In this document: positions 1-64,000 of the stretch, in pieces
How positions within the stretch are numbered: the first letter of the stretch is position 1
How the letters are laid out: the number at the start of each line of letters is the position of its first letter
NCBI GenBank assembly: GCA_922989275.2
Contig: OV277869.1
Location: 27,972,189-28,036,188 of the forward strand
Direction of reading: 5' to 3'
From: Gari tellinella
Lineage: Eukaryota; Mollusca; Bivalvia; Cardiida; Psammobiidae
Length of the DNA: 64,000 bases
Notes under the pieces: generated by a model
What the model was told of the DNA's origin: nothing
Seen by the model: the letters and a program-made list of their open reading frames with translations, nothing else
The model's database searches: none
Made by a program: the position numbers and the translations under genes

Positions 1-49
1 AAAAGTTTACTTTCAAATTTAAAAAAAAACAAGTTTATCAAAAAGTGTT

Positions 50-481
50 TCACAATTCATTATCTTTATTTGACAATTCTCGTCTCTTTCTGGCATACAA
101 GTCTTTTAGATATTTGTCAGGAGTTAAACGCTTTTCTTCTAATTCCGCCCACACTTTATCCACTCTATGCATGGTATTCGCGCCTTCAAGTTTCCGACCA
201 ATAAAGTACAGTTCAAACTCCTTCCTTCCCATAAGGTTACATTTAGTTATCTTGCATAAATTTTTGAGAGATTTCCGCTCTATGTCTGGCACAAATTTCA
301 CTCCTACGAATTTTTCCACGTCTTCTAGGTCCACCTGATACTCTTTAAGATAGTGTTCATAGCCTATTGGCTTGTTGGGAACAATAAAAGATGCCATAGC
401 TATAGGCTTGGCTTTCTTATCTTCAGCAACGATTACCTTATATAAATGAGTTGGCACACTGACGTCATTCTCTCCAATCAC
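50..481 (-). CDS. EXOG: EXOG (mitochondrial endo/exonuclease G-like), coding exon 5 of 5
   Basis: Last of five exons that join in phase into a 370-residue EXOG-type nuclease (coding lengths 181, 168, 140, 192 and 432 nt, total 1113). EXOG is a DNA/RNA non-specific (beta-beta-alpha metal) nuclease anchored in the mitochondrial inner membrane and involved in mitochondrial DNA maintenance. This exon (residues 228-370) starts at GTG ATT GGA after a strong acceptor (pyrimidine run ending TTTCAG, 482-500) and continues exon 4 in phase 0 across the KYQ/VIGENDV junction. It carries the end of the nuclease fold (VIGENDVSVPTHLYKV, then ASFIVPN) and the EXOG-specific C-terminal region (ELYFIGRKLEGA). 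The stop is at 50-52. Total length agrees with vertebrate EXOG (about 368). The neighbouring family member EndoG lacks this C-terminal extension, so EXOG is preferred. Confidence 0.93.
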   Translation of the reverse strand: MIGENDVSVPTHLYKVIVAEDKKAKPIAMASFIVPNKPIGYEHYLKEYQVDLEDVEKFVGVKFVPDIERKSLKNLCKITKCNLMGRKEFELYFIGRKLEGANTMHRVDKVWAELEEKRLTPDKYLKDLYARKRRELSNKDNEL

Positions 482-574
482 CTGAAAGGGAAAAAGAAAT
501 CCGGTAGGATCTGTCATGAGTCGATGTTGAAGACAAGCTGATCATTAACAAGTCGAGAATTGAATTGTTATTAA

Positions 575-808
575 CCTCTTCCCCCATAAATATGCCTTTA
601 ATTTATTCCTCCTCTGAAGGGAATAGTTCCAATTTATACTGTCAGGAATATGTACCATACGAAATATTTTCTACATCCTAGCAGATATTAGCTTAAAGCA
701 GGCTGAAAGTAAAGCAGAATATGCCTTCAGGCACATTCTGCTTTACTTTTAACCTGCATTAAGTGGTTACCTATCTTCAATACTAGAAACAGGCTATGGG
801 GTAATGGG
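575..808. mobile_element. Family A MITE (TTAA-flanked hairpin element), full copy
   Basis: 234-bp element between TTAA at 571-574 and 809-812, lying in the 3' flank of EXOG's last intron. Ends read CCTCTTCCCCCATAAA and CTATGGGGTAATGGG. The centre is a long palindrome whose arms read GCAGGCTGAAAGTAAAGCAG. It has no coding capacity. The TTAA target suggests mobilisation by a piggyBac-like or Kolobok-like transposase; this is inference. At least ten other copies occur in the window. Confidence 0.75.
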
Positions 809-1097
809 TTAAGCGAGCATTGGCGAGCTTAATAACTTTTCTATTCTAGACAAGTTTGAGATCAACTTGTCTTAAACATCAACGAATGACAGATTCTTTT
901 TCTCACATTACCAACGATTTAAGCTATTTTTAAAGCAATAGGCACTTTTTTGGAACCCAACGCCGTTATAAATAGTGTCGTTATAGTGACGTCATCAAAC
1001 TGATCTTACACATGTTGGAGATAAGGATATTTGTCATCATTGTTCGCTATAGAAAACAAGGGTATTTATGTGAGAAAGCTGTTTGTTTGTTTGTTAA

Positions 1098-1284
1098 CTA
1101 ATTACTCAATAGCCTGTTTCTAGTTTTGAAGACAGGCACATTCTGCTTTACGTTCAGTCCGCTTGAACCTTCCATCTTTTAGGATATAGAAAATATTTCT
1201 TTTGGTACATATTCATGACTGTATTAATTGGAACTATTTTCATAAGTGGAGGAATGAATTAAAGGCGCATTTATGGAGTAATGG
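1098..1284. mobile_element. Family A MITE, internally deleted copy
   Basis: TTAA at 1094-1097 and 1285-1288 bracket a 187-bp family A copy. The left half of the central hairpin is missing: the sequence goes from GAAGACAGG straight into CACATTCTGCTTTAC. The right half (TATTCATGACTGTATTAATTG to AGTAATGGG) is intact. Confidence 0.6.
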
Positions 1285-1642
1285 GTTAACCTCTGCTTCT
1301 GCTAATTAAATGCCTCAGAGAGAGGGGATCAGATACAGATAGCTTGGTCCAGCTGTCTTACTCTTATTATAGACGGGATCGAGCTCTCTGGTTCTTTCGG
1401 ATGCCCAGGCCCAAAGTTTTGCTCAAATCTGACTTATCCAATGCTTGAGAACAATCTCGGACTCTTGATAACTAAAACTCTTTATAACCTTGAACAGTGT
1501 GTAAATTACCGACGCATCGGACCTTGGTTTATAAAGTCTCATCAAACGGACTTACAAATAGAAAGCTACAATATCCTAAATATCTTTCACATTCGATTTG
1601 ATATTAATTTATTTATGATTTGGCGTCTCTTAGATAAATTAA

Positions 1643-2416
1643 CCAATTACCAATTAAAAAAGCCTTTTTACGCCTTTGCTTTATTCTTCCATTGAAGAAA
1701 AAAGTTCCACTTTATACAGTCATGAATATGTAGTAAGGAATATTTTCTATATCCACGCAGATGGTAGCTTAAAGCAGGCTGAAAGTAAAGTATTCTGATT
1801 TCCATTCAACCTGCTTTAACTCTTTCCTCCCTGAAACTTTAAATGGACAATTTCAGTTTCCATTTTAGTCTAGTCCATTTCTGACTTTAAGGGTTGTTTT
1901 TTTCAACAATTGGCATTATGACAAACAGTGAAGACACTGATCAGAGGGCTCCTTTCGGAGCCCTCTGATCTGGGTCTTCACTGTTTGCACAGGACATGTG
2001 TACTACTCACATGTACACTGTTTGGAAAGGACATGAATATGAAGTAAGGAATATTTTCTATATCCACTCAGATGGTAGCTTAACTCTTTCCTCCCTGAAA
2101 CTTTAAATGGACAATTCCAGTTTCCATCTAAGTCTAGTCCATTTCTGACTTTAAAGGGTTGTTTTTGTCAGTGTTTGGCATTGTGACAAACAGTGAAGAC
2201 CCTGATCAGAGGGCTCCTTTCGGAGCCCTCTGATCTGGGTCTTCACTGTTTGTATAGGACATGTGTACTATTCACATGTACACTGTTTGAAAAGCACGCC
2301 TATATGCGGTACTAGGGTTCAAAGAGTTAAAGCAGGCTGAAAGTAAAGTATTCTGATTTTCATTCAACCTGCTTTAAGTGGTCGCCTGTCTTCAAAACTA
2401 GAAATGGGGTAATGGG
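1643..2416. mobile_element. Family A MITE split by a duplicated family B MITE
   Basis: Family A copy flanked by TTAA (1639-1642, 2417-2420). Its right hairpin arm is interrupted at TTAA 1816-1819 by family B sequence that ends at TTAA 2327-2330. Inside, a stretch including part of A and most of B (about 1750-2080) is repeated, giving two B hairpin cores (1922-1988 and 2187-2253) and a second B start at 2084. The simplest history is A insertion, B insertion into A, then a local tandem duplication. Confidence 0.65.
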
Positions 2417-2483
2417 TTAACAGTATGTTTCAGTCGAGACTAGTACAACTTTACTTAGTGTAGAAATAATAAGAGGTGGTTAA

Positions 2484-2790
2484 CACATTCAACCCTAGCG
2501 AAGAGTATACTGGTCATTTACAAACAGTGTACCTGTGAGGATAACACTTGTCCAATGCAAACCGTGTCAACCCTAATCTGAAAAGCCTAGCTGGAGCACT
2601 GCAATATAATTATTTCAAAATGAAACGGTGTAGACACTGATCAGAGGGCTCCTTACGGAGCCCTCTGATCAGGGTCGACACTGTTTGTCATTTTGAAATA
2701 TATTTTTCAAAACAATTCTATATTGTCAAAAATGAACTAGACTTATTTCGAAACTGGAAGTGTCCATTAAAACTTTGAGGGGTGAATGAG
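2484..2790. mobile_element. Family B MITE (TTAA-flanked, GAGGGCTCC hairpin)
   Basis: TTAA at 2480-2483 and 2791-2794. Ends read CACATTCAACCCTAG and TTTGAGGGGTGAATGAG. The central palindrome (about 2608-2702) has arms containing CACTGATCAGAGGGCTCC and is extended by flanking TATTTCAAAATGA/TCATTTTGAAATA. Non-coding. Confidence 0.65.
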
Positions 2791-2954
2791 TTAAAGGGTA
2801 GCTAATCTAATCAATGGGCACAAGATAAACACCATTCTTCACAATTATTGTAGTTTATTTATGCTTTTTGGTGGATTACCAGGAAATAGCAGTGGATTAT
2901 CACTTGAATTTAATTTCACTGTTTCAAGCAGTGGGATTATCGTCGTGCATGCTT

Positions 2955-4376
2955 CTTTTTATCTCACCTGAGCCAAAGGCTCAAGGTGAGCTATTGGGAT
3001 GGCCCTGTGTCCTGCGTCGTGTGTCGTCTGTTGTGCGTCGTCCGTCGTCGTTAACAATTGCTTTAAATGACATCTTCTCCTATACCGCTTGACAGAATTC
3101 AACCAAACTTTACAGAAAAGTTCCTTGGGTCAAGCTCTTTCAAATTTGTTCAAAGAATTAAAAACAATGCAGAACTCTGGTTGCCATGGCAACCAAAGTG
3201 AAAAAATAAGGAAATCTTAAAAAATCTTCTTGTCAAAAACTGCAATGGTCAGAGCTTAAATATTTGGCACATAGCATCATCTATAGGTCCTCTATCAAGT
3301 TTGTTCAAATTATGTCCCTGGGGTCAAAATTGGCCCCGCCCCGGGGGTCACAGTTTTACATAGAGTTATATAGTGAAATTTTCAAACGTCTTCTTCTCTG
3401 AAACTAATATGGCTAGAGCCTTGATATTTGGTATGGTTGCACTTCTAGATGACCTATACCTATATTGTTCAAATGGTTCTGGTCGGTTCAATAACTATGT
3501 CACAGGAGCTAAAAATAGATTTTTTCAATGAAAACTTAAAAAATCTTCTTCTCTGAAACTACAAAGGCCAGAGCTTAGATATTTGGCACATAGCATCACC
3601 TACAGGTCCTCTGTCAAGTTTATTCAAATTATGCCCCTGGGGTCAAAATTGGCCCCACCCCGGGGGTCACAGTTTTACATAGAGTTCTATAGTGAAATTT
3701 TCAAACGTCTTCTTCTCTGAAACTAATATGGCCAGAGCTTTGATATTTGGCATGGTGACACTTCTAGATGTCCTATACCAAAATTGTTCAAATGGTTCTG
3801 GTAGGTTGCATAACTAGGTCACTGGAGCTAAAAATAGATTTTTTTTTCAATGAAAACTTAAAAAATCTTCTTGTCTGAAACTACAAGGGTCATAGCATAG
3901 ATATTTGGCACATAGCATCGCCTACAGGTGCTCTATCAAGTTTGTTCAAATTATGCCCCTGGGGTCAAAATTGGCCCTGTTCCGGGGGTCACAGTTTTAC
4001 ATAGAGTTATATAGTGAAATTTTCAAACATCTTCTTCTCTGAAACTAATATGGCCAGAGCTTTGATATTCAGCATGGTGACACTTCTAGATATCCTTTAC
4101 GTATTTTGTTCAACTGGTGTCAGTCTGTTGCATATGTAGGTCACAGGAGCTAAAAATAGATTTTTTTTCAATGGAAACTTACAAAATCTTCTGGTCTAAA
4201 ACCCTACTACCCTGATCTTAGATATTTGGCACATAGCATCATCTACAGGTTCTCTTACAAGGTTATTCAAATTATGCCCTTCGGGTAAAAAATGACCCCT
4301 TCCTGGACATAAATAATGATCTCCATTTTGTCAGTTATTCTCAGGTGAGCGATAATGCCCCATGGGGCTCTTGTTT
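2955..4376. repeat. Family F hairpin-ended repeat with four ~320-bp internal units
   Basis: Begins with the hairpin CTCACCTGAGCC-AAAG-GGCTCAAGGTGAG and ends with CAGGTGAGCGATAATG followed by GCCCCATGGGGC and TCTTGTTT. The interior holds tandem units of about 320 bp; the marker ATATTTGGCACATAGC recurs near 3259, 3579, 3901 and 4213. A GTCCGTCGTCGTT-rich stretch follows the 5' hairpin. Stops are frequent in all frames, so no gene is called. Similar copies lie at 5091-6003, 8170-8606/12213-14522 and 19041-20346. Confidence 0.6.
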
Positions 4377-4699
4377 ATGAATTTTCCCAGTAGGGCTCCC
4401 CAAGAACCGTAGTCAATCGTGTCTTATCGTTAAATTCTGGCATCCCGATTTGTCGCGAACCACTTAACAGAAGAACACGAACCCAAGATCGGAAGTCACG
4501 ACGTAAATCCGATGATGTCAAATCAATAAATCAGTGACGTCATTGTACGGCAAACTGTCAGGGAAATGTGTTCGATATAAACTTGAGGTTCCACACCGGG
4601 TAAATAATGTACTTTCGCTTTCAATTGTCAAACAATTTCGTTTAAAACTTAACTTAAAAGCATATATATATATATATAAATAGAATAACTGTATTTTTT

Positions 4700-4828
4700 C
4701 AGTGTTTGATCAAAATTTAATCAATTTCATGAACATCAGACTGTTATATTTTCACGAGTGGCAAAGCCACTCATGAAATATAATATCTGATGTTCACTCA
4801 ATGGATTAAATTTCGATCTTACACTGAA
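4700..4828. mobile_element. Palindromic MITE in EXOG intron 4
   Basis: Near-palindrome whose ends read TTTTTCAGTGTTTGATC and GATCTTACACTGAAAA. The centre reads CACGAGTGGCAAAGCCACTCATG. It ends 34 bp from the donor of EXOG exon 4. Non-coding; superfamily not assignable from the ends. Confidence 0.5.
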
Positions 4829-4862
4829 AACAACATTTATCCTCTACATATGAAGAGCTCAC

Positions 4863-5054
4863 CTGATATTTGACGTATTTCTTTCCATCTTCCTCCACCT
4901 CTGGCATGACCAGGGGACCACTGATAACATAGACTGACGGGAATGTTTTAGTCAGATCCCTACAGAACATTTCCAGTCGGTTCCAAAAGCCGGCATTGTT
5001 CTGGTAGTTCTGCGGCACAACATTACTTAAATAGAAGGACTCTTCCATGGCTTC
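4863..5054 (-). CDS. EXOG: EXOG coding exon 4 of 5
   Basis: 192-nt exon, phase 0 at both ends, residues 164-227. The acceptor is GATTCACAG/GAAGCC and the donor is TATCAG/GTGAGC. It encodes FYLSNVVPQNYQNNAGFWNR, LEMFCRDLT and VYVISGPLVMP, the core of the beta-beta-alpha metal fold. By alignment with vertebrate EXOG as I recall it, the magnesium-binding Asn is residue 183 (second N of QNNAG) and the conserved Glu is residue 191 (WNRLE). The exon ends at KKYVKYQ, which continues directly into exon 5. Confidence 0.93.
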
Positions 5055-5090
5055 CTGTGAATCACAAATAAAATATTGAATTCTAATATT

Positions 5091-6003
5091 AAACAAGAGG
5101 GCCAAGGCCCACAAGTCGTTCACCTGAGAACATTGTACCTAAGCTGAACGGGCAAGACAATATTGTGATATATACATGTATAGCTATAAAAAGATTTTTA
5201 AAGGTTTTCCTATATAAGTCTATATTAAACTGATTAGCCCCAGGGCAGGGCCAAGTTTGATCAAAGGGTCATAATTTGAACAATCTTGGTAGAGGACCAT
5301 AAGGCAAAGCTACATGATAAATATAAATGATATGGGCCTTACAGTTTCAGAGAAGAAGATTTTTAAAGGTTTTCAAATATTAATGATCTGGGCCTTACAG
5401 TTTCAGAGAAGAAGATTTTTAAAGGTTTTCCTATATAAGCCTATGTAAAACTGATAAGCCTGGGGCGGGGCCAATTTTGACCCAGGGGTCATAATTTGAA
5501 CAAGCTTGGTAGAGGACCATAAGGCAAAGCTACATGTCAAATATTAACCATGTAGTCCATAAAGTTTCAGAGAAGATTTTTAAAAGTTTTCCTAAGAAAA
5601 ACTGATAAGCCGAAGGACGGGCCCATTTTTGGCCAGGGGGTCAAAATTTGAATACTCTTGGTAGAAGATCATTAGGTTATGATACATATCAAATATCAAA
5701 GGTCTTGGCCAAGCTGTTTCTGAGAAGAAGATTTTTTAAGATTTTCTTATGCATTAAATGTTGTCTATATGGTCATGTTAGAAAATCTGGTCCCACAGCA
5801 AGGGAATAACTCAAGCCAAAATCTTTGAACATGATTTCGTTCCCTCTTGTCACTGATGCTTCTGAAAAATTTTGGTTGGAATCGAGTCAGTGGTTTCTGA
5901 GGAGATGTTGTTTGAAAATGTGGACAGACGCAAGATGCCGGACTACGGACAAATTGCAGTCACAATGGCTCATCCTGAGCCTTTGGCTCAGGTGAGCAAA
6001 CAA
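5091..6003. repeat. Family F hairpin-ended repeat in EXOG intron 3
   Basis: Opens with AACAAGAGGGCCAAGGCCC and a GTTCACCTG motif, and closes with the hairpin CCTGAGCCTTTGGCTCAGG. The interior repeats the motif GTTTCAGAGAAGAAGATTTTTAAAGG about every 60-130 bp. It starts 36 bp from the exon 4 acceptor, so part of the polypyrimidine region abuts the repeat. Confidence 0.55.
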
Positions 6004-6345
6004 GAAACAGCTGAAAACAAAGTTTAATCATAAATGATCTATCCAATCTGAATTTATTGACTGGAGTACATTTATTTCTATTTTAAGAAAATGACCCTGA
6101 CATTCATCTGATGACCCGGAAATACAATCCCAAGCTACCTTCATACTAAGTTTGGTCAAAGTATGTTAATTCAAACTAAATTTATTGACTGTAAAACCTA
6201 TGTTTGACCCCGCCCAACGACATACCCCATTTTTTATTGAAAAATAATGTTTATAAACATGCTTTACTAAACAGTTTCTCCAATAGCCTGTTTTCCGTAT
6301 TGAAAATAGATCTTGGTCCATGGTAATAAAGCGTCTGAGTTGAGT

Positions 6346-6430
6346 GTAATATTATTCTCAAGCATTTGATTGGTCAGATTTGAGCCTAGGCTCAAATCTG
6401 ACCAATCAAATACTTGAGAACTACTTCAGA
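6346..6430. repeat. Perfect hairpin, TTCTCAAGCATTTGATTGG family
   Basis: Inverted repeat centred near 6390: CAGATTTGAGCC/TAGG/CTCAAATCTG, with outer arms TTCTCAAG(C/T)A(T)TTGATTGG. Related sequence is found at about 41250-41320, and a half-copy near 1420-1460. The 6440-6650 stretch after it is a decayed family B copy (TTTTCAGGGTGAATGAGG end). Confidence 0.45.
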
Positions 6431-6860
6431 CTCAACTCAAAAGTTTTATAACCTTGGATAACAAGGTGATAAAAGTTCAAAATGAACTCTGTGCTCAAAA
6501 CTGAGATTTCCTCATTAGGGTCTGCACAGTTTGTCATTTTGTAATAAACCACAGAATACAATCCTTATCAGTCAACATAAGGTTAGACTTTATAAGAAAC
6601 TAGAATTATTAATTAAAATTTTCAGGGTGAATGAGGTTATGCAGACTGATGAGACACATGTGTTTACCCTTTACTCCATGGATACACATTTTAACGACTT
6701 TTAATGTATTACTCAACTGAAGAAAATATTTCCATTTTATACAGTCATGAATTGCACCACAAGAAATATTTCCTATATACATGAATTCTAACAGATGGTA
6801 GCTTATTGCCGTTTGAATGTAAAGCAGAATGCACTTTAAAGTCACAATTCTTCAAAACTA

Positions 6861-7205
6861 CAGCGCTCCCTCTCTACAACGGCCCTCCCAACAACGACTC
6901 CCTCCTTACAACGACACTTGCCACAATTCCCGAAACGGGACAATTATGTCTAACGTTTTTACTGGTGCAATATCGTCTGCTTAAAATTATCGTCTGCTGT
7001 TTTCCCTCAAAGTTACATATAAGTGGAGATTTTGATAGAATAAATAAAATGACGAGTGACAAACAGCCTGAATCCAGATCAGACGCCGCGTTACGCGGTG
7101 TCTGATCTGGATTCAAGCTGTTTGCAAATGTAAGCCAATTTCCCTCCCTATAACGACTCCCTCCGAACAACGCACACATGTTTGGTCTCCCATTGGATGT
7201 CGTTG
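6861..7205. mobile_element. Family C MITE (TA-flanked) inserted in a family A copy
   Basis: Starts CAGCGCTCCCTCTCTACAACG after TA (6859-6860) and ends GGATGTCGTTG before TA (7206-7207), with inverted CTCCCT..ACAACGAC motifs at both ends. The central hairpin (7060-7125) has arms AAACAGCCTGAATCCAGATC and CGCCGCG. It is embedded in a family A copy that spans about 6650-7231. TA flanks suggest a Tc1/mariner-type source. Confidence 0.6.
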
Positions 7206-7624
7206 TATAAACAGGCTATGGAATAAAGGGTTAAGACTACCATTTTGTTTACACCGATTTTTATGCCGGGTGCCCCCGCGAGAATCAGTCGGGGACATAC
7301 AGTTTTTACCTCTGTCAGTTTGTCCATCACTTCGTATGTTTGTTCCTCCCAATTATACATACTTTGTCCGGCTAACACCTCCTACAGTTTTCAACCTACA
7401 ACCTTATAATTTGGCAGAGTGTTTGCACATATACCAAGATGTGCCTGTGAACAGGATTTCGATCTTTAATTTTTCACAAAATTACAGCCAGTTGAACTGT
7501 AGTTATATTTTTTCTGGCAGGGGCATCATTTTTGTCTTACATACAAAGCCATCTCTCTAGTTTATGACTATTTCATGACTTGGAGAGATTTTACACACAA
7601 AAAAAAGCTAAAACATTGACACAC

Positions 7625-7764
7625 CTGACTTAATTTGTTGTTGCCGGCTGGACTCATGTGTCCCCGGGACCAGCCACTTCTCGCATAATCACTGTTCTGT
7701 GCACTGAACATGTTATCAATGCCTGGATCTGGTCGAAACTCCACACTCTTTCTAGTGGCTTGAC
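7625..7764 (-). CDS. EXOG: EXOG coding exon 3 of 5 (catalytic SRGH exon)
   Basis: 140-nt exon, too short to stand out as an open frame. The acceptor is TAATATGTAG/GTCAAG and the donor is TTAAGTCAG/GTGTGT. It adds two bases to the G left by exon 2 (giving Gly117), then 46 codons, residues 118-163. It reads RKSVEFRPDPGIDNMFSAQN, then YARSGWSRGHMSPAGNNKLS. SRGH (residues 149-152) is the EXOG version of the DRGH nuclease motif, with His152 as the presumed general base. It ends in phase 0, matching exon 4. Confidence 0.9.
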
Positions 7765-7799
7765 CTACATATTAGAAGTAAAATGAAAAAATCCAACAT

Positions 7800-7975
7800 T
7801 TTCTCACTCATCCATCACCAAATCCTATGGTGTTACTTCTCATTAGAATGGTCTCTTCCAGACGATTCTAATGAGTAGTAACACCATAGGGTATAATGTA
7901 GAAATAAAGATTTTAGTTTTTGAAATACTCCCCTTATCTTGAGCCATGGATATGACCGATAGTTACACTCCTTGA
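7800..7975. repeat. Family I palindrome (CTATGGTGTTACTTCTCATTAG)
   Basis: Inverted repeat with arms CTATGGTGTTACT..CTCATTAGAA and TTCTAATGAGTAGTAACACCATAG (about 7828-7890), followed by AAATAAAGATTTTAGTTTTTGAA. Similar palindromes lie at about 21915-21975, 28070-28140 and 50858-50930. Non-coding. Confidence 0.5.
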
Positions 7976-8606
7976 ACACCAATGACCTGTTTAAAATAAT
8001 ATTCATTACAATTTGCAAACAGTGTAGACCAAGATCAGAAGGCTCCTATAGCAACCAGCGTTTTTTTATTTCTTTGGACGGTACCGGGAAAGGACCCGTT
8101 CCCAATTGATACAGGACCCGTTCCCAATTGGAACAGGACCGTTCCCAATTCAAAGAAGGGACCTGGCAATATAGTAACAAGAGGTCCATGCGGGCCTAAA
8201 TATCGCTCACCTGGAAAAAAACAACACAATGGTCACATAACCCCTGGTATGGGATCACTTTTCACCCCAGAGACATAATGTTCATTGAAAAAATCTGTTT
8301 TTAGCTCATGTGACCTAGATATGCAACTGACCAGAACCATATTTACAATATTGGTTAAGGGCTTCTACAAGTGTCATCATGCCAAATATCAAAGCTCTGA
8401 CCATATTAGTTTCAGAGGTAAAGATGTTTGAAGATTTCACTACATAACTCTATGTAAAATTACGACACCCAGGGCGTGGTCATTTTTTACCCCAGGGACA
8501 TAATTTGAACAATCTTGATAGAGGACCTAAAGACGATGCTTTGTGCCAAATATCTAAGCTCAGGGTACTGTGGTTTCAGACAAGAAGATTTTTTAAGATT
8601 TCATTG

Positions 8607-11600
8607 TCAGGCCAGGCATTTTGCTGTCCTGCTACAGTATAACAGTAGACTGTACTGCTCCTGCTCCTGTTTCCGCTGTCTTGTGGGTACCCTTTGGGTG
8701 GGGAAAGGCTATGGGAGTAAACCGAGACAGAAAATCACACTGCTACAAGCTGGGTAGTAGTTTTTGGCCTCCAGGGCGGACACCAATGAACCGGTGTTAC
8801 TTGGCCTGGGGCCAGCGCGGCTCGACGGAGGATCCTGCATGTCTCGGGACAACGGCGAGGCGCACTGCCCGAGTGAGGGAACGACGGAAGTCTCTGGCGC
8901 CGCAAAGGTTCGGAGTTCATCAGCAAGGACATGCGGTCCGGAAAACCTTGTTCCAGCAATCATGGCTAGTACGACACGTAACCAGCTTGATGGTGCCGGC
9001 AGGCGACATAGTTCTGTCGGTAACATCTCGGGCTTAGCAGACTCTCGGGTGCGGGAGGCGGGGTCCGGCCCTTGTGGCAAATCAAGCGAGCACCCGACCA
9101 AGTTTAGGGCCGCCACATGGAATGTGGGAACCCTAAAAAGAAGAGGAAGCGAAGTTGTGGAGACCCTCACCAGGAGGGGTGTGGATCTATGTGCTGTGCA
9201 GGAGCACAGATGGGCAGGCAGTACATCAGCCAACCAGACTCGCCAAATCCATGGAAAGGATTCCATTTACAAGTTCTTCTGGAGTGGCAACAGTAAGGGC
9301 CAAGGTGGAGCTGGTGTGTTGCTTGCAGAGAAATGGACTGACAAGGTATTTGCCGTTGAGCGGGTCTCTGACAGGATCATCCTCATTAGATTGGTTCTTG
9401 GCAAGGTGGTCTTCACTTTCATCTCTGTGTACGTGCCACAGTGTGGCTTACCGGAAGCTGTAAAGGACCAATTCTATGATCAGCTACAGAGTTTGGTCTC
9501 CAAAATCCCAGCATCTGAGACCCTCATACCCCTTGGGGACTGGAACGGTCATGTGGGGGCTGAAGGATGTGGTTTTGAGGAGGTGCACGGTGGGCGAGGA
9601 TTCGGTCTTCGTAATACCGAAGGAGAGAGAGTGTTAGAGTTTGCTCTGGCAAACGACCTAATTGTCGGCAACACCTGTTTCCTGAAGAGAGAGAGTCACC
9701 TGCTCGGGAAACCACAGGTCACAGATAGACCTCATACTCTATAAGAAGTGCTTTCAAAAAGCAGTTACTAATGTGAAGGTCATCCCTACAGAGGAGTGCG
9801 TTCAACAACTCAACCTTGTAGTGTGCGACTTCAATGTACGCATTCCCACAGTTAAGAAGCGCAAGTTCTCCCCACGTATACGAACCTGGAAGCTGAGGGA
9901 CCAAACTGTGGCGAATGAATTCCATGCAACCTTCGCAGAAAAAGTATCTGCTTCTGCAAATGACTTGTCTACCGGAACTGCGGAAGAGGTGTGGGCGAGA
10001 CTGAAGCAACCTCTCTTAACAACAGCGACAGAGGTGTGTGGACTCTCCAAAAACCACCAGTGGAAGCGCCAAACCTGGTGGTGGGACAAGAAAGTTGAGG
10101 ATGCGGTGCGGACAAAACGATCCTGTTTCAAGAATTACAAAGCCCTACTAAAGACTGGCCCTAGCAGCGAGGTTTCTACAGCCAAAGCTATTCACCATGA
10201 GGCTAGACGCATTGCCAAGCATGCTGTTTGGCAAGCGAAATCAGAGGCTGAAAAGGACAGGTTTGCAAACGTCTCTCCAAATGATGGAACCATCTTCAAG
10301 CTTGCAAAGCAAATGGACAGGCAAAATCAGGATGTTGTTGGAGAGAAGTGTGTTAAGAACGACAAAGGTGAACTATCGCTCAGTGACGAAGAGAAGATGA
10401 AGGCGTGGGTGGAGCATTACTCTAAACTGCTTAATGTTGAGTTTGAGTGGCAGAGTGACCTTCTTCCAGAAGTCAACCCAACAGAGGGTCCTCCCCCTCC
10501 AATTACTCCGAATTTAATTCGTGAGGCTCTCGGTAAAATGAAGGATGGGAAAGCTGCAGGTCCTTCGGGCATCATTGCCGAGATGTTGAAAGCAGCAGGG
10601 GAGGAGGGAGTTGAGTTGCTGAGACAACTGACACAGGCAGTCTTCACTAGTGGTGTAATACCCAATGATTGGGAGGAGAGCTACATCCTTAACCTGTACA
10701 AGGGTAAAGGTGATGCTCTAGAGCGTGGGAATTACCGTGGCCTCAAGCTAACGGACCAAGTGATGAAGTTACTGGAGCGGGTGCTGGACACTTTTGTACG
10801 AAGGATGGTTGACATTGACTCTATGCAGTTTGGCTTTGTTCCTGGGCGTGGCACCACTGATGCGATCTTCATCATCCGCCAGTTACAGGAAAAGTACATT
10901 GCAGCCAACAAGCCACTGTATCTTGCCTTTGTGGACCTTGAGAAGGCCTTTGACAGAGTGCCTAGGAAAGTCCTCTGGTGGGCATTACGAAGTCTTGGGG
11001 TTGACGAGTGGGCTGTGCGTGTCATTCAAGGAATGTACACTGATGTCAGAAGTCGAGTGCGCGTCAACGGGCAGTACAGCAATGAGTTTGGAGTCGAAGT
11101 TGGAGTGCATCAGGGTTCGGTCCTCAGCCCTCTGCTTTTCATCATTGTACTTGAGGCACTTTCACGCGAGTTTCCTACCGGCGTCCCTTGGGAGCTTCTA
11201 TACGCTGATGATCTCGCCGTGGTTGCAGACTCACTCGAGGAGTGCATTTCCAAGTTGACAGCTTGGAAAGCAGGTATGGAAGGTAGAGGGCTGAGGGTCA
11301 ACATGAAGAAGACCAAGCTCATGGTATCCGGCCCAGGGCTTGATCTTCTTCGTGACTCTGGGGCATTTCCTTGTGCTGTGTGCCGGACTGGAGTTGGGGT
11401 GAATTCCATCAAATGTTCCCAATGCTTGCTGTGGGTACACAAGAAATGCTGTTGCATCAAAGGCAGAATTGCTGACGACCCGGACTATGTTTGCCCCAGG
11501 GGTCGAGGTACGGCGCGCCCTATTGATGGTAGACCAGTCACCCAAGTTGACGTGGATGGTGTTCAACTCGGTGTGGAAGCAAGTTTCTGCTATCTAGGTG

Positions 11601-12212
11601 ATACACTGTGTGCAGGGGGAGGATGTGAGCTCGCCATCATCACCAGATGCGGTACGGCCTGGGGAAGGTTCAAGAAACTCCTGCCTCTTCTTACATCTAG
11701 GCATGTGTCCCTCAAGGCTCGTGGGAGAGTTTTTGATGCTTGTGTGCGGTCTGCGCTTCTTCATGGAAGTGAAACCTGGGCACCGTCTGCCTCAGATTTG
11801 CAGTGTCTACGTCGGAATGACAGAGCCATGGTCCGTTGGATCTGTGGTGTCAAGTCCCAAGACGACATCACGACAGATGCACTGTATGCAATGCTGGGGA
11901 TTCAGGAAGTGACAACGGCCCTACGCACAAGGCGTCTGAGATGGTTTGGACATGTATCCCGTGCTCAATCATGTATCAACTCGATGATGTGTATGGAAGT
12001 GCCAGGATCCAGAGGGAGAGGGAGGCCGAAGAAGACTTGGTTGGAATGTGTCGAGGCTGACATTAAGACATGCAGCCTCGACGGCATTGATCCGCAAAAT
12101 AGAGAAGCCTGGAGGTTAGGTGTGGGAAACTCTAGCCACCTGCTGCCTACCCCTGTAGGGACACCTGCAGCAGTTGAAAAATAAACTCAGGATTTAGTTA
12201 GTTAGTTAGTAG
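8607..12212 (+). mobile_element. Non-LTR retrotransposon (LINE), near full length
   Basis: 3.6-kb insertion between direct copies of TCATTG (8601-8606 and 12213-12218). Removing it restores the family F sequence AAGATTTCATTGAAAAAATC found intact at 12520-12545. It encodes an APE-type endonuclease and a reverse transcriptase and ends in a (TTAG)n tail (12195-12212) rather than poly(A). G+C is visibly higher than in the flanks. The 5' region (8607-8760) is short and may be a 5' UTR or a truncation. Clade not fixed: CR1/RTE-like proteins annotated as craniofacial-development-protein-2-like in other invertebrates are the closest I recall. Confidence 0.88.
8761..12184 (+). pseudogene. LINE polyprotein: APE endonuclease + reverse transcriptase + PHD-like finger, one frameshift
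   Basis: Frame opens after a stop at 8758-8760; the first ATG is at 8838. Endonuclease: ATWNVGTLKRRGSEVVETLT, VQEHRWAG, PLGDWNGHVGAEG. The endonuclease end is in another frame: 9705-9772 reads SGNHRSQIDLILYKK in the frame used by the downstream 9773-12184 part, so a small indel near 9700-9706 breaks one ancestral frame. Reverse transcriptase: GKAAGPSGIIAEM, FGFVPGRGTTDAIFI, FVDLEKAFDRVPR, HQGSVLSPLLF, LLYADDLAV (YADD at 11201-11212). A cysteine/histidine cluster follows (CAVC..CSQCLLWVHKKC, about 11372-11500), then the C-terminal part (RRLRWFGHVSR). Stop at 12182-12184. Apart from the one frameshift the frame is open, so insertion was recent. Confidence 0.88.
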
Positions 12213-12898
12213 TCATTGAAAAAATCTATTTTTAGCTCCTGTGACCTAGATATGCAACTGACCAGAACCATATTTACAATATTGGTTAAAGGCTTCTAGA
12301 GAATCATCATGCCAAATATCAAAGCTCTGGCCATATTAGTTTCAGAGAAAAGGATATTTAAAGATTTCACTATATAACTCTATGTAAATTTACGAACCCC
12401 GGGGCGGGGTCATTTTTTACCCCAGGGACATAATTTGAACAATCTTGATAGAGGACCTGAAGACGATGCTTTGTGCCAAATATCTAAGCTCAGGGTACTG
12501 TGGTTTCAGACAAGAAGATTTTTTAAGATTTCATTGAAAAAATCTATTTTTAGCTCCTGTGACCTAGGTATGCAACGGACCAGAACCATATTTACAATAT
12601 TGGTTAAGGGCTTCTAGAAGAATCATCATGCCAAATATCAAAGCTCTGGCCATAGTAGTTTCAGAGAAAAAGATATTTAAAGATTTCACTATATAACTCT
12701 TTGTAAATTTACGACCCCCGGGGCGGGGTCATTTTTTACCCCAGGGACATAATTTGAACAATCTTGATAGAGGACCTGAAGATGATGCTTTGTGCCAAAT
12801 ATCTAAGCTCAGGGTACTGTGGTTTCAGACAAGAAGATTTTATAAGATTCATTAAAACAAGGTCCACTATGGCCCTAAATCGCTCACCTGGTAACCAT
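12213..12898. repeat. Family F ~320-bp tandem units, downstream of the LINE
   Basis: Continuation of the interrupted family F repeat. Units start ATTGAAAAAATCTATTTTTAG near 8284 (ATTGAAAAAATCTGTTTTTAG), 12215 and 12534, and are about 320 bp apart once the LINE is removed. They carry the shared GACCCCGGGGCGGGGTCATT-type segment and AATTTGAACAATCTTGATAG. Stops in all frames. Confidence 0.6.
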
Positions 12899-14210
12899 GT
12901 ACAACGTGTGACCTAGTTTTTGACCGGGCATGACCCTCATTCTAACTTGACCTCGATTTCAATGAGACAAACATTTTGTTAAAGTTTCATGAAGATTCAA
13001 TGAATTTTGTAGTCTCTATAGAGTGTTAACAAGGTTTTTGGATGATTTGACCTAGTGACCTAGTTTTTGACAAGACATAAGTCACATTTGAACTTGACCT
13101 ATATGTCATTGAGGCAAACCTTTTCATCAAGTTTTATGAAGATCAAATGAAATTTGTAGTATCTAGAATGTTAATAAGGTTTTTCTATGATTAGACCTAG
13201 TGACCTAGTTTTTTACCGGACATGACCCACATTTTAACTTGACTTAGATTTCATTGAGGCAAACATTTTGATGAAGTTTCATGAAGATCCAATGAAAGTT
13301 GTAGTCTCTAGAGTGTTAACAAGGTTTTTCGAAGATTTGACCTAGTGACCTAGTTTTTGACCGAACATGACCCATATTCGAACTTGGCCTAGATTTCATT
13401 GAGGCAATCATATTGATGAAGTTGTATGAAGATCCAATGAAATTTGTAGACTCTAGAGTGTTAACAAGGTTTTTCGATAATTTGACCTAGTGACCTAGTT
13501 TTTGACCGGACATAACCCACATTCGAACATGGCCTACATTTCATTGAGGCAAACATTTGGATGAAGTTTCATGAAGATCCAATGAAAGTTGTAGTCTTTA
13601 GAGTGTTAACAAGGTTTTTCGAAGATTTGACCTAGTGACCTAGTTTTTTACCAGACATGACCCACATTCGAACTTGGCCTAGATTTCATTGAGGCAATCA
13701 TATTGATGAAGTTTAATGAAGATCCAATGAAATTTGTAGCCTCTAGAGTGTTAACAAGGTTTTTCGATAATTTGAACTAGTGACCTAGTTTTTGACCGGA
13801 CATGACCCACATTCAAACTTGACCTAGATTTCATTAAGGCAAACATTTTGATGAAGTTTCATGAAGATCCAATGAAAGTTGTAGTCTCTAGAGTGTTAAC
13901 AAGGTTTTCGAAGATTTGACCTAGTGACCTAGTTTTTTACCGGCCATGACCCACATTCGAACTTGGCCTAGATTTCATTGAGGCAATCATATTGACGAAG
14001 TTTCATGAAGATCCAATGAAATTTGTAGCCTCTAGAGTGTTAACAAGGTTTTTCGATAATTTGACCTAGTGACCTAGTTTTTGACCAGACCTGACCCACA
14101 TTCGAACTTGACCTAGATTTTATGTAGGCAAACATTGTGACCAAGTTTCATCAAGATCCAATGAGATTTGAACCTGCTAGAGTGTTAACGAACAATTGTG
14201 GACGGACGGA
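12899..14210. repeat. 145-bp tandem array with 290-bp alternating higher-order pattern
   Basis: The marker GACCTAGTGACCTAGTTTTT recurs at about 13049, 13194, 13339, 13484, 13629, 13774, 13918 and 14063, a period of 144-145 bp. Units alternate between two types: GAAGATTTGACC (13332, 13622, 13911) and GATAATTTGACC (13477, 13767, 14056), paired with GGCAAACATTTTG versus GGCAATCATATTG. The repeating block is therefore 290 bp. The array ends with a GGACGGACGGACAGACGACGG stretch and the hairpin CACCTTGGCACTACGTGCCAGGTG (14255-14280). Confidence 0.75.
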
Positions 14211-14280
14211 CGGACAGACGACGGACGACGGACATCCAGCGATCCTAAAAGCTCACCTTGGCACTACGTGCCAGGTGAGC

Positions 14281-14530
14281 TAAAAATATATTTTTAGCTC
14301 CTGTGACCTAGATATGCAACGGACCGGAAATATTTGAACAACTTTGAAAGAGGACCATATAAGGATCATTCAGGCCAAGTTTGGTAAAAATGTATCCAGC
14401 AGTTTCGGAGGAGATGTCGTTTAAAGAAATTGTTGACGACGAACGGACGGACGAACGAACGACGACGGACAGAGGACGATCAAAATAGCTCACCTTGGCA
14501 CTACGTGCCAGGTGAGCTAAAAATAGTATT
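14281..14530. repeat. Family F terminal unit with hairpin CACCTTGGCACTACGTGCCAGGTG
   Basis: Second short family F end directly after the first. It has GTGACCTAGATATGCAACGG, GAGGAGATGTCGTTTAAAG, a GACGGACGGACGAACGAACG stretch, and a second copy of the hairpin at 14490-14520 followed by TAAAAATAG. Two consecutive 3' ends suggest one copy inserted into or beside another. Confidence 0.5.
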
Positions 14531-15023
14531 TTCAGTGAAAAGAAAGAGAATATCTGTTACTAGTGTTAGCATTGCCTGTTGATATGAACTGCATAATTGC
14601 TACTTGATAAGTTAGATCAATATAGGCCTACATATATTATAAAATAAACTTCCCAATTTCTTTTTTGTCATCATTTCACGACTTCTTTTTTTCCCAATTT
14701 GAAGTTTACGCGACAAGAAAAATTCCCAATCTGACAAGAAAAATTCCCAATCTGAGGGGTACCGGACCCGTTCCCAGTTGGGTGAAAAAAAACGCTGGCA
14801 ACCCTCTGATCTTGGTCTGCACTCACTGTTTGGCAGTGTTTGCTAATTTAGAGCAGTATTTATTAAACTACCCAGAATTCCAAGTAGACCAGTTTATGTT
14901 TTGGTAACTTAAATGATCCACAAGGGAATCTAATAACCCACAATAATTACTTGGCGTTGAAAGAGTTAATGGAATTACTGTTAAAAATTTAACACTCTTT
15001 TAAAAATAAATCAAGATTTATGA

Positions 15024-15200
15024 TTAACCCATTACTCCATAGAAAAACACTTTAACACCTTTAATTTATTACTCCACTGAAGAAAATAGTTCCGGTTTAT
15101 ACAGTCAATAAATATGCACCATAATAAATATTTTCTATATCCTTGCAAATGGTAGCTTAAAGCATGCTGAAAAAAGTTGAATGAATAATGCTTTACTTTC
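15024..15200. mobile_element. Family A MITE, decayed
   Basis: TTAACCCATTACTCCATAG at 15024, then TTTATTACTCCACTGAAG, TATACAGTCAATAAATATGC and TAGCTTAAAGCATGCTGAAA. The hairpin is degraded, and no right TTAA is obvious. A decayed family B hairpin follows at 15404-15471. The stretch 15480-16380 is A+T rich; I see nothing in it. Confidence 0.45.
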
Positions 15201-16381
15201 GCCCTGATTTCAGTGTACAAATGATTGAAGGTCATTTCACTACATAATGATGGATCATGAGGAAAAGAGCATACATGTATATACTATTAAGCAACCACCT
15301 GCCCTGAAAGATAACAATTTCATCTTGTCACAGTGAACCCTATTGACGAGTAAACTTGTCATTCAGAAACAGTGTAACTAAAACGACAACACTTGTCCAA
15401 TTTGTAAACAATGCAGACCGAGGTCAGAGGGCCCTTACATGAGCCTTCTGATCAGAGTCTGCATTGTTTGTACTTTTTGTAATATACTGTTAAAATAACC
15501 AGAAATAGTCAGAAATGGACTGTACTTCATATCATTATCATTTAAGGTACTTCGCATATGCGGGTAGTTTCCATACGATTGTTATGAAACTTTTCATGAA
15601 GAATGATAATAGCCTAAGAAACAATGTGTGTAAATATAGGCAAAATTTATCGTGTGGTTTGTCTTTAAGGTCTTTTTTCTGACAAAAACCTAGAATTTTG
15701 ATGATTTTATTTTTCTTAAAATTGAATAAAGCTAATGACTATAATTCTCGCCCAATAAGTAGTCCACAACATTCATTACAAGAAAAGCTAAAAACATTTT
15801 GAATAAAGGTGTTCAGAAAGATGTTATCAGCTATTTAAATTTTGCAAAATGCTAAAAAATTGAATTACAAAAAACTGACTCATTCAATGTATATTTGTTT
15901 TCATTTTATTCAAATATATGGTTGATGAACTAGTCAGTCTGAAAAAATTAGAAAATATTACAGTCAGGATTTGTTGTTATAACATATTTTCTTAAAATGT
16001 GGGATATTTGTTGTTTAGATACATTTACCTACCTTAGAATTAAAACTTTGTCATTAAAATGCATTATTATTTATTCATGGACTTGCATACAAGGTTTATT
16101 ATATTGTTTTAACATAATTATAATGGGCAATATCGATCTTGAAAAGGTTAGCGTATTGATAAGCTTCAATGTGTGGCTTTATAGTTCGATCAAATCGTTT
16201 ACATGTATACCGATTTAATTGACTTGTAAGTCATTAAACTAAAACGTACAGGTAAGTGGACATATACTTGGACAGTAAACATCACTAGTTCTAATCAACG
16301 AAGACTGAACATAACATGTCTCTTGATTACTGCGTTATGGATTGACAAGTCAATAAATCAGACACTTAAAAAAAAATATTT

Positions 16382-16447
16382 GGATCGGATGGGTCTCGAA
16401 CCTATGACCTTTGGATTGCTAGTAAACCACTATACTATCTGTGCTAT
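16382..16447 (-). pseudogene. tRNA-derived sequence (pseudo-tRNA or SINE head)
   Basis: On the minus strand it reads TAGCACAGATAGTATAGTGG, then GGTCATAGGTTCGAGACCC. TAGTATAGTGG resembles the internal A box and GGTTCGAGACC is a good B box, with tRNA-like spacing. The segments where the acceptor stem should pair do not match, so this is not an intact tRNA. No poly(A) or repeat tail was identified. Confidence 0.5.
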
Positions 16448-16708
16448 GAAGGATTATACTAATTCCTATCAACATTTCCCTTATATAAATTTTCTAGTAT
16501 AAACACGTACGAAAAAAGTCTGTGTCATCCAGACGCATATCCGCTCGCCCGCAAGACCGACTTCCGGTAGCGAAAGGCCTTAAAGACTTTCCTCAGCCCA
16601 TTGAAGAACCACCAGCATATTGTTTGTGGTTGTGTCAATGTAACTGTAAAGCTGATGCAATACAATCCCAGATTATACTCATGCTCTAGTGATTTTCAAT
16701 GGTTATTT

Positions 16709-16964
16709 CAGGGCTGTCATAAGTTGACATAAAAAATCCTAAGATTTCCAAATTTGCATTTTTCAAGTGCTATTTTACCAATCGTACCTTTACCCCATAG
16801 CCTTTTTCTTGTGTTTTGTTGACATACGACTACTTAAAGCAGGCTGTAAGTAAAGCAGAATGTGCCTTAGGGCGCATTCTGCTTTACTTTCAGCCTGCTT
16901 TAAGCTACCATGTATTGGAAAAAATCCGGAGATTTAGGAAAAATCCGGAGAAATGGCAGCCCTG
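16709..16964. mobile_element. Family J MITE (CAGGGCTG ends) carrying the family A hairpin
   Basis: Starts CAGGGCTGTCATAAG and ends AAATGGCAGCCCTG; TTATTT lies on both sides (16703-16708 and 16965-16970). Inside is TACCCCATAGCC and the complete family A palindrome. CAGGG-type ends suggest a hAT relative; the 6-bp repeat is shorter than the usual 8. A second copy is at 45911-46112. Confidence 0.6.
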
Positions 16965-17120
16965 TTATTTCTAACCAAACTATCAAATATAAAGGTCCGG
17001 TCTCACATAAGACGATTCAATGATTCAATATGCACAAGACCCATGCTTTTTGCAAGGAAATTGACAGTAAATAATCTGGCAAGGCGTTATGACCAAAAGG
17101 TTGTCAGGAGATGTCTTTAA

Positions 17121-17373
17121 CCTAACGCCCCATATCCTATTTCTAGTTTTGGAGACAGGTGACCACTTAAAGCAGGTTGAAAGAAAAGCAGAATGTGCCT
17201 TAAGGAACCCATTCTGCTTTACTTTCAGCCTGCTTTAAGCTACCATCTGCTAAAATATAGAAAATATTTCTTAAAATACATATTCATGACTGTATAAAGT
17301 GGAACTATTTTCTACAGTGAAGAAATAAATTAAAGGCATAAAACAGCATATTTATGAGGTAATCACTAATGGG
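17121..17373. mobile_element. Family A MITE, full copy, 60 bp from EXOG exon 2
   Basis: TTAA at 17117-17120 and 17374-17377. Full hairpin with GCAGGTTGAAAGAAAAGCAG and GCTTTACTTTCAGCCTGC arms, ending ATCACTAATGGG. It lies in EXOG intron 2, 63 bp after the exon 2 donor in transcript order. Confidence 0.65.
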
Positions 17374-17435
17374 TTAAAGTCTCAAGGATAAATGAGTTGA
17401 TAGTTAGAGAGGTGATACTGTATTTAGACAACAAC

Positions 17436-17603
17436 CTTTCAATCTGTCCTCAGTAATGTGCTCAGCCACCCAAACTGGGGTCTTTTTCAGCTGGTCATAT
17501 GTAAGGACATGGTTAGCAAAATATCGAGTTTCTTTGCCAACAGCCGGTGCCCCGTACTTCAGAATTGATAGTCCTCTCTGTATCTTCTCTTGAGCTCCAG
17601 CAT
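17436..17603 (-). CDS. EXOG: EXOG coding exon 2 of 5
   Basis: 168-nt exon. The acceptor is GCCATTTCAG/ATGCTGG and the donor is ATTGAAAG/GTTGTTG. It takes one base from exon 1 (G+AT gives Asp61), encodes residues 62-116, and gives one base to exon 3 (Gly117). It reads GLSILKYGAPAVGKETRYFA, then NHVLTYDQLKKTPVWVAEHI, the characteristic N-terminal EXOG/EndoG segment (YG.P..G.E.R...NHVLSYD....P.WV.EHI). Confidence 0.92.
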
Positions 17604-17659
17604 CTGAAATGGCAATAAGAACACAGTGTACAAAAAGACCATGCCCTCCGGCAGCCATG

Positions 17660-18644
17660 TTTTCTGACGGATCGAAATTATTTTAACATTTTTTATCCCT
17701 ATTGACCCGTTTACCGTGGACATCCTATTACCGGTGATTTCCGAGTATTCCGCATAGCGCCGCTACGCGCATGTGTAAGATCGTAACTTCCGTCTATCTT
17801 TTGGCTGCTACTAATGACTATTGTGTATAAAGCAAAAAATGTCTTTTCTGAGGGAAAATGTGCATTTGTAATGAATTCCACAAGAAAAAAATCATTTTCT
17901 CCCCAAATAAAACCATTTAACCGATTTGTATGGTGATATTTTCAATATATCCAATGATTAAGTTCACTACAAAAAGTCTGTTGACTAAGGGGTGTGGCCG
18001 TGACGTCACGCGATGGGTTTATAAAGACTACTTACTGGCATAAACTTCTGACCAATACTGATAAAACAATAAAAATAAGATCGATCTTGTCTATGAGGAA
18101 AAAAATGTTTTCCAAACTGTTTTTGTTTGTGTTGGTCTCATTTTAATATTGACAGATCTAATATCCCAGTAAAGGCCATTCATCGAAAAATAGTCTGATA
18201 TTTTTTTTTTAGATTTGCTTTTCCTCCAACAAGATAAAACGTTCACAATAGATATAGTAAATTGGGCGCAGTGCGATGTATGTCAGCATTGGACACTTGT
18301 AAAATATTGTTAAAAAATTCGAGTGCCTTGCAGAGGTGACATATTCCACTGCCCCTACTGTGAAAAAATGTGACTGAAAATATTACAATATTTCAGTTAA
18401 AAATTGTGTTTACAGACAGCCTTGCTAATAATATTCGATACCTGAAAAATATTCCGGGTGTCATTTTACCTGATCACCAATAATAGGACGAGTAGCCAAA
18501 CAAACATGGCGGCGCACTCGCTACAGTTGACCATGATTATTTTATGTCAAATTATGGGTGTACTTATATATTGAAGCTGAATTCATAAAAAAATGTTTAC
18601 TTTATACGTTTAATAACCCTTTGAGTTAAAACCCATATTATTTG
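17660..18644. other. EXOG intron 1, no feature recognised
   Basis: About 1 kb of mostly A+T-rich sequence between EXOG exon 2 and a transposon. Contains GGGGTGTGGCCGTGACGTCA near 17990 (a CRE-like TGACGTCA) and CATGGCGGCG near 18505. I could not assign either a role, and no open frame or repeat match stands out. Confidence 0.3.
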
Positions 18645-18652
18645 ATAAGTAA

Positions 18653-21600
18653 GGGTGACGGACGTTTCGGTAAATGACCAGTTCGGTAAATTGATTTTAT
18701 ATAGTGAAAGTCTGGACGTTTCGGTAAAAAGGTAAATTATAGTAATTATAGGTTTATGTACCTGTATATCACACCTTTCGCTAGATCGATGGTGCTTGAT
18801 CTCTAATCACTTGTACCTTGTAGCGTCTTGCAAATGGGTTGGGTTTAAACTATACGATCTAGTTCTGGAATTGGTAAAATTTCTATGCCGAATTGGGGCA
18901 ATAAAGTCGGTTATGAAGTGGGAAATGGAAAACGGAAAAACAATAAAAATGAAAATTGAGAATCCTGTGTAAGTATTTGCAATCCCCGATAGGATCAGTT
19001 ATATGATCAGGATCTACTACGTAGACGGTGACTTTATACAAAACAAGAGGGCCATGGCCCTTAATTTGCTCACCTGAGGTCATTGTGCCTTAGCTTAATA
19101 GACAAGACAACATTTTAATATAGCTGTAAATGGAATTATCTTGCAGACAAAAAAAAACATGACAAATTGGAATAACTTAAAAAGATATTGTTGGCAGAGT
19201 TATGGCCCTTATCCATGACACTTCTTCTTATCAAGCTACATGTATTTCCATATGATTATTTATTGCGCACTCTGCTTTACTTTCAACCTGCTTTAAGTTA
19301 TCATCTACTAAGATATAGATACTATTTCTTATATCTTACATGTTTATGACTGTATAAAGTGGAATTATTTTCTTTAGAGGAGGAATAAATCAAAGGCGTA
19401 AAAAGGCATATGTATGGGGTAATGGGTTAACATCAGTAGAACTGGAGTTATCTCAAAGACAAGAAAATATGACACTGGGAAATATCTCAAAAATGACATT
19501 GACCTTTGTAGGACATGACCCAAGTTATAAAGTTTCTAACTTTAACAAAGTTATGGCTAAGATTAAAGTTGTGGACTGACAGACAAACAAATGGACAAAC
19601 AGACAAAAAAGCAGACAGACAAAAATAATATGCCCCCAACTGCAGGGCATAAAAATATAGCAGACAACACCATATGCTGCTGTTTACAGTGAACCTCATC
19701 AGCTGACCAGCTGACCTGAGTTCAGTTATGTAACTCTGCCAGTAGGAAATTTGACTAGGGTCTAACTCTTATAATGCTGAATTGCTGTCTGCTATACATA
19801 TTTTGAATGTGAATTATGACCTAGATATTTAACCGACCAGAACCATTTGAACAAACTAGGTAAAGGACATTTAGAAGTGTCACCATGCCAAATATCAAAG
19901 CTCTGGCCATATTAGTTTCAGTGGAGAAGACGTTTGAAATTTTCACTATATAACTCTATGTAAAACTGTGACCCCGGGGCGGGGCCAATTTTGACCCCAG
20001 GGGCATAATTTGAACAAACTTGATAGAGGACCTGTAGATAATGTTATGTGCCAAATATCTAAGCTCTGGCCCTTGTAGTTTCAGACAAGAAGATTTTTTA
20101 AGATTTCCTTATTTTTTCACTTTGGTTGCCATAGCAACCAGAGTTCTATATTGTTTTCAATTCTTTGAACAAATTTGAAAGAGCTTGACCCAAGGAACAT
20201 TCCTGTAAAGTTTGGTTGAAATCTGTTCAGCCGTTTAGGAGAAGATGTCATTTGAAGCAATTGTTAACGACGACGCACGACGGACGACGACGGACACAGG
20301 GCCATCCCAATAGCTCACCTTGAGCCTTTGGCTCAGGTGAGCTAAAAAAACATGGTTTAATTTTGTTGGGTAACGAAGGTAAAATTCTAGAATATGGTTT
20401 AAGTTCAGCGTGTAGATATATCTGATTATTGCGTTTCATCAAATATAGAAAAAAATATATTACGATCAGGATCTATTTGGTAGCCAGAACATGCGTAAAA
20501 AAAACCAAATAAACCTTATGTTAAATGAAAAATTTAGAATCTAACTTTATTTAAGCGAGTGCACATTTTTGCCTTTTTTAAAATAAAGAAATTTAAAAGA
20601 TCTTTTATCGAACTATTATAATCATTATTTTAAAATTTATGTCATTTCAGCATACAGATTTATGCCATTTTGTTCTGTATTAGAACATTATTCAGTCTGG
20701 ATCCTGTTATCCCATCATGCATGTAAACAATAATCCCCACCTTTAATTGCGTTCTGTAAATGCGACACGCGCCTGTGCGCTAATAATTAAGTGAGTTGAG
20801 TATCTTTAATTATTAATTGCCTTTAATTATTGATTGCCTTTAATTGGGCCGTCGCTTGTAATCAATTAAGTAACAGCCATAAAACAATATAATAAGATGA
20901 GCAATACTAACAGTAAAAACACAGATAAGTGATAATCATTAATTAAAGTTTGCCATTAATTAGCCCAGCCATGAGACAGTTTGTAATGAAAGTGAACGAT
21001 GTCACTTGACCACAATCATGTATATAACTGAATCGAAAACGTTGTTCATCAGTCGATTCTTAGACACACATACGTATACACTGACAACCTGATCTGGAAT
21101 CAGTCAAAGTTACTTACGAACAGTTTGAATCCTGCTCAGACAAATCAGAAGCATCTCAAAATGATTTTAATCTACAGATACTTCACCTTAAATAAAAACA
21201 AAGCAATGGTAGTTAATTGCGTAGAGCTCTACATTGGTCTTCTTGTGTTACGCAGATCTATCATTTGAGTATTATTCTGTAAATATGTATATTATAAACA
21301 TGCCAATAAATATAAATTTTGGTTTTTTTAGTTCTTAATTATTTTGAGATGTAACAATAATCTCATCTCCTTATAGAAGAAATGAAAAAAAAAATATTGA
21401 AGAAATCAAGTTATTTTTACCCCCTTCACATGCCCTTTATTTCGTTTGGTAAACAGGCCGAAAAATTGTATCTGTTGGTAGATCAGGATCAACACATACT
21501 AAAACAACCCTGCAAACTTGGCACAAACACTGTGCCACAATCTCATTGTTACCGAGAGGTGCGATGTATTTAATCCTATAATTTACCTTTTTACCGAAAC

Positions 21601-21665
21601 GTCCAGACTTTCACTATATAAAATCAATTTACCGAACTGGTCATTTACCGAAACGTCTGTAAATC
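18653..21665. mobile_element. 3.0-kb transposon with long terminal inverted repeats and ATAAGTAA duplication (hAT-like, non-autonomous)
   Basis: Left end 18660-18735 (GACGTTTCGGTAAATGACC, then GTTCGGTAAATTGATTTTAT and CTGGACGTTTCGGTAAAAAG) is repeated in inverse at 21585-21658. ATAAGTAA occurs at 18645-18652 and 21666-21673, each eight bases outside the paired region, consistent with an 8-bp target duplication. GTTTCGGTAAA-type motifs occur several times per end and look like transposase-binding sites. The interior holds a nested family F repeat (19041-20346) and A+T-rich filler, and no transposase frame. Located in EXOG intron 1. Confidence 0.65.
19041..20346. repeat. Family F hairpin-ended repeat nested in the 3.0-kb transposon
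   Basis: Starts AACAAGAGGGCCATGGCCC and TTTGCTCACCTGAGG, and ends CACCTTGAGCCTTTGGCTCAGGTG with TAAAAAA. A partial family A copy (19262-19428) sits inside, and a (GACAGACAAA)-rich stretch near 19580-19625. The 3' half (19810-20110) carries one 320-bp type unit. Confidence 0.6.
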
Positions 21666-21673
21666 ATAAGTAA

Positions 21674-22213
21674 TAGTCAGACGAATCCTTAGATCACCTG
21701 TAATTGGGTGAACCAGGATAAGTCCAGTATCCGTTGAGAAACATTTTGATGAAAACCAATTTGAAATCCTACCAGCAGTTGGGAAGAAGAAGATTATTCT
21801 AGATATTTGGCATGGTTGCCATGGCAACCAGACAAATAACCCAAATGACAAATTTTTAACAACTTTCCAATCCACCCCAATCCAAACCTTTCTTTCTGCT
21901 TTAAAGTTTTAATCCCTATGGTGTCACTTCTCATTGGATTCGAGACGATTCTCATGATTAGTAACACCATAGGATTCGGTGCTGTATTCTCTATCTCGAT
22001 ATTTCTGCTGCACACCCTCACGGGTAATTTCGAGCAGTTTGCGCGCCAAGTGCCTATTAGTAGAAATAGGAACAGATAAAAGTTAAGGAAATAAGGGTGT
22101 AAAGGTGATAGGGGTTAAAATACTAGGGTGAAAAGATAAAAATCAGGATTAGTGAGAAAATGTTGGATTTGTTCAGAATACTCCCTCTTATCTGGAGCCC
22201 TGCAAAATGCTAC
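21674..22213. other. EXOG intron 1 near the donor; family I palindrome
   Basis: Contains the family I palindrome (CCCTATGGTGTCACTTCTCATTGG at 21913 and its partner to 21972). The remainder shows no recognisable gene; the EXOG donor GTAGCA is at its right edge. Confidence 0.4.
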
Positions 22214-22394
22214 CTGCTATGGATTCTTGTTGTGACAGTTTCGATTCCTTTGCAAGCTCAGCTTGCTCCTTTTTGTGTTCGTACATTCTGTAGTACACAA
22301 ACGTAAGTGATGTGATGACACTGCCTGTCAGCAATCCTCTCCAGTAAACTGGGTTTCTAAACTGGAACGATTTGTGTCGCTGTTGTCTCTTCAT
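22214..22394 (-). CDS. EXOG: EXOG coding exon 1 of 5 (membrane anchor)
   Basis: 181-nt coding part of the first exon: ATG at 22392-22394, donor ATAGCAG/GTAGCA, ending with one base of codon 61. Residues 1-60: a basic head (MKRQQRHKSFQFRNPVYWRG), a hydrophobic stretch (LLTGSVITSLTFVYY, about residues 21-35) and a charged tail (EHKKEQAELAKE). This matches the short N-terminal transmembrane anchor that holds EXOG in the mitochondrial inner membrane. No in-frame ATG upstream was chosen because the sequence 54 bp upstream is a transposon insertion site. The promoter may have been displaced by that insertion. Confidence 0.85.
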
Positions 22395-22456
22395 CTTGTC
22401 TTCTTTTCATCACAAGCATGCAAGAACGATACGACTTTCGGACGGAAATGAAACAC

Positions 22457-23230
22457 GGGTGTGGGTAAAATACTGACGGATTCTACTGACGAGTTAAAAC
22501 AAGAACAAAACGCTGACCAGTTAAGTTATATAGGCTTTTCTCGATTCTACTGACGACAAAGAATGAGAACGAATATCACTGACACTATGTAAACGTATAG
22601 GAAAGTGGCTGACCACAATGGATCTGAATAAATTAGAAAATTAATTGAAGTTATTAAAATCAAAATATCTAATATAATAGTAGATTAAATATCTGTCAAA
22701 AAAAAAAATTTAAAATTTGAAAAATTTTTTAAATCAAGGTTTAAGAAGTTAAATGGTATTTTTTGGTTTTTTTTTGGTTTGTTATATAAACACGTGATTT
22801 TAAAAATGAATTTAAAATTTAAAAATATTTTTTTTTTTTTTTTAATATTTATCTAGATAAAGATATAGATCTAGAATTATAGAATCCATATTAATTTATA
22901 AGTGTATAACAAATTCTAAAATAGTTTGAAATAGCTGAAAACGGAGTTGCTGACCAGTTGAAACAAGAACAAAACGCTGACCAGTTAAGTTATATAGGCT
23001 TTTCTCGATTCTACTGACGACATAGAATGAGAACGAATATCACTGACACTATGTAAACGTATAGGAAAGTGGCTGACCACAATGGATCTGAATAAATTAG
23101 AACATTAATTGAAGTTATTAAAATCAAAATATCTGATATAATTATAGATTAAATATCTGTCAAATTTTTTTTTTAAAAATTTAAAAAAAAATTTAAATCA
23201 AGGTTTAAGAAGTTATATGTTTTTTTGTTA
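22457..23230. repeat. Left terminal inverted repeat of the 8.88-kb element (two subterminal units)
   Basis: Unit marker GGAAAGTGGCTGACCACAATGG occurs at about 22600 and 23066. Between units lie A+T runs (AAATTTAAAATTTGAAAAAT) and the motif CTAGATAAAGATATAGATC. Matches 31334-30800 in inverse with only scattered differences. Confidence 0.8.
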
Positions 23231-23837
23231 TATATACACTTGATGAATGTTAAGCCATGAATTTAAAAATTAATTTATGGCTTAATTTATAAGTGTAAAA
23301 TAAATTTTATAAAAGTTAAAGTAAAAGAAAATTTCAATACATTATTGAGTCGTTTTATTACATTAAATAAAAGTTCTAAATAATGTCTTGCCATTACTTT
23401 ATTCATTTAAAAATATGTTTTGAAAGCATCCGCTACACAATAAATTGTGTACCCAAGACTCGGGATCGTGGACCCTGCTTTCATGAGCCTCATAATTTTG
23501 AATTTTGGTGGCACGTATATTAATAATATTAAATAGCCACTTACCAAAAAAAGCCAAAATGCAATATCGCCGAAAAAGTCAATCTCAATGAAAGTAAAAT
23601 GGTCGTTATTTGTCTTTTCGCACATAGGATCCAATCAGAAAAAATATACTGTGTTTATCGGCCGCCTATCTCTATTGTGGGCGTGTCCTAATGTGTGACC
23701 GATTGAATGTAACACCATGCTGTTAATTGGTGTACCTGTTTATTAAGAGTTTAGCTAATTGATACGGTATGGTCGGTTTAATCTGACACGTTGTTGTTTT
23801 ATTGTGGTTCTGAACTACTTACTTAAAGATAAAAGGA

Positions 23838-25544
23838 TTATTTACAGAGTTCGCACACAAACTCGCTACTGGTAGTCGATATATCAGCTGGAGCATTAAC
23901 GCATGAATAGTGAAACCAAAGATCACAAATAGTACATAGCACCATATTCTCAACACATTCTGGTAAATTACATATGCAGTATGTATCGATAATAATCTTG
24001 TGCATTTTATTTTGCCTTCTTCCACTGATTGTTTTTTCAGTTGACGGAAATTCGGATATTTCGTTTTTCTCGAAACAGTGGAATAGATGACTACGTAGCT
24101 TGCTTGTATCGTAAATAACATCAAAACAGAGTGATTTTCGGAAGCAATAGGAAGTTAAAAATGCTATCGCGTACAGACCACAATCGATACTGTTATTTTG
24201 TTTCATCACTACCGGCATTTGTATATGGATAGATTTATCATTCCGGCCATATAATTGCGCAAGTTGGATTTTTAATCCGTTTGGAATAAGTTTGTCGTTT
24301 TTCCTGCTTTCTGTACCTAAACTATCTAAAAGATATATTACATTTTTATGATAAATTGAAGAAACCCAATGATCATGATGGTTATGGTGAATCTGGCACG
24401 CGGGAGAATCAACCCTTTCGAATGGAACGGCCATATGCCATTTTTTAGTTGATTCGTTATAAACAGGTACAGTATCGGTGTATTGAAAACCGTTTATGTT
24501 TTTACCGAATTGATTTCTGAGGAGTATGTTGACAGCCTCCATGTGATTGGAATTTAATTTACGGTTATTTAACAAGTCTTCTCTATCGTCTGTAGTGAGT
24601 TTTAAATTTTCCAACCAATATTGACACTCTATGTGTTTTATTTCTGAGCAAAGTTCTAAATCAATCAAGTCGTCATTAATTGAATCACTCAAATCTAATT
24701 TCGGTGTTTTTACGTAATTGTTTGCGTCGTCTTTAAATTGTAATTTCCTCTTTTTACCAGTACTTTTAGGGGTTTTGCGCTTAATCGGCCTATCTTTAAG
24801 TATTGATCTTGGTGTAGATTTGCCGTAATTAATTTTTTTCCTTGTTTTTTCAACAGTGTCTCTATTTTTTACAGTGTTTTTAATCGTGGGCGTATCAAAA
24901 GTTTCTTCCAAACATCGAGTTTTTACAGCCGAATCTGGCGCAGGGTTAATAGAAAAATCTCCATCCCTATCCCCACGGCGTCCCTTCTTTGTACCAATTT
25001 GTTTTTGACTTTTTGTGCGACCGTTTTTCTGTAATTGAGTTAAGTTATATACTTTTTTACCACTACCAACCTCCATACCAATCGATAACTTTGCTGCTAT
25101 TATATGATAGCATGTCGCTGTCGAAGGACATTGACATTTTTCTGTGGGAAATAATGTTACCGCATACTTTTTGTTATTTGACCCTTTAACCATAAATGAG
25201 CCCATTTCTGGCACTAAGACTATGGCATTATCGGCGATAGTTTTACACGCTAAAGAAATTTGTGATCTGTTCTCTAATATTGGATTATTTGGCAATTCAT
25301 CGTTAGAAATATCTTTTTCAGTATCGTTGCTTACTTTTTCTACATTTATTTTAATGTCGTTTTCTTCGATTTTCTTTTCTTCTGATAAGTCACTGAGAAT
25401 TTTATCTAGTTCCCCCTTCACTAATGCTACAATTTTGTCTGGATGACATGTATTCTTTGGTAAAACAATTGTTTTCTACAAACGTTTCATTACCATGCAA
25501 ACTGAGGTGCAGACCGTCCCGGCTCAGAAGTCCTCGATTCACAC
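23838..25544 (-). CDS. Transposon gene exon 4: end of SGNH domain, then SWIM finger, Ulp1/C48 protease and PHD finger (one frameshift)
   Basis: Acceptor GGTTTTGTAG/GTGTG; the exon finishes Gly from exon 3 (G+GT) and reads NRGLLSRDGLHLSLHGNETF (SGNH block V, DGLH). Near 25480 the frame must shift by one base to continue as LPKNTCHPDKIVALVKGEL and the open frame down to the stop at 23838. That frame has a CxC-x5-CxH cluster (CQCPSTATCYH) like SWIM fingers, a long basic linker, and a C48 protease core: His in DHWVSSI (24369-24371), Asp in YLLDSLG (24324-24326), and Q..DCG in QNNSIDCGLYA (Cys 24180-24182). It ends in a PHD-type finger (CICNLPEC..CTICDLWFHYSC..CELC). AATAAA follows at 23744-23739. 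Ulp1-like proteases cleave SUMO-like modifiers; the role here is unknown. Whether the frameshift is real or an assembly error is open. Confidence 0.8.
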
Positions 25545-25918
25545 CTACAAAACCAGAGAATAATGTTAGCAGTTGATTTATACAGAAGATTTTACATGAG
25601 TACTCATTGTTTATCCCTTTACCCAATAACCCGTTTAAAACATTAAATACAGGTGATCACTTAAAGCAGGTTCAATCTGCTTTACTTTCAGCCTGCTTTA
25701 AACTACCATGTGCTAGGCAGATTCTGCTTTACTTTCAGTCTGCTTTAAACTATCATCTGCCATATTTGTTATGGAACTATTTTCTTTTGGAGGATGAATA
25801 AAATGAATGCGCTAAAAGTCGCTTCTATAAGGGAAAGGGTTATCATGTTAATTCCAGTCAATGTCATTTTGTAAAATGTATCTCGTATGAATTCGTTACA
25901 TGTAATTAAATAACTTAC

Positions 25919-26106
25919 CAAACGTAGTGTGAAACTGCGTATGTGGAATGACTTCCACTCCGTCCATGCCACTGGCATAGTGGCGCAACATCCCGTTCAC
26001 CTCACTGGCCTCCCGATTCCAACGCTGCAGCCTCCCCTCATCTACAACACTTCCAGGGAAACAGTTCTGTGCGCATGGCAGAATCTCAGACACCAGAATT
26101 GTTGAG
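25919..26106 (-). CDS. Transposon gene exon 3: SGNH-hydrolase-like domain
   Basis: 188-nt exon: acceptor TGTGTTACAG/CTCAAC, donor ACGTTTG/GTAAGT, phases 2 in and 1 out, agreeing with the exons on either side. It encodes STILVSEILPC, RLQRWNREASEVNGMLRHYA and VIPHTQFHTTF. The pattern (short beta strand, then a helix with W.REA.EVN..L) is what is seen between blocks III and V of SGNH hydrolases. Confidence 0.75.
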
Positions 26107-26672
26107 CTGTAACACAAGAAGCAGTAAACTGTAATTCGCATGTTTATCCCTTTACCTTATAGCCTTTTTCTACTTTTAAAAATTGGAAACTGCTTAAAGC
26201 AGATTGAAAGTAAAGCACAATGCGCCTGAAGGCGCATTGTTTTATTTTCAGCCTGCTTTATGCTACATGGAGCTTATTTACGGAATTCCTTTATTCCTCC
26301 AATGAAGAAAAAAACTCTGCTTTACTTTCAATGACTGCTGCATATTTGAGATTTTATCTACATTACATTATACGCGTGGGAATCTCAGACACCAGAATTG
26401 TTGAGCTGTAACACAAGAAGCAGTGAACTGTAATTCGCACGTTTATCCCTTTACCTTATAGCCTTTTTCTACTTTTAAAAATTGGAAACTGCTTAAAGCA
26501 GATTGAAAGTAAAGCACAAAGCGCCTAAAGGCGCATTGTTTTATTTTCAGCCTGCTTTATGCTACATGGAGCTTATTTACGGAATTCCTTTATTCCTCCA
26601 ATGAAGAAAAAAACTCTGCTTTACTTTCAATGACTGTTGCATATTTGAGATTTTCTCTACATTACATTATAC
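26090..26672. repeat. ~290-bp tandem duplication including the exon 3 acceptor and a family A MITE
   Basis: The stretch TCTCAGACACCAGAATTGTTGAG through a family A hairpin to ATTATACGCGTGGG occurs twice, at about 26087-26376 and 26379-26676, with few differences. The second copy contains an unused duplicate of the exon 3 splice acceptor (26380-26425). Confidence 0.75.
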
Positions 26673-26776
26673 GCGTGGGGTTGTTTGTTGTTAATTTTAG
26701 TTAACTGAAGCAAATGTTTGCAACTATAGGTAGTTATGCGTATGTGTGTGATTTTTAGTATGTACTTTTTTTTTAC

Positions 26777-26883
26777 CTTGGGGAACAGTAATAAACCAGA
26801 TCACACAACTCCTCAATATCTCCCATCACCTTTGCTGGCCTTCCTCTTCCAATGTCGTTGGCACCAACGACTAACACAACAAC
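26777..26883 (-). CDS. Transposon gene exon 2: SGNH block III
   Basis: 107-nt exon: acceptor TTTTGGTTTCAG/GTTGTT, donor CCCCAAG/GTAAAA, entering in phase 0 and leaving two bases (AG) that make Ser with exon 3. It reads VVVLVVGANDIGRGRPAKVM, then EELCDLVYYCSP. VGAND is the GxND block III of SGNH/GDSL hydrolases, in which the Asn helps form the oxyanion hole. Confidence 0.78.
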
Positions 26884-26889
26884 CTGAAA

Positions 26890-28940
26890 CCAAAAAAAAG
26901 TGTCATTTTTTTCTTATATCGCCACATTTAAAAGGCCGTAACTGACATTTTATCAGAAATTGACTTTTTTACATTTTCCATTTCTAATTCAGCTGTATCA
27001 ACTTATGTTAAAATATCTAACTTATATTCAAATAGGCTTTTAAGATAAGGGCAAATTCTGCTTACTTTTAACCTGCTTTAGGTGGTCACCTATCTTCAAA
27101 CTAGAAACAAGCTATGGGTAAATGGGTTTCTTCTTCTTTAAATTTCAAATGTTTGAACTGTTATTAGAACAGATAAATAGCGATAATTATGAATATCGAA
27201 CAGTCAATCAGCTAGGACAGTGGTCAGACGCCGATTTTCTCGGCGTCTGTGCATTATCCAAGCTGCCTGTAATTTTTATTTCACCGGGATAAAGCAATGA
27301 AGATGTTAATATTACAACAGTGAGGTTGCACTAAGTAATTTATAACTATATTATATTTGCGCTGATATAAATAGGTTGATATCCAGAAGAGATCTTAATC
27401 AAAACTGTTTGACACTCGATTGTTTTACCACTTACAATAACTGTGCTGTCATATATCTAATTCTAAAGTTCAGCTTTAGCAAAGTTTCCTTTTAACATTC
27501 TAATCGCAATTAGAACAATAACAATATAGCCTATAGTCTAGGCCCTAGTAAACTCTAAATATTGTCTCGTGTCACTGACGGACACGTGGTTTAATGGGCC
27601 GAGACAATTATAGGTATAGGGCGTGGCTTATGAAGTAGATTTATTTGGATTGGTTGAGAGATTTAATAGGATAAACCTGATGAATGTATCGTGTTGCTGA
27701 CGAATTAATATGAGTTTTGTTTGTGATTATTTTATTTCTTTGTTTTAACTTTTTGTTTTTTGATTTTTTAAATAATAATTGAGTTTCGTAGTTCGTTTGC
27801 AAAATAAATAGCATTACTTAGATTCAGTAATTCTCGCAAAACTTTCGTATCGCACTTTTGTTAAAAAAATAGTCATATATTAACTTTAACTTATACCTTC
27901 AAAATTTAACTGTAAATGCTGAAAGAATTGTAAAACTAATACCAAACATAATCGGGTATAATAATAACTAGCAATAAAAATAATGTTGCCTTTTTATTAA
28001 TTACTACATATAAAGGGGGTATTTTGAAATCTATTTATGCTTGCTTGAAACTTGTATGCTTGCTTGAAACCCTATGGTGAGACTACTCATTATCTTCGTC
28101 TCAAAGGGACGATTCTGATAAGTAGTTACATCGTAGGATTTGGTGCTGAAATTATTATTATACCAGATTTATATAGCGCTCTTTTCACACGGGGGTTGTG
28201 CGTTCAAAAGCGCTTTACATGAAATAACATATATCTGGAGTCGTGATAACTACCGTAATTTGTTTAATTATACATGATTAGGAACAATTAACAATACTGA
28301 ACATAACAGAACAGAACACTCATTTTATTTGACTTGTACACAATATCCATCGTCAAACATGTATGTAATCTGAGTAATAAAGGAATTGTTCTGTTCTGTT
28401 CTACAACTTTTATACAAACTGTTACGTCAATCAAGATGCTTATACAAACCTATAACAATATACATGATATACATAATTATTTATTATTCTTTGTCTCTGC
28501 TGGGAGAGTACAAACTTATTATCATACTATGTATTTAATTACGTTCATTAATTCCTTAAACAAAAAAGTTATTAATTACTATTGAACAATATTTACATGT
28601 CTGCTTCTTAAAGCAAATGCTTCTTTAATAAACAAAGGCATAATTTAAACATTGAATGTTATATAATATACAGTAGCTTTAACCGCTAAACAAACAAATA
28701 CATCAGCTCAAATAACAGTATACCCTATCGATATGCAATCAAATAGAAGCTACGCAGTTACACTGTACCTCAACGTGTGGAGTAATATATTCGCACAGCG
28801 GGTGTTTTAAATGACACGTGTCTCACATACTAATCCTATTAGCAGAACAGAATAGAACAGAGCATACCGAAATGAAATTTTAAATGGGCCCCTCTGAATC
28901 TAACATATTTAGTCAGTAATTTGCTACAATAATGTTAACA
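26890..28940. other. Intron 1 of the transposon gene; repeats only
   Basis: Holds a decayed family A end (27030-27125), a decayed hairpin with AGACGCCGATTTTCTCGGCGTCT (27226-27248), a family I palindrome (28070-28138), and TTATTATTATACCAGATTTA with CGTTCAAAAGCGCTTTACAT (28150-28225), a motif also seen at 45175-45255. The rest is A+T rich. No transposase motif was found in any frame. Confidence 0.45.
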
Positions 28941-28951
28941 TGTTTACTTAC

Positions 28952-29098
28952 CGAGAAATAAGGAATGACTTCCTGAAGAACTTCTTCCTTCAAGAACTGT
29001 CTCGTGCGGTAGCCAGGATAAGCAAATACACTGAACTCCGCAGAGTCCAGGTACTCGGAAAAATACTTAACCTGGCTATGGCCGATGATCAAAGGCAT
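28952..29098 (-). CDS. Transposon gene exon 1: SGNH block I
   Basis: ATG at 29096-29098; 49 codons ending at donor TTTCTCG/GTAAGT (phase 0). It reads MPLIIGHSQVKYFSEYLDSA, then FSVFAYPGYRTRQFLKEEVL. IIGHSQ is a block I (GDS-like) motif with the presumed catalytic Ser, and YPGYRT matches the G following it. Together with GAND (exon 2) and DGLH (exon 4) this gives all the main SGNH landmarks in order across four exons. SGNH hydrolases are usually esterases or acyl hydrolases; in mollusc and cnidarian repeats such domains are known as cargo of mobile elements with no proven role. Confidence 0.78.
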
Positions 29099-29989
29099 CC
29101 TCAATTCCAAATGTGCAATTCACCGAAAAAAAACTCACAATAAAACACCCACAGTTATTTCACTTAGCACAGACTTATTCCAACACTCAAATCAAAGTAT
29201 AATGAAGTTCACTAATATGGAGTTTATGCACAGAGATAATATGTAACGATTATCGATGTTAACACACGCAATACAAGAGCAATAATGATCGACAATTCAA
29301 GATTATAATGCAAAGAGGGGATTTATCACACCTTTTGTTGGATTGTTGACAAACCACCAATCAAATTAAAGGCAGCATAATAATATTTTTAATTGATTAC
29401 GCTCGAGCCTACACTACAAACTGCGACAAGTTTCCAAATAAATTAATCATTAATTAAGTGGTAATTACATCAAAGAAAAGAGCCGACAATTAACGGTAAC
29501 CTTTAATATAGGAATGCCTTTACCTTTCAATATCAAACACTATATTAAAGTATTATCGACCTTTAGATTAGTACAAGTTAATACCTGATCAAACGCCAAG
29601 GAATTCGATGATCTGGAACGTCATTTGAAACATGATCAAATTCAATCTTTAAATATAAATTCTTTGGTGATTCTATTTAATTTTAAATTGATGTAGATCT
29701 ACACTTCAATGGCGAATGTATCTCATATGATATGTGAGTGTTAACCACAACTTTAGACCTTTTCCCACTTTATTAAAATTTGGCTTATAATTTTAAAAAT
29801 TCCACTTTAATTTTGTAAGTAATAAAATAATTGTCAACATTTATTAATAAATGTATTAGATCTTTATATAGATCAATAATTAAATCGTAAAAATATTTAT
29901 TCTTTTCTAACCTACGCATTAATAAATGAAAGATATTATTCTATTAAGTTAACAATAATAAATCACTGAAATAAAACTCGAGTAACACT

Positions 29990-31334
29990 TCTACTCGCAT
30001 AAAATGATCTAATTTATTCAGATCCATTGTGGTCAGCCACTTTCCCATACGTTTACATAGCGTCAGTGATATTTGTTCTCATTTCAAGTCGTCAGTAGAA
30101 CCGAGAAAAGCCTATATAAGTTAACTGGTCAGTGTTTTGATCTTGTTTCAACTGGGCAGCAACTCAGTTTTCAGCTATTTCAAACTATTATAAGATTTGT
30201 TATACACTTATAAATTAATATGGAATCTATAATTCCAGATCTTTATCTAGATAAATATTAAAATAAAAAAAATTATTTTAAATTTTTAAATTTTGAATTA
30301 ATTTTTAAATTCATGTGTTTATATAACTTCAATTAATGTTCTAATTTATTCAGATCCATTGTGGTCAGCCACTTTCCCATACGTTTACATAGTGTCAGTG
30401 ATATTCAGTGATATTCGTTCTCATTCTATGTCGTCAGTAGAATCGAGAAAAGCCTATATAACTTAACTGGTCAGCGTTTTGTTCTTGTTTCAACTGGTCA
30501 GCAACTCCGTTTTCAGCTATTTCAAACTTTTATAGAATTTGTTATACACTTATAAATTAATATGGAATCTATAATTCTATATCTATATCTAGATAAATAT
30601 TAAAAAAAAATTTTTTTTTAAATTTTTAAATTTTAAATTAATTTTTAAATTCATGTGTTTATATAACTTCAATTAATGTTCTAATTTATTCAGATCCATT
30701 GTGGTCAGCCACTTTCCCATACGTTTACATAGTGTCAGTGATATTCAGTGATATTCGTTCTCATTCTATGTCGTCAGTAGAATCGAGAAAAGCCTATATA
30801 ACTTAACTGGTCAGCGTTTTGTTCTTGTTTCAACTGGTCAGCAACTCCGTTTTCAGCTATTTCAAACTATTTTAGAATTTGTTATACACTTATAAATTAA
30901 TATGGATTCTATAATTCTAGATCTATATCTTTATCTAGATAAATATTAAAAAAAAAAAAAAAATATTTTTAAATTTTAAATTCATTTTTAAAATCACGTG
31001 TTTATATAACAAACCAAAAAAAACCCAAAAAATACCATTTAACTTCTTAAACCTTGATTTAAAAAATTTTTCAAATTTTAAATTTTTTTTTTTGACAGAT
31101 ATTTAATCTACTATTATATTAGATATTTTGATTTTAATAACTTCAATTAATTTTCTAATTTATTCAGATCCATTGTGGTCAGCCACTTTCCTATACGTTT
31201 ACATAGTGTCAGTGATATTCGTTCTCATTCTTTGTCGTCAGTAGAATCGAGAAAAGCCTATATAACTTAACTGGTCAGCGTTTTGTTCTTGTTTTAACTC
31301 GTCAGTAGAATCCGTCAGTATTTTACCCACACCC
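29990..31334. repeat. Right terminal inverted repeat of the 8.88-kb element (four subterminal units)
   Basis: CAGCCACTTTCC recurs at about 30035, 30366, 30707 and 31180 with A+T-rich spacers containing ATCTAGATAAATATTAAA. Units at 30366 and 30707 carry an extra ATATTCAGTG duplication. The terminal 500 bp mirrors 22457-22980. Confidence 0.8.
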
Positions 31335-31353
31335 ATGAAACACATGTAAACTG

Positions 31354-31396
31354 CTGGTTACCGTTTCAGTGAAAATAACACTGAAACGGTAACCAG
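31354..31396. other. Perfect 18-bp inverted repeat beside the transposon insertion site
   Basis: CTGGTTACCGTTTCAGTG and CACTGAAACGGTAACCAG separated by 7 bp, 11 bp beyond the right ATGAAACAC. It lies in what was the 5' flank of EXOG before the insertion, so it could be part of the original promoter region, or simply another small repeat. It has no match elsewhere in the window that I noticed. Confidence 0.4.
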
Positions 31397-31596
31397 TGAA
31401 CTACGACCTATAAATTCGGTCTAACACGTTTTCGCCCTAAACAAAAATTGTCGCACAAAGTACGAAACCAGAGAATGGCCATCATATTCAGTATTGAATG
31501 TTAGCCATTAATATAGAAGATCTTGATCTTGATCTTGATTTGATACAGTGTTACGTCTTTCGACAATTTCACACCGCGCATGCGTCATACTTTTGT

Positions 31597-32734
31597 TTAC
31601 ATATTTGATTTTTTGATTTCATTTACAAAATATAGAGTCGAATCTTTTTTGAAGTCGAAGGAAATGCTTTCCATGAGACCTTTGCCTAAGCAATCCCAAT
31701 CTCTCACAGTTCTAGGGAAAAAACTAAATTTGTAACTATTTGTTCTAGCATAAATATGATTATAGTGATAATTATGCATGTTTTGGTTCTACGTTTTGGG
31801 GATGATAGGTTTTCAGTTGGTATTTTTGATTGTTCATTTAGACCTTTGAAAAACAATATTATCCTACTTCTTTTTCTTCTTTCCATTAGTGGTTCTAATT
31901 CAAGGTCGTCTAAAAGCTTGGTCATAGTACCTGGTTCATACACATAATTTGATGTAATGAATCTTACTGATTTCTTTTGAACTTGTTCTAATTTAAATTA
32001 TCTTGTAAACCTGATTGATGTGGATCCCATGCCGTACTGGCATATTCTACTACTGGCCTAATAAGTGATTTGTATGCTGCCATTTTAACACCTTGTGGAC
32101 AAAAAGATAAATTTCTTCTAAGAAGACCTAGAGTTCTGTATGCCTTGTTACAGACTTCTTGAATATGTTTATTCCAATCCAGTGTGTTTGTTATATTAAC
32201 CCCTAAGTATTTTATGGATTCTAGAAATTCAAGTGTTACTCCATCCAAAGTATAACTTGAAGAAATTATGTTTTTCTTCCTACTTAACTTCATCATATTA
32301 CATTTTACGGGTTGAAATCTCATTCCCCAGTTTCTAGCCCATTTTCCTAGGTTGTTTATATCATTTTGTAAGAGAATACAATCATTATTGGTTTGAATTT
32401 CTCTGTAACATATCTCTGTACAATCATCGGCAAACAGTCTGATCTCGGATTCTACGCATTCAGCTATATCATTTATATGTATTAGAAATAATATGGGTCC
32501 CAACACTGTTCCCTGTGGGACACCTGACTTGACTTGCGCATCATCCGATTTCGTACCGTTTACCACAACTGTTTGTCTACGGTTGCTGAGAAAAGCATCA
32601 ATCCATTTTAAAACTTGTTTAGAAACTCCATATTTTTGCAGTTTAGATTTAAGTAATTCATGTGGAACTGTGTCGAAATCTTTTTCGAAATCAAGAACAA
32701 AGACATCAACTCGTTGTTTGTTATCTAATGACAA
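31597..32734 (-). pseudogene. Jockey/RTE-like non-LTR reverse transcriptase, 5'-truncated and frameshifted
   Basis: The upstream end lacks the endonuclease and the first reverse transcriptase motifs and starts within VFVLDFEKDFDTVPHELL. Visible motifs: SGVPQGTVLGPILFLIHIND, IRLFADDCTEI (FADD), then LGVNITNTLDWNKHI, RTLGLLRRNL and RPVVEYASTAWDPHQ. Near 31985 the frame shifts by one base into QVQKKSVRFITSNYVYEPGT, and near 31780 it shifts again into HNYHYNHIYARTNSYKFSFF and PRTVRDWDCL, the usual C-terminus of these elements. A typical 5'-truncated dead copy. Confidence 0.85.
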
Positions 32735-33134
32735 ACATATTGCTTTTCATCTGATCTTCACCAAACTTTCTGAAAATGTTTGTTGACACAAAATGGAGAC
32801 CAAGTTAGATAACCAGTGGCGCCAATTCATGCTAGGACCTTTGGAGTTACGGCCCTTGAATTCCTCAAAATTGCACTTTTATGGCGCTCTCCACGAAGAC
32901 AGTCTGGATTCCCATCCCTGTGCCATTGGGGGCATTCGTGTATCTGGGATACGCTGTTGTTGTTGTTTTTTAAATTACAAATAAATTGTGTTTAGCTTAT
33001 GATAATGTGCTACAAGATAGTCACAAATTAGTGTGACTACGAACCTTGAAAAAAAACAACGTATTTTTGCATGTTTAAACGACTCTAAACGAAAAACATA
33101 ATTATTATTGTAATTAAATGCTGGAAATGACATG
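32735..33134. other. Unclassified repeat-like sequence
   Basis: TCTGATCTTCACCAAACTTTC and GGACCTTTGGAGTTACGGCCC (the vocabulary of bivalve dispersed repeats) followed by A+T-rich sequence. No gene recognised. Confidence 0.3.
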
Positions 33135-33136
33135 TA

Positions 33137-33382
33137 CAGTGGAGAATCTGTTATTCTTTCCCAATAAACACGTTTACGCTAAAACTATTATTTGCAGTGC
33201 AAACAGTTTGGAGCCAGATCAGACGCCGGGTAACCCGGCGTCTGATCAGGCTCCAAACTGTTTGCCACCAAGATAAACAAGAATTATCAGAATTGTCCAA
33301 AAGTTGTACTTTTCTACGTTTTAGTGCTTTGCGTTTGCGTACGTTTGCGTTTAAACGGGAAAGAATAACAGATTCTCCACTG
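33137..33382. mobile_element. Family D MITE (mariner-type, TA-flanked), well preserved
   Basis: 246 bp from CAGTGGAGAATCTGTTATTC to its inverse, with TA at 33135-33136 and 33383-33384. Central hairpin arms read GCAAACAGTTTGGAGCC and TCAGACGCCGGGTAACCCGGCGTCTGA. The copy at 47335-47580 is the same length, opposite orientation and nearly identical. Confidence 0.8.
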
Positions 33383-33403
33383 TAAGTGTTGTTTGTGTGT
33401 ATA

Positions 33404-33648
33404 CAGTGGAGAAGACGTTATTCTTTCCCAGTAAACGAGTTTACGCTAAGAATATTTTTTAATTTGCAAAAAGCTTGGAGCAAGATCAGACGACAGGCAA
33501 ACCGGCGTCTGATCAGGTCCCAAACTTTTGCCACTCAGATTTAAATAGATAGTCAGACATTTCAAATGTTTGTATTTTTCAACAGTTCTGCACACAGCGT
33601 TAGCGTTTAGTTTGCGTATTAACGGTGAGGAATAACATTTCCTCCATT
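33404..33648. mobile_element. Family D MITE, diverged copy
   Basis: Starts CAGTGGAGAAGACGTTATTC after TA (33402-33403), with a hairpin around 33470-33532 (AGATCAGACGACAGG...CGTCTGATCAGG), ending near TTTCCTCCAT. Clearly older than the copy 20 bp to its left. Confidence 0.6.
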
Positions 33649-33879
33649 ATACATTGAATTACAGTCTGATCTGGGGTGAATTGTTTGTTATACTTTGTTA
33701 TAAAGTTTGTTATAAACAAATACCAGTAGCAAACGAAATATAAAACATATCATTATAATTATTTATTTTCATACAACGAGTTGATACATTCAAACTATCG
33801 CAAAAATATACATGTATATCAAACAAAGTTAATAAGCAATTCTTATAATTAAGATACTTCATGTTAGGAACTTTGTTAA

Positions 33880-34124
33880 CCCTTTACCTGATAGCATTGT
33901 TTCTAGTATTGAAAATATGTGACTACTTAAAGCAGGTTGAAAGTAAAGCAGAATGCGCCCTAAGGCGCATTCTGCTTTACTTACAGCCTGCTTTAAGCTA
34001 TTAACTGCTAGGATAAGGAAAGTATTTAATATGACACATATTCATTACGGTATAATTTGGAACTATTTTCTTCAGCGGATGAATAAAATGAATGTGCTAA
34101 AAGTCGCTTCTATAAGGGAAAGGG
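33880..34124. mobile_element. Family A MITE, full copy
   Basis: 245 bp between TTAA 33876-33879 and 34125-34128. Ends read CCCTTTACCTGATAGC and GCTTCTATAAGGGAAAGGG. The hairpin is almost perfect around GCGCCCTAAGGCGC. Confidence 0.75.
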
Positions 34125-34128
34125 TTAA

Positions 34129-34626
34129 ATCATTTCGCCATTACCGCAACGGCCTTTGTTACGTAAACACAGTATATAAACTCCGGTGTATCCCTTCCGG
34201 AAGCTGCGATCAACGAATCGACAAAATGTCACGAAATAGACCACACTCGAGCAGAATAAGATTTAGCTTTATTTTACAGCTCTGTATTAAACAACAATTG
34301 TAAGATATGGTCCAGTACACTTTCAAGATAAATTCCTTTCAGGTCACCAACTGTCTTCCGAATCAGAAGCAAGATATCTCTGAAATAAGCTTCTGATCAC
34401 TGCCAAATTGCCTAACAAATCGCCGTGGAAGCGTGATTTAAAACTGTTCCAGCGAAACCTGAAGCTAATTTCTGCTGACACATGGTAATTAAATGACATA
34501 AATCTTAATTATGTTGGTATCTTGAACAACTATTTTGCGAAAATACGACTTTAATAACTTGCATCCAAAAACAGAATAAACAATATTTCTGAATAAATTC
34601 AGTACCATTTGGCTTTAGTTTTTGCT
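34129..34626. other. Intergenic, no feature recognised
   Basis: Contains scattered CATTACCGCAACG words related to the tandem array that follows. No coding signal. Confidence 0.3.
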
Positions 34627-34733
34627 GTCATTACCGCAACGTCATTACCGCAACGTCATTACCAAAACGTCATTACCGCAACGTCATTACCAAAACGTCA
34701 TTACCGCAACGTCATTACCAAAACGTTTTTCAT
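34627..34733. repeat. 14-bp tandem repeat, (CATTACCGCAACGT)n with a second variant
   Basis: About seven units. Two versions, CATTACCGCAACGT and CATTACCAAAACGT, alternate over most of the array. A simple tandem repeat without spacer structure. Confidence 0.75.
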
Positions 34734-35615
34734 TCATTTTTTGACATCTTTTGACATTTTTTAAAAGTTGATCAATGGAAATGTTTGAACTGTATACTTT
34801 TCTTATAAAGTAGACCTAAAGGTAGTATAGGGCGTGCTTTTAGCTAATTAAAAGAAATGTAGCAACACTTAGGAGACAATTTCTATAGATAAAACTCTTC
34901 AACATCAGCTGTTTTAATCATCTTAAGAGAAAATGTATGAATTGACAAGATGCATTATAAAAAGAAACAGAAGAATGTTATTCATATTCATAACTTACAC
35001 ACATCTTGAACGAAAAACACTTTTTAACTAAATATTTAGATAAAACGAGCTCCAATTTTACATCGTTGCGGCAGTGATATTTTCAGGTCACTGGCAATTT
35101 ATAAAATGTAAACAAATAAGTTTTCTAGAGAACAATCAGCACGGACATTACTCTTTATAAGTCAAAGACAGTTCATAGTTATAGTATGTATATACATGTT
35201 AAGCAAACGATTTTATAAGCAAAATCATTTTGAAAATTTATGTAGGCTAAATTACCAATTTTTGTGGAATCACCCGCAAAGCTAGAATATTTCATTATAG
35301 ATATCACGAAGTACATGATCAGGCTCAAAACTGTTTGTCATTCACATTTAAATGAACTGTCAACATACAGTCGAAACTCGATATTTCGAACACGCGTTAG
35401 TTCGAACATAAACATTTTCAAAGTTATTTAACATGGCTAAGTCGCGTTTTAACTTTGAAGTACGGGTATGTTCGACTTAAGCGAGATCGATATATCGAAA
35501 TTCAACTTATGAAATACCTGTTATGTCAATTTAAGCGAGGTCGAAGTATCGAGTTTTTACTGTATTTAAGAAATTGGTATTTTTGTTTAATTTACTGCAT
35601 TGCGTTTCATTTCGT
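34734..35615. other. Intergenic; a TTCGAAC-rich palindrome family
   Basis: At 35365-35565 there is a run with ACTCGATATTTCGAACACG, TTTTAACTTTGAAGTACGGG and TATGTTCGACTTAAGCGAG, related to the palindrome at 48826-49070 (same TATGTTC..AAGCGAG words). The remainder is A+T rich and featureless. Confidence 0.4.
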
Positions 35616-35619
35616 TTAA

Positions 35620-35865
35620 CTCATTATACCCTGAAACTTCCAATGGACAATTCCAGTTTACAATAAAGGCTGGTCCATTTTAGACTATTTAGGTTTGTTT
35701 TTTTATATAATATATTGCAAAATGACAAACAGTGAAGTCCCTGATTAGAGGGCTCCTGCAGGAGCCCTCTAATCAGGGACTTCACTGTTTGCATTAGACC
35801 AGTGTACTCTTAACAGGTACCCGTTTAGTAAAGGACGCATATATGCGTCACTAGGGCTCAATGAG
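35620..35865. mobile_element. Family B MITE with perfect hairpin core
   Basis: TTAA at 35616-35619 on the left and a mutated site (ATAA) on the right. The core at 35725-35791 is a perfect palindrome: AAACAGTGAAGTCCCTGATT, AGAGGGCTCC / GGAGCCCTCT and its inverse. Confidence 0.7.
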
Positions 35866-36091
35866 ATAAACAGGAAAGAATAACCTTCTCCACTATAAAT
35901 ATCAGTACATATTAAAGAACAACAATTCTTCCACATATTAATGTTCTGTTCAAGATGTCGGGATTTCTTTGACATCATGTAAATAAGTAAATCTATAATA
36001 TGTCAGTTGTGCTTCAATTAATTCACAATTACAATAATTTCAGGCTACCAACCGAGATAAGGACTACACATACAGCGTGTTCTTAGCTTAA

Positions 36092-36334
36092 TATTTTCCT
36101 CCCTGAAACCTCAAATTGACAATTCTAGTTTTCAATTTATTCAAGTCCATTTTTACTTTTTAGGGATGAATTTTTTCAATATATGTCAAAGTGACAAACA
36201 GTGTAGACCCTGATCAGATGGCTCCTTAAGGAGCCCTCTGATCAGGGTGTACACTGTTTGCATAGGACAAGTGTACTCCTCACATGTACACTGTTTGCAA
36301 AGGACGTTAATATGAGTGACTAGGGTTCGAAGAG
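36092..36334. mobile_element. Family B MITE inserted at the stop codon of the MINPP1-like gene
   Basis: 243 bp between TTAA 36088-36091 and 36335-36338. The right TTAA contains the TAA stop of the phosphatase on the minus strand (36337-36335). An AATAAA on that strand at 36141-36136, inside the element, could serve as a polyadenylation signal; this is inference. Confidence 0.75.
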
Positions 36335-36845
36335 TTAATTTGCCGTTCCACACAACTTTGACAGTATTTCCTGAAAAAACACAAGGTAAAATAAAAGCAT
36401 TCCACACGCCAATAAAACTATACACCCCCTTGTCATAGGCGCCTTACTAACTTTACTAGAGGTCAAGGACGGAGAGCCTCGTTCCTTACAAAGTCTATAT
36501 ATATCACAGTATGCAGCGCCACCAAACACCTGTTTAAAATCATTATACCAGCACATGGAACTATTGAACTGTGGCATATCAAGTTCACGTTCATTGAAAA
36601 ACAACTTTACAGCATACTTCGTTTTGTCCAAACTCTTTGCTTTGTTGTCACCTTGTGTAATATCTCTACATGCATACAGTGCAAACCCGATGTTCCCAGA
36701 CATCGGTGCTATATTACTCATCTTGAACAGTCTGTCGCCTTTTCTGGTTTCACTGAGAGGTGGATTATCTCGAAAGAGTCCAAGTGCAGTCAACGTGCCT
36801 AGAACGGAGCCAGAGTGACCGAACATGAACGAGCCGACCGTGTAG
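36335..36845 (-). CDS. MINPP1-like histidine phosphatase, last exon (C-terminal domain and membrane anchor)
   Basis: Multiple inositol polyphosphate phosphatase (MINPP) family: removes phosphates from InsP6 and lower forms, normally in the ER lumen or outside the cell. Exon 36845-36335 follows acceptor TGTATTGATAG/CTACAC; its first base completes Asn with AA from the previous exon. It reads YTVGSFMFGHSGSVLGTLTA, LGLFRDNPPL, then ALYAC, YAVKLFFNERELDMPQF and a C-terminal hydrophobic stretch (CIVLLACGMLLFYLVFF) before the stop. The position of the family's HAE proton-donor motif (FGHAET) reads FGHSGS here, lacking the Glu. The C-terminal stretch suggests a type I anchor, or a GPI signal. Gene symbol withheld because of the altered motif and likely paralogy. 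Confidence 0.82.
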
Positions 36846-38551
36846 CTATCAATACACAAGACATGTAATTGATTGTCATAGAATTTGGACACTAACCTTG
36901 ACTGGGTAGGAACTTGGTTACAGTGGTGCGATGGTCCTCACGACAGGTGGTATCGGAGTCCTGCCTATACATGTTTCAGAGTGCTTTCGTGAAGCAAAAT
37001 CAGTCATGTTGAAGAGAACGGTAAAGAGGTAATTTTAAGGCTAAGCTGTCAAAAACGCGGTAAAATTGATTTTTCATCATATAGTCTGATGTTTTTTCAA
37101 GCATCGTATATGCTTATTTCGTTCCGTTTATGGAATTTATGGCTGAAATAGTCAATTAAACGCCGTGGAAATCAAGGTTTTTGTACACAAAGAACAATTC
37201 TTCTACAATTACTGTATAAATTCGCCTGTATTTAATGTTCGTTAAAGTTTATGGCAAGATTAACACTTAAATAACATCTATGCAAGAGACTCGCATTATA
37301 TTAATAATATAATATATATATGGTATTTACTAGATTGTTATGTGACGCATAAGGTTACAGAGTCTAAAAGAGAGTGTTACAGGTTCTCTGACGACAGGTA
37401 ATAAAGGGTTACAGGTTCTTATCGACATTTTTGTTTTGTTTGAGAGAGAATGGATCTAAAGTGCATGTATAGCAATGTGTCTTTTACCCTTTACAATGCC
37501 TTAAGCTTGTCACCTGTCTTTTATACAACCAATTAGCCTTCCTTTTAGTGGCTGTAATTTATATTTACTGTAATTATTACATATTATTGCGTTCGGTTAG
37601 TGCCGACTTTATATTATTTTATCATATGTAAAGAACCATCGTCGTATTTAATCATTTCGAAATAGTTTACACTACTTAACGATACAAAAATAATGAAAAG
37701 TACCCAATTTCAAAGATTCTGTAAGTGTATTTATTTAACACAATGAAAACCAAACCCTTATAAAATAGATATATACATCTACTTGCAAATATCTCAAAAT
37801 CGATCACTGAAATAATGTTTAATTTAGAACAAATCCAAAGGCAATAAATAACCGGTACTAGTAATAAAAAAAGAATCTGCAAAATTACCGTATGGTTATC
37901 TCAGTCCATTACTTAACTTGTCAACCAAACTTAATACTTAATGCGGACACTGAAAGCCACCTTTAATTTAGGTAAATATGTTTTCAAGATAAAGCCATCC
38001 TACTAGGCAAGTCTCATATCTTGCCACTGGCGAACTCTGACCCAAATTTCCACTAGTTGTGCTCTTTTTTAATGCAAATTTTCTTAATAAGTTGGTCAAT
38101 TTTCTAAGTTTAACTAATAAATTTGTCAACTACTTCTCAAACCAATATATCATATGTGCAAAACGATTCGTCATACATTTGTATATCAAATATAAACTAA
38201 ACCCGTTCACTGCTTTACCCTGACCGTACAATCACAGATAAACAGCTAAGATTCGAATGAGAACCTGAACAATTCTGTGTCTGAATCGGATCAAAGTTGT
38301 TTGACTATCTCAGAGATTCTTTTTCGAGTTTGATCCTGGTGAGAAATCGAGAAAGTTAGCACCGCACCAGGATCTTAACTGTTTGCAAATATGACTGTTG
38401 GTCTGTTCAATGTATAAAACAGAATACGTTATAGATCTTCATCCGGGAATAGGATCGAACCGCACAGAAACCCGTGCATATTATTAACTTCACAAAGTTT
38501 ATTAAGTACTGTAAGGACTAGAGCAATTTCAATTCTCAAGGGTGGGTAAAT

Positions 38552-38734
38552 TTACTTTTTTTTCTGGTGTCGTCCAAACGACGGGCTCCATGAAAATGAT
38601 CTTCCACAAAGAGAGACCAGATTCTTTTGTCCATGTTTGTCTTTGACATGTTCAATGAACGATGCTTTCAACTCGAGTTCTGCTCCGCAAGTGTCACATT
38701 CGAGGGAACTCTTTTTTACAGAAACAAAAGGCAT
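38552..38734 (-). CDS. C2H2-type zinc-finger fragment inside the 2.7-kb transposon
   Basis: Starts at an ATG (38732-38734) and runs 60 residues: CDTCGAELELKASFIEHVKD with the following KH gives C-x2-C-x12-H-x4-H, then LCGRSFSWSPSFGRH, an incomplete second finger. The counterpart in copy 2 (about 56470-56600, plus strand) keeps the finger residues but has a stop shortly after LCGRSFS. It could be an internal exon (an acceptor-like TTTTGTTTCTGTAAAAAAG precedes it). Function unknown: a DNA-binding part of a lost transposase, or captured host sequence. Confidence 0.5.
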   Translation of the reverse strand: MPFVSVKKSSLECDTCGAELELKASFIEHVKDKHGQKNLVSLCGRSFSWSPSFGRHQKKK

Positions 38735-38973
38735 TTTGTAATTCTAGAGCAATGGTTCTAAAAACATCATCTTTCTAGAATTATTGCAGAATATTCATGA
38801 ACGTTAAATGGCCGCTTCTAGAATTGTTCATGAATATTCAAGAAATCATTCTGGAATAGTTCTAGAAAAATTCAATACCTTCCCACGGGGGTATGTTTGT
38901 ACTGCTAAAGAATGCCTGAACATCTGGTCATGTACTGATATTCTTTACACGGAAACTGTTTTTTCTTCTGCGT

Positions 38974-39093
38974 TTACAACATTGGCACGGGAGTCCGGCT
39001 GCTGGAAGTGCCGCATGTGTTGTTATTATTATCTACTTCAATATCCAGGCTTATATCGAGTAAACTCGAGTCTTCAAACAAAATCTCGTCCAT
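38974..39093 (-). CDS. Small acidic reading frame conserved in both transposon copies
   Basis: 39 residues from ATG 39091-39093: MDEILFEDSSLLDISLDIEV, then NNNNTCGTSSSRTPVPML. The copy 2 version (56106-56225) has the same length with few changes (MGEILFEDSSLLDISLDIEV). It may be a first exon leading to the zinc-finger frame about 240 bp downstream; a donor-like TTGTAAAC overlaps the stop. Conservation of frame length in both copies is the main reason to list it. Confidence 0.45.
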   Translation of the reverse strand: MDEILFEDSSLLDISLDIEVDNNNNTCGTSSSRTPVPML

Positions 39094-39741
39094 TTCGAGA
39101 TTCCTGAAGACTCTGTAACACCGTAAAGAAGAGCCCGTACCACTTATTAAACAGTCATCAGGGACCTGTAACCTCTACATCACATTGATAAGTAACACCA
39201 ATTTTCTGATAACTTTAAAAATCGGACATATACGAGAAAAATGGTTCAATATAAGAAAAACACGAACAAATAGATTATCTTATTGTGTTAAATGCTGCAC
39301 TTTCTTACGTAAATTCAATTTATAACAAAAATATGTGCATCTACATGTAGGCAATGGGAATCACTTGCTTTTATTTCCTTTATTTACCTGAATTCTAACG
39401 CAGGCGACGTTAAGTATCTTCTTAAAAGGAAGCCAAAAGCTCTTACCACGTTTTTATGAAGAATCCTTGCCATGAGGCTGTGTAAACTCGCTGAACGATT
39501 ATGTACACGCGAGAAAGAGTCATGACTCTGAAACATTTTTCGAAATGACCCCTATACCACCTGTCGCGAGGACCCTCGCCCCACTGTAACCAAGTTCCTA
39601 ACCAGTTTGGTTTGTTTGCCTCATGAAATATACATTATATATATATCCAACCAGACACGCAACGTTGCTTCAACGTTGAAACAACGTTGATTTGAACGTC
39701 TCAACGTTATTTAAACGTTGAAACAACGTTGTGTGCCTGCT

Positions 39742-40005
39742 TAACCCTTCGCTCCCAATGACGCTTACAAGCACGTTTGCAAACAATAATTGGTTTCTGA
39801 TCAGACGATAAAAACTGTTTGACCCTTGTTTTGAAATTTCTTCAGTCATACTGCCTTATTTTTTAACTTTGAAACGACATTGCAGACAACAAAATTGAAG
39901 AAGATGACAATGAAACGATAAGGGGGTAAATTAAAATATCTCAAACAAGTTGGCAGTGAAAGAGTTAAATAGCTTTGTTGTCAGATTTGGCAGTAAAGAG
40001 GTTAA
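39742..40005. mobile_element. Family K MITE (TTAA-flanked), decayed
   Basis: Starts CCCTTCGCTCCCAATGACGC and ends GTTGGCAGTGAAAGAG before TTAA, with half a hairpin (GGTTTCTGATCAGACG). The intact relative is at 49949-50188. Confidence 0.45.
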
Positions 40006-40052
40006 ACCTTTCTTATTTTGTCGTTTGAAATGTATCAAATTATAGAACTTAC

Positions 40053-40171
40053 TTGTTAGATCCAATTAAATGAGCAGATTTAGCGTAATCCATCAGATGA
40101 AACAGTTTCTGCAGCACCACGCAGTGAATATCGCCACTTACGCCGTTGCCGTATGAATAGTCGTAGTAGTA
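40053..40171 (-). CDS. MINPP1-like phosphatase, penultimate exon
   Basis: 119-nt exon: acceptor TTTGTTTGTCAG/TACTAC, donor TCTAACAA/GTAAGT. Reads YYYDYSYGNGVSGDIHCVVL, QKLFHLMDYAKSAHLIGSN, matching the MINPP segment YYK.GYGY.LN...C.L.Q..F..LD that precedes the HAE region. Phase 0 in, two bases (AA) out, fitting both neighbours. Confidence 0.82.
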
Positions 40172-40319
40172 CTGACAAACAAAAGAAATAACGCGTGTAA
40201 ATGCAGTGCAAGTGTACAGAAATCCATCTCCAACAGAGCTGCAATTTCTCTGGATACGAACCCTTGTATTACCGAAATCTTCGTATTTTTCTTAATATCT
40301 CCGGACCTACAGATTTTTA

Positions 40320-40677
40320 CAGCGCTCCCTCTCTACAACGACATCCAATGGGAGACAAAAATTGTGTTCGTTGTTCGGAGGGAGTCGTTATAGAGAGGGA
40401 AATTGGTTTACATTGGCAAACAGCTTGAATCCAGATAGGACGCCGCGTAACGCGGCGTCTGATCTGGATTCAAGCAGTTTGTCAGTCGTCACTAAGGTTT
40501 TATCTGTCAAAATGTCCAATATGAAATTTTGAGAAAAACAACAGACGACAACTTTTAGCAGACGATATTGCAGCAGTAAAATCGTTAGACATTATTGTCC
40601 TGTTTAGGTGACTGCGACAAGTGTCGTTGTTAGGAGGGAGTAGTTGTTGAGAGGGCCGTTGTAGGGAGGGAGTACTG
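40320..40677. mobile_element. Family C MITE (TA-flanked)
   Basis: CAGCGCTCCCTCTCTACAACG after TA 40318-40319, to GTAGGGAGGGAGTACTG before TA 40678-40679. Hairpin at 40428-40484 (CGCCGCGTAACGCGGCG). Confidence 0.7.
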
Positions 40678-40856
40678 TATATGTTTTTCTGATTTGTCAC
40701 TCAAGTCATTTTTTTATTTCTTTTATTTTTCTGGTTTGTTTATTTTACAAACTGTTGACAACTGATAAACAGCGTAGATCAGATCAGAGGGTTTCTATAG
40801 AAACATTTTTATCAGGATATACACGATGTACATAGGTATGCGTATCGTTAAATGTA

Positions 40857-41175
40857 CAGTGCTCCCTCCCTATAACGACCCTTTGTACAACGAATTCCTC
40901 CTTACAACAACGATTGTCGCTGTTCCCCAAACAAGACAATAATATCCAACCCTTTCACGGTTGCAATATCGGGTGCTTAGAATTTTTGTCGGCTGTTTTA
41001 CTCAAAGTCACATATTAGACATTTTGACAGAAAAAACACATAATCACAAGTGACAAGCAACATAAATCCAGATCAGACGCCGCAAACATATTCCAATGAC
41101 TCTCCATATAACAACTCCTGAACAACACACACAATCTTCATCACCCATTGGGTGTTATGTAGAGAGGGAGCACTG
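40857..41175. mobile_element. Family C MITE, partly decayed
   Basis: CAGTGCTCCCTCCCTATAACG (after TA 40855-40856) to AGAGAGGGAGCACTG. The right hairpin arm is lost: AGATCAGACGCCGC at 41072 has no partner. Confidence 0.65.
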
Positions 41176-41369
41176 TCATCCAATATACTGTTTGCAAGAT
41201 AGTATTTCAGGGTCCAAGATTACAAAGAGTTTGAGTTGAGTCTGGGTTCCTTCTCAAGCATTTGATTAGTCAGATTTGAGACTGGTCTCAAATCTGACAA
41301 ATCAACTGCTTGAGAATGATTTAAGACCCAACTCACACCCTTTATAACCTTTAGGCCAGGCATACCTAC

Positions 41370-41491
41370 CTCGAGATCCTGTGCATATTCCACTATTGCC
41401 CTGTCCTGATTGTCCATTGCCGAGCACCACTGATCTTCTATCCCGGTAAGCATATCAAAGGCACAAAACTGCCACATTTTTCTCACCTCAT
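41370..41491 (-). CDS. MINPP1-like phosphatase, middle exon
   Basis: 122-nt exon: acceptor CATTATAG/ATGAGG, donor CTCGAG/GTAGGT. Completes Asn (A+AT) from the upstream exon and reads EVRKMWQFCAFDMLTGIEDQ, WCSAMDNQDRAIVEYAQDLE. This corresponds to the MINPP helical segment (V..MW..C.FE......WC..F...D..V.EY..DL). Reading through the donor runs into a hairpin repeat (41250-41320), confirming the exon end. Confidence 0.82.
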
Positions 41492-42115
41492 CTATAATGA
41501 TTACCATGACATATTGTATCTGCTCATAAACATTACTCTTGCTAGGGCCAATAAGCCGTTATCACATTGCCAGTTTCTAGTTTTGAAGACAAGTGACCAA
41601 TTAAACCAGGTTGAAAGCTAATCAGAATGCGTCTGAAGGCGTATTCTGCTTTACTTTCAACGTGCTTTACGCTGCTATATTTAGACAATATTTCATATGG
41701 TTTACATTGATAAATGTATAATTTGGAACTATTTTCAGTAGTAGGTTAATAAATTAAGTAAAAAGGTGTATTTATGGAGTAGATCTACTGGTTTAAAGCA
41801 GGGTGAAAATAAAGTATAAAGGCGTATTTATGGGGGAAATGGACCAGTTAGTTATACAGTTAAATCCTTGCTAGCATAGACCACACAGAGGCTATTTACC
41901 ATTATTTGAATCTCTTTCCCATTTAGAAGCGCATTTAGACGTATCTACTATCGTACAAACTCTCTATTACAAGTTACAACCACTCATTTGTGTTAATTAT
42001 TAGGTGTTTATGGCAGGTGATTGCTTAAAGCAATGTGACAGTAAAACAGAAAGCTCCTTTAAGAAAGCTTGCTTTAAGCTGTCACCTGTCTTTCATACAA
42101 CCAATTAGTCATGTT

Positions 42116-42310
42116 TTAGTGGGCGTAATAGGGGAGATTTTTCTGTAGAACACATTCCGTATAGAAAGGTCTTTCCATGTGTATATCATGTTCTGACAAA
42201 GTGACAACGTTTGTTTGCTGTCTGATGGATCGATACTTAATGCAGACAGAACGTAAATCAGAAAGCTCACGAAGTTGTTGTCTGCTTTCCTTTAATTCTG
42301 CTTTAAACAC
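42116..42310 (-). CDS. Unrecognised 64-residue reading frame, doubtful
   Basis: ATG-initiated frame reading KAELKESRQQLRELSDLRSV, CIKYRSIRQQTNVV. Composition looks protein-like, but I recognise no family. It begins within hairpin-like TTTAAAGCAGAATTAAAGG sequence in the phosphatase intron. Treated as probably fortuitous. Confidence 0.15.
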   Translation of the reverse strand: MFKAELKESRQQLRELSDLRSVCIKYRSIRQQTNVVTLSEHDIHMERPFYTECVLQKNLPYYAH

Positions 42311-42426
42311 ATCATCCTTTTAACATTTAGATTGTACCGCAAAAGCAATAGCGAATGGAAAGTCATTTCAGATATGTAAAAGGCGGTATTTTCAAGAAAA
42401 GCACGTGCTTGAAATGAACTAAGGTA

Positions 42427-43013
42427 CCCCCTCCCTACAACGACCCTAGGAACAACAATTCCCTCCCTACAACAATGGTTGCTGCTGTTCCTCAAGTAAG
42501 ACAGTTATGTTTAACGCTTTCTCTGCTGCAATATTATCGTCTGCTTAAAATTGTCGTTTGCTGTTTATTCTTAACCCTTTCCCCCATAGAAGCGACTTTT
42601 AGCGCATATGATTTATTCCTCCGCTGAAGAAAATAGTTCCAATTTCCGATTTTCTATATTCTAGCACATTATAGCTTAAAGCAGGCTGAAAGTAAAACAG
42701 AATGTGCCTTAAGGCGCATTCTGCTTTACTTTCAACCTGCTTTAAGTAGTCACCTATCTTCAATACTAGAAACAGGCTATCAGGTAAATGGTTAAAGTTT
42801 CATATTGGACATTTTGACAGTATAAGCATAAAGACGAGTGGCAAAAAGTTTGAACCTAGATCAGACGACGTGTTACGCGGCGTTTGATCGAGGTTCAAAA
42901 TGTTTGCAAATGTGCTCTATGGGCATTAATTTTCCCTCCCTATAACAACTCCATCCCAACAAAACACACATTTTTTGTCTCCCATTGGGTGTTGTTGTAG
43001 AGAGGGAGCACTG
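42427..43013. mobile_element. Family C MITE with a family A MITE inserted in it
   Basis: C ends: CCCCCTCCCTACAACGAC (after TA 42425-42426) and AGAGAGGGAGCACTG before TA 43014-43015. A family A copy (42575-42791, TTAA 42571-42574 and 42792-42795) sits inside the left half. The C hairpin is at 42839-42905. Confidence 0.7.
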
Positions 43014-43134
43014 TACCTTTATCTAATAAAAAGGTAACTAGCCCAGCACAAAATGATCATATAAAGCATTTATGAGCGGCCTATCCGCACTCATTTAAAT
43101 TGTCAATTTTATTGACTCAATAGTTTTGACAATA

Positions 43135-43477
43135 CAGTGTTCCCTCCGAACAACGACTACCTCCTTACAACGACCCGGCCACAGTTCCCCAAACAAGACA
43201 GTAATGTGTCTAAAACGTTCACTTCTGCAACATCGTCTACTTAAAACTGTCGTCTGCTGTTTTCCCAAAATCACACATTGGACATTTTGACAGGAAGAAA
43301 CACAATGACGAGTGACAAACATCTTGAATCCAGATCAGACGCCGCGTTACGCGGCGTCTGATCTAGATTCAAGCTGTTTGCACATGTAAGCCACTTTCCC
43401 TCCCTACAACCACTCCCTCTCTACAACGCACACACTTTTTGTCTCCCATTAGGTGTCGTTGTAAAGAGGGAGAGCTG
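43135..43477. mobile_element. Family C MITE, well preserved
   Basis: 343 bp: CAGTGTTCCCTCCGAACAACG after TA 43133-43134, to AAAGAGGGAGAGCTG before TA 43478-43479. Hairpin at 43315-43380 with arms CATCTTGAATCCAGATC and CGCCGCG. Confidence 0.75.
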
Positions 43478-43479
43478 TA

Positions 43480-45140
43480 TAATATTTTTCCCTCAACTAC
43501 ACTAATCTATGGAACTTGGACAGCAAACATTTGACGGATTTCGCAAAAAATTGCTCTTAACCCATATATGCCTTCCTATTAGCGGAAACCATAATTCCCG
43601 ACTAAAATTCTTCTTTAAGTTTATTTTTGAGATAAATTGCAAGAAAATTGAAATACATGTACCTTATAAAAAAAACAGTTGTCTGCATTTCTATTTGACA
43701 AAAAATTCGATATATTTATCCTTCTTTAAAAATGACGTCACTTCCAAATGACGTCAAATCGGGATTTTCGCGCCAAACTGTCAAGTTGTTGACTTAGAAT
43801 GTAAACAATGGCACTTAATGTTTTGCTTTCGAATGTACAAAGCTTCAGTGATTCGGTCATGGCTGTTCCTTTAATATAGGGTACACATTATTCGTGTTAT
43901 CAACCTCTAATATGGATTAAACATACATGAGTACTAACAAGATGTTAATTTAATATTAGAAATTGCAGCAAATATAATATATTATATATTGTAAATATAA
44001 GAAATGAACTGATGTTTTCCGGCGTTCAACCGATATAAACGACAGAAAATTCATGGTATTTGCCGATAATTTTCTGTCGCTTGAACGCCGAAAAATTCAA
44101 TTCATTTTTTAAATGTGGGCGATCTTTTTTATCAACAAGCGTTAAAGTAGCTGTCATGCTATAATTCAGTCACAAAACACAAAACTCAAATTGATCTCAA
44201 ACCGAGTTCAGAATCGTATAACAACTAATTCGCGCATGCTTCCAGTCCTGGAGAAAGCTGCACGGGACAAATCAACAAAATTCAAACAAAGTAGAGCGCG
44301 TCTAAAGATATATTGTTATCTCAGCTTTCGGTTTGACATGTTATTCAGAACATGAGCTTGGATAAGTCGGGTAGAGCTGTGATATGTGCATAAAAAAGCT
44401 GCACAATCTGGGATGAAGTGGTGCAATAAGCTCGTATATGAGCCCTATGCGATATTTCATTCTGCATTATGGACCTACACTTTACTGTAAGTTTGTCAAA
44501 GTTTCCCTAGTGTTAGGCCTTGACAGCGCAGCATGAATCTCATGCTCTTACATACAGTAATGGGTAGGACTGCATACATGCACGGTGGATTTTTATTAGC
44601 CTAAAATAACTATTCAGTTGAAACACGGAGTGGAATAATTTATGTTATTTCCACATTTTACACTGCCACCAACTACTCTTTTTTGATTCGAAAACAATCA
44701 AGAAAGTTTATCTTCGATTAATGTACGTATAACAAGTCTTCTTATCTATGTGGTAGCAGTTATAAAGACTCAATGATTCAGCCATAGTTTACATGACATT
44801 TATATGTATTACATTATGTTGTATTTGAGCATTAACGAAATACTGTATATATTATGAACAAATATGCTCTGTTCCATTCTCTTCATAAAATGGGTCCGGC
44901 GTCCTAATGATATGTATCAATGCAATCGCTAATATATTCAACAGTGTGCGTGTCCCGCTCACAATTTCCTCTCGGCTTTTTGCCATTTATTCATTATGTG
45001 TTAATTTATTCATTCGATAATTTAGTTACAGGGCATATCTCGATATTGGGATATTTTAGGGCTAGATATTAGGTAGATATATTTTTATTGATACATAATG
45101 CAACAGGCGTTACAATAAACGGTAATATGATATGAATTTA
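43480..45140. other. Intron of the MINPP1-like gene; one palindrome, otherwise featureless
   Basis: At about 44004-44112 an inverted repeat pairs CCGGCGTTCAACCGATATAAACGACAGAAAATT with AATTTTCTGTCGCTTGAACGCCG (positions 44018-44090). No coding exon was recognised. TGACGTCA-type words occur near 43734-43755. Confidence 0.4.
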
Positions 45141-45149
45141 TACGAGTTG

Positions 45150-45157
45150 GACAATAG

Positions 45158-45191
<34 letters not shown>

Positions 45192-45655
45192 CCCGATTTA
45201 TATAGTGCTTTTTTCACACAGGAGTTGTGCGTTCAAAAGCGCTTCACATGAAATTATATAAATGTACCTATACAAAGCGAGAAAAACAAATAACTACATT
45301 CACAATAAACATGATACAATATTGCGATGCATTGAAACATGGGAATTCTTTCAATATTGTTACCAAGATTATAAAGTTGTTTTAGTAAGTTTGTAAAAAT
45401 CATTTTTAAAATGAGTCAAATAATTAAAAGATCAATGGCATGATTAAAAATAGTGTTGTTTATTGTTGTTTTGTTAGTTTTTTGTTTCAGTGTAGAGCCG
45501 GAGAGTAGTTCACAAATCGTAAAACGAATGTTTAAAACAATACTCTCCGTGTTGTTTGGTTGAATTTGTTTGTTTGTTTGTTTCAGTGTAGTGCCGGAGA
45601 GTAGTTCACAAGTCGTAAAACGAATGTTTAAAACAATACTCTCCGTGATATACAA
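45150..45655. repeat. ATT microsatellite repeat and a ~112-bp tandem duplication
   Basis: (ATT)n at 45160-45190 followed by ACCCGATTTATATAGTGC and CGTTCAAAAGCGCTTCACAT, a module also present at 28150-28225. Then GTTTCAGTGTAG.GCCGGAGAGTAG..AATACTCTCCGTG occurs twice in tandem (45484-45562 and 45581-45650), each copy ending in inverted GGAGAGTA/TACTCTCC. Confidence 0.55.
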
Positions 45656-45756
45656 ATAGCTGATTATTACTGATCGAAAGCATAAATTACCATGATCAAG
45701 ATCTCACATTCTGTCAGAAAGGAGGCAAAGATAATGTGTGTTGTTTGGAAGGAATT

Positions 45757-46226
45757 CTGACAGGGAGGGAAGTTGCTTACATTCGCAAACAGCTTGAATC
45801 CAGACCAGACGCCGCGTAACGCGGCATCTGATCTGGAGTCAAGCTGTTTATTGCTCGTCATTCATGGGTTTTTTTTCTGTCAAAATGTCCAATATTGGAC
45901 CTTGAGAAAACAGGGCTGCCATATGTTTATCATGAAAAATCCTAAGATTTTCAAAGTTTCTATTTTTCATGCGCAGTTACTAAAAACAGGTTGAAAGTAA
46001 AGCAGAATGGGCCTTAGGGCGCATTCTGCTTTACCATCAGCCTGCTTTAAGCTCCCTTCTGCTGGGATTAAAATCAGATACTTTCGAAAAATCCTGAGAA
46101 ATGGCAGCCCTGAGAAAAAGCAGTCGAAAATGGTTGGACATAAATGTCTTATTTTGGGAACAGTGGCAAACAATGTTGTAAGCGGGGAATCGTTGCTCAG
46201 AGGACCGTTGTAGGGAGGGAGCACTG
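45757..46226. mobile_element. Family C MITE with a family J MITE inserted in it
   Basis: The C right end GTAGGGAGGGAGCACTG is followed by TA (46227-46228); the left end is truncated (GGGAGGGAAGTTGC). The hairpin is at 45785-45850. Family J copy 45911-46112 (CAGGGCTGCCATATG ... ATGGCAGCCCTG) is flanked by AGAAAA on both sides and contains the family A hairpin. Confidence 0.65.
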
Positions 46227-46550
46227 TACATCAAGAATGTATTTATTTATCCCTTCACTGTAACACTTAAACTAAACGCAAACGCAATGCAACAAAATGT
46301 AGAAAATGGCTACTACTAGTACTAAAATTTCAGCGATTAATTTTAATCTGAAAAAACAAACAGTTTGGTGCCTGATCAGACACCGTCTGACTTGATTCTA
46401 CATGGCTTGCAATTTTCACATCATGAAACGCTTTAATTGTGAAAGAAAAACAACTTATCCTGCGGTGGCTCTTTTCATTTTTCTAAGGAACGAAATTTGC
46501 AAAACTATATGTCAATACTTGCGTCAAGCCCGTCGCCGCCATACTTGTAC

Positions 46551-47204
46551 CACAGGTACTTGACACATACCTTTATTATCTATTAACCCCCCCCCCTTTT
46601 TTTTTTAATTTTTTTTTTTTTTTTTTTACTTTACTTCTATTATAGATGTTTATAACATAACAGATGGCGTGAGCGTTGAATAACACCCGTTGTTTAAATG
46701 TCATATATAACTAGTTGAATAACTATGCAAATGAGGTACGCCATTACGTCGTTTACTTGTGACGTCATTAAATGCGATCTATGCGTTCAATTTCCAACGT
46801 CTTCATTCCATCATGTAGATTTAATTTATAGATTGTTGGTGTAATTGATCAATACTAGATCTACATGAAAGTGTTTACTTATACATATAATAACATAAAC
46901 ATTATGCTAGTGAACGGGGTTAATTTGGAACAACTTTTTTTCCTGTATAGATCTACTTATATCGCGTTAAGCATTCACTTGATCTCAAAGGCTGCGATAA
47001 ATAACTTTTCTAGATTATGTTATAAAAAGAATATAACATTCGTGTTAATAATTTATTGGATTTATCAAACTCGTTATGAACACTCATGTAATATCTTATA
47101 TATCTATAATAGAAGTATAGATCTAGTAAACAAACAAAAAAAATATTTAAAAAAAAGGGGGGGGGGGGGTTAATGGATAATAAAGTATGTGTCAAGTACC
47201 TGTG
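46551..47204. mobile_element. hAT-type non-autonomous element with ACTTGTAC duplication
   Basis: 654 bp with ends CACAGGTACTTGACACATAC and the inverse, an 8-bp direct repeat ACTTGTAC on both sides (46543-46550 and 47205-47212), and poly-C/poly-G runs just inside the inverted ends (46587-46599 and about 47158-47169). 8-bp duplication and CA..G ends fit hAT. The interior is A+T rich with no transposase. Confidence 0.8.
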
Positions 47205-47334
47205 ACTTGTACGAAGTTGACGTTATCAGTAGTTTGACCTAGACTCGCGTGATCAGGGTCAAAACATTTGTGGAACTCGTATCGATATTTCTGCACTTTT
47301 CTACCTAAGTTTAGGAGCTAAAGCAAACGAACTA

Positions 47335-47580
47335 CAGTGGAGAATCTGTTATTCTTTCCCGTTTAAACGCAAACGTACGCAAACGCAAAGGACTAAAACG
47401 TAGAAAAGAACAACTTTTGGACAATTCTGATAATTCTTGTTTATCTTGGTGGCAAACAGTTTGGAGCCTGATCAGACGCCGGGTTACCCGGCGTCTGATC
47501 TGGCTCCAAACTGTTTGCACTGTAAATAATAGTTTTAGCGTAAACGCGTTTATTGGGAAAGAATAACAGATTCTCCACTG
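47335..47580. mobile_element. Family D MITE, near-identical inverted twin of 33137-33382
   Basis: 246 bp, TA at 47333-47334 and 47581-47582. Same hairpin core (47454-47519) with only a few substitutions compared with its partner, so both are young. Confidence 0.8.
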
Positions 47581-47769
47581 TATACTGGTGAAGCAAGTAC
47601 AATGGGTTAAACCTTATCCTGCCATAAATTTTAAGTTGACAAAAAACAAAAGACGAGTGTCAAACAATTTAGATCAAGATTAGACGCCGGGTTACATGGC
47701 GTCTTTTCTGGATCCAAACTGTATGTAGATATAAATGAAGTCATGATTGGCAGGCGATGTGTAAATGTA

Positions 47770-48264
47770 CAGTGGAGGAAACGATATTCTTTCCCAATAC
47801 ACGCGTTTACGCTAAAGCTATTGTTTCCATTACAAATAGTTTGGAGTCAGATCAGACATCGTGTAACCCGGCGTCTGATCAGGATTCAAATTGGATGCTA
47901 CTAAGGTAAAAAATAAACGATAAGGAATTTCAAAAAGCTGTAATTTTTTATATTTTACTGCTATGCGTTTGCGTTTCGTTGACGTTTAACCCTTTACCTG
48001 ATAGCCTATTTCTAGGATTGAAAATAGGTGACTACTTAAAGCAGGTTGAAAGTAGAGCAGAATGCGCCTTAAGGCGCATTCTGCTCTACTTTCAGCCTTC
48101 TTTAAGCTATAAAATGCTTGAATATAGAAAATATTCCCTATAATATATATTCATGACCGATTAAATGGGAACTATTTTTTCAGCGGAAGAATAAATTATA
48201 TGCGCTAAAAGGCGCTTCTATAAGGTAAAGGGTTAAACGTGAAAAAATAACGTCTTCTCCATTG
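47770..48264. mobile_element. Family D MITE interrupted by a family A MITE, next to a phosphatase splice donor
   Basis: D starts CAGTGGAGGAAACGATATTC (TA 47768-47769) and ends CGTCTTCTCCATTG (TA 48265-48266). Family A copy 47990-48232 with TTAA 47986-47989 and 48233-48236 sits in its right arm. The D end is only 12 bp from the GT of the phosphatase exon 48659-48278. Confidence 0.72.
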
Positions 48265-48277
48265 TACGCAGACTTAC

Positions 48278-48659
48278 TTTGCGTTAGAAATGTACGGTTG
48301 TCAACCCCGATTTTATCCTCTATTCTTCGGATCAGGTCACGGAACGATGATGATGACGTATACGCATACTCTTTGTCGTCAATCACGTGACTAGATATTA
48401 CGGATCTGTAATGTGGACATGCCATGTATATTCGTAACAAAGTATTATTCACGGAAACCTCACTGTCATCGCTAGTGTCCTCTGGAAACAATCCTTGGGC
48501 AAAACTAACAGCACTTTCTATAGTGCGATTCATATTTGTCGAAATCAGCTCAATCCGGGAATTCGCATTCGAGATGAGTTGTGTAAATCTTCCGCCTATC
48601 CGAGATCCGATATCGACCATCTCCTGACGTCCTATGGCGTTCAACATGCCAGGAGCATC
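48278..48659 (-). CDS. MINPP1-like phosphatase, upstream exon (alpha-domain part)
   Basis: 382-nt exon: acceptor CATCTATTCCAG/GATGCT (phase 0), donor ACGCAAA/GTAAGT leaving one base. Reads DAPGMLNAIGRQEMVDIGSR, RIELISTNMNRTIESAVSFA, LLRIYMACPHYRSV. LN.IG..EM..IG.R....F and the STN..RTI.SA.SF.GL segment are the MINPP/histidine-phosphatase signatures following the RHG active site (R in NRT normally binds phosphate). The exon with RHGxRxP should lie upstream on the minus strand; I did not find it between 48660 and the window end. Confidence 0.8.
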
Positions 48660-48825
48660 CTGGAATAGATGTCGGGATTCTATGACGTCATCTGTTTTAA
48701 AAAATATTTATATCGCCTGCTTTTATGTCACAGTGTACAGTATAACCCGGCATATCCGACACCTGGTTAAGCCAGAAACCTGCTTTATCCAACAATGACT
48801 TTCGGGCCCAAATGTCGGATGGCAT

Positions 48826-49070
48826 ACAGTCGAACTTTGCTATTTTGAACACGTTTAATTCGAGCTAACCCGTATTTTCATTTTATGATTTTCTATATCT
48901 CGAGCTCACTTAATTGGAACATACCCGTATTTCAAAGTTAAAACGTGGCAAAGTGGTTGAACATACCCGTATTTCAAAGTTAAAACGTGGCAAAGCCACG
49001 TTTCAACTTTGAAATACGGGTATGTTCCAATTAAGCGAGTTAGAAATATCTACGTTTGGCTGTATATCCC
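48826..49070. repeat. Palindromic element, AAAACGTGGCAAAGCCACGTTT core
   Basis: TACAGTCGAACTTTGC start, then two direct copies of GAACATACCCGTATTTC (near 48918 and 48960). A palindrome centred near 48990 follows, with arms CCCGTATTTCAAAGTTAAAA and its inverse. Related to sequence at 35365-35565. Confidence 0.5.
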
Positions 49071-49642
49071 AGTCCTGATTTAACCGGCACAGTGCTTTAT
49101 CCGACATCATCAGTCGGTACCGAAGGATGTCGGATAACATATTTCATATAGTTTGGATTCTGATCAGACGACTCCTTACGTGTCGCCTGATCAGGATCCA
49201 AAGTGTTTACAAATACATGTAACCATTGTACTCGGGGCAAGGAAGTTAAGGGGTAAACTATTACATACATGTAACACAGTTGCCCGTCGCATGCTATATC
49301 TCAACAACAACAACAATATAGAAATATCTTTTTCTACAATCTAACGCCATATTTAGACCTGCAACTCGTGTTTTGTAGGTATGAGTTATAAGATGAGTTG
49401 CAAGTCAAAATAGAGTGTTAGATACATGTAGTAGAATTTGATGTTTATATGATGTCGTTGTTGTTGTTGTTTTTAATGTTGTTGTTGTATAGATGAGTGA
49501 TATGCGATTTTTTTTTTACTTATTCGGGTTGATTTTAATAGTACGTAGCGTAAACGCGTTTATTGGGAAAGAATAACGTTTACTCTACTGTAAATGTTGT
49601 TTACTCATCCAACATAATTCAGTACTGTCTCAACACCGTTAA

Positions 49643-49878
49643 CGCTTTCAACCCTATACCCCTCTGTAGAAATAACTGATTACGTATGCAAACAGTGAAG
49701 ATCCTGACCAGATGACTCCTATAGGAGCCCTCTGATCAGGATCTGCACTGTTTTATAATTTTCGATTGGTTTTTGTTGTCATACCAAAAATGTAACAGTA
49801 GACTGGTTCAAAATACCTGTACTAGAAGAGTCCAAAAGGATTATAAATACCCACAAGAGAAATTTAAGGTCGAAAGGG
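49643..49878. mobile_element. Family B MITE
   Basis: TTAA 49639-49642 and 49879-49882. Ends CGCTTTCAACCCTATACC and TTTAAGGTCGAAAGGG. Core 49687-49752 (CTGACCAGATGACTCCTATAG). A hairpin core with no clear element ends lies at 49148-49210. Confidence 0.65.
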
Positions 49879-49948
49879 TTAATTAACCAGATAGTATCAG
49901 TGATTGTATAAAATGCCCTTTGGTTGAGCAACTTGCTGATAGGTTTAA

Positions 49949-50188
49949 CCCTTTCATTCCCAATGACGCTTAGAAGCGCGCTTTGCAAATAGTTTGGATC
50001 CTGATCAGACGCCGCGTAACGCGGCGTCTGTTCAGGATCCAAACTATTTTACACCCGTTATGAAATTTCTTCTGTCATACTGTCTTTTTTTTAACTTTCA
50101 AACGACATTGCAGGCAACAAAATTGAAGCAGACGACAATGAAACGGTGAAGGGGTAAAATTCTCACGAAAGTTTTGGTAGTGAAAGGG
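49949..50188. mobile_element. Family K MITE (TTAA-flanked)
   Basis: TTAA 49945-49948 and 50189-50192. Ends CCCTTTCATTCCCAATGACG and TTTTGGTAGTGAAAGGG. Hairpin core 49985-50050 (CTGATCAGACGCCGCGTAAC). Confidence 0.65.
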
Positions 50189-50409
50189 TTAATACATTCC
50201 GTTGGACTTTCGGGAGTGTAGTTGTCGTGAATATAATATATAATGGTCAAAGTGGGTAAGACTATTTTTATAAAAAAAATAAAAATAAAAAAAGTTAATC
50301 TCTGCAAAAACGAGTTCTTCTTTATACCTTGTTTCCATTTCAAGAAAAGAAAACAATGCAGAAAATGTTTTTAACATTTCATGTAATTATGCTGCTCAAA
50401 TTTGTTTTA

Positions 50410-50596
50410 ACCCATTTGCGCCCTGTGGATTCTTCCATGTTTTATACTGGATTAGTCCAATTTTTATCAAAGGGATGCCTGGTCAAAATTTTCATTTTCA
50501 TTTTGTTTCATTTTGAAATTCCTAATAATGCGGCGTCTGATCAGAGTCTACACTGTTTGCCTATGTTCCATATATGGGAGCATGGGCACAAATGGG
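50410..50596. mobile_element. Small TTAA-flanked MITE with half a hairpin core
   Basis: TTAA 50406-50409 and 50597-50600. Ends CCCATTTGCGCCCTGTGG and CATGGGCACAAATGGG. One arm of the shared core (GCGGCGTCTGATCAGAGTC, near 50531-50550) remains. Confidence 0.6.
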
Positions 50597-50857
50597 TTAA
50601 CAACGCTATTGTATATTTTATTTCTTCTTTTCAGGGTTGAAACTGTTTTTTGGTTTCACCAGTGCGTGTATCTGTGTTATGCTCGTTGTAATGCAATGGA
50701 CGTATCCGGATATCGAAAAGGTATTTTAGACAGGCTGCAGACTTTTCCCCTTTGACAGTTAGCGCTATAAATAAGAAAACCATACTTTCAGAGCCATATA
50801 TAAGAGGGAGTAAACTGAACAAAACAAGCCTTTTCTTGCTCATTTCATCATCAAATT

Positions 50858-51263
50858 CTAAGGTGGAACTACTCATTAGAGTCGTCTCAAAGAGAGACGA
50901 TTCTAATGAGTTGTGACACCATAGGGTTTAATGCAGAAATAAATATTTTAGTTTTTTGAAATACGCAGCTTATCTGGAGCCATATATCATGACTGAAATT
51001 GTTTGATCAGCTTAGCCCATTATCCCATAGTCTCTTCCTTGTTTCGAAGATAAGTGACCACTTAAAGCAGGTTGAAAGTAAAACAGAATGTGCCTTAAAG
51101 GCACATTCTGCGCTTCCTTCAGCCGTCTTCAAGCTACCATCTGCTGCGATATACATGTAAAAACTATTTTTTATGTTACATATGCATTACTGTATAAATT
51201 GGAACTATTTTCTTAAGTGGAGGGACACATAAAATGCGTAAAAAGGTTTATTTCTGGAGTTAT
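50858..51263. repeat. Family I palindrome followed by a decayed family A MITE
   Basis: CTAAGGTGGAACTACTCATTAG with inverse TGTGACACCATAGGG (50860-50930), then a family A copy from about 51014 (CCCATTATCCCATAGTC) to TTTCTGGAGTTATG near 51265, with one TTAAAGCAGGTTGAAAGTAA arm. Confidence 0.5.
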
Positions 51264-51931
51264 GTATTCATGCTTGAGACTCGAACTGGATAAGGAAAGT
51301 TGAAGAACAAATAATTTGCAGGGAATAAACAAACAATCATGCAACTATTAGTCTGATAAATATATTATTTTAATACTGAATTCCCTTTTTCAATGGTTTT
51401 TCATTGGTGCCTCTTACAGAGTCCAGCACAGATTTCTCCTGGCTAGGTAAACACAATCTAGTATGAATAATCTGAGTACATTCTATAAATAGCATATAAA
51501 GCGATGTCATTTCAGTTCATGCTGTGACTTATCGAGTTATGTGATCCTATCATGCATTATGCCATCGTGTAGGCAAAATAATCGCTCTTTAAAATAATAT
51601 ATCACATATTACTTTTTGAAGCACCTTCATATTACGACAAGATAAGATATATTATCGCATTGATGTAGTAATGGATAAATGATTGTTTTCGAAGAAAATA
51701 TTTTTAAGGTAATACGGTAATAAGGTAATACCACTAATACGATCGGGCCAATTTTGGTCAATATCGGTACTCTACGGAGAGCGATCGGTCATTCTCGTCA
51801 ACTGTCGGTCGCCAGTTGACGAGAATAGCCGATCGCTGTGCGTAGAGCCCTGAGTTTAGTTCGATCTCAAGGGATCCTGAAGTTTCAAAAGTTAATTTCA
51901 GGTCAACCAATCACGAAGATATTTTGTGCAG
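51264..51931. other. Upstream of the fucosyltransferase exon; hairpin near 51770-51850
   Basis: The upstream exon(s) encoding the cytoplasmic tail and membrane anchor of the transferase were not identified here. An imperfect inverted repeat pairs GATCGGTCATTCTCGTCAAC with GTTGACGAGAATAGCCGATC at 51783-51836. Confidence 0.35.
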
Positions 51932-53020
51932 GATACCGTTCGACTTGTTAGAAACTACACGATTCTTTGGTTTAACCCACCGCACATTATCCACCTTCGT
52001 CCAAATGCCAAATACTGTGGTTTCGATGCTTGTCAATATAACAACTGCCGCATGATATTTAATAGATCTCATAAAAAAGATAGTGATGCAGTGATATTTG
52101 ACGGAAAATTTGTTGGTCCACGTACAGTATTCAAACGACCCATTGGCCAGGTATGGATATTTGCAGAGCACGAGTCCCCTGCACTTTATGGTAGTGGACC
52201 ATGGAGAAAATCGCCTTGGAGCCATAGTTTCAATTGGACAATGACGTACGATAGATCAAATACAGATATATATTTGCCGTATGGTGAATTGCGAAAACGG
52301 CACACCCTACCAATCAGGAACTATACCAATATCGCCTCGAATAAGTCTAATGACATTCTAATGATCAGCTCGCATTGCCCGACAGATTCAAGAAGAGAAT
52401 CATTTGTTTCGAAGTTACAGGAACATATAAATGTAACAATTTTGGGAAACTGTGGAGAAAAATGGAACTGCGGAACAAGATTTGCCCACGATGATCATTG
52501 TTTTCAGATATTGAATAAGTATAAATTTTTCTTGGCCTTTGAAAATGCCTTTTGCCATCAATACTTCACGGAGAAATTTTTTGATAATTTTAATTATAAT
52601 ACTATTTTAGTAACAAGAGGAGGACGAAAGGGTGAAGTTTCAAATTTGTTTCCAAATGACACATTTATTTCTACGGATAATTTTAATTCAATAGAACATT
52701 TATCTAAGTATTTGAGGAATATTGCTGGGTCAGTTGAAAAATATGCAGAGCTGTTAAAGAGGAAAGACCAGTACTATTCTGTTGGTTTTACGAGTGTGTA
52801 TCAGCGTGCAATGTGTGACATCTGCAAACGAATGAACAATCAAGACAAATACCGGAAGACTATTTCTGACATGTACAAACACGTTTATGCCAATAAGTCT
52901 TGTAGAATGCCTGACGATATAAAATCAAACACCCAACAACTTTACAAATATTACACCCTTATCATTCCCTCCTGTCAAATGATATCAGTCTTGCATTTTC
53001 ATTTTTTCTTTGGAGCTTAA
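51932..53020 (+). CDS. Alpha-1,3-fucosyltransferase (GT10 family), catalytic exon
   Basis: Golgi type II membrane enzyme that transfers fucose from GDP-fucose to N-acetylglucosamine (or core GlcNAc) of glycans. One exon holds the whole catalytic region. The start follows acceptor ATATTTTGTGCAG/GATACC (no suitable ATG, so an upstream anchor exon is missing). N-terminal GT10 part: ILWFNPPHII, YCGFDACQYNNCRMI, DAVIFDGKF, QVWIFAEHESPALYG. C-terminal GT10 part: GNCG, FFLAFENAFCHQYFTEKFFD (the alpha-1,3-FucT signature, near 52530-52585) and RGG. It ends with CDICKRMNN, which is near the usual C-terminus; about 30 further residues (LYKYYTLIIPSCQM) before the stop at 53018-53020 are atypical and may be read-through past a donor. 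AATAAA at 53467-53472. The exact subfamily (FUT-C-like, glycoprotein 3-alpha-L-fucosyltransferase A) is not resolved. Confidence 0.85.
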   Translation, partial: DTVRLVRNYTILWFNPPHIIHLRPNAKYCGFDACQYNNCRMIFNRSHKKDSDAVIFDGKFVGPRTVFKRPIGQVWIFAEHESPALYGSGPWRKSPWSHSFNWTMTYDRSNTDIYLPYGELRKRHTLPIRNYTNIASNKSNDILMISSHCPTDSRRESFVSKLQEHINVTILGNCGEKWNCGTRFAHDDHCFQILNKYKFFLAFENAFCHQYFTEKFFDNFNYNTILVTRGGRKGEVSNLFPNDTFISTDNFNSIEHLSKYLRNIAGSVEKYAELLKRKDQYYSVGFTSVYQRAMCDICKRMNNQDKYRKTISDMYKHVYANKSCRMPDDIKSNTQQLYKYYTLIIPSCQMISVLHFHFFFGA

Positions 53021-53295
53021 GTTTTTATACGGGTATATAACAGAGGATGTTTTAGTTTATTAGACCAAGAGTATCCCCTCTTCCAAGCACTTAACGGAAG
53101 GCATGTCGTTTGCAGATTATTTTTAAAAAAAGATGAAAGGAAAACAAAATGCTCATAATGTTATACGCCAATGGAAATATCTAGAATGGGAATATCTAGA
53201 ATATGATGTGTTATCTGCACTTCGTTCTAAAATGAAATGTCGACCATCATGATTAACTGTTGTTTACCTATTGCTGTTTTATTTAGATCGCTACA

Positions 53296-53400
53296 GTTGT
53301 ATAGGTATTGGTGGCCTAGTGGTTAAGCGTGCGGTCTAATGATTCTCATTCTGAGGTCGTGAGATCTAATCTTGAGAAAACCATATTTTAATTTTTCATT
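53296..53400 (+). pseudogene. tRNA-derived sequence (SINE head)
   Basis: TATTGGTGGCCTAGTGGTTA looks like a tRNA 5' part with an A box; GAGGTCGTGAGATCTAATC is a decayed B box (expected GGTTCGAATCC). A second tRNA-like unit lies in the opposite orientation 250 bp away. Confidence 0.4.
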
Positions 53401-53644
53401 TCGTTTTCAATATTTTCGTTGTCAATTGCTTTTAATGCGCTTATATCCTTTTTTAATATTAACATGAATAAAGAATAATAGGATGATGTTGAGGGAAATG
53501 AAGTATTACATGTACACTCTGTCTTCTTTTTACTGATTACACATTCGTGTTATGATCCTATTATTGCTCACTATAAACGTGCAGTGATAAATCATTGCAA
53601 CTCTATGAGAAAAGAAACAATGCAAATTCTAAATAAACTTAAAA

Positions 53645-53765
53645 AAGATTAAAGCACCAAATATGGGATTCGAACTCGCGACATCTGCGTGAAAGTCTAA
53701 CAGCATAACCGCCACATCACAATGACCTATTCCTATACCAATACATTTGTCGAATAAACATATAT
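53645..53765 (-). pseudogene. tRNA-derived sequence, inverted partner
   Basis: On the minus strand: TATTGGTATAGGAATAGGTC, TGTGGCGGTTATGCTG, then GTCGCGAGTTCGAATCCC, a good B box. Together with 53296-53400 it forms an inverted pair with TATAGGTATTGGT-type ends. Stems do not close as a functional tRNA. Confidence 0.4.
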
Positions 53766-55259
53766 TTATCGTTAGTTTCTTTGTTTACATACATACTGTT
53801 TAGTAAACAACGCCATCTGATCGTTGCACTCATGTAGAGGGTTAGAAAATAGTGTTTGAGTATCAAACAGTTTTGATAATCACGCGACGCCTTGACGCGC
53901 GGCATCTCGTCTAAATCGAAACTCTTTCCAAGGGTATTACTGCTTCGCCGTAAGCGTGTAAATAATGTTTGCATTTAACCCATATGCATTCGGCCCGTTG
54001 GCTATGACACTACTCCTAGCTGCTATAACCCCCCCCCCCTCCACCACCACCACCAAACGTGGATAAAATACCCTAAAATCTATCCATACATTCAATAATC
54101 ATCATAAAAGAACATTTCCTGAAGTTTCGTGAAATTTTAAAAAAAAATTTTTTTTTGCTAATTTATAAGTAAAATAGTAAAGGCTGCCATGAAAAAGCGC
54201 CTTGCAGAAGCAACCCTCAATTTCCCAACCCTGTCATTTTGTCAAATCTTGGACGATCTGGACAGATGATGGCTCATTGTTTACAGCAAACAGTTTTCTT
54301 TGACGATAATTTGTAAAACATTCAAAGCAATCGGCGAACACGCGCATGGGGACTCGAAGGTTGGGGAGACCCCTTCATCGGAAACCACCTGTCACGCAAA
54401 ATTTTCCCAAACAAACGACTGGTTGCCCAGTTAAACTATTATCATTCTAGCGAAACCGAGAACCAGCTTCAAAGCAGGAAATGACGCAAAAAGTCAAGCG
54501 TCTCAATTGTTCGTATTCGAATCAGGACAACTATCGCGTTAGTTGTCAACAAGTTCTATTCCAATCATCACTTGATGTTTTCCGTTGACAAAATGTTGTC
54601 AAACCATCAAATCTTTTGACCACAATTTCGATTCGAGTCGGGTCAAAATTGTTGTCATCAGTAAATCCTTCGCGCATTTGCTCCGCCCAGTTTTCGTTGA
54701 CAACAAACTCGATGATTTGAATACGACCAATGATCACAACAGAAACTTGAAAACGAAAGTTATCTAGAAATTTATTTCGTAACAGAAATGCTCATTTACC
54801 GATAATTCAAAAGGTATTTATTATATATTTCATTTTCTATTAATTACCCGTACCATGGTGTAATAATGCATGGTCGCAAATGCACTTGTTAATCGCTGAA
54901 TGACGAAAAAGTCCAAAATTTAAGGTGAACGAAGGATTTCGATATAAGGTGCCTATCGAACTTTTTATTTCTTCACTTTTGCTCGTGTCTTGCTTGGGCT
55001 GTGGGCTAAATTTCTTTGAACAGAACTGTTAAATGTAAATAATAAGCCATCATTTGTCAAAATCGCGCCAAAAATTACAAAATGACAAGGTTGGGAAGTT
55101 GATCGCTCTGAATACACATCCACCTTTTCATTGTATACATACATGATACGAAATTTTTTATTTTTTTTAAACTTCTTGAAACATTTGTTAAGGATGTTTG
55201 TTGAACATATGGATGTATTTTGACTCATTTTGAAAGATTTATGGGGGGGATAGCAGCGA
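53766..55259. other. Intergenic, no gene recognised
   Basis: A decayed family core (AATCACGCGACGCC, 53878-53905), a poly-C/CCACCA stretch (54028-54055), and a GTTGTCAAC/GTTGACAAC-rich block (54540-54720) open on both strands but without a family match. Confidence 0.35.
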
Positions 55260-55285
55260 GGGGGGGGGGGGGGGGGGGGGGGGGG
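55260..55285. repeat. Poly-G homopolymer (26 G)
   Basis: Uninterrupted G run. Length in the assembly is uncertain for such runs. The sequence directly after (55322-55370) holds the start of an ACTCGATGCTTTGAACTCGC-type element. Confidence 0.85.
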
Positions 55286-56105
55286 TCATAGCTTTTGCAC
55301 CGAAAACCTGTGATTTAACCTACAGTAGAAACTCGATGCTTTGAACTCGCTTAACTCTTTCATATCAGTGCCAATGGCGCCAAAAGGCGACTTTCCAAAC
55401 AGTGCGAATCCTGATCAGACTGTCAAAACAGCCCAAAAGCTGATTTTAATAAGAGTGCTGACGAGGCTACCAACGCGGACGATATTTGCGGTACAATGCT
55501 CCCTCCCTACAACGACCTTCCCAACAACGATTCCCTCCTTACAACGACCATTGCCGTAGTTCCCTAAACAGGACTATTATCACTGGTTAGGAACTTGGTT
55601 ACAGTGGGGCGAGGGTCCTCACGACAGGTGGTATAGGGTAATTTCGAAAAATGTTTCAGAGTCATGACCCTGTCTCGCGTGTACATGTAACACATAATCG
55701 TTATGCGAGTTTACACAGCCTCATGGCAAGGATTCTTCATAAAAAACGTGGTAAGAGCTTTTGGCTTCCTTTTAAGAAAATACTTAACGTCGCCTGCGTT
55801 AGAATTCAGGTGAATGCAGGAAATTAAAGCAAGTGATTCCCACTGCCTACATGTAGATGCATATGTTTTTGTTATAAATTGAATTTACGTAAGATATTGC
55901 AGCATTTAACACAATAAGATAAGCTATTTGCTCGTGTTTTCCTAATATTGAACCATTTTTAAAAGATACATGTCCGATTTTTAAAATTATCAGAAGTTTG
56001 GTGTTACTTATCAATGTGATGTAGAGGTTACATGTCCCTGACGGCTGTTTAATAAGTGTTACAGGTTCTTCTTTACAGTGTTACAGAGTCTTCAGGAATC
56101 TCGAA

Positions 56106-56225
56106 ATGGGCGAGATTTTGTTTGAAGACTCGAGTTTACTCGATATAAGCCTGGATATTGAAGTAGATAATAATTACAACACATGCGGCACTTCCAGCAG
56201 CAGGACTCCCGTACTAATGTCGTAA
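56106..56225 (+). CDS. Small acidic reading frame, copy 2
   Basis: 39 residues: MGEILFEDSSLLDISLDIEV, then NNYNTCGTSSSRTPVLMS. Same length as its counterpart at 39093-38974, with only a handful of changes. Confidence 0.45.
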   Translation: MGEILFEDSSLLDISLDIEVDNNYNTCGTSSSRTPVLMS

Positions 56226-56469
56226 TCGCAGAAGAAAAAGCAGTTTCTGTGTAAAGAATATCAATACATGACCAGAATTTCAGGCATTATTTAGAAGCAC
56301 AAACATACACCTAGGTATTGAATTATTCTAGAAATATTCCGGAATGATTTCTTGAATATTCATGAACACTTCTAGAAGCGTCCATTTAACGTTCGTGTTC
56401 TGCAATAATCTAGAAAGTTGATGGTTTTAGATTGCAAACGTTCTTGAACTTCTTTTGTTTCTGGGGCAA

Positions 56470-56597
56470 AGAGTTCCCTCGAATGTGACACTTGCGGAGC
56501 AGAACTCGATTTGAAAGCCTCGCTCATTGAACATGTCATAGACAAACACGGACAAAAGAATCTGGTCTTTCTTTGTGGAAGATCATTTTCATAGAGG
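56470..56597 (+). pseudogene. Zinc-finger fragment, copy 2
   Basis: SLECDTCGAELDLKASLIEH, VIDKHGQKN, then LCGRSFS and a stop (TAG at 56595-56597). The finger Cys and His positions are kept, the rest is shortened relative to copy 1. Confidence 0.4.
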
Positions 56598-58287
56598 CCG
56601 TCGTTTGGACTTCGCTAGAAAAAAGCAAGTTTACACACCCTTGAGAATTGAATATGCTCTAGTTCTTACATTACTTATTAATTTTTGTAAAGTTGGTAAT
56701 ATGCACGGATTCCAGTGTGGTTCGATCCGATTCCTGGAGGAAGATCTGAAACGTATGTTGTCTTAAACATTTAATAGACTAACAGTCATATTTACAAACA
56801 GTTAAGATTCTGGTGCGGTGCTAATTTTCTCGATGTCTCACCAGGGTCAAACTCGAAAAAGAATCTCTAAGATAGTCAAACAACTTTGATCCGATTCAGA
56901 CACAGAATTGTTCAGCTTCTCATTCGAATCTAAGCTGTTTATCTGTGCTTGTATGGGCAGGTTATTAGTTAAACTTAGAAAATTGACCAACTTATGAAAA
57001 TTTGCATTCAAACAGAGCACAAATACGGTAGTGGAAATTAGGATCAGAGTTCGCCAGTGGCAAGATATGAAACTTGCCTATTAGGATGGATTTACCGTGT
57101 AAACTATAATATCTAAATTAAAGGTGGCTTTCAGTGTTTGCATTACGTGCTATGCTTTGGTTGACAAGTCATGTAATGGACTGAGATAACCATACGATAA
57201 TTTTGCAGATTCTTTTTTTATTACTTGTACCGGTTATTTTTTGCCTTTGGAGTTGTTCTAAATGTAACATTATTTCAGTGATCGATTTTGAAATTTTGCA
57301 CGTATATATTTCTTTTTTAAGAGTTTGGTTTTCATTGTGTTAAATAAATACAGTAACAGAACCTTTGAAATTGAGTACTTTTCATTATTTTTGTATCGTA
57401 AAGTAGTGTAAACTATTTCGAAATGATTAAATACGACGATGGTTCTTTACATATGATAAAATCATATCAAGTCGGCACTAACCGAACGCAGTGCTATGTA
57501 ATAATTATAGTAAATATAATTTACAACCACTAAAAGGAAGGCTAATTGATTGTATAAAAGACAGGTGACAGCTTAAAGCATTGTAAAGGGTAAAGGGCCC
57601 TTTGCAATAAATGCACTTTAGATCCAAACTCTCTCAAACAAAACAAAAATGTCGATAAGAACCTGTAACCCTTTTTTAACCTGTCGTCAGAGAACCTGTA
57701 ACACTCTCTGTTAGACTCTGTAACCTTATGCATCACATAATAATCTAGTAAATGTCATTGATATATTATATTATTAATGCGAGTCTCTTGCATAGATAGT
57801 ATTTAAGTATTAATCTTGCCAGAAACTTTAACGAACATTAAATACAGGCGTCATTTTACAAGAATTGTTCGTTGTGTACAAAAACCTTGATTTCCACGGC
57901 GTTTAATCGACTATTTCAGCCATAAATTCCATTAAAGGAACGAAATAAGCATGAACGACGCTTGGAAAAACATCAGACTATATGGTGACAAATCAGTTTT
58001 ACAGCTATTTTGACAGTTTAGCCTTAAAATTACCTCTTTGGCGTTCACTTCAACATGACGGATTTTGCTTCACGAAAGCACTCTGAAACTTGTATAGGCA
58101 GGACTCTGATACCACCTGTCGTGAGGACCCTCGCCCAACTGTAACCAAGTTCCTACCAGTGATTATGTCAAACGCTTTTACTGCTGCAATATAGTCTGCT
58201 CAAAATTGTCGTCTGCTGTTTTTCTCAAAGTTACATAATGGACATTTCATTTTAAGTCTAAACTTTTCAATTTCACACACATATTGT

Positions 58288-58345
58288 AGAAAGCATTACC
58301 TGGTAGCTTTCGTCCGAGTACTTCGGACTTCGTCAGCCAACTGAA
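58288..58345 (-). ncRNA. Hammerhead-ribozyme-like motif of the Penelope-like element
   Basis: On the minus strand: CTGACGA (58336-58330), helix II GUCCGA/UCGGAC with loop AGUAC (58328-58312), then GAAA (58311-58308). CUGANGA - stem II - GAAA is the hammerhead core, and Penelope-like elements are known to carry hammerheads in their terminal repeats. Helices I and III and the cleavage triplet could not be drawn convincingly from what follows (GCUACCAGGUAAUGC), so activity is unproven. Confidence 0.55.
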
Positions 58346-58353
58346 TTGACTTC

Positions 58354-58805
58354 TCATTGGGGATTAACACCGCTCGAGGCCTTCGTGAGCGATGTTAATG
58401 TCGAGTCCCAGATGTGCGGGAGGTTGTATCGGCCCCCGTCCCTGTTGAGTGCCGGTTTGTGTGCCCTGATGTATACTGCTTCCTTTACCCCCCCCCCCCC
58501 CCCCCCCCCCCGTTCAAACCATGAGGGTTCGCGGTCTAGGATTGTCACTGATTCGAGAGACACACCGTGTCCTGGGCAGTATTTATGTAAATGGCGTGAT
58601 ACCTCACTTGTACTGGAGCTGGGCCGTCTATGCTCCATGAATCTCGCTTTCAAATTCCTTTCTGTCTCACCGATGTAGTCTTGTTCGCACTGATCTTCCT
58701 CATGTCCTTCGCATTTAATATGGTATATAGGGCCACATATATCCTGCTTCTTTGACTTGTCCTTTGGGTGTACTAGGATCTGTCTTAGAGTCCTGTGGGG
58801 CTTGA
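58354..58805 (-). pseudogene. Penelope-like element: GIY-YIG endonuclease part (after a frameshift)
   Basis: FKPHRTLRQILVHPKDKS, then CGPIYHIKC and CEQDYIGETERNLKARFMEH: the IYHI ... YIG pair, the Arg in KARF and the His in MEH define the GIY-YIG nuclease used by Penelope-like elements. It ends IRAHKPALNRDGGRYNLP and a stop at 58354-58356. Frame differs by one base from the reverse transcriptase upstream; the break is in GTGTG near 58803-58810. A run of 24 C (58488-58511) encodes about eight Gly in WFERG..VKEA but leaves the frame intact. Confidence 0.8.
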
Positions 58806-60716
58806 ACACACGTTTATATTATGTTTTCCAAACACCCTTCTCAAAGTTTCAGACTTCCCCTTCATGTAAGACAGGATAATGTTGCCCTTTGAGTCTTTCT
58901 TTCTGGAGTTAACAGTTTTAGTCTTGTTTTTCGACTTTGATAGTTTTGTTGCCACTTTCTGAATAGCCCATTTAGGGTAGTTGCATTTGTTAAGGGCACT
59001 GTTGACATGTTGTATTTCAGTCCCAAGATCTCTTTGGTCTGACGTCACGGTTTCGGCCCTTTGGTGTAAGGTCCGAACAACACCTAGTTTGTGCTCCTCC
59101 GGGTGTGCAGACTCAAAGTTTAAATACTGGTCGGTGTGAGTGGGCTTGCGGAAAGCCGTAGTTTTAATGGTGCCGTCAAGTTGCCTTATAGTGTTTGTGT
59201 CCAAAAATGCCAGAGATCCATTTTCTTCTGTTTCAATTGTAAATTTGATGTCTGGGTCAACACTGTTTATGTGTTCTGTGAATTCACTCACATTCTCCTT
59301 CTTTTGTTGTGTGTGCGTATCGTCTACATAACGATACAACCATCCGGGTGGGTGGGGTGCTGTAGAGAGGGCTATTGTTTCAAAATGTTCCATGTATAGA
59401 TTGCAAACAATCGGGGATACAGGGGAGCCCATAGCTGCACCATGAATCTGCAGGTAGTATGTTCCATCATATACAAAGTAAGTGCAATTTAGGCACAACT
59501 CTAATAACCTAGTCACCCGTTCTGGGGTTAGAGGTGTTCTCTTTGACAGCGTGTTGTCAGCTAACAACCTGTCTCTTATGACAGCGAGTGCCTTGTCCAC
59601 AGGTACACTGGTAAACAATGCACTCACATCATATGAGACTAAAATCTCCTCCTCCCCTACAGTCTTGTCCCTGATCACTGATGCAAAATGTTTTGTGTTT
59701 TTGACATGGTGTTCAGTCTGACCCACAAGAGGGGAGAGCACTTTTGCAAGATACTTGGCACAATTGTAGGTGATTGATCCCACGCTACTGACGATAGGAC
59801 GGAGAGGCATATTTGGTTTATGTACTTTTGGGAGTCCATAAAACTTGGGGGGAGTGTCAGTGGTGGGGTAGAGTTGTCTGCTAAGCCTAAACTCGATTTC
59901 TCCATTGTCCTTTAATTCTCTTATAAAGTCTGATAGTTCCTTCTTATATTTAGTAGTAAGATCTCTTGTCAAGACCTTATAGGTGCTGGAGTCCTGTAGC
60001 ATAGTCTTGCATTTCTCCTTATATGCGGAGCTGTCCATAACCACTGTGCACCTACCCTTGTCAGCAGGTAAGATAACGATAGATTTATCACATTGTAAGT
60101 CTTTCAAAGCTAGTCTTTCCTCTTTTGAGATGTTTGAAGGGGGCGTTCTGCCTTTCTTTAATACTCCTACAACCTCCGAACGTAGTTCGTCGGCCTCGCC
60201 TTTCTGTAGTTTCCTACACGCCGATTCGGTAGCCGTTATGATTTCCACGACTGGAACCTTATCCACAGAGATTGCAAAGTTTAAGCCCTTTTTCAGAATT
60301 GACAACTCACTGTCACCCAACTCACGGTTAGAGACATTCTTTACCCACTTATCAGTCACAGAATTATTTGTAGAACAGTTTTGCTTACCCTTTTTCGACT
60401 GCAGATTGATAAACTTCTTGATCTGTCTTTGTTTACATTCTTCATGTTCTAGCGACTGCGCATGTGTAATACAATTTTCCACTTCCGCTAAAATCACTTC
60501 CGGTAATATCTCGCGCAGTCGCTTAGCAACCTGTGATGTCCCAATATCTAACTGACCAAGTTGTCGTACTATGTCCGAAATACGTGAATTCAACAATGAT
60601 TTCTCTGCCCTTTGTAAAATCCTTTGCGCTTGTTCACTTCCACAGGAACTTTTCAATCGCAAACTTACTAGTCTAAGCTGTAGACCACTTTTATTTGCGG
60701 TGAAAGGACCATACAA
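58785..60716 (-). CDS. Penelope-like element: reverse transcriptase
   Basis: About 640 residues open from a TTG at 60716 (no ATG at the very start; the true start may be internal or upstream). Penelope-type motifs in order: SIVILPADKGRCTVVMD, PPKFYGLPKVHKPNMPLRPI, VSYDVSALFTSVPV, MGSPVSPIVCNLYME, LYRYVDDTH (YVDD at 59330-59319), SLAFLDTN. The reverse transcriptase is related to telomerase and is joined to GIY-YIG in full elements. The frame is complete up to the frameshift near 58805, so the copy is recent. The element lies between a broken family C copy and unique sequence. Confidence 0.88.
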   Translation of the reverse strand: MYGPFTANKSGLQLRLVSLRLKSSCGSEQAQRILQRAEKSLLNSRISDIVRQLGQLDIGTSQVAKRLREILPEVILAEVENCITHAQSLEHEECKQRQIKKFINLQSKKGKQNCSTNNSVTDKWVKNVSNRELGDSELSILKKGLNFAISVDKVPVVEIITATESACRKLQKGEADELRSEVVGVLKKGRTPPSNISKEERLALKDLQCDKSIVILPADKGRCTVVMDSSAYKEKCKTMLQDSSTYKVLTRDLTTKYKKELSDFIRELKDNGEIEFRLSRQLYPTTDTPPKFYGLPKVHKPNMPLRPIVSSVGSITYNCAKYLAKVLSPLVGQTEHHVKNTKHFASVIRDKTVGEEEILVSYDVSALFTSVPVDKALAVIRDRLLADNTLSKRTPLTPERVTRLLELCLNCTYFVYDGTYYLQIHGAAMGSPVSPIVCNLYMEHFETIALSTAPHPPGWLYRYVDDTHTQQKKENVSEFTEHINSVDPDIKFTIETEENGSLAFLDTNTIRQLDGTIKTTAFRKPTHTDQYLNFESAHPEEHKLGVVRTLHQRAETVTSDQRDLGTEIQHVNSALNKCNYPKWAIQKVATKLSKSKNKTKTVNSRKKDSKGNIILSYMKGKSETLRRVFGKHNINVCSSPTGL

Positions 60717-60879
60717 CCTTTTGGTACTATCTTATAGCTTATTTCCTCAGGAGGTCGGAAACAATCGTCTGACGCGTATTTAGGTAGTGATAAGGGGAGA
60801 TAATTGAGGTTAAAGTTGTCTGCCCTTGGATTTTTAAGCAACAAATGACATCCTTAATGGGCTTTTATTTCATGTGTTA
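60717..60879. other. 5' flank of the Penelope-like element
   Basis: No terminal repeat matching 58288-58345 was seen here, so either this copy lacks an upstream terminal repeat or its end is inside the frame region. Confidence 0.3.
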
Positions 60880-61600
60880 CAGATTTAAAAGTGGTATTTT
60901 GTTAGCATTTATCAATGTAGTTAACCTAAATACAAATTTTGAAAATGTTTTAGGAAAGTTTCAGACTCATTGAAATCCAAAATGGCCGCCAAAATGGCTA
61001 ATTTTAGTAACATTTCAGCTTTTCGAGCAATAACATTACTTATTTTGACTACAATTGATACTCATATGGAACAATTTTAGTTGATTCGTATTGTACATTA
61101 ACTTAGATATTATACTAGCTTTTTATTTGATGAGTTTCCTGTCATCCAGTGCTGAGATAATCCGAAATGGCCACCGTATATACCTACCTTATTAATTTCT
61201 ACTTACATAAATTTTCTTGATTGGGGCTTTCATTTCCTTTGTAAGATATTCAAAATGGTATTTCATAAGCAATTATTAAAGAAGTTTCCCCAAATACATA
61301 TTTTGAAAATGTTTTAGGATAGTTTCAGAGCTATTGTAATACAAAATGGCTACCGAATGGCTATTTTTAGTAACAATCAAGCTTTTCGATCAACTCAACT
61401 ACTTTTATTGACTGTATTTGATATTTTATAAACAATTTTAGTTGTTTCTTATTGAATATTAACTGAAAAAGTCCAGTAAGCTTTTAATTAGACTTGTTCC
61501 TGTCATCCAGTGCTGATATAATCCAAAATGGCTGCCGTTTATACCTTTTTGCTATATATTTCTACTAATATAAATTTTCTTGATTTTAAAGGTTATGCAA
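60880..61600. repeat. ~360-bp tandem repeat, two units
   Basis: CCTGTCATCCAGTGCTGA occurs at about 61138 and 61498; AAATTTTGAAAATGTTTTAGGA and CAAGCTTTTCGA-type words recur with the same 360-bp offset. Units are diverged. AAAATGGC/TGGCCGCC words are frequent but no frame is open. Confidence 0.6.
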
Positions 61601-63550
61601 ATATTTTATGTTTGTGTCTCTCCATGTCATTGTGCCAAACATAGTTCAATCTGATAAATGCTGAAGTTGGTAATGCTTTTACAGGATAATAGTCAGGCCT
61701 TTATTGACCACCATACAATTAAAATGTTTATTAGATCAATATTGATTTTGTCTGATACAGATAACTATAAGGATAGATCTGCCAATAAAGGGGATATTTC
61801 TTTCAAATGTTGAACCTATCTATTATTACTTAGTATCAAAATAAATGGATAAAATTTGTAGCCCTGTATAAAAGACTATATTTTGTTCGCGGTTGTGTAA
61901 TGTACATGTACACAAAACACATATTTGTCATTAGTTTTCGCGGGTTAGTGAAAATTGTTATTTTCAGTTGATTGTTATGTATATACATGGAGAATATTCG
62001 TCTTACATGGACGAATCATGGTTTATCAAGCAAGGCATTTAATAAGTGGTTCAAAGCCTGGGTCATTTCGGTGGTTGTTTTTTTAAAAATACGGAAACAA
62101 ATATGGGACTTATGTTAACCACTTAATGGTATAAAAAGCCCCATGAAGCTAAATACCCTTTTCACTTATTTAACGGATTCACTGAGGCGAAACTCTGATC
62201 TTAACAAAGCTATTTTTCCTTTTTTTTACAAGTGCAATGTAGATGTGGAAGTCGAGGAAGTTTGCCTTGTTCATTAACAAAACCCAGTTCTTACGTGAAG
62301 TCAAATCTTTAATGTTAAGACCTGGCACAAATGTGATTTTATCAGACGAGAGAGACGTTGTGTCTCCAAATATGTGTCCATTATTCTTCCAGTGTCATTT
62401 AATGATTCAATAGGTAACCCTTTGAGTTTATACAGCAATGGCAATGCTGTTTTGGGCCCGATGCATTCCGTTTTTGACTTCAGAGACAGTATGGCAATGT
62501 TATATTCTGCAACCGGTATGTATTATTATAACTTATCGAAATCAAAAGGTTGATCCTAGAAAAAGTATCCGGGAAAATGCGAAACAATAGAAACAATAAA
62601 GACACTATGATTATGATGATGCTCTGAGATGTGACGATAAGCGTCCTTAAAGCAAGGGATGTCATGCACCATCACAGTTGTAACACGAACTTTAAATAAA
62701 CTCTTAAAAGGAATCATAGTATTAAAGAGAAAGTAACTAAATCAGATCAAGATTCTTGGCAATCTGACCATTGAATGTTCTCAAGGATCACGTTTCTGAA
62801 ACACTAATTGACTCCGAAGGCGTTGCGATTTTAACTTTCTTTCATATAATTATGCTACATTGATGTTCTCAATGAAGGTGGTAATCCTCACAGGCTTGAA
62901 GTCTGGATGACAGGACTAGAAGGATTTTCCCGCAATTGAAGTTCGTTCAATGATCTAACAATAGTTGAACTTTTCTTTCCAAACAGACCTAATAAAAGGC
63001 AATGAAATCAAAAGCGCAAATTTTGACTACAATTCAACTGTACTGGCAATATCTTCTTTGCAATGATGAATCAAAGACCTAGAAAAAGGCCTACGGTATT
63101 AACTACCTAAACCCTTAACTGTCGAAACTCTAGTGAAGGGTCAAACTTAGCTGCAAGGTGACTCGAAGTGATTCTTAAATGAATGTGCTATACACAGGTT
63201 CAACTTCAAGTTACAGCAAATTGAAAATTATATTCTATGAGTGTATAAAGTGTGGGTTTCATATCATACCAACTAAGTGCATGTATATTTTTGCAACCAA
63301 CCATTAATAAAGTTGAACTTTAGCAACTCTGACTAGACGATTTGTCAATACATATATCTTGCTTTCTTTTACTTTAAAACATTTATAAGAGCATCTGATT
63401 GTGGGTTATACTCTTCACCATATATTCTCGCGTAACTATAGTTCATGTATATATCTTATGTTGACTTATATTACATGTACTGTATAATTATACTCTTACA
63501 TATACATGGACCATTGCTTCACTATCAGGTGCAGTGACAAGTGAAAGAAC
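61601..63550. other. No gene or repeat recognised
   Basis: A+T-rich sequence without convincing exons, hairpins or element ends. Confidence 0.4.
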
Positions 63551-63556
63551 AGCCTG

Positions 63557-63713
63557 TTTGGTCAAGACTTTTCCAGTGACACAATGTTTGCTGCAAGTCA
63601 TGGAAATATAAAAACAGGAAAGCACCTCACTATGGGTCTTGGAATCAAAAGTCTAACCTTTCTAGAAAGGTTATTAATATTCTCAACCATATGTGTCATA
63701 GCAGAAACTACAT
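63557..63713 (+). pseudogene. Fragment of a dispersed invertebrate ORF family (frameshifted)
   Basis: Reads FGQDFSSDTMFAASHGNIKT, GKHLTMGLGIKSLT; after a one-base shift near 63657 it continues SRKVINILNHMCHSRNYMGV, EELV. The pattern QD...AASNG...TPKH..L.....SLTGS.K.I.ILN..GHC.SY...EE..T is one I remember from uncharacterised, repeat-associated proteins in molluscs and cnidarians. Family assignment is from memory and uncertain. Function unknown. Confidence 0.4.
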
Positions 63714-64000
63714 GGGAGTAGAAGAACTGGTATAATGCCCAACGCCAGACCAGTTGTCAAACCAGTTGTAACAATCTATTAAACGTTGACATTTAACACT
63801 CACTTACGGTAATTCTGTAGCTTATTCAGTTTTCAGTTCTTCTACTGGCATGTGGTTTATGCGATGACTCATATGGTTCAGAATATTAATAACCTTATTA
63901 GAACCTGTCAGGATTTTAATACCAAGAATCATAGTTAGGTACTTTCCCTTTTTCCACATGACTTCCAAAATACTATCGCATGAAACAGTCTTGGCCAAAT
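63714..64000. other. No feature recognised
   Basis: Right edge of the window; no exon or repeat signature seen. Confidence 0.3.

Follow-up and report, generated by a model that had tools for sequence, protein, structure and literature searches.

Mutator elements duplicate 8-11 bp of target sequence upon insertion, mostly 9 bp (PMC6446971, Table 1, as excerpted). Hydra and lancelet Mutator elements have been described as carrying Ulp1 protease domains, and Mutator transposases are included in the Ulp1/PHD alignment in the excerpted text of PMC2836005. The same excerpts describe Ginger1, which also has a DNA transposase with a C-terminal Ulp1 domain, accompanied by a PHD finger in Ginger1-9_HM, but whose core is a Gypsy-type integrase and not a MULE domain. 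Rehavkus, an outgroup or sister family of the MULEs that has been placed in arthropods and annelids, has a 9-bp target-site duplication, a transposase with a PHD finger, long inverted ends, and a tandem-repeat block by one end (excerpts of PMC6446971). In Kaonashi/KIU and other plant MULEs, an Ulp1 domain is found that has been transduplicated and resides in a separate gene of the VANC type, KIU (PMC13317346, in part). SGNH hydrolase or esterase genes are encoded by mobile elements of other types, namely by LINEs (ZfL2-1) and Ngaro elements (PMC3905857; PMC9210276; both as excerpted) and, as the intron-bearing gene texim, in association with fish Helitrons (PMC4021074, in part). Capture of genes by elements with terminal inverted repeats (TIRs) has animal precedents; the available text of PMC8277862 lists 370 Pack-TIRs and reports no Pack-MULE in 100 animal reference genomes, and describes one population case in flies, in which Ssk is carried by FB4.

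The window analyzed here, a 64,000-nucleotide stretch of DNA from the bivalve Gari tellinella, contains a genuine mobile DNA element of 8,878 bp at 22457-31334. A preliminary description had proposed a Mutator- or foldback-like mobile unit with SGNH, Ulp1, and PHD domains, and this general assignment was borne out. The exact 9-bp direct repeat ATGAAACAC, which had been claimed to lie outside the inverted ends, is present directly outside the left end (22448-22456) and directly outside the right end (31335-31343), and it has no third occurrence in the window. Since this 9-mer is expected 1.21 times by chance in the window and at least two copies occur in 36 of 100 shuffles, it is the position of the repeat that is informative and not its copy number. 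The 19-mer end sequence GGGTGTGGGTAAAATACTG, allowing up to three mismatches, is found in the window only at the two ends of the element, with 0.01 occurrences expected. The left terminal inverted repeat (22457-23194, forward strand) aligns with the right one (30608-31334, reverse strand) with 94.5% identity over 748 columns, the outer 310 bp being perfect, in agreement with the earlier report of long near-identical inverted repeats; a repeat tool gives 593 nt at a rounded 100%. Gene conversion could be an alternative source of the perfect outer ends.

The subterminal regions consist of repeat units rich in the motif CTGAC. On the left, a block of about two units (22457-23277, with the second unit at about 22941-23277) has six CTGAC motifs in its first unit, at 22473, 22486, 22513, 22550, 22579, and 22609. 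On the right, a CTGAC-rich tandem array of about three 340-bp units spans 30003-31010. The end blocks contain 15 CTGAC motifs per kb, the interior and the flanks 0.9-1.8 per kb, and the six motifs in one 194-bp unit were matched by none of 1000 dinucleotide shuffles. These repeats are putative transposase-binding sites. The overall organization resembles that of Rehavkus; however, the minisatellite of Rehavkus precedes the 3' inverted repeat (PMC6446971, as excerpted), whereas the larger array here lies 5' of the gene and about two further units are present at the other end. No DDE sequence that could be placed in a tree was detected in the element.

The reverse strand contains a 545-aa open frame at 23838-25475 (stop codon at 23838-23840), which would encode the C-terminal part of a MULE transposase consisting of a linker, a SWIM region, an Ulp1/C48 protease domain, and a PHD finger. 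The first in-frame methionine is residue 91, and expression of this part would need either an internal start, giving 455 residues, or another splice form. The Ulp1/C48 domain (24051-24635, reverse strand; residues 281-475, of which 322-453 are covered by Pfam) matches the C48 profile above cut-off (E 2.4e-6) and has the motifs DHW, LLDSL, and KQNNSIDC. The assignment to peptidase family C48 (Ulp1/SENP) holds, with profile, fold, and His-Asp-Gln-Cys residues all in agreement. The proposed chromatin-reader finger is likewise found, as a PHD finger (23844-23978, reverse strand; residues 500-544) with a Pfam match above cut-off (E 5e-6). PHD matches above cut-off are also present in the relatives P0001, P0002, and P0014, and a Foldseek search with the finger yielded weak matches, the best being 4l7x with E 0.019. 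For the SWIM region, the earlier assignment stands on the motif CQCPSTATCYH (25104-25136, reverse strand; residues 114-124), which follows the pattern CxCPx5CxH, and on SWIM matches of the homologues P0004, P0017, P0018, and P0016, all of them below the Pfam cut-off, but the Pfam search of the 545-aa frame itself reported no SWIM domain at E ≤ 1. A 545-codon frame that is still open would not be expected for an old dead relic; its persistence would be understandable if the element were young or the protein served some use.

For the 545-aa frame, 22 homologues were found, and four of them have a precomputed PF10551 (MULE) domain upstream. In Pfam searches of these homologues, which comprised first 10 of the 22 and then three more, the four PF10551-bearing relatives exceeded the MULE cut-off, so that the full-length relatives with a DDE transposase that had been anticipated do exist; P0014 and P0015 were below the cut-off and P0016 far below. 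An alignment of 15 of the 22 homologues has the domain order DDE - SWIM - Ulp1 - PHD. Judged by this comparison of sequences, the SWIM-Ulp1-PHD part belongs to a MULE transposase as its native C-terminal tail and is not a new cargo set, and the proposal that the domains were assembled to act on SUMO or chromatin is not sustained. While the MULE - SWIM - Ulp1 - PHD order of the relatives corresponds to the animal Ulp1/PHD Mutator elements, the element itself differs from these in that no DDE part was detected and an SGNH gene is found in its place; from the plant Ulp1 MULEs it differs in that Ulp1 belongs to the tail of the transposase itself. Fifteen relatives extend by 20 or more residues beyond the upstream edge of the match to the element; this match starts at 25463-25475 in 10 of them and further downstream, at 24623-25298, in the remaining five. 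Searches with the DDE-side parts of the relatives gave no match to the element better than E 0.031, and a search for a DDE remnant in the whole window gave nothing better than E 0.14. No relative was confirmed in the prokaryote genome and viral collections.

Upstream of this tail, the reverse strand encodes a predicted SGNH gene. Predicted exon 1 (28952-29098) contains the start codon and the GHS block and ends at the donor GTAAGT, predicted exon 2 (26777-26883) contains the GAND block, predicted exon 3 is located at 25919-26106, and the SGNH part of exon 4 (25475-25544) contains the DGLH block, from where the frame runs on to a stop at 25402-25404. The splice phases agree at all three GT-AG introns. 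The product matches Pfam GDSL_2 above cut-off (E 1.3e-10), and the blocks GHS, GAND, and DGLH, which contain the Ser, Asn, and Asp/His residues, are located at positions 6, 56, and 157. Profile match and residue blocks together indicate that the SGNH/GDSL hydrolase assignment of the element's esterase holds, and both domain assignments for which a profile check had been called for, SGNH and C48, passed it. A fold search with the predicted structure of P0026, a relative from Mactra, gave matches to sialate O-acetylesterase and PAF-AH. The SGNH sequence has a weak match (E 0.011) to the ORF1 protein of chain 4c1b, an esterase that is not among the 50 fold matches listed for the SGNH model. LINE ORF1 proteins can carry a PHD finger together with an esterase; LINEs and Ngaro elements are, however, retroelements, and the SGNH gene described here has predicted introns. 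The texim genes share the introns but belong to rolling-circle Helitrons of fish and not to a TIR-bearing MULE. Intron 2 contains a 299-bp tandem duplication (26081-26679, reverse strand; 293/299 identical), which repeats the acceptor and the start of exon 3.

The SGNH-derived and the MULE-transposase-derived sequences meet at a junction at 25463-25480 (reverse strand), where their frames are one base apart. The SGNH likeness to P0023 from Dreissena extends to 25471, and the tail matches begin at 25463-25475 in 10 of the 15 relatives; the two homologies thus converge on a single point. Within exon 4, a stop at 25402-25404 closes the SGNH frame, whereas the frame for SWIM-Ulp1-PHD opens no earlier than 25475 and is directly preceded by an in-frame TAG. 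The four-exon gene of the preliminary description is therefore retained as far as the agreement of phases at its three introns is concerned, but one continuous SGNH-SWIM-Ulp1-PHD frame is rejected for this copy, since the one-base offset at about 25475 puts the SGNH join out of frame and no single frame encodes the four-domain protein. An alternative acceptor leading into the Ulp1 frame is not favored, as it would, by eye, lose the DGLH block. The predicted SGNH product of this copy has 194 residues and a shifted tail.

We consider it probable that the element is a non-autonomous MULE of the Mutator superfamily, possibly Rehavkus-like, in which the catalytic half of the transposase has been replaced by an intron-bearing SGNH gene. 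Of the characteristics of Mutator elements, the 9-bp duplication and the terminal inverted repeats are present and a MULE DDE transposase was not detected, for which reason the element is classified, on its ends and its transposase tail, only as a non-autonomous MULE derivative and not as the complete novel unit proposed earlier. According to this explanation, the ends and the 3' part of the transposase gene (SWIM-Ulp1-PHD) would be native to the element, whereas the upstream part with the DDE domain would be missing and an SGNH gene segment would extend instead from 25475 to somewhere before 30003. Lacking a DDE domain, the element would have no cutting activity of its own; it would depend on a complete relative at another genomic locus to move it in trans by cut-and-paste. 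The transposase of this relative would probably recognize the CTGAC-rich subterminal repeats, and insertion would proceed with a 9-bp staggered cut of the target. DNA repair or template switching within a MULE copy, similar to the gap filling proposed for Pack-TIRs, is the probable origin of the chimera, and the SGNH source may have been a separate SGNH gene or one already beside the transposase. Like Pack-MULEs and Pack-TIRs, the element would contain foreign gene sequence between the ends of a TIR element, but it carries several exons with introns and keeps the 545-aa transposase tail. Pack-MULEs, by definition, contain no transposase coding sequence.

A tentative alternative is that a MULE lineage of molluscs regularly includes SGNH, as N-terminal domain or neighboring gene, and that the present copy derives from it by an internal deletion, in which loss of the DDE part brought SGNH against the tail. 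This is suggested by P0048, which joins an SGNH end (E 2.0e-8; Pfam GDSL_2 E 0.01, below cut-off) to a MULE DDE segment that is 48% identical over 100 columns to P0021 (E 4.5e-25) and has a Pfam MULE match just below cut-off (E 9.6e-6), although P0048 is located on a contig of just 1,184 bases. Two weaker cases point in the same direction: P0055, an SGNH protein by sequence search (E ≤ 1.5e-5), has a ZSWIM3_N-like segment at its end, with E 0.034 for the whole protein and 0.002 for the excised piece, both below cut-off, and P0028, a Dreissena gene model with SGNH, has a short SWIM-region match with E 4.8e-4 against 23 sequences. From P0048 and these two, SGNH may be a recurrent passenger of MULEs in molluscs. 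However, of the 37 SGNH relatives just one has a match in the MULE set with E ≤ 0.05, and none of the 22 tail relatives has a precomputed GDSL domain, counts from searches that were limited to lengths of about 300-954 and 107-340 residues and could not have returned a full SGNH-DDE-tail protein. Somewhat more doubtful is an extended form, in which the SGNH gene of a mollusc MULE lineage, a lipid-type esterase with introns, is a standing part that lies upstream of DDE-SWIM-Ulp1-PHD or is fused with it, the esterase, the deSUMOylase/deNEDDylase, and the chromatin reader jointly serve transposition, and the window contains an internal-deletion copy.

A working SGNH-SWIM-Ulp1-PHD protein, formed by splicing around the offset or by in-frame copies and targeting SUMO or chromatin where the element has inserted or counteracting silencing of the element, is improbable: the GHS, GAND, DGLH, Ulp1, and PHD motifs are present, the 545-codon frame is open, and the VANC genes with Ulp1 in the Vandal elements of plants reportedly help related elements to evade silencing (PMC13317346, in part), but the frames are one base apart at the junction in this copy and the arrangement was not recognized among the 22 and 37 homologues. 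Chance or an assembly artefact, with an SGNH gene flanked by inverted repeats that have nothing to do with it, is very hard to credit: one copy was examined and nothing was found in favor of an artefact itself, against which stand the exact duplication abutting both ends, the 19-mer restricted to these ends, and the 748-column inverted repeat.

In the literature, no paper was found that combines a transposon, Ulp1, and an SGNH hydrolase, and among the matches listed there was no title or abstract opening on an SGNH-MULE element, a weak test of novelty in print. The element, interpreted as a non-autonomous MULE with an SGNH gene, would be an animal case near the Pack-MULEs, none of which is reported in the excerpted text of the 100-genome survey (PMC8277862). 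Why LINEs, Ngaro elements, and fish Helitrons contain SGNH esterases has yet to be settled. With a MULE, for which there are hints that SGNH was joined more than once, the list would grow by one further class of element, and a standing SGNH-MULE lineage, if true, would parallel among DNA transposons the esterase proteins encoded by LINEs and Ngaro retroelements. The MULE case would allow a test of whether transposons benefit from esterases or simply capture them often.

The element spans positions 22457-31334 and is directly adjoined at both ends by ATGAAACAC, in agreement with the exact 9-bp direct repeat outside inverted ends reported in the preliminary description. ATGAAACAC was found twice in the window, both times at the element ends (1.21 expected); as 36 of 100 shuffles reach this count, the weight of the repeat rests on its position and not on its rarity. 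The terminal 19-mer occurs exclusively at the two element ends, with up to three mismatches allowed and 0.01 occurrences expected. The long near-identical inverted repeats were likewise recovered: measured inward from the tips, the two arms match without a difference for 310 bp and share 94.5% identity across 748 columns, and a separate inverted-repeat listing contains an ungapped arm of 593 nt with a rounded identity of 100%. The right end consists of about three copies of a 340-bp repeat and the left end of about two repeat copies. The two end blocks have a CTGAC density of 15 per kb, compared with 0.9 per kb for the interior and 1.2-1.8 for the flanking sequence, and the six CTGAC motifs in one 194-bp unit were equalled in none of 1000 dinucleotide shuffles. 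These end repeats look like putative transposase-binding sites.

The SGNH gene comprises four predicted minus-strand exons (28952-29098 to 25475-25544) with GT-AG borders and agreeing phases. The SGNH assignment of their product, which contains the GHS, GAND, and DGLH blocks, withstood a Pfam search (GDSL_2, E 1.3e-10, above cut-off). A single-sequence search yielded two relatives and a search with an alignment of three sequences, the query and these first two, yielded 37, among which the organism-named ones are bivalves (Dreissena, Mactra, Mya, and Ylistrum). Judged by eye, similarity in the frames of P0040, P0041, and P0044 fades at the exon 1 end of the window gene, and P0024 and P0026 continue across this border without a break, like spliced products. 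At the sequence level, this behavior of the relatives supports the predicted exon model. A structure model of P0026 from Mactra (mean pLDDT 76.6) matched sialate O-acetylesterase (E 1.5e-8) and PAF-acetylhydrolase (E 8.2e-8) in a fold search. Intron 2 contains a 299-bp tandem duplication (293/299 identical), by which the exon-3 acceptor is repeated.

The 545-aa tail frame (23838-25475, minus strand) has 22 homologues, the organism-named ones being from Mactra, Mercenaria, and Mya. The upstream comparison used the 15 of the 22 that extend beyond the window match by roughly 20 residues or more on the upstream side. This match starts at 25463-25475 in ten of them and later, at 24623-25298, in five, and SGNH similarity to the Dreissena relative P0023 stops at 25471, so that both homologies meet at one point. 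A search with the upstream residues of the 15 homologues for a DDE-side remnant in the element gave a best E of 0.031; the DDE side of the transposase is therefore undetectable in the element. Of the proposed single four-exon gene, the agreeing phases hold through the SGNH part, but the tail is offset by one base at the junction. The SGNH frame stops at 25402-25404. A TAG stands directly before the tail frame, whose first Met is residue 91. The chimera, seen in one copy, may have been out of frame from birth or shifted later.

Relatives with a DDE transposase, whose existence had been left to be checked, were found among the tail homologues. A precomputed MULE transposase domain is present in 4 of the 22, and Pfam, run on 13 of the 22 (several of them fragments), placed P0017, P0019, P0020, and P0021 above and P0014, P0015, and P0016 below its MULE cut-off. 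None of these 13 passed the MULE, C48, and PHD cut-offs together; P0017 passes MULE and C48, and P0014 PHD alone. In an alignment that combines the window frame and 15 of the 22 homologues, the domains follow the order DDE - SWIM - Ulp1 - PHD. P0020, P0021, and P0022 have CG-1-like N-termini, below cut-off.

Three SGNH relatives are leads to, not proof of, SGNH-MULE joining elsewhere. P0048 combines an SGNH end (E 2.0e-8 in the profile search; below cut-off in Pfam) with a MULE DDE segment (E 4.5e-25 versus P0021), and is the sole one of the 37 matching the MULE set at E 0.05. Among the 17 of 37 run through Pfam, P0055 alone has a further MULE-type match, a ZSWIM3_N-like tail (E 0.034 whole, 0.002 for the cut piece, both below cut-off). 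The Dreissena gene model P0028 showed a short SWIM-region match in a comparison with 23 sequences (E 4.8e-4). A complete SGNH-DDE-tail protein, at roughly 1300 residues, would fall outside the length windows of the three protein searches.

MULEs often insert in 5' regions of genes. A 68-aa frame (22188-22394, minus strand) with its ATG 54 bp from the left duplication has a weak COX14 match (E 0.017, below cut-off), and the element may have inserted in the 5' region of a small host gene. A reverse-transcriptase fragment (31988-32746, minus strand; E 2.2e-21) lies, at its closer edge, about 650 bp from the right end. LINE-type ORFs at 8761-12184 (plus strand) encode an endonuclease-like part (E 5.9e-5, just below cut-off) and a reverse transcriptase (E 1.7e-29), followed by a weak PHD-like match (E 0.004, below cut-off). 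The region 58354-60731 (minus strand), with a reverse transcriptase-like ORF (E 3.7e-5, below cut-off) and then a 154-aa frame lacking a Pfam match at E 0.01, resembles, by eye, a Penelope-like element that includes a GIY-YIG part. The window further contains an EXOG-type endonuclease exon (50-541, minus strand; Exog_C, E 1e-12), a 145-bp unit repeated in tandem about 8.8 times (12908-14189), a C-terminal histidine phosphatase (branch 2) match (36335-36937, minus strand; E 2.2e-6, above cut-off), and a fucosyltransferase family 10 ORF (51896-53020, plus strand; E 3.4e-37).

Mutator elements of hydra and lancelet carry Ulp1, and the Ulp1/PHD alignment in the same paper takes in Mutator transposases (PMC2836005). 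Rehavkus elements combine a PHD finger and a minisatellite with a TSD of 9 bp; the term Ulp is absent from the paper on them (PMC6446971), as are PHD and Ulp from an arthropod MULE paper (PMC13359780). A bivalve TE study found MULEs in each of its mollusc genomes, and its main text lacks the terms SGNH, PHD, and Ulp (PMC10294476). No Pack-MULE is reported from the 100 animal reference genomes surveyed in another study (PMC8277862). SGNH or esterase genes have been described with Helitrons in fish (PMC4021074), as an ORF of Ngaro elements (PMC9210276), and, as a lipid-binding esterase, in a LINE (PMC3905857).

The element is real and is best read as a non-autonomous MULE in which the SGNH gene occupies the place of the catalytic half, and it is less unusual than the first reading suggested. 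The testable question it raises is that of recurrent SGNH-MULE joining.
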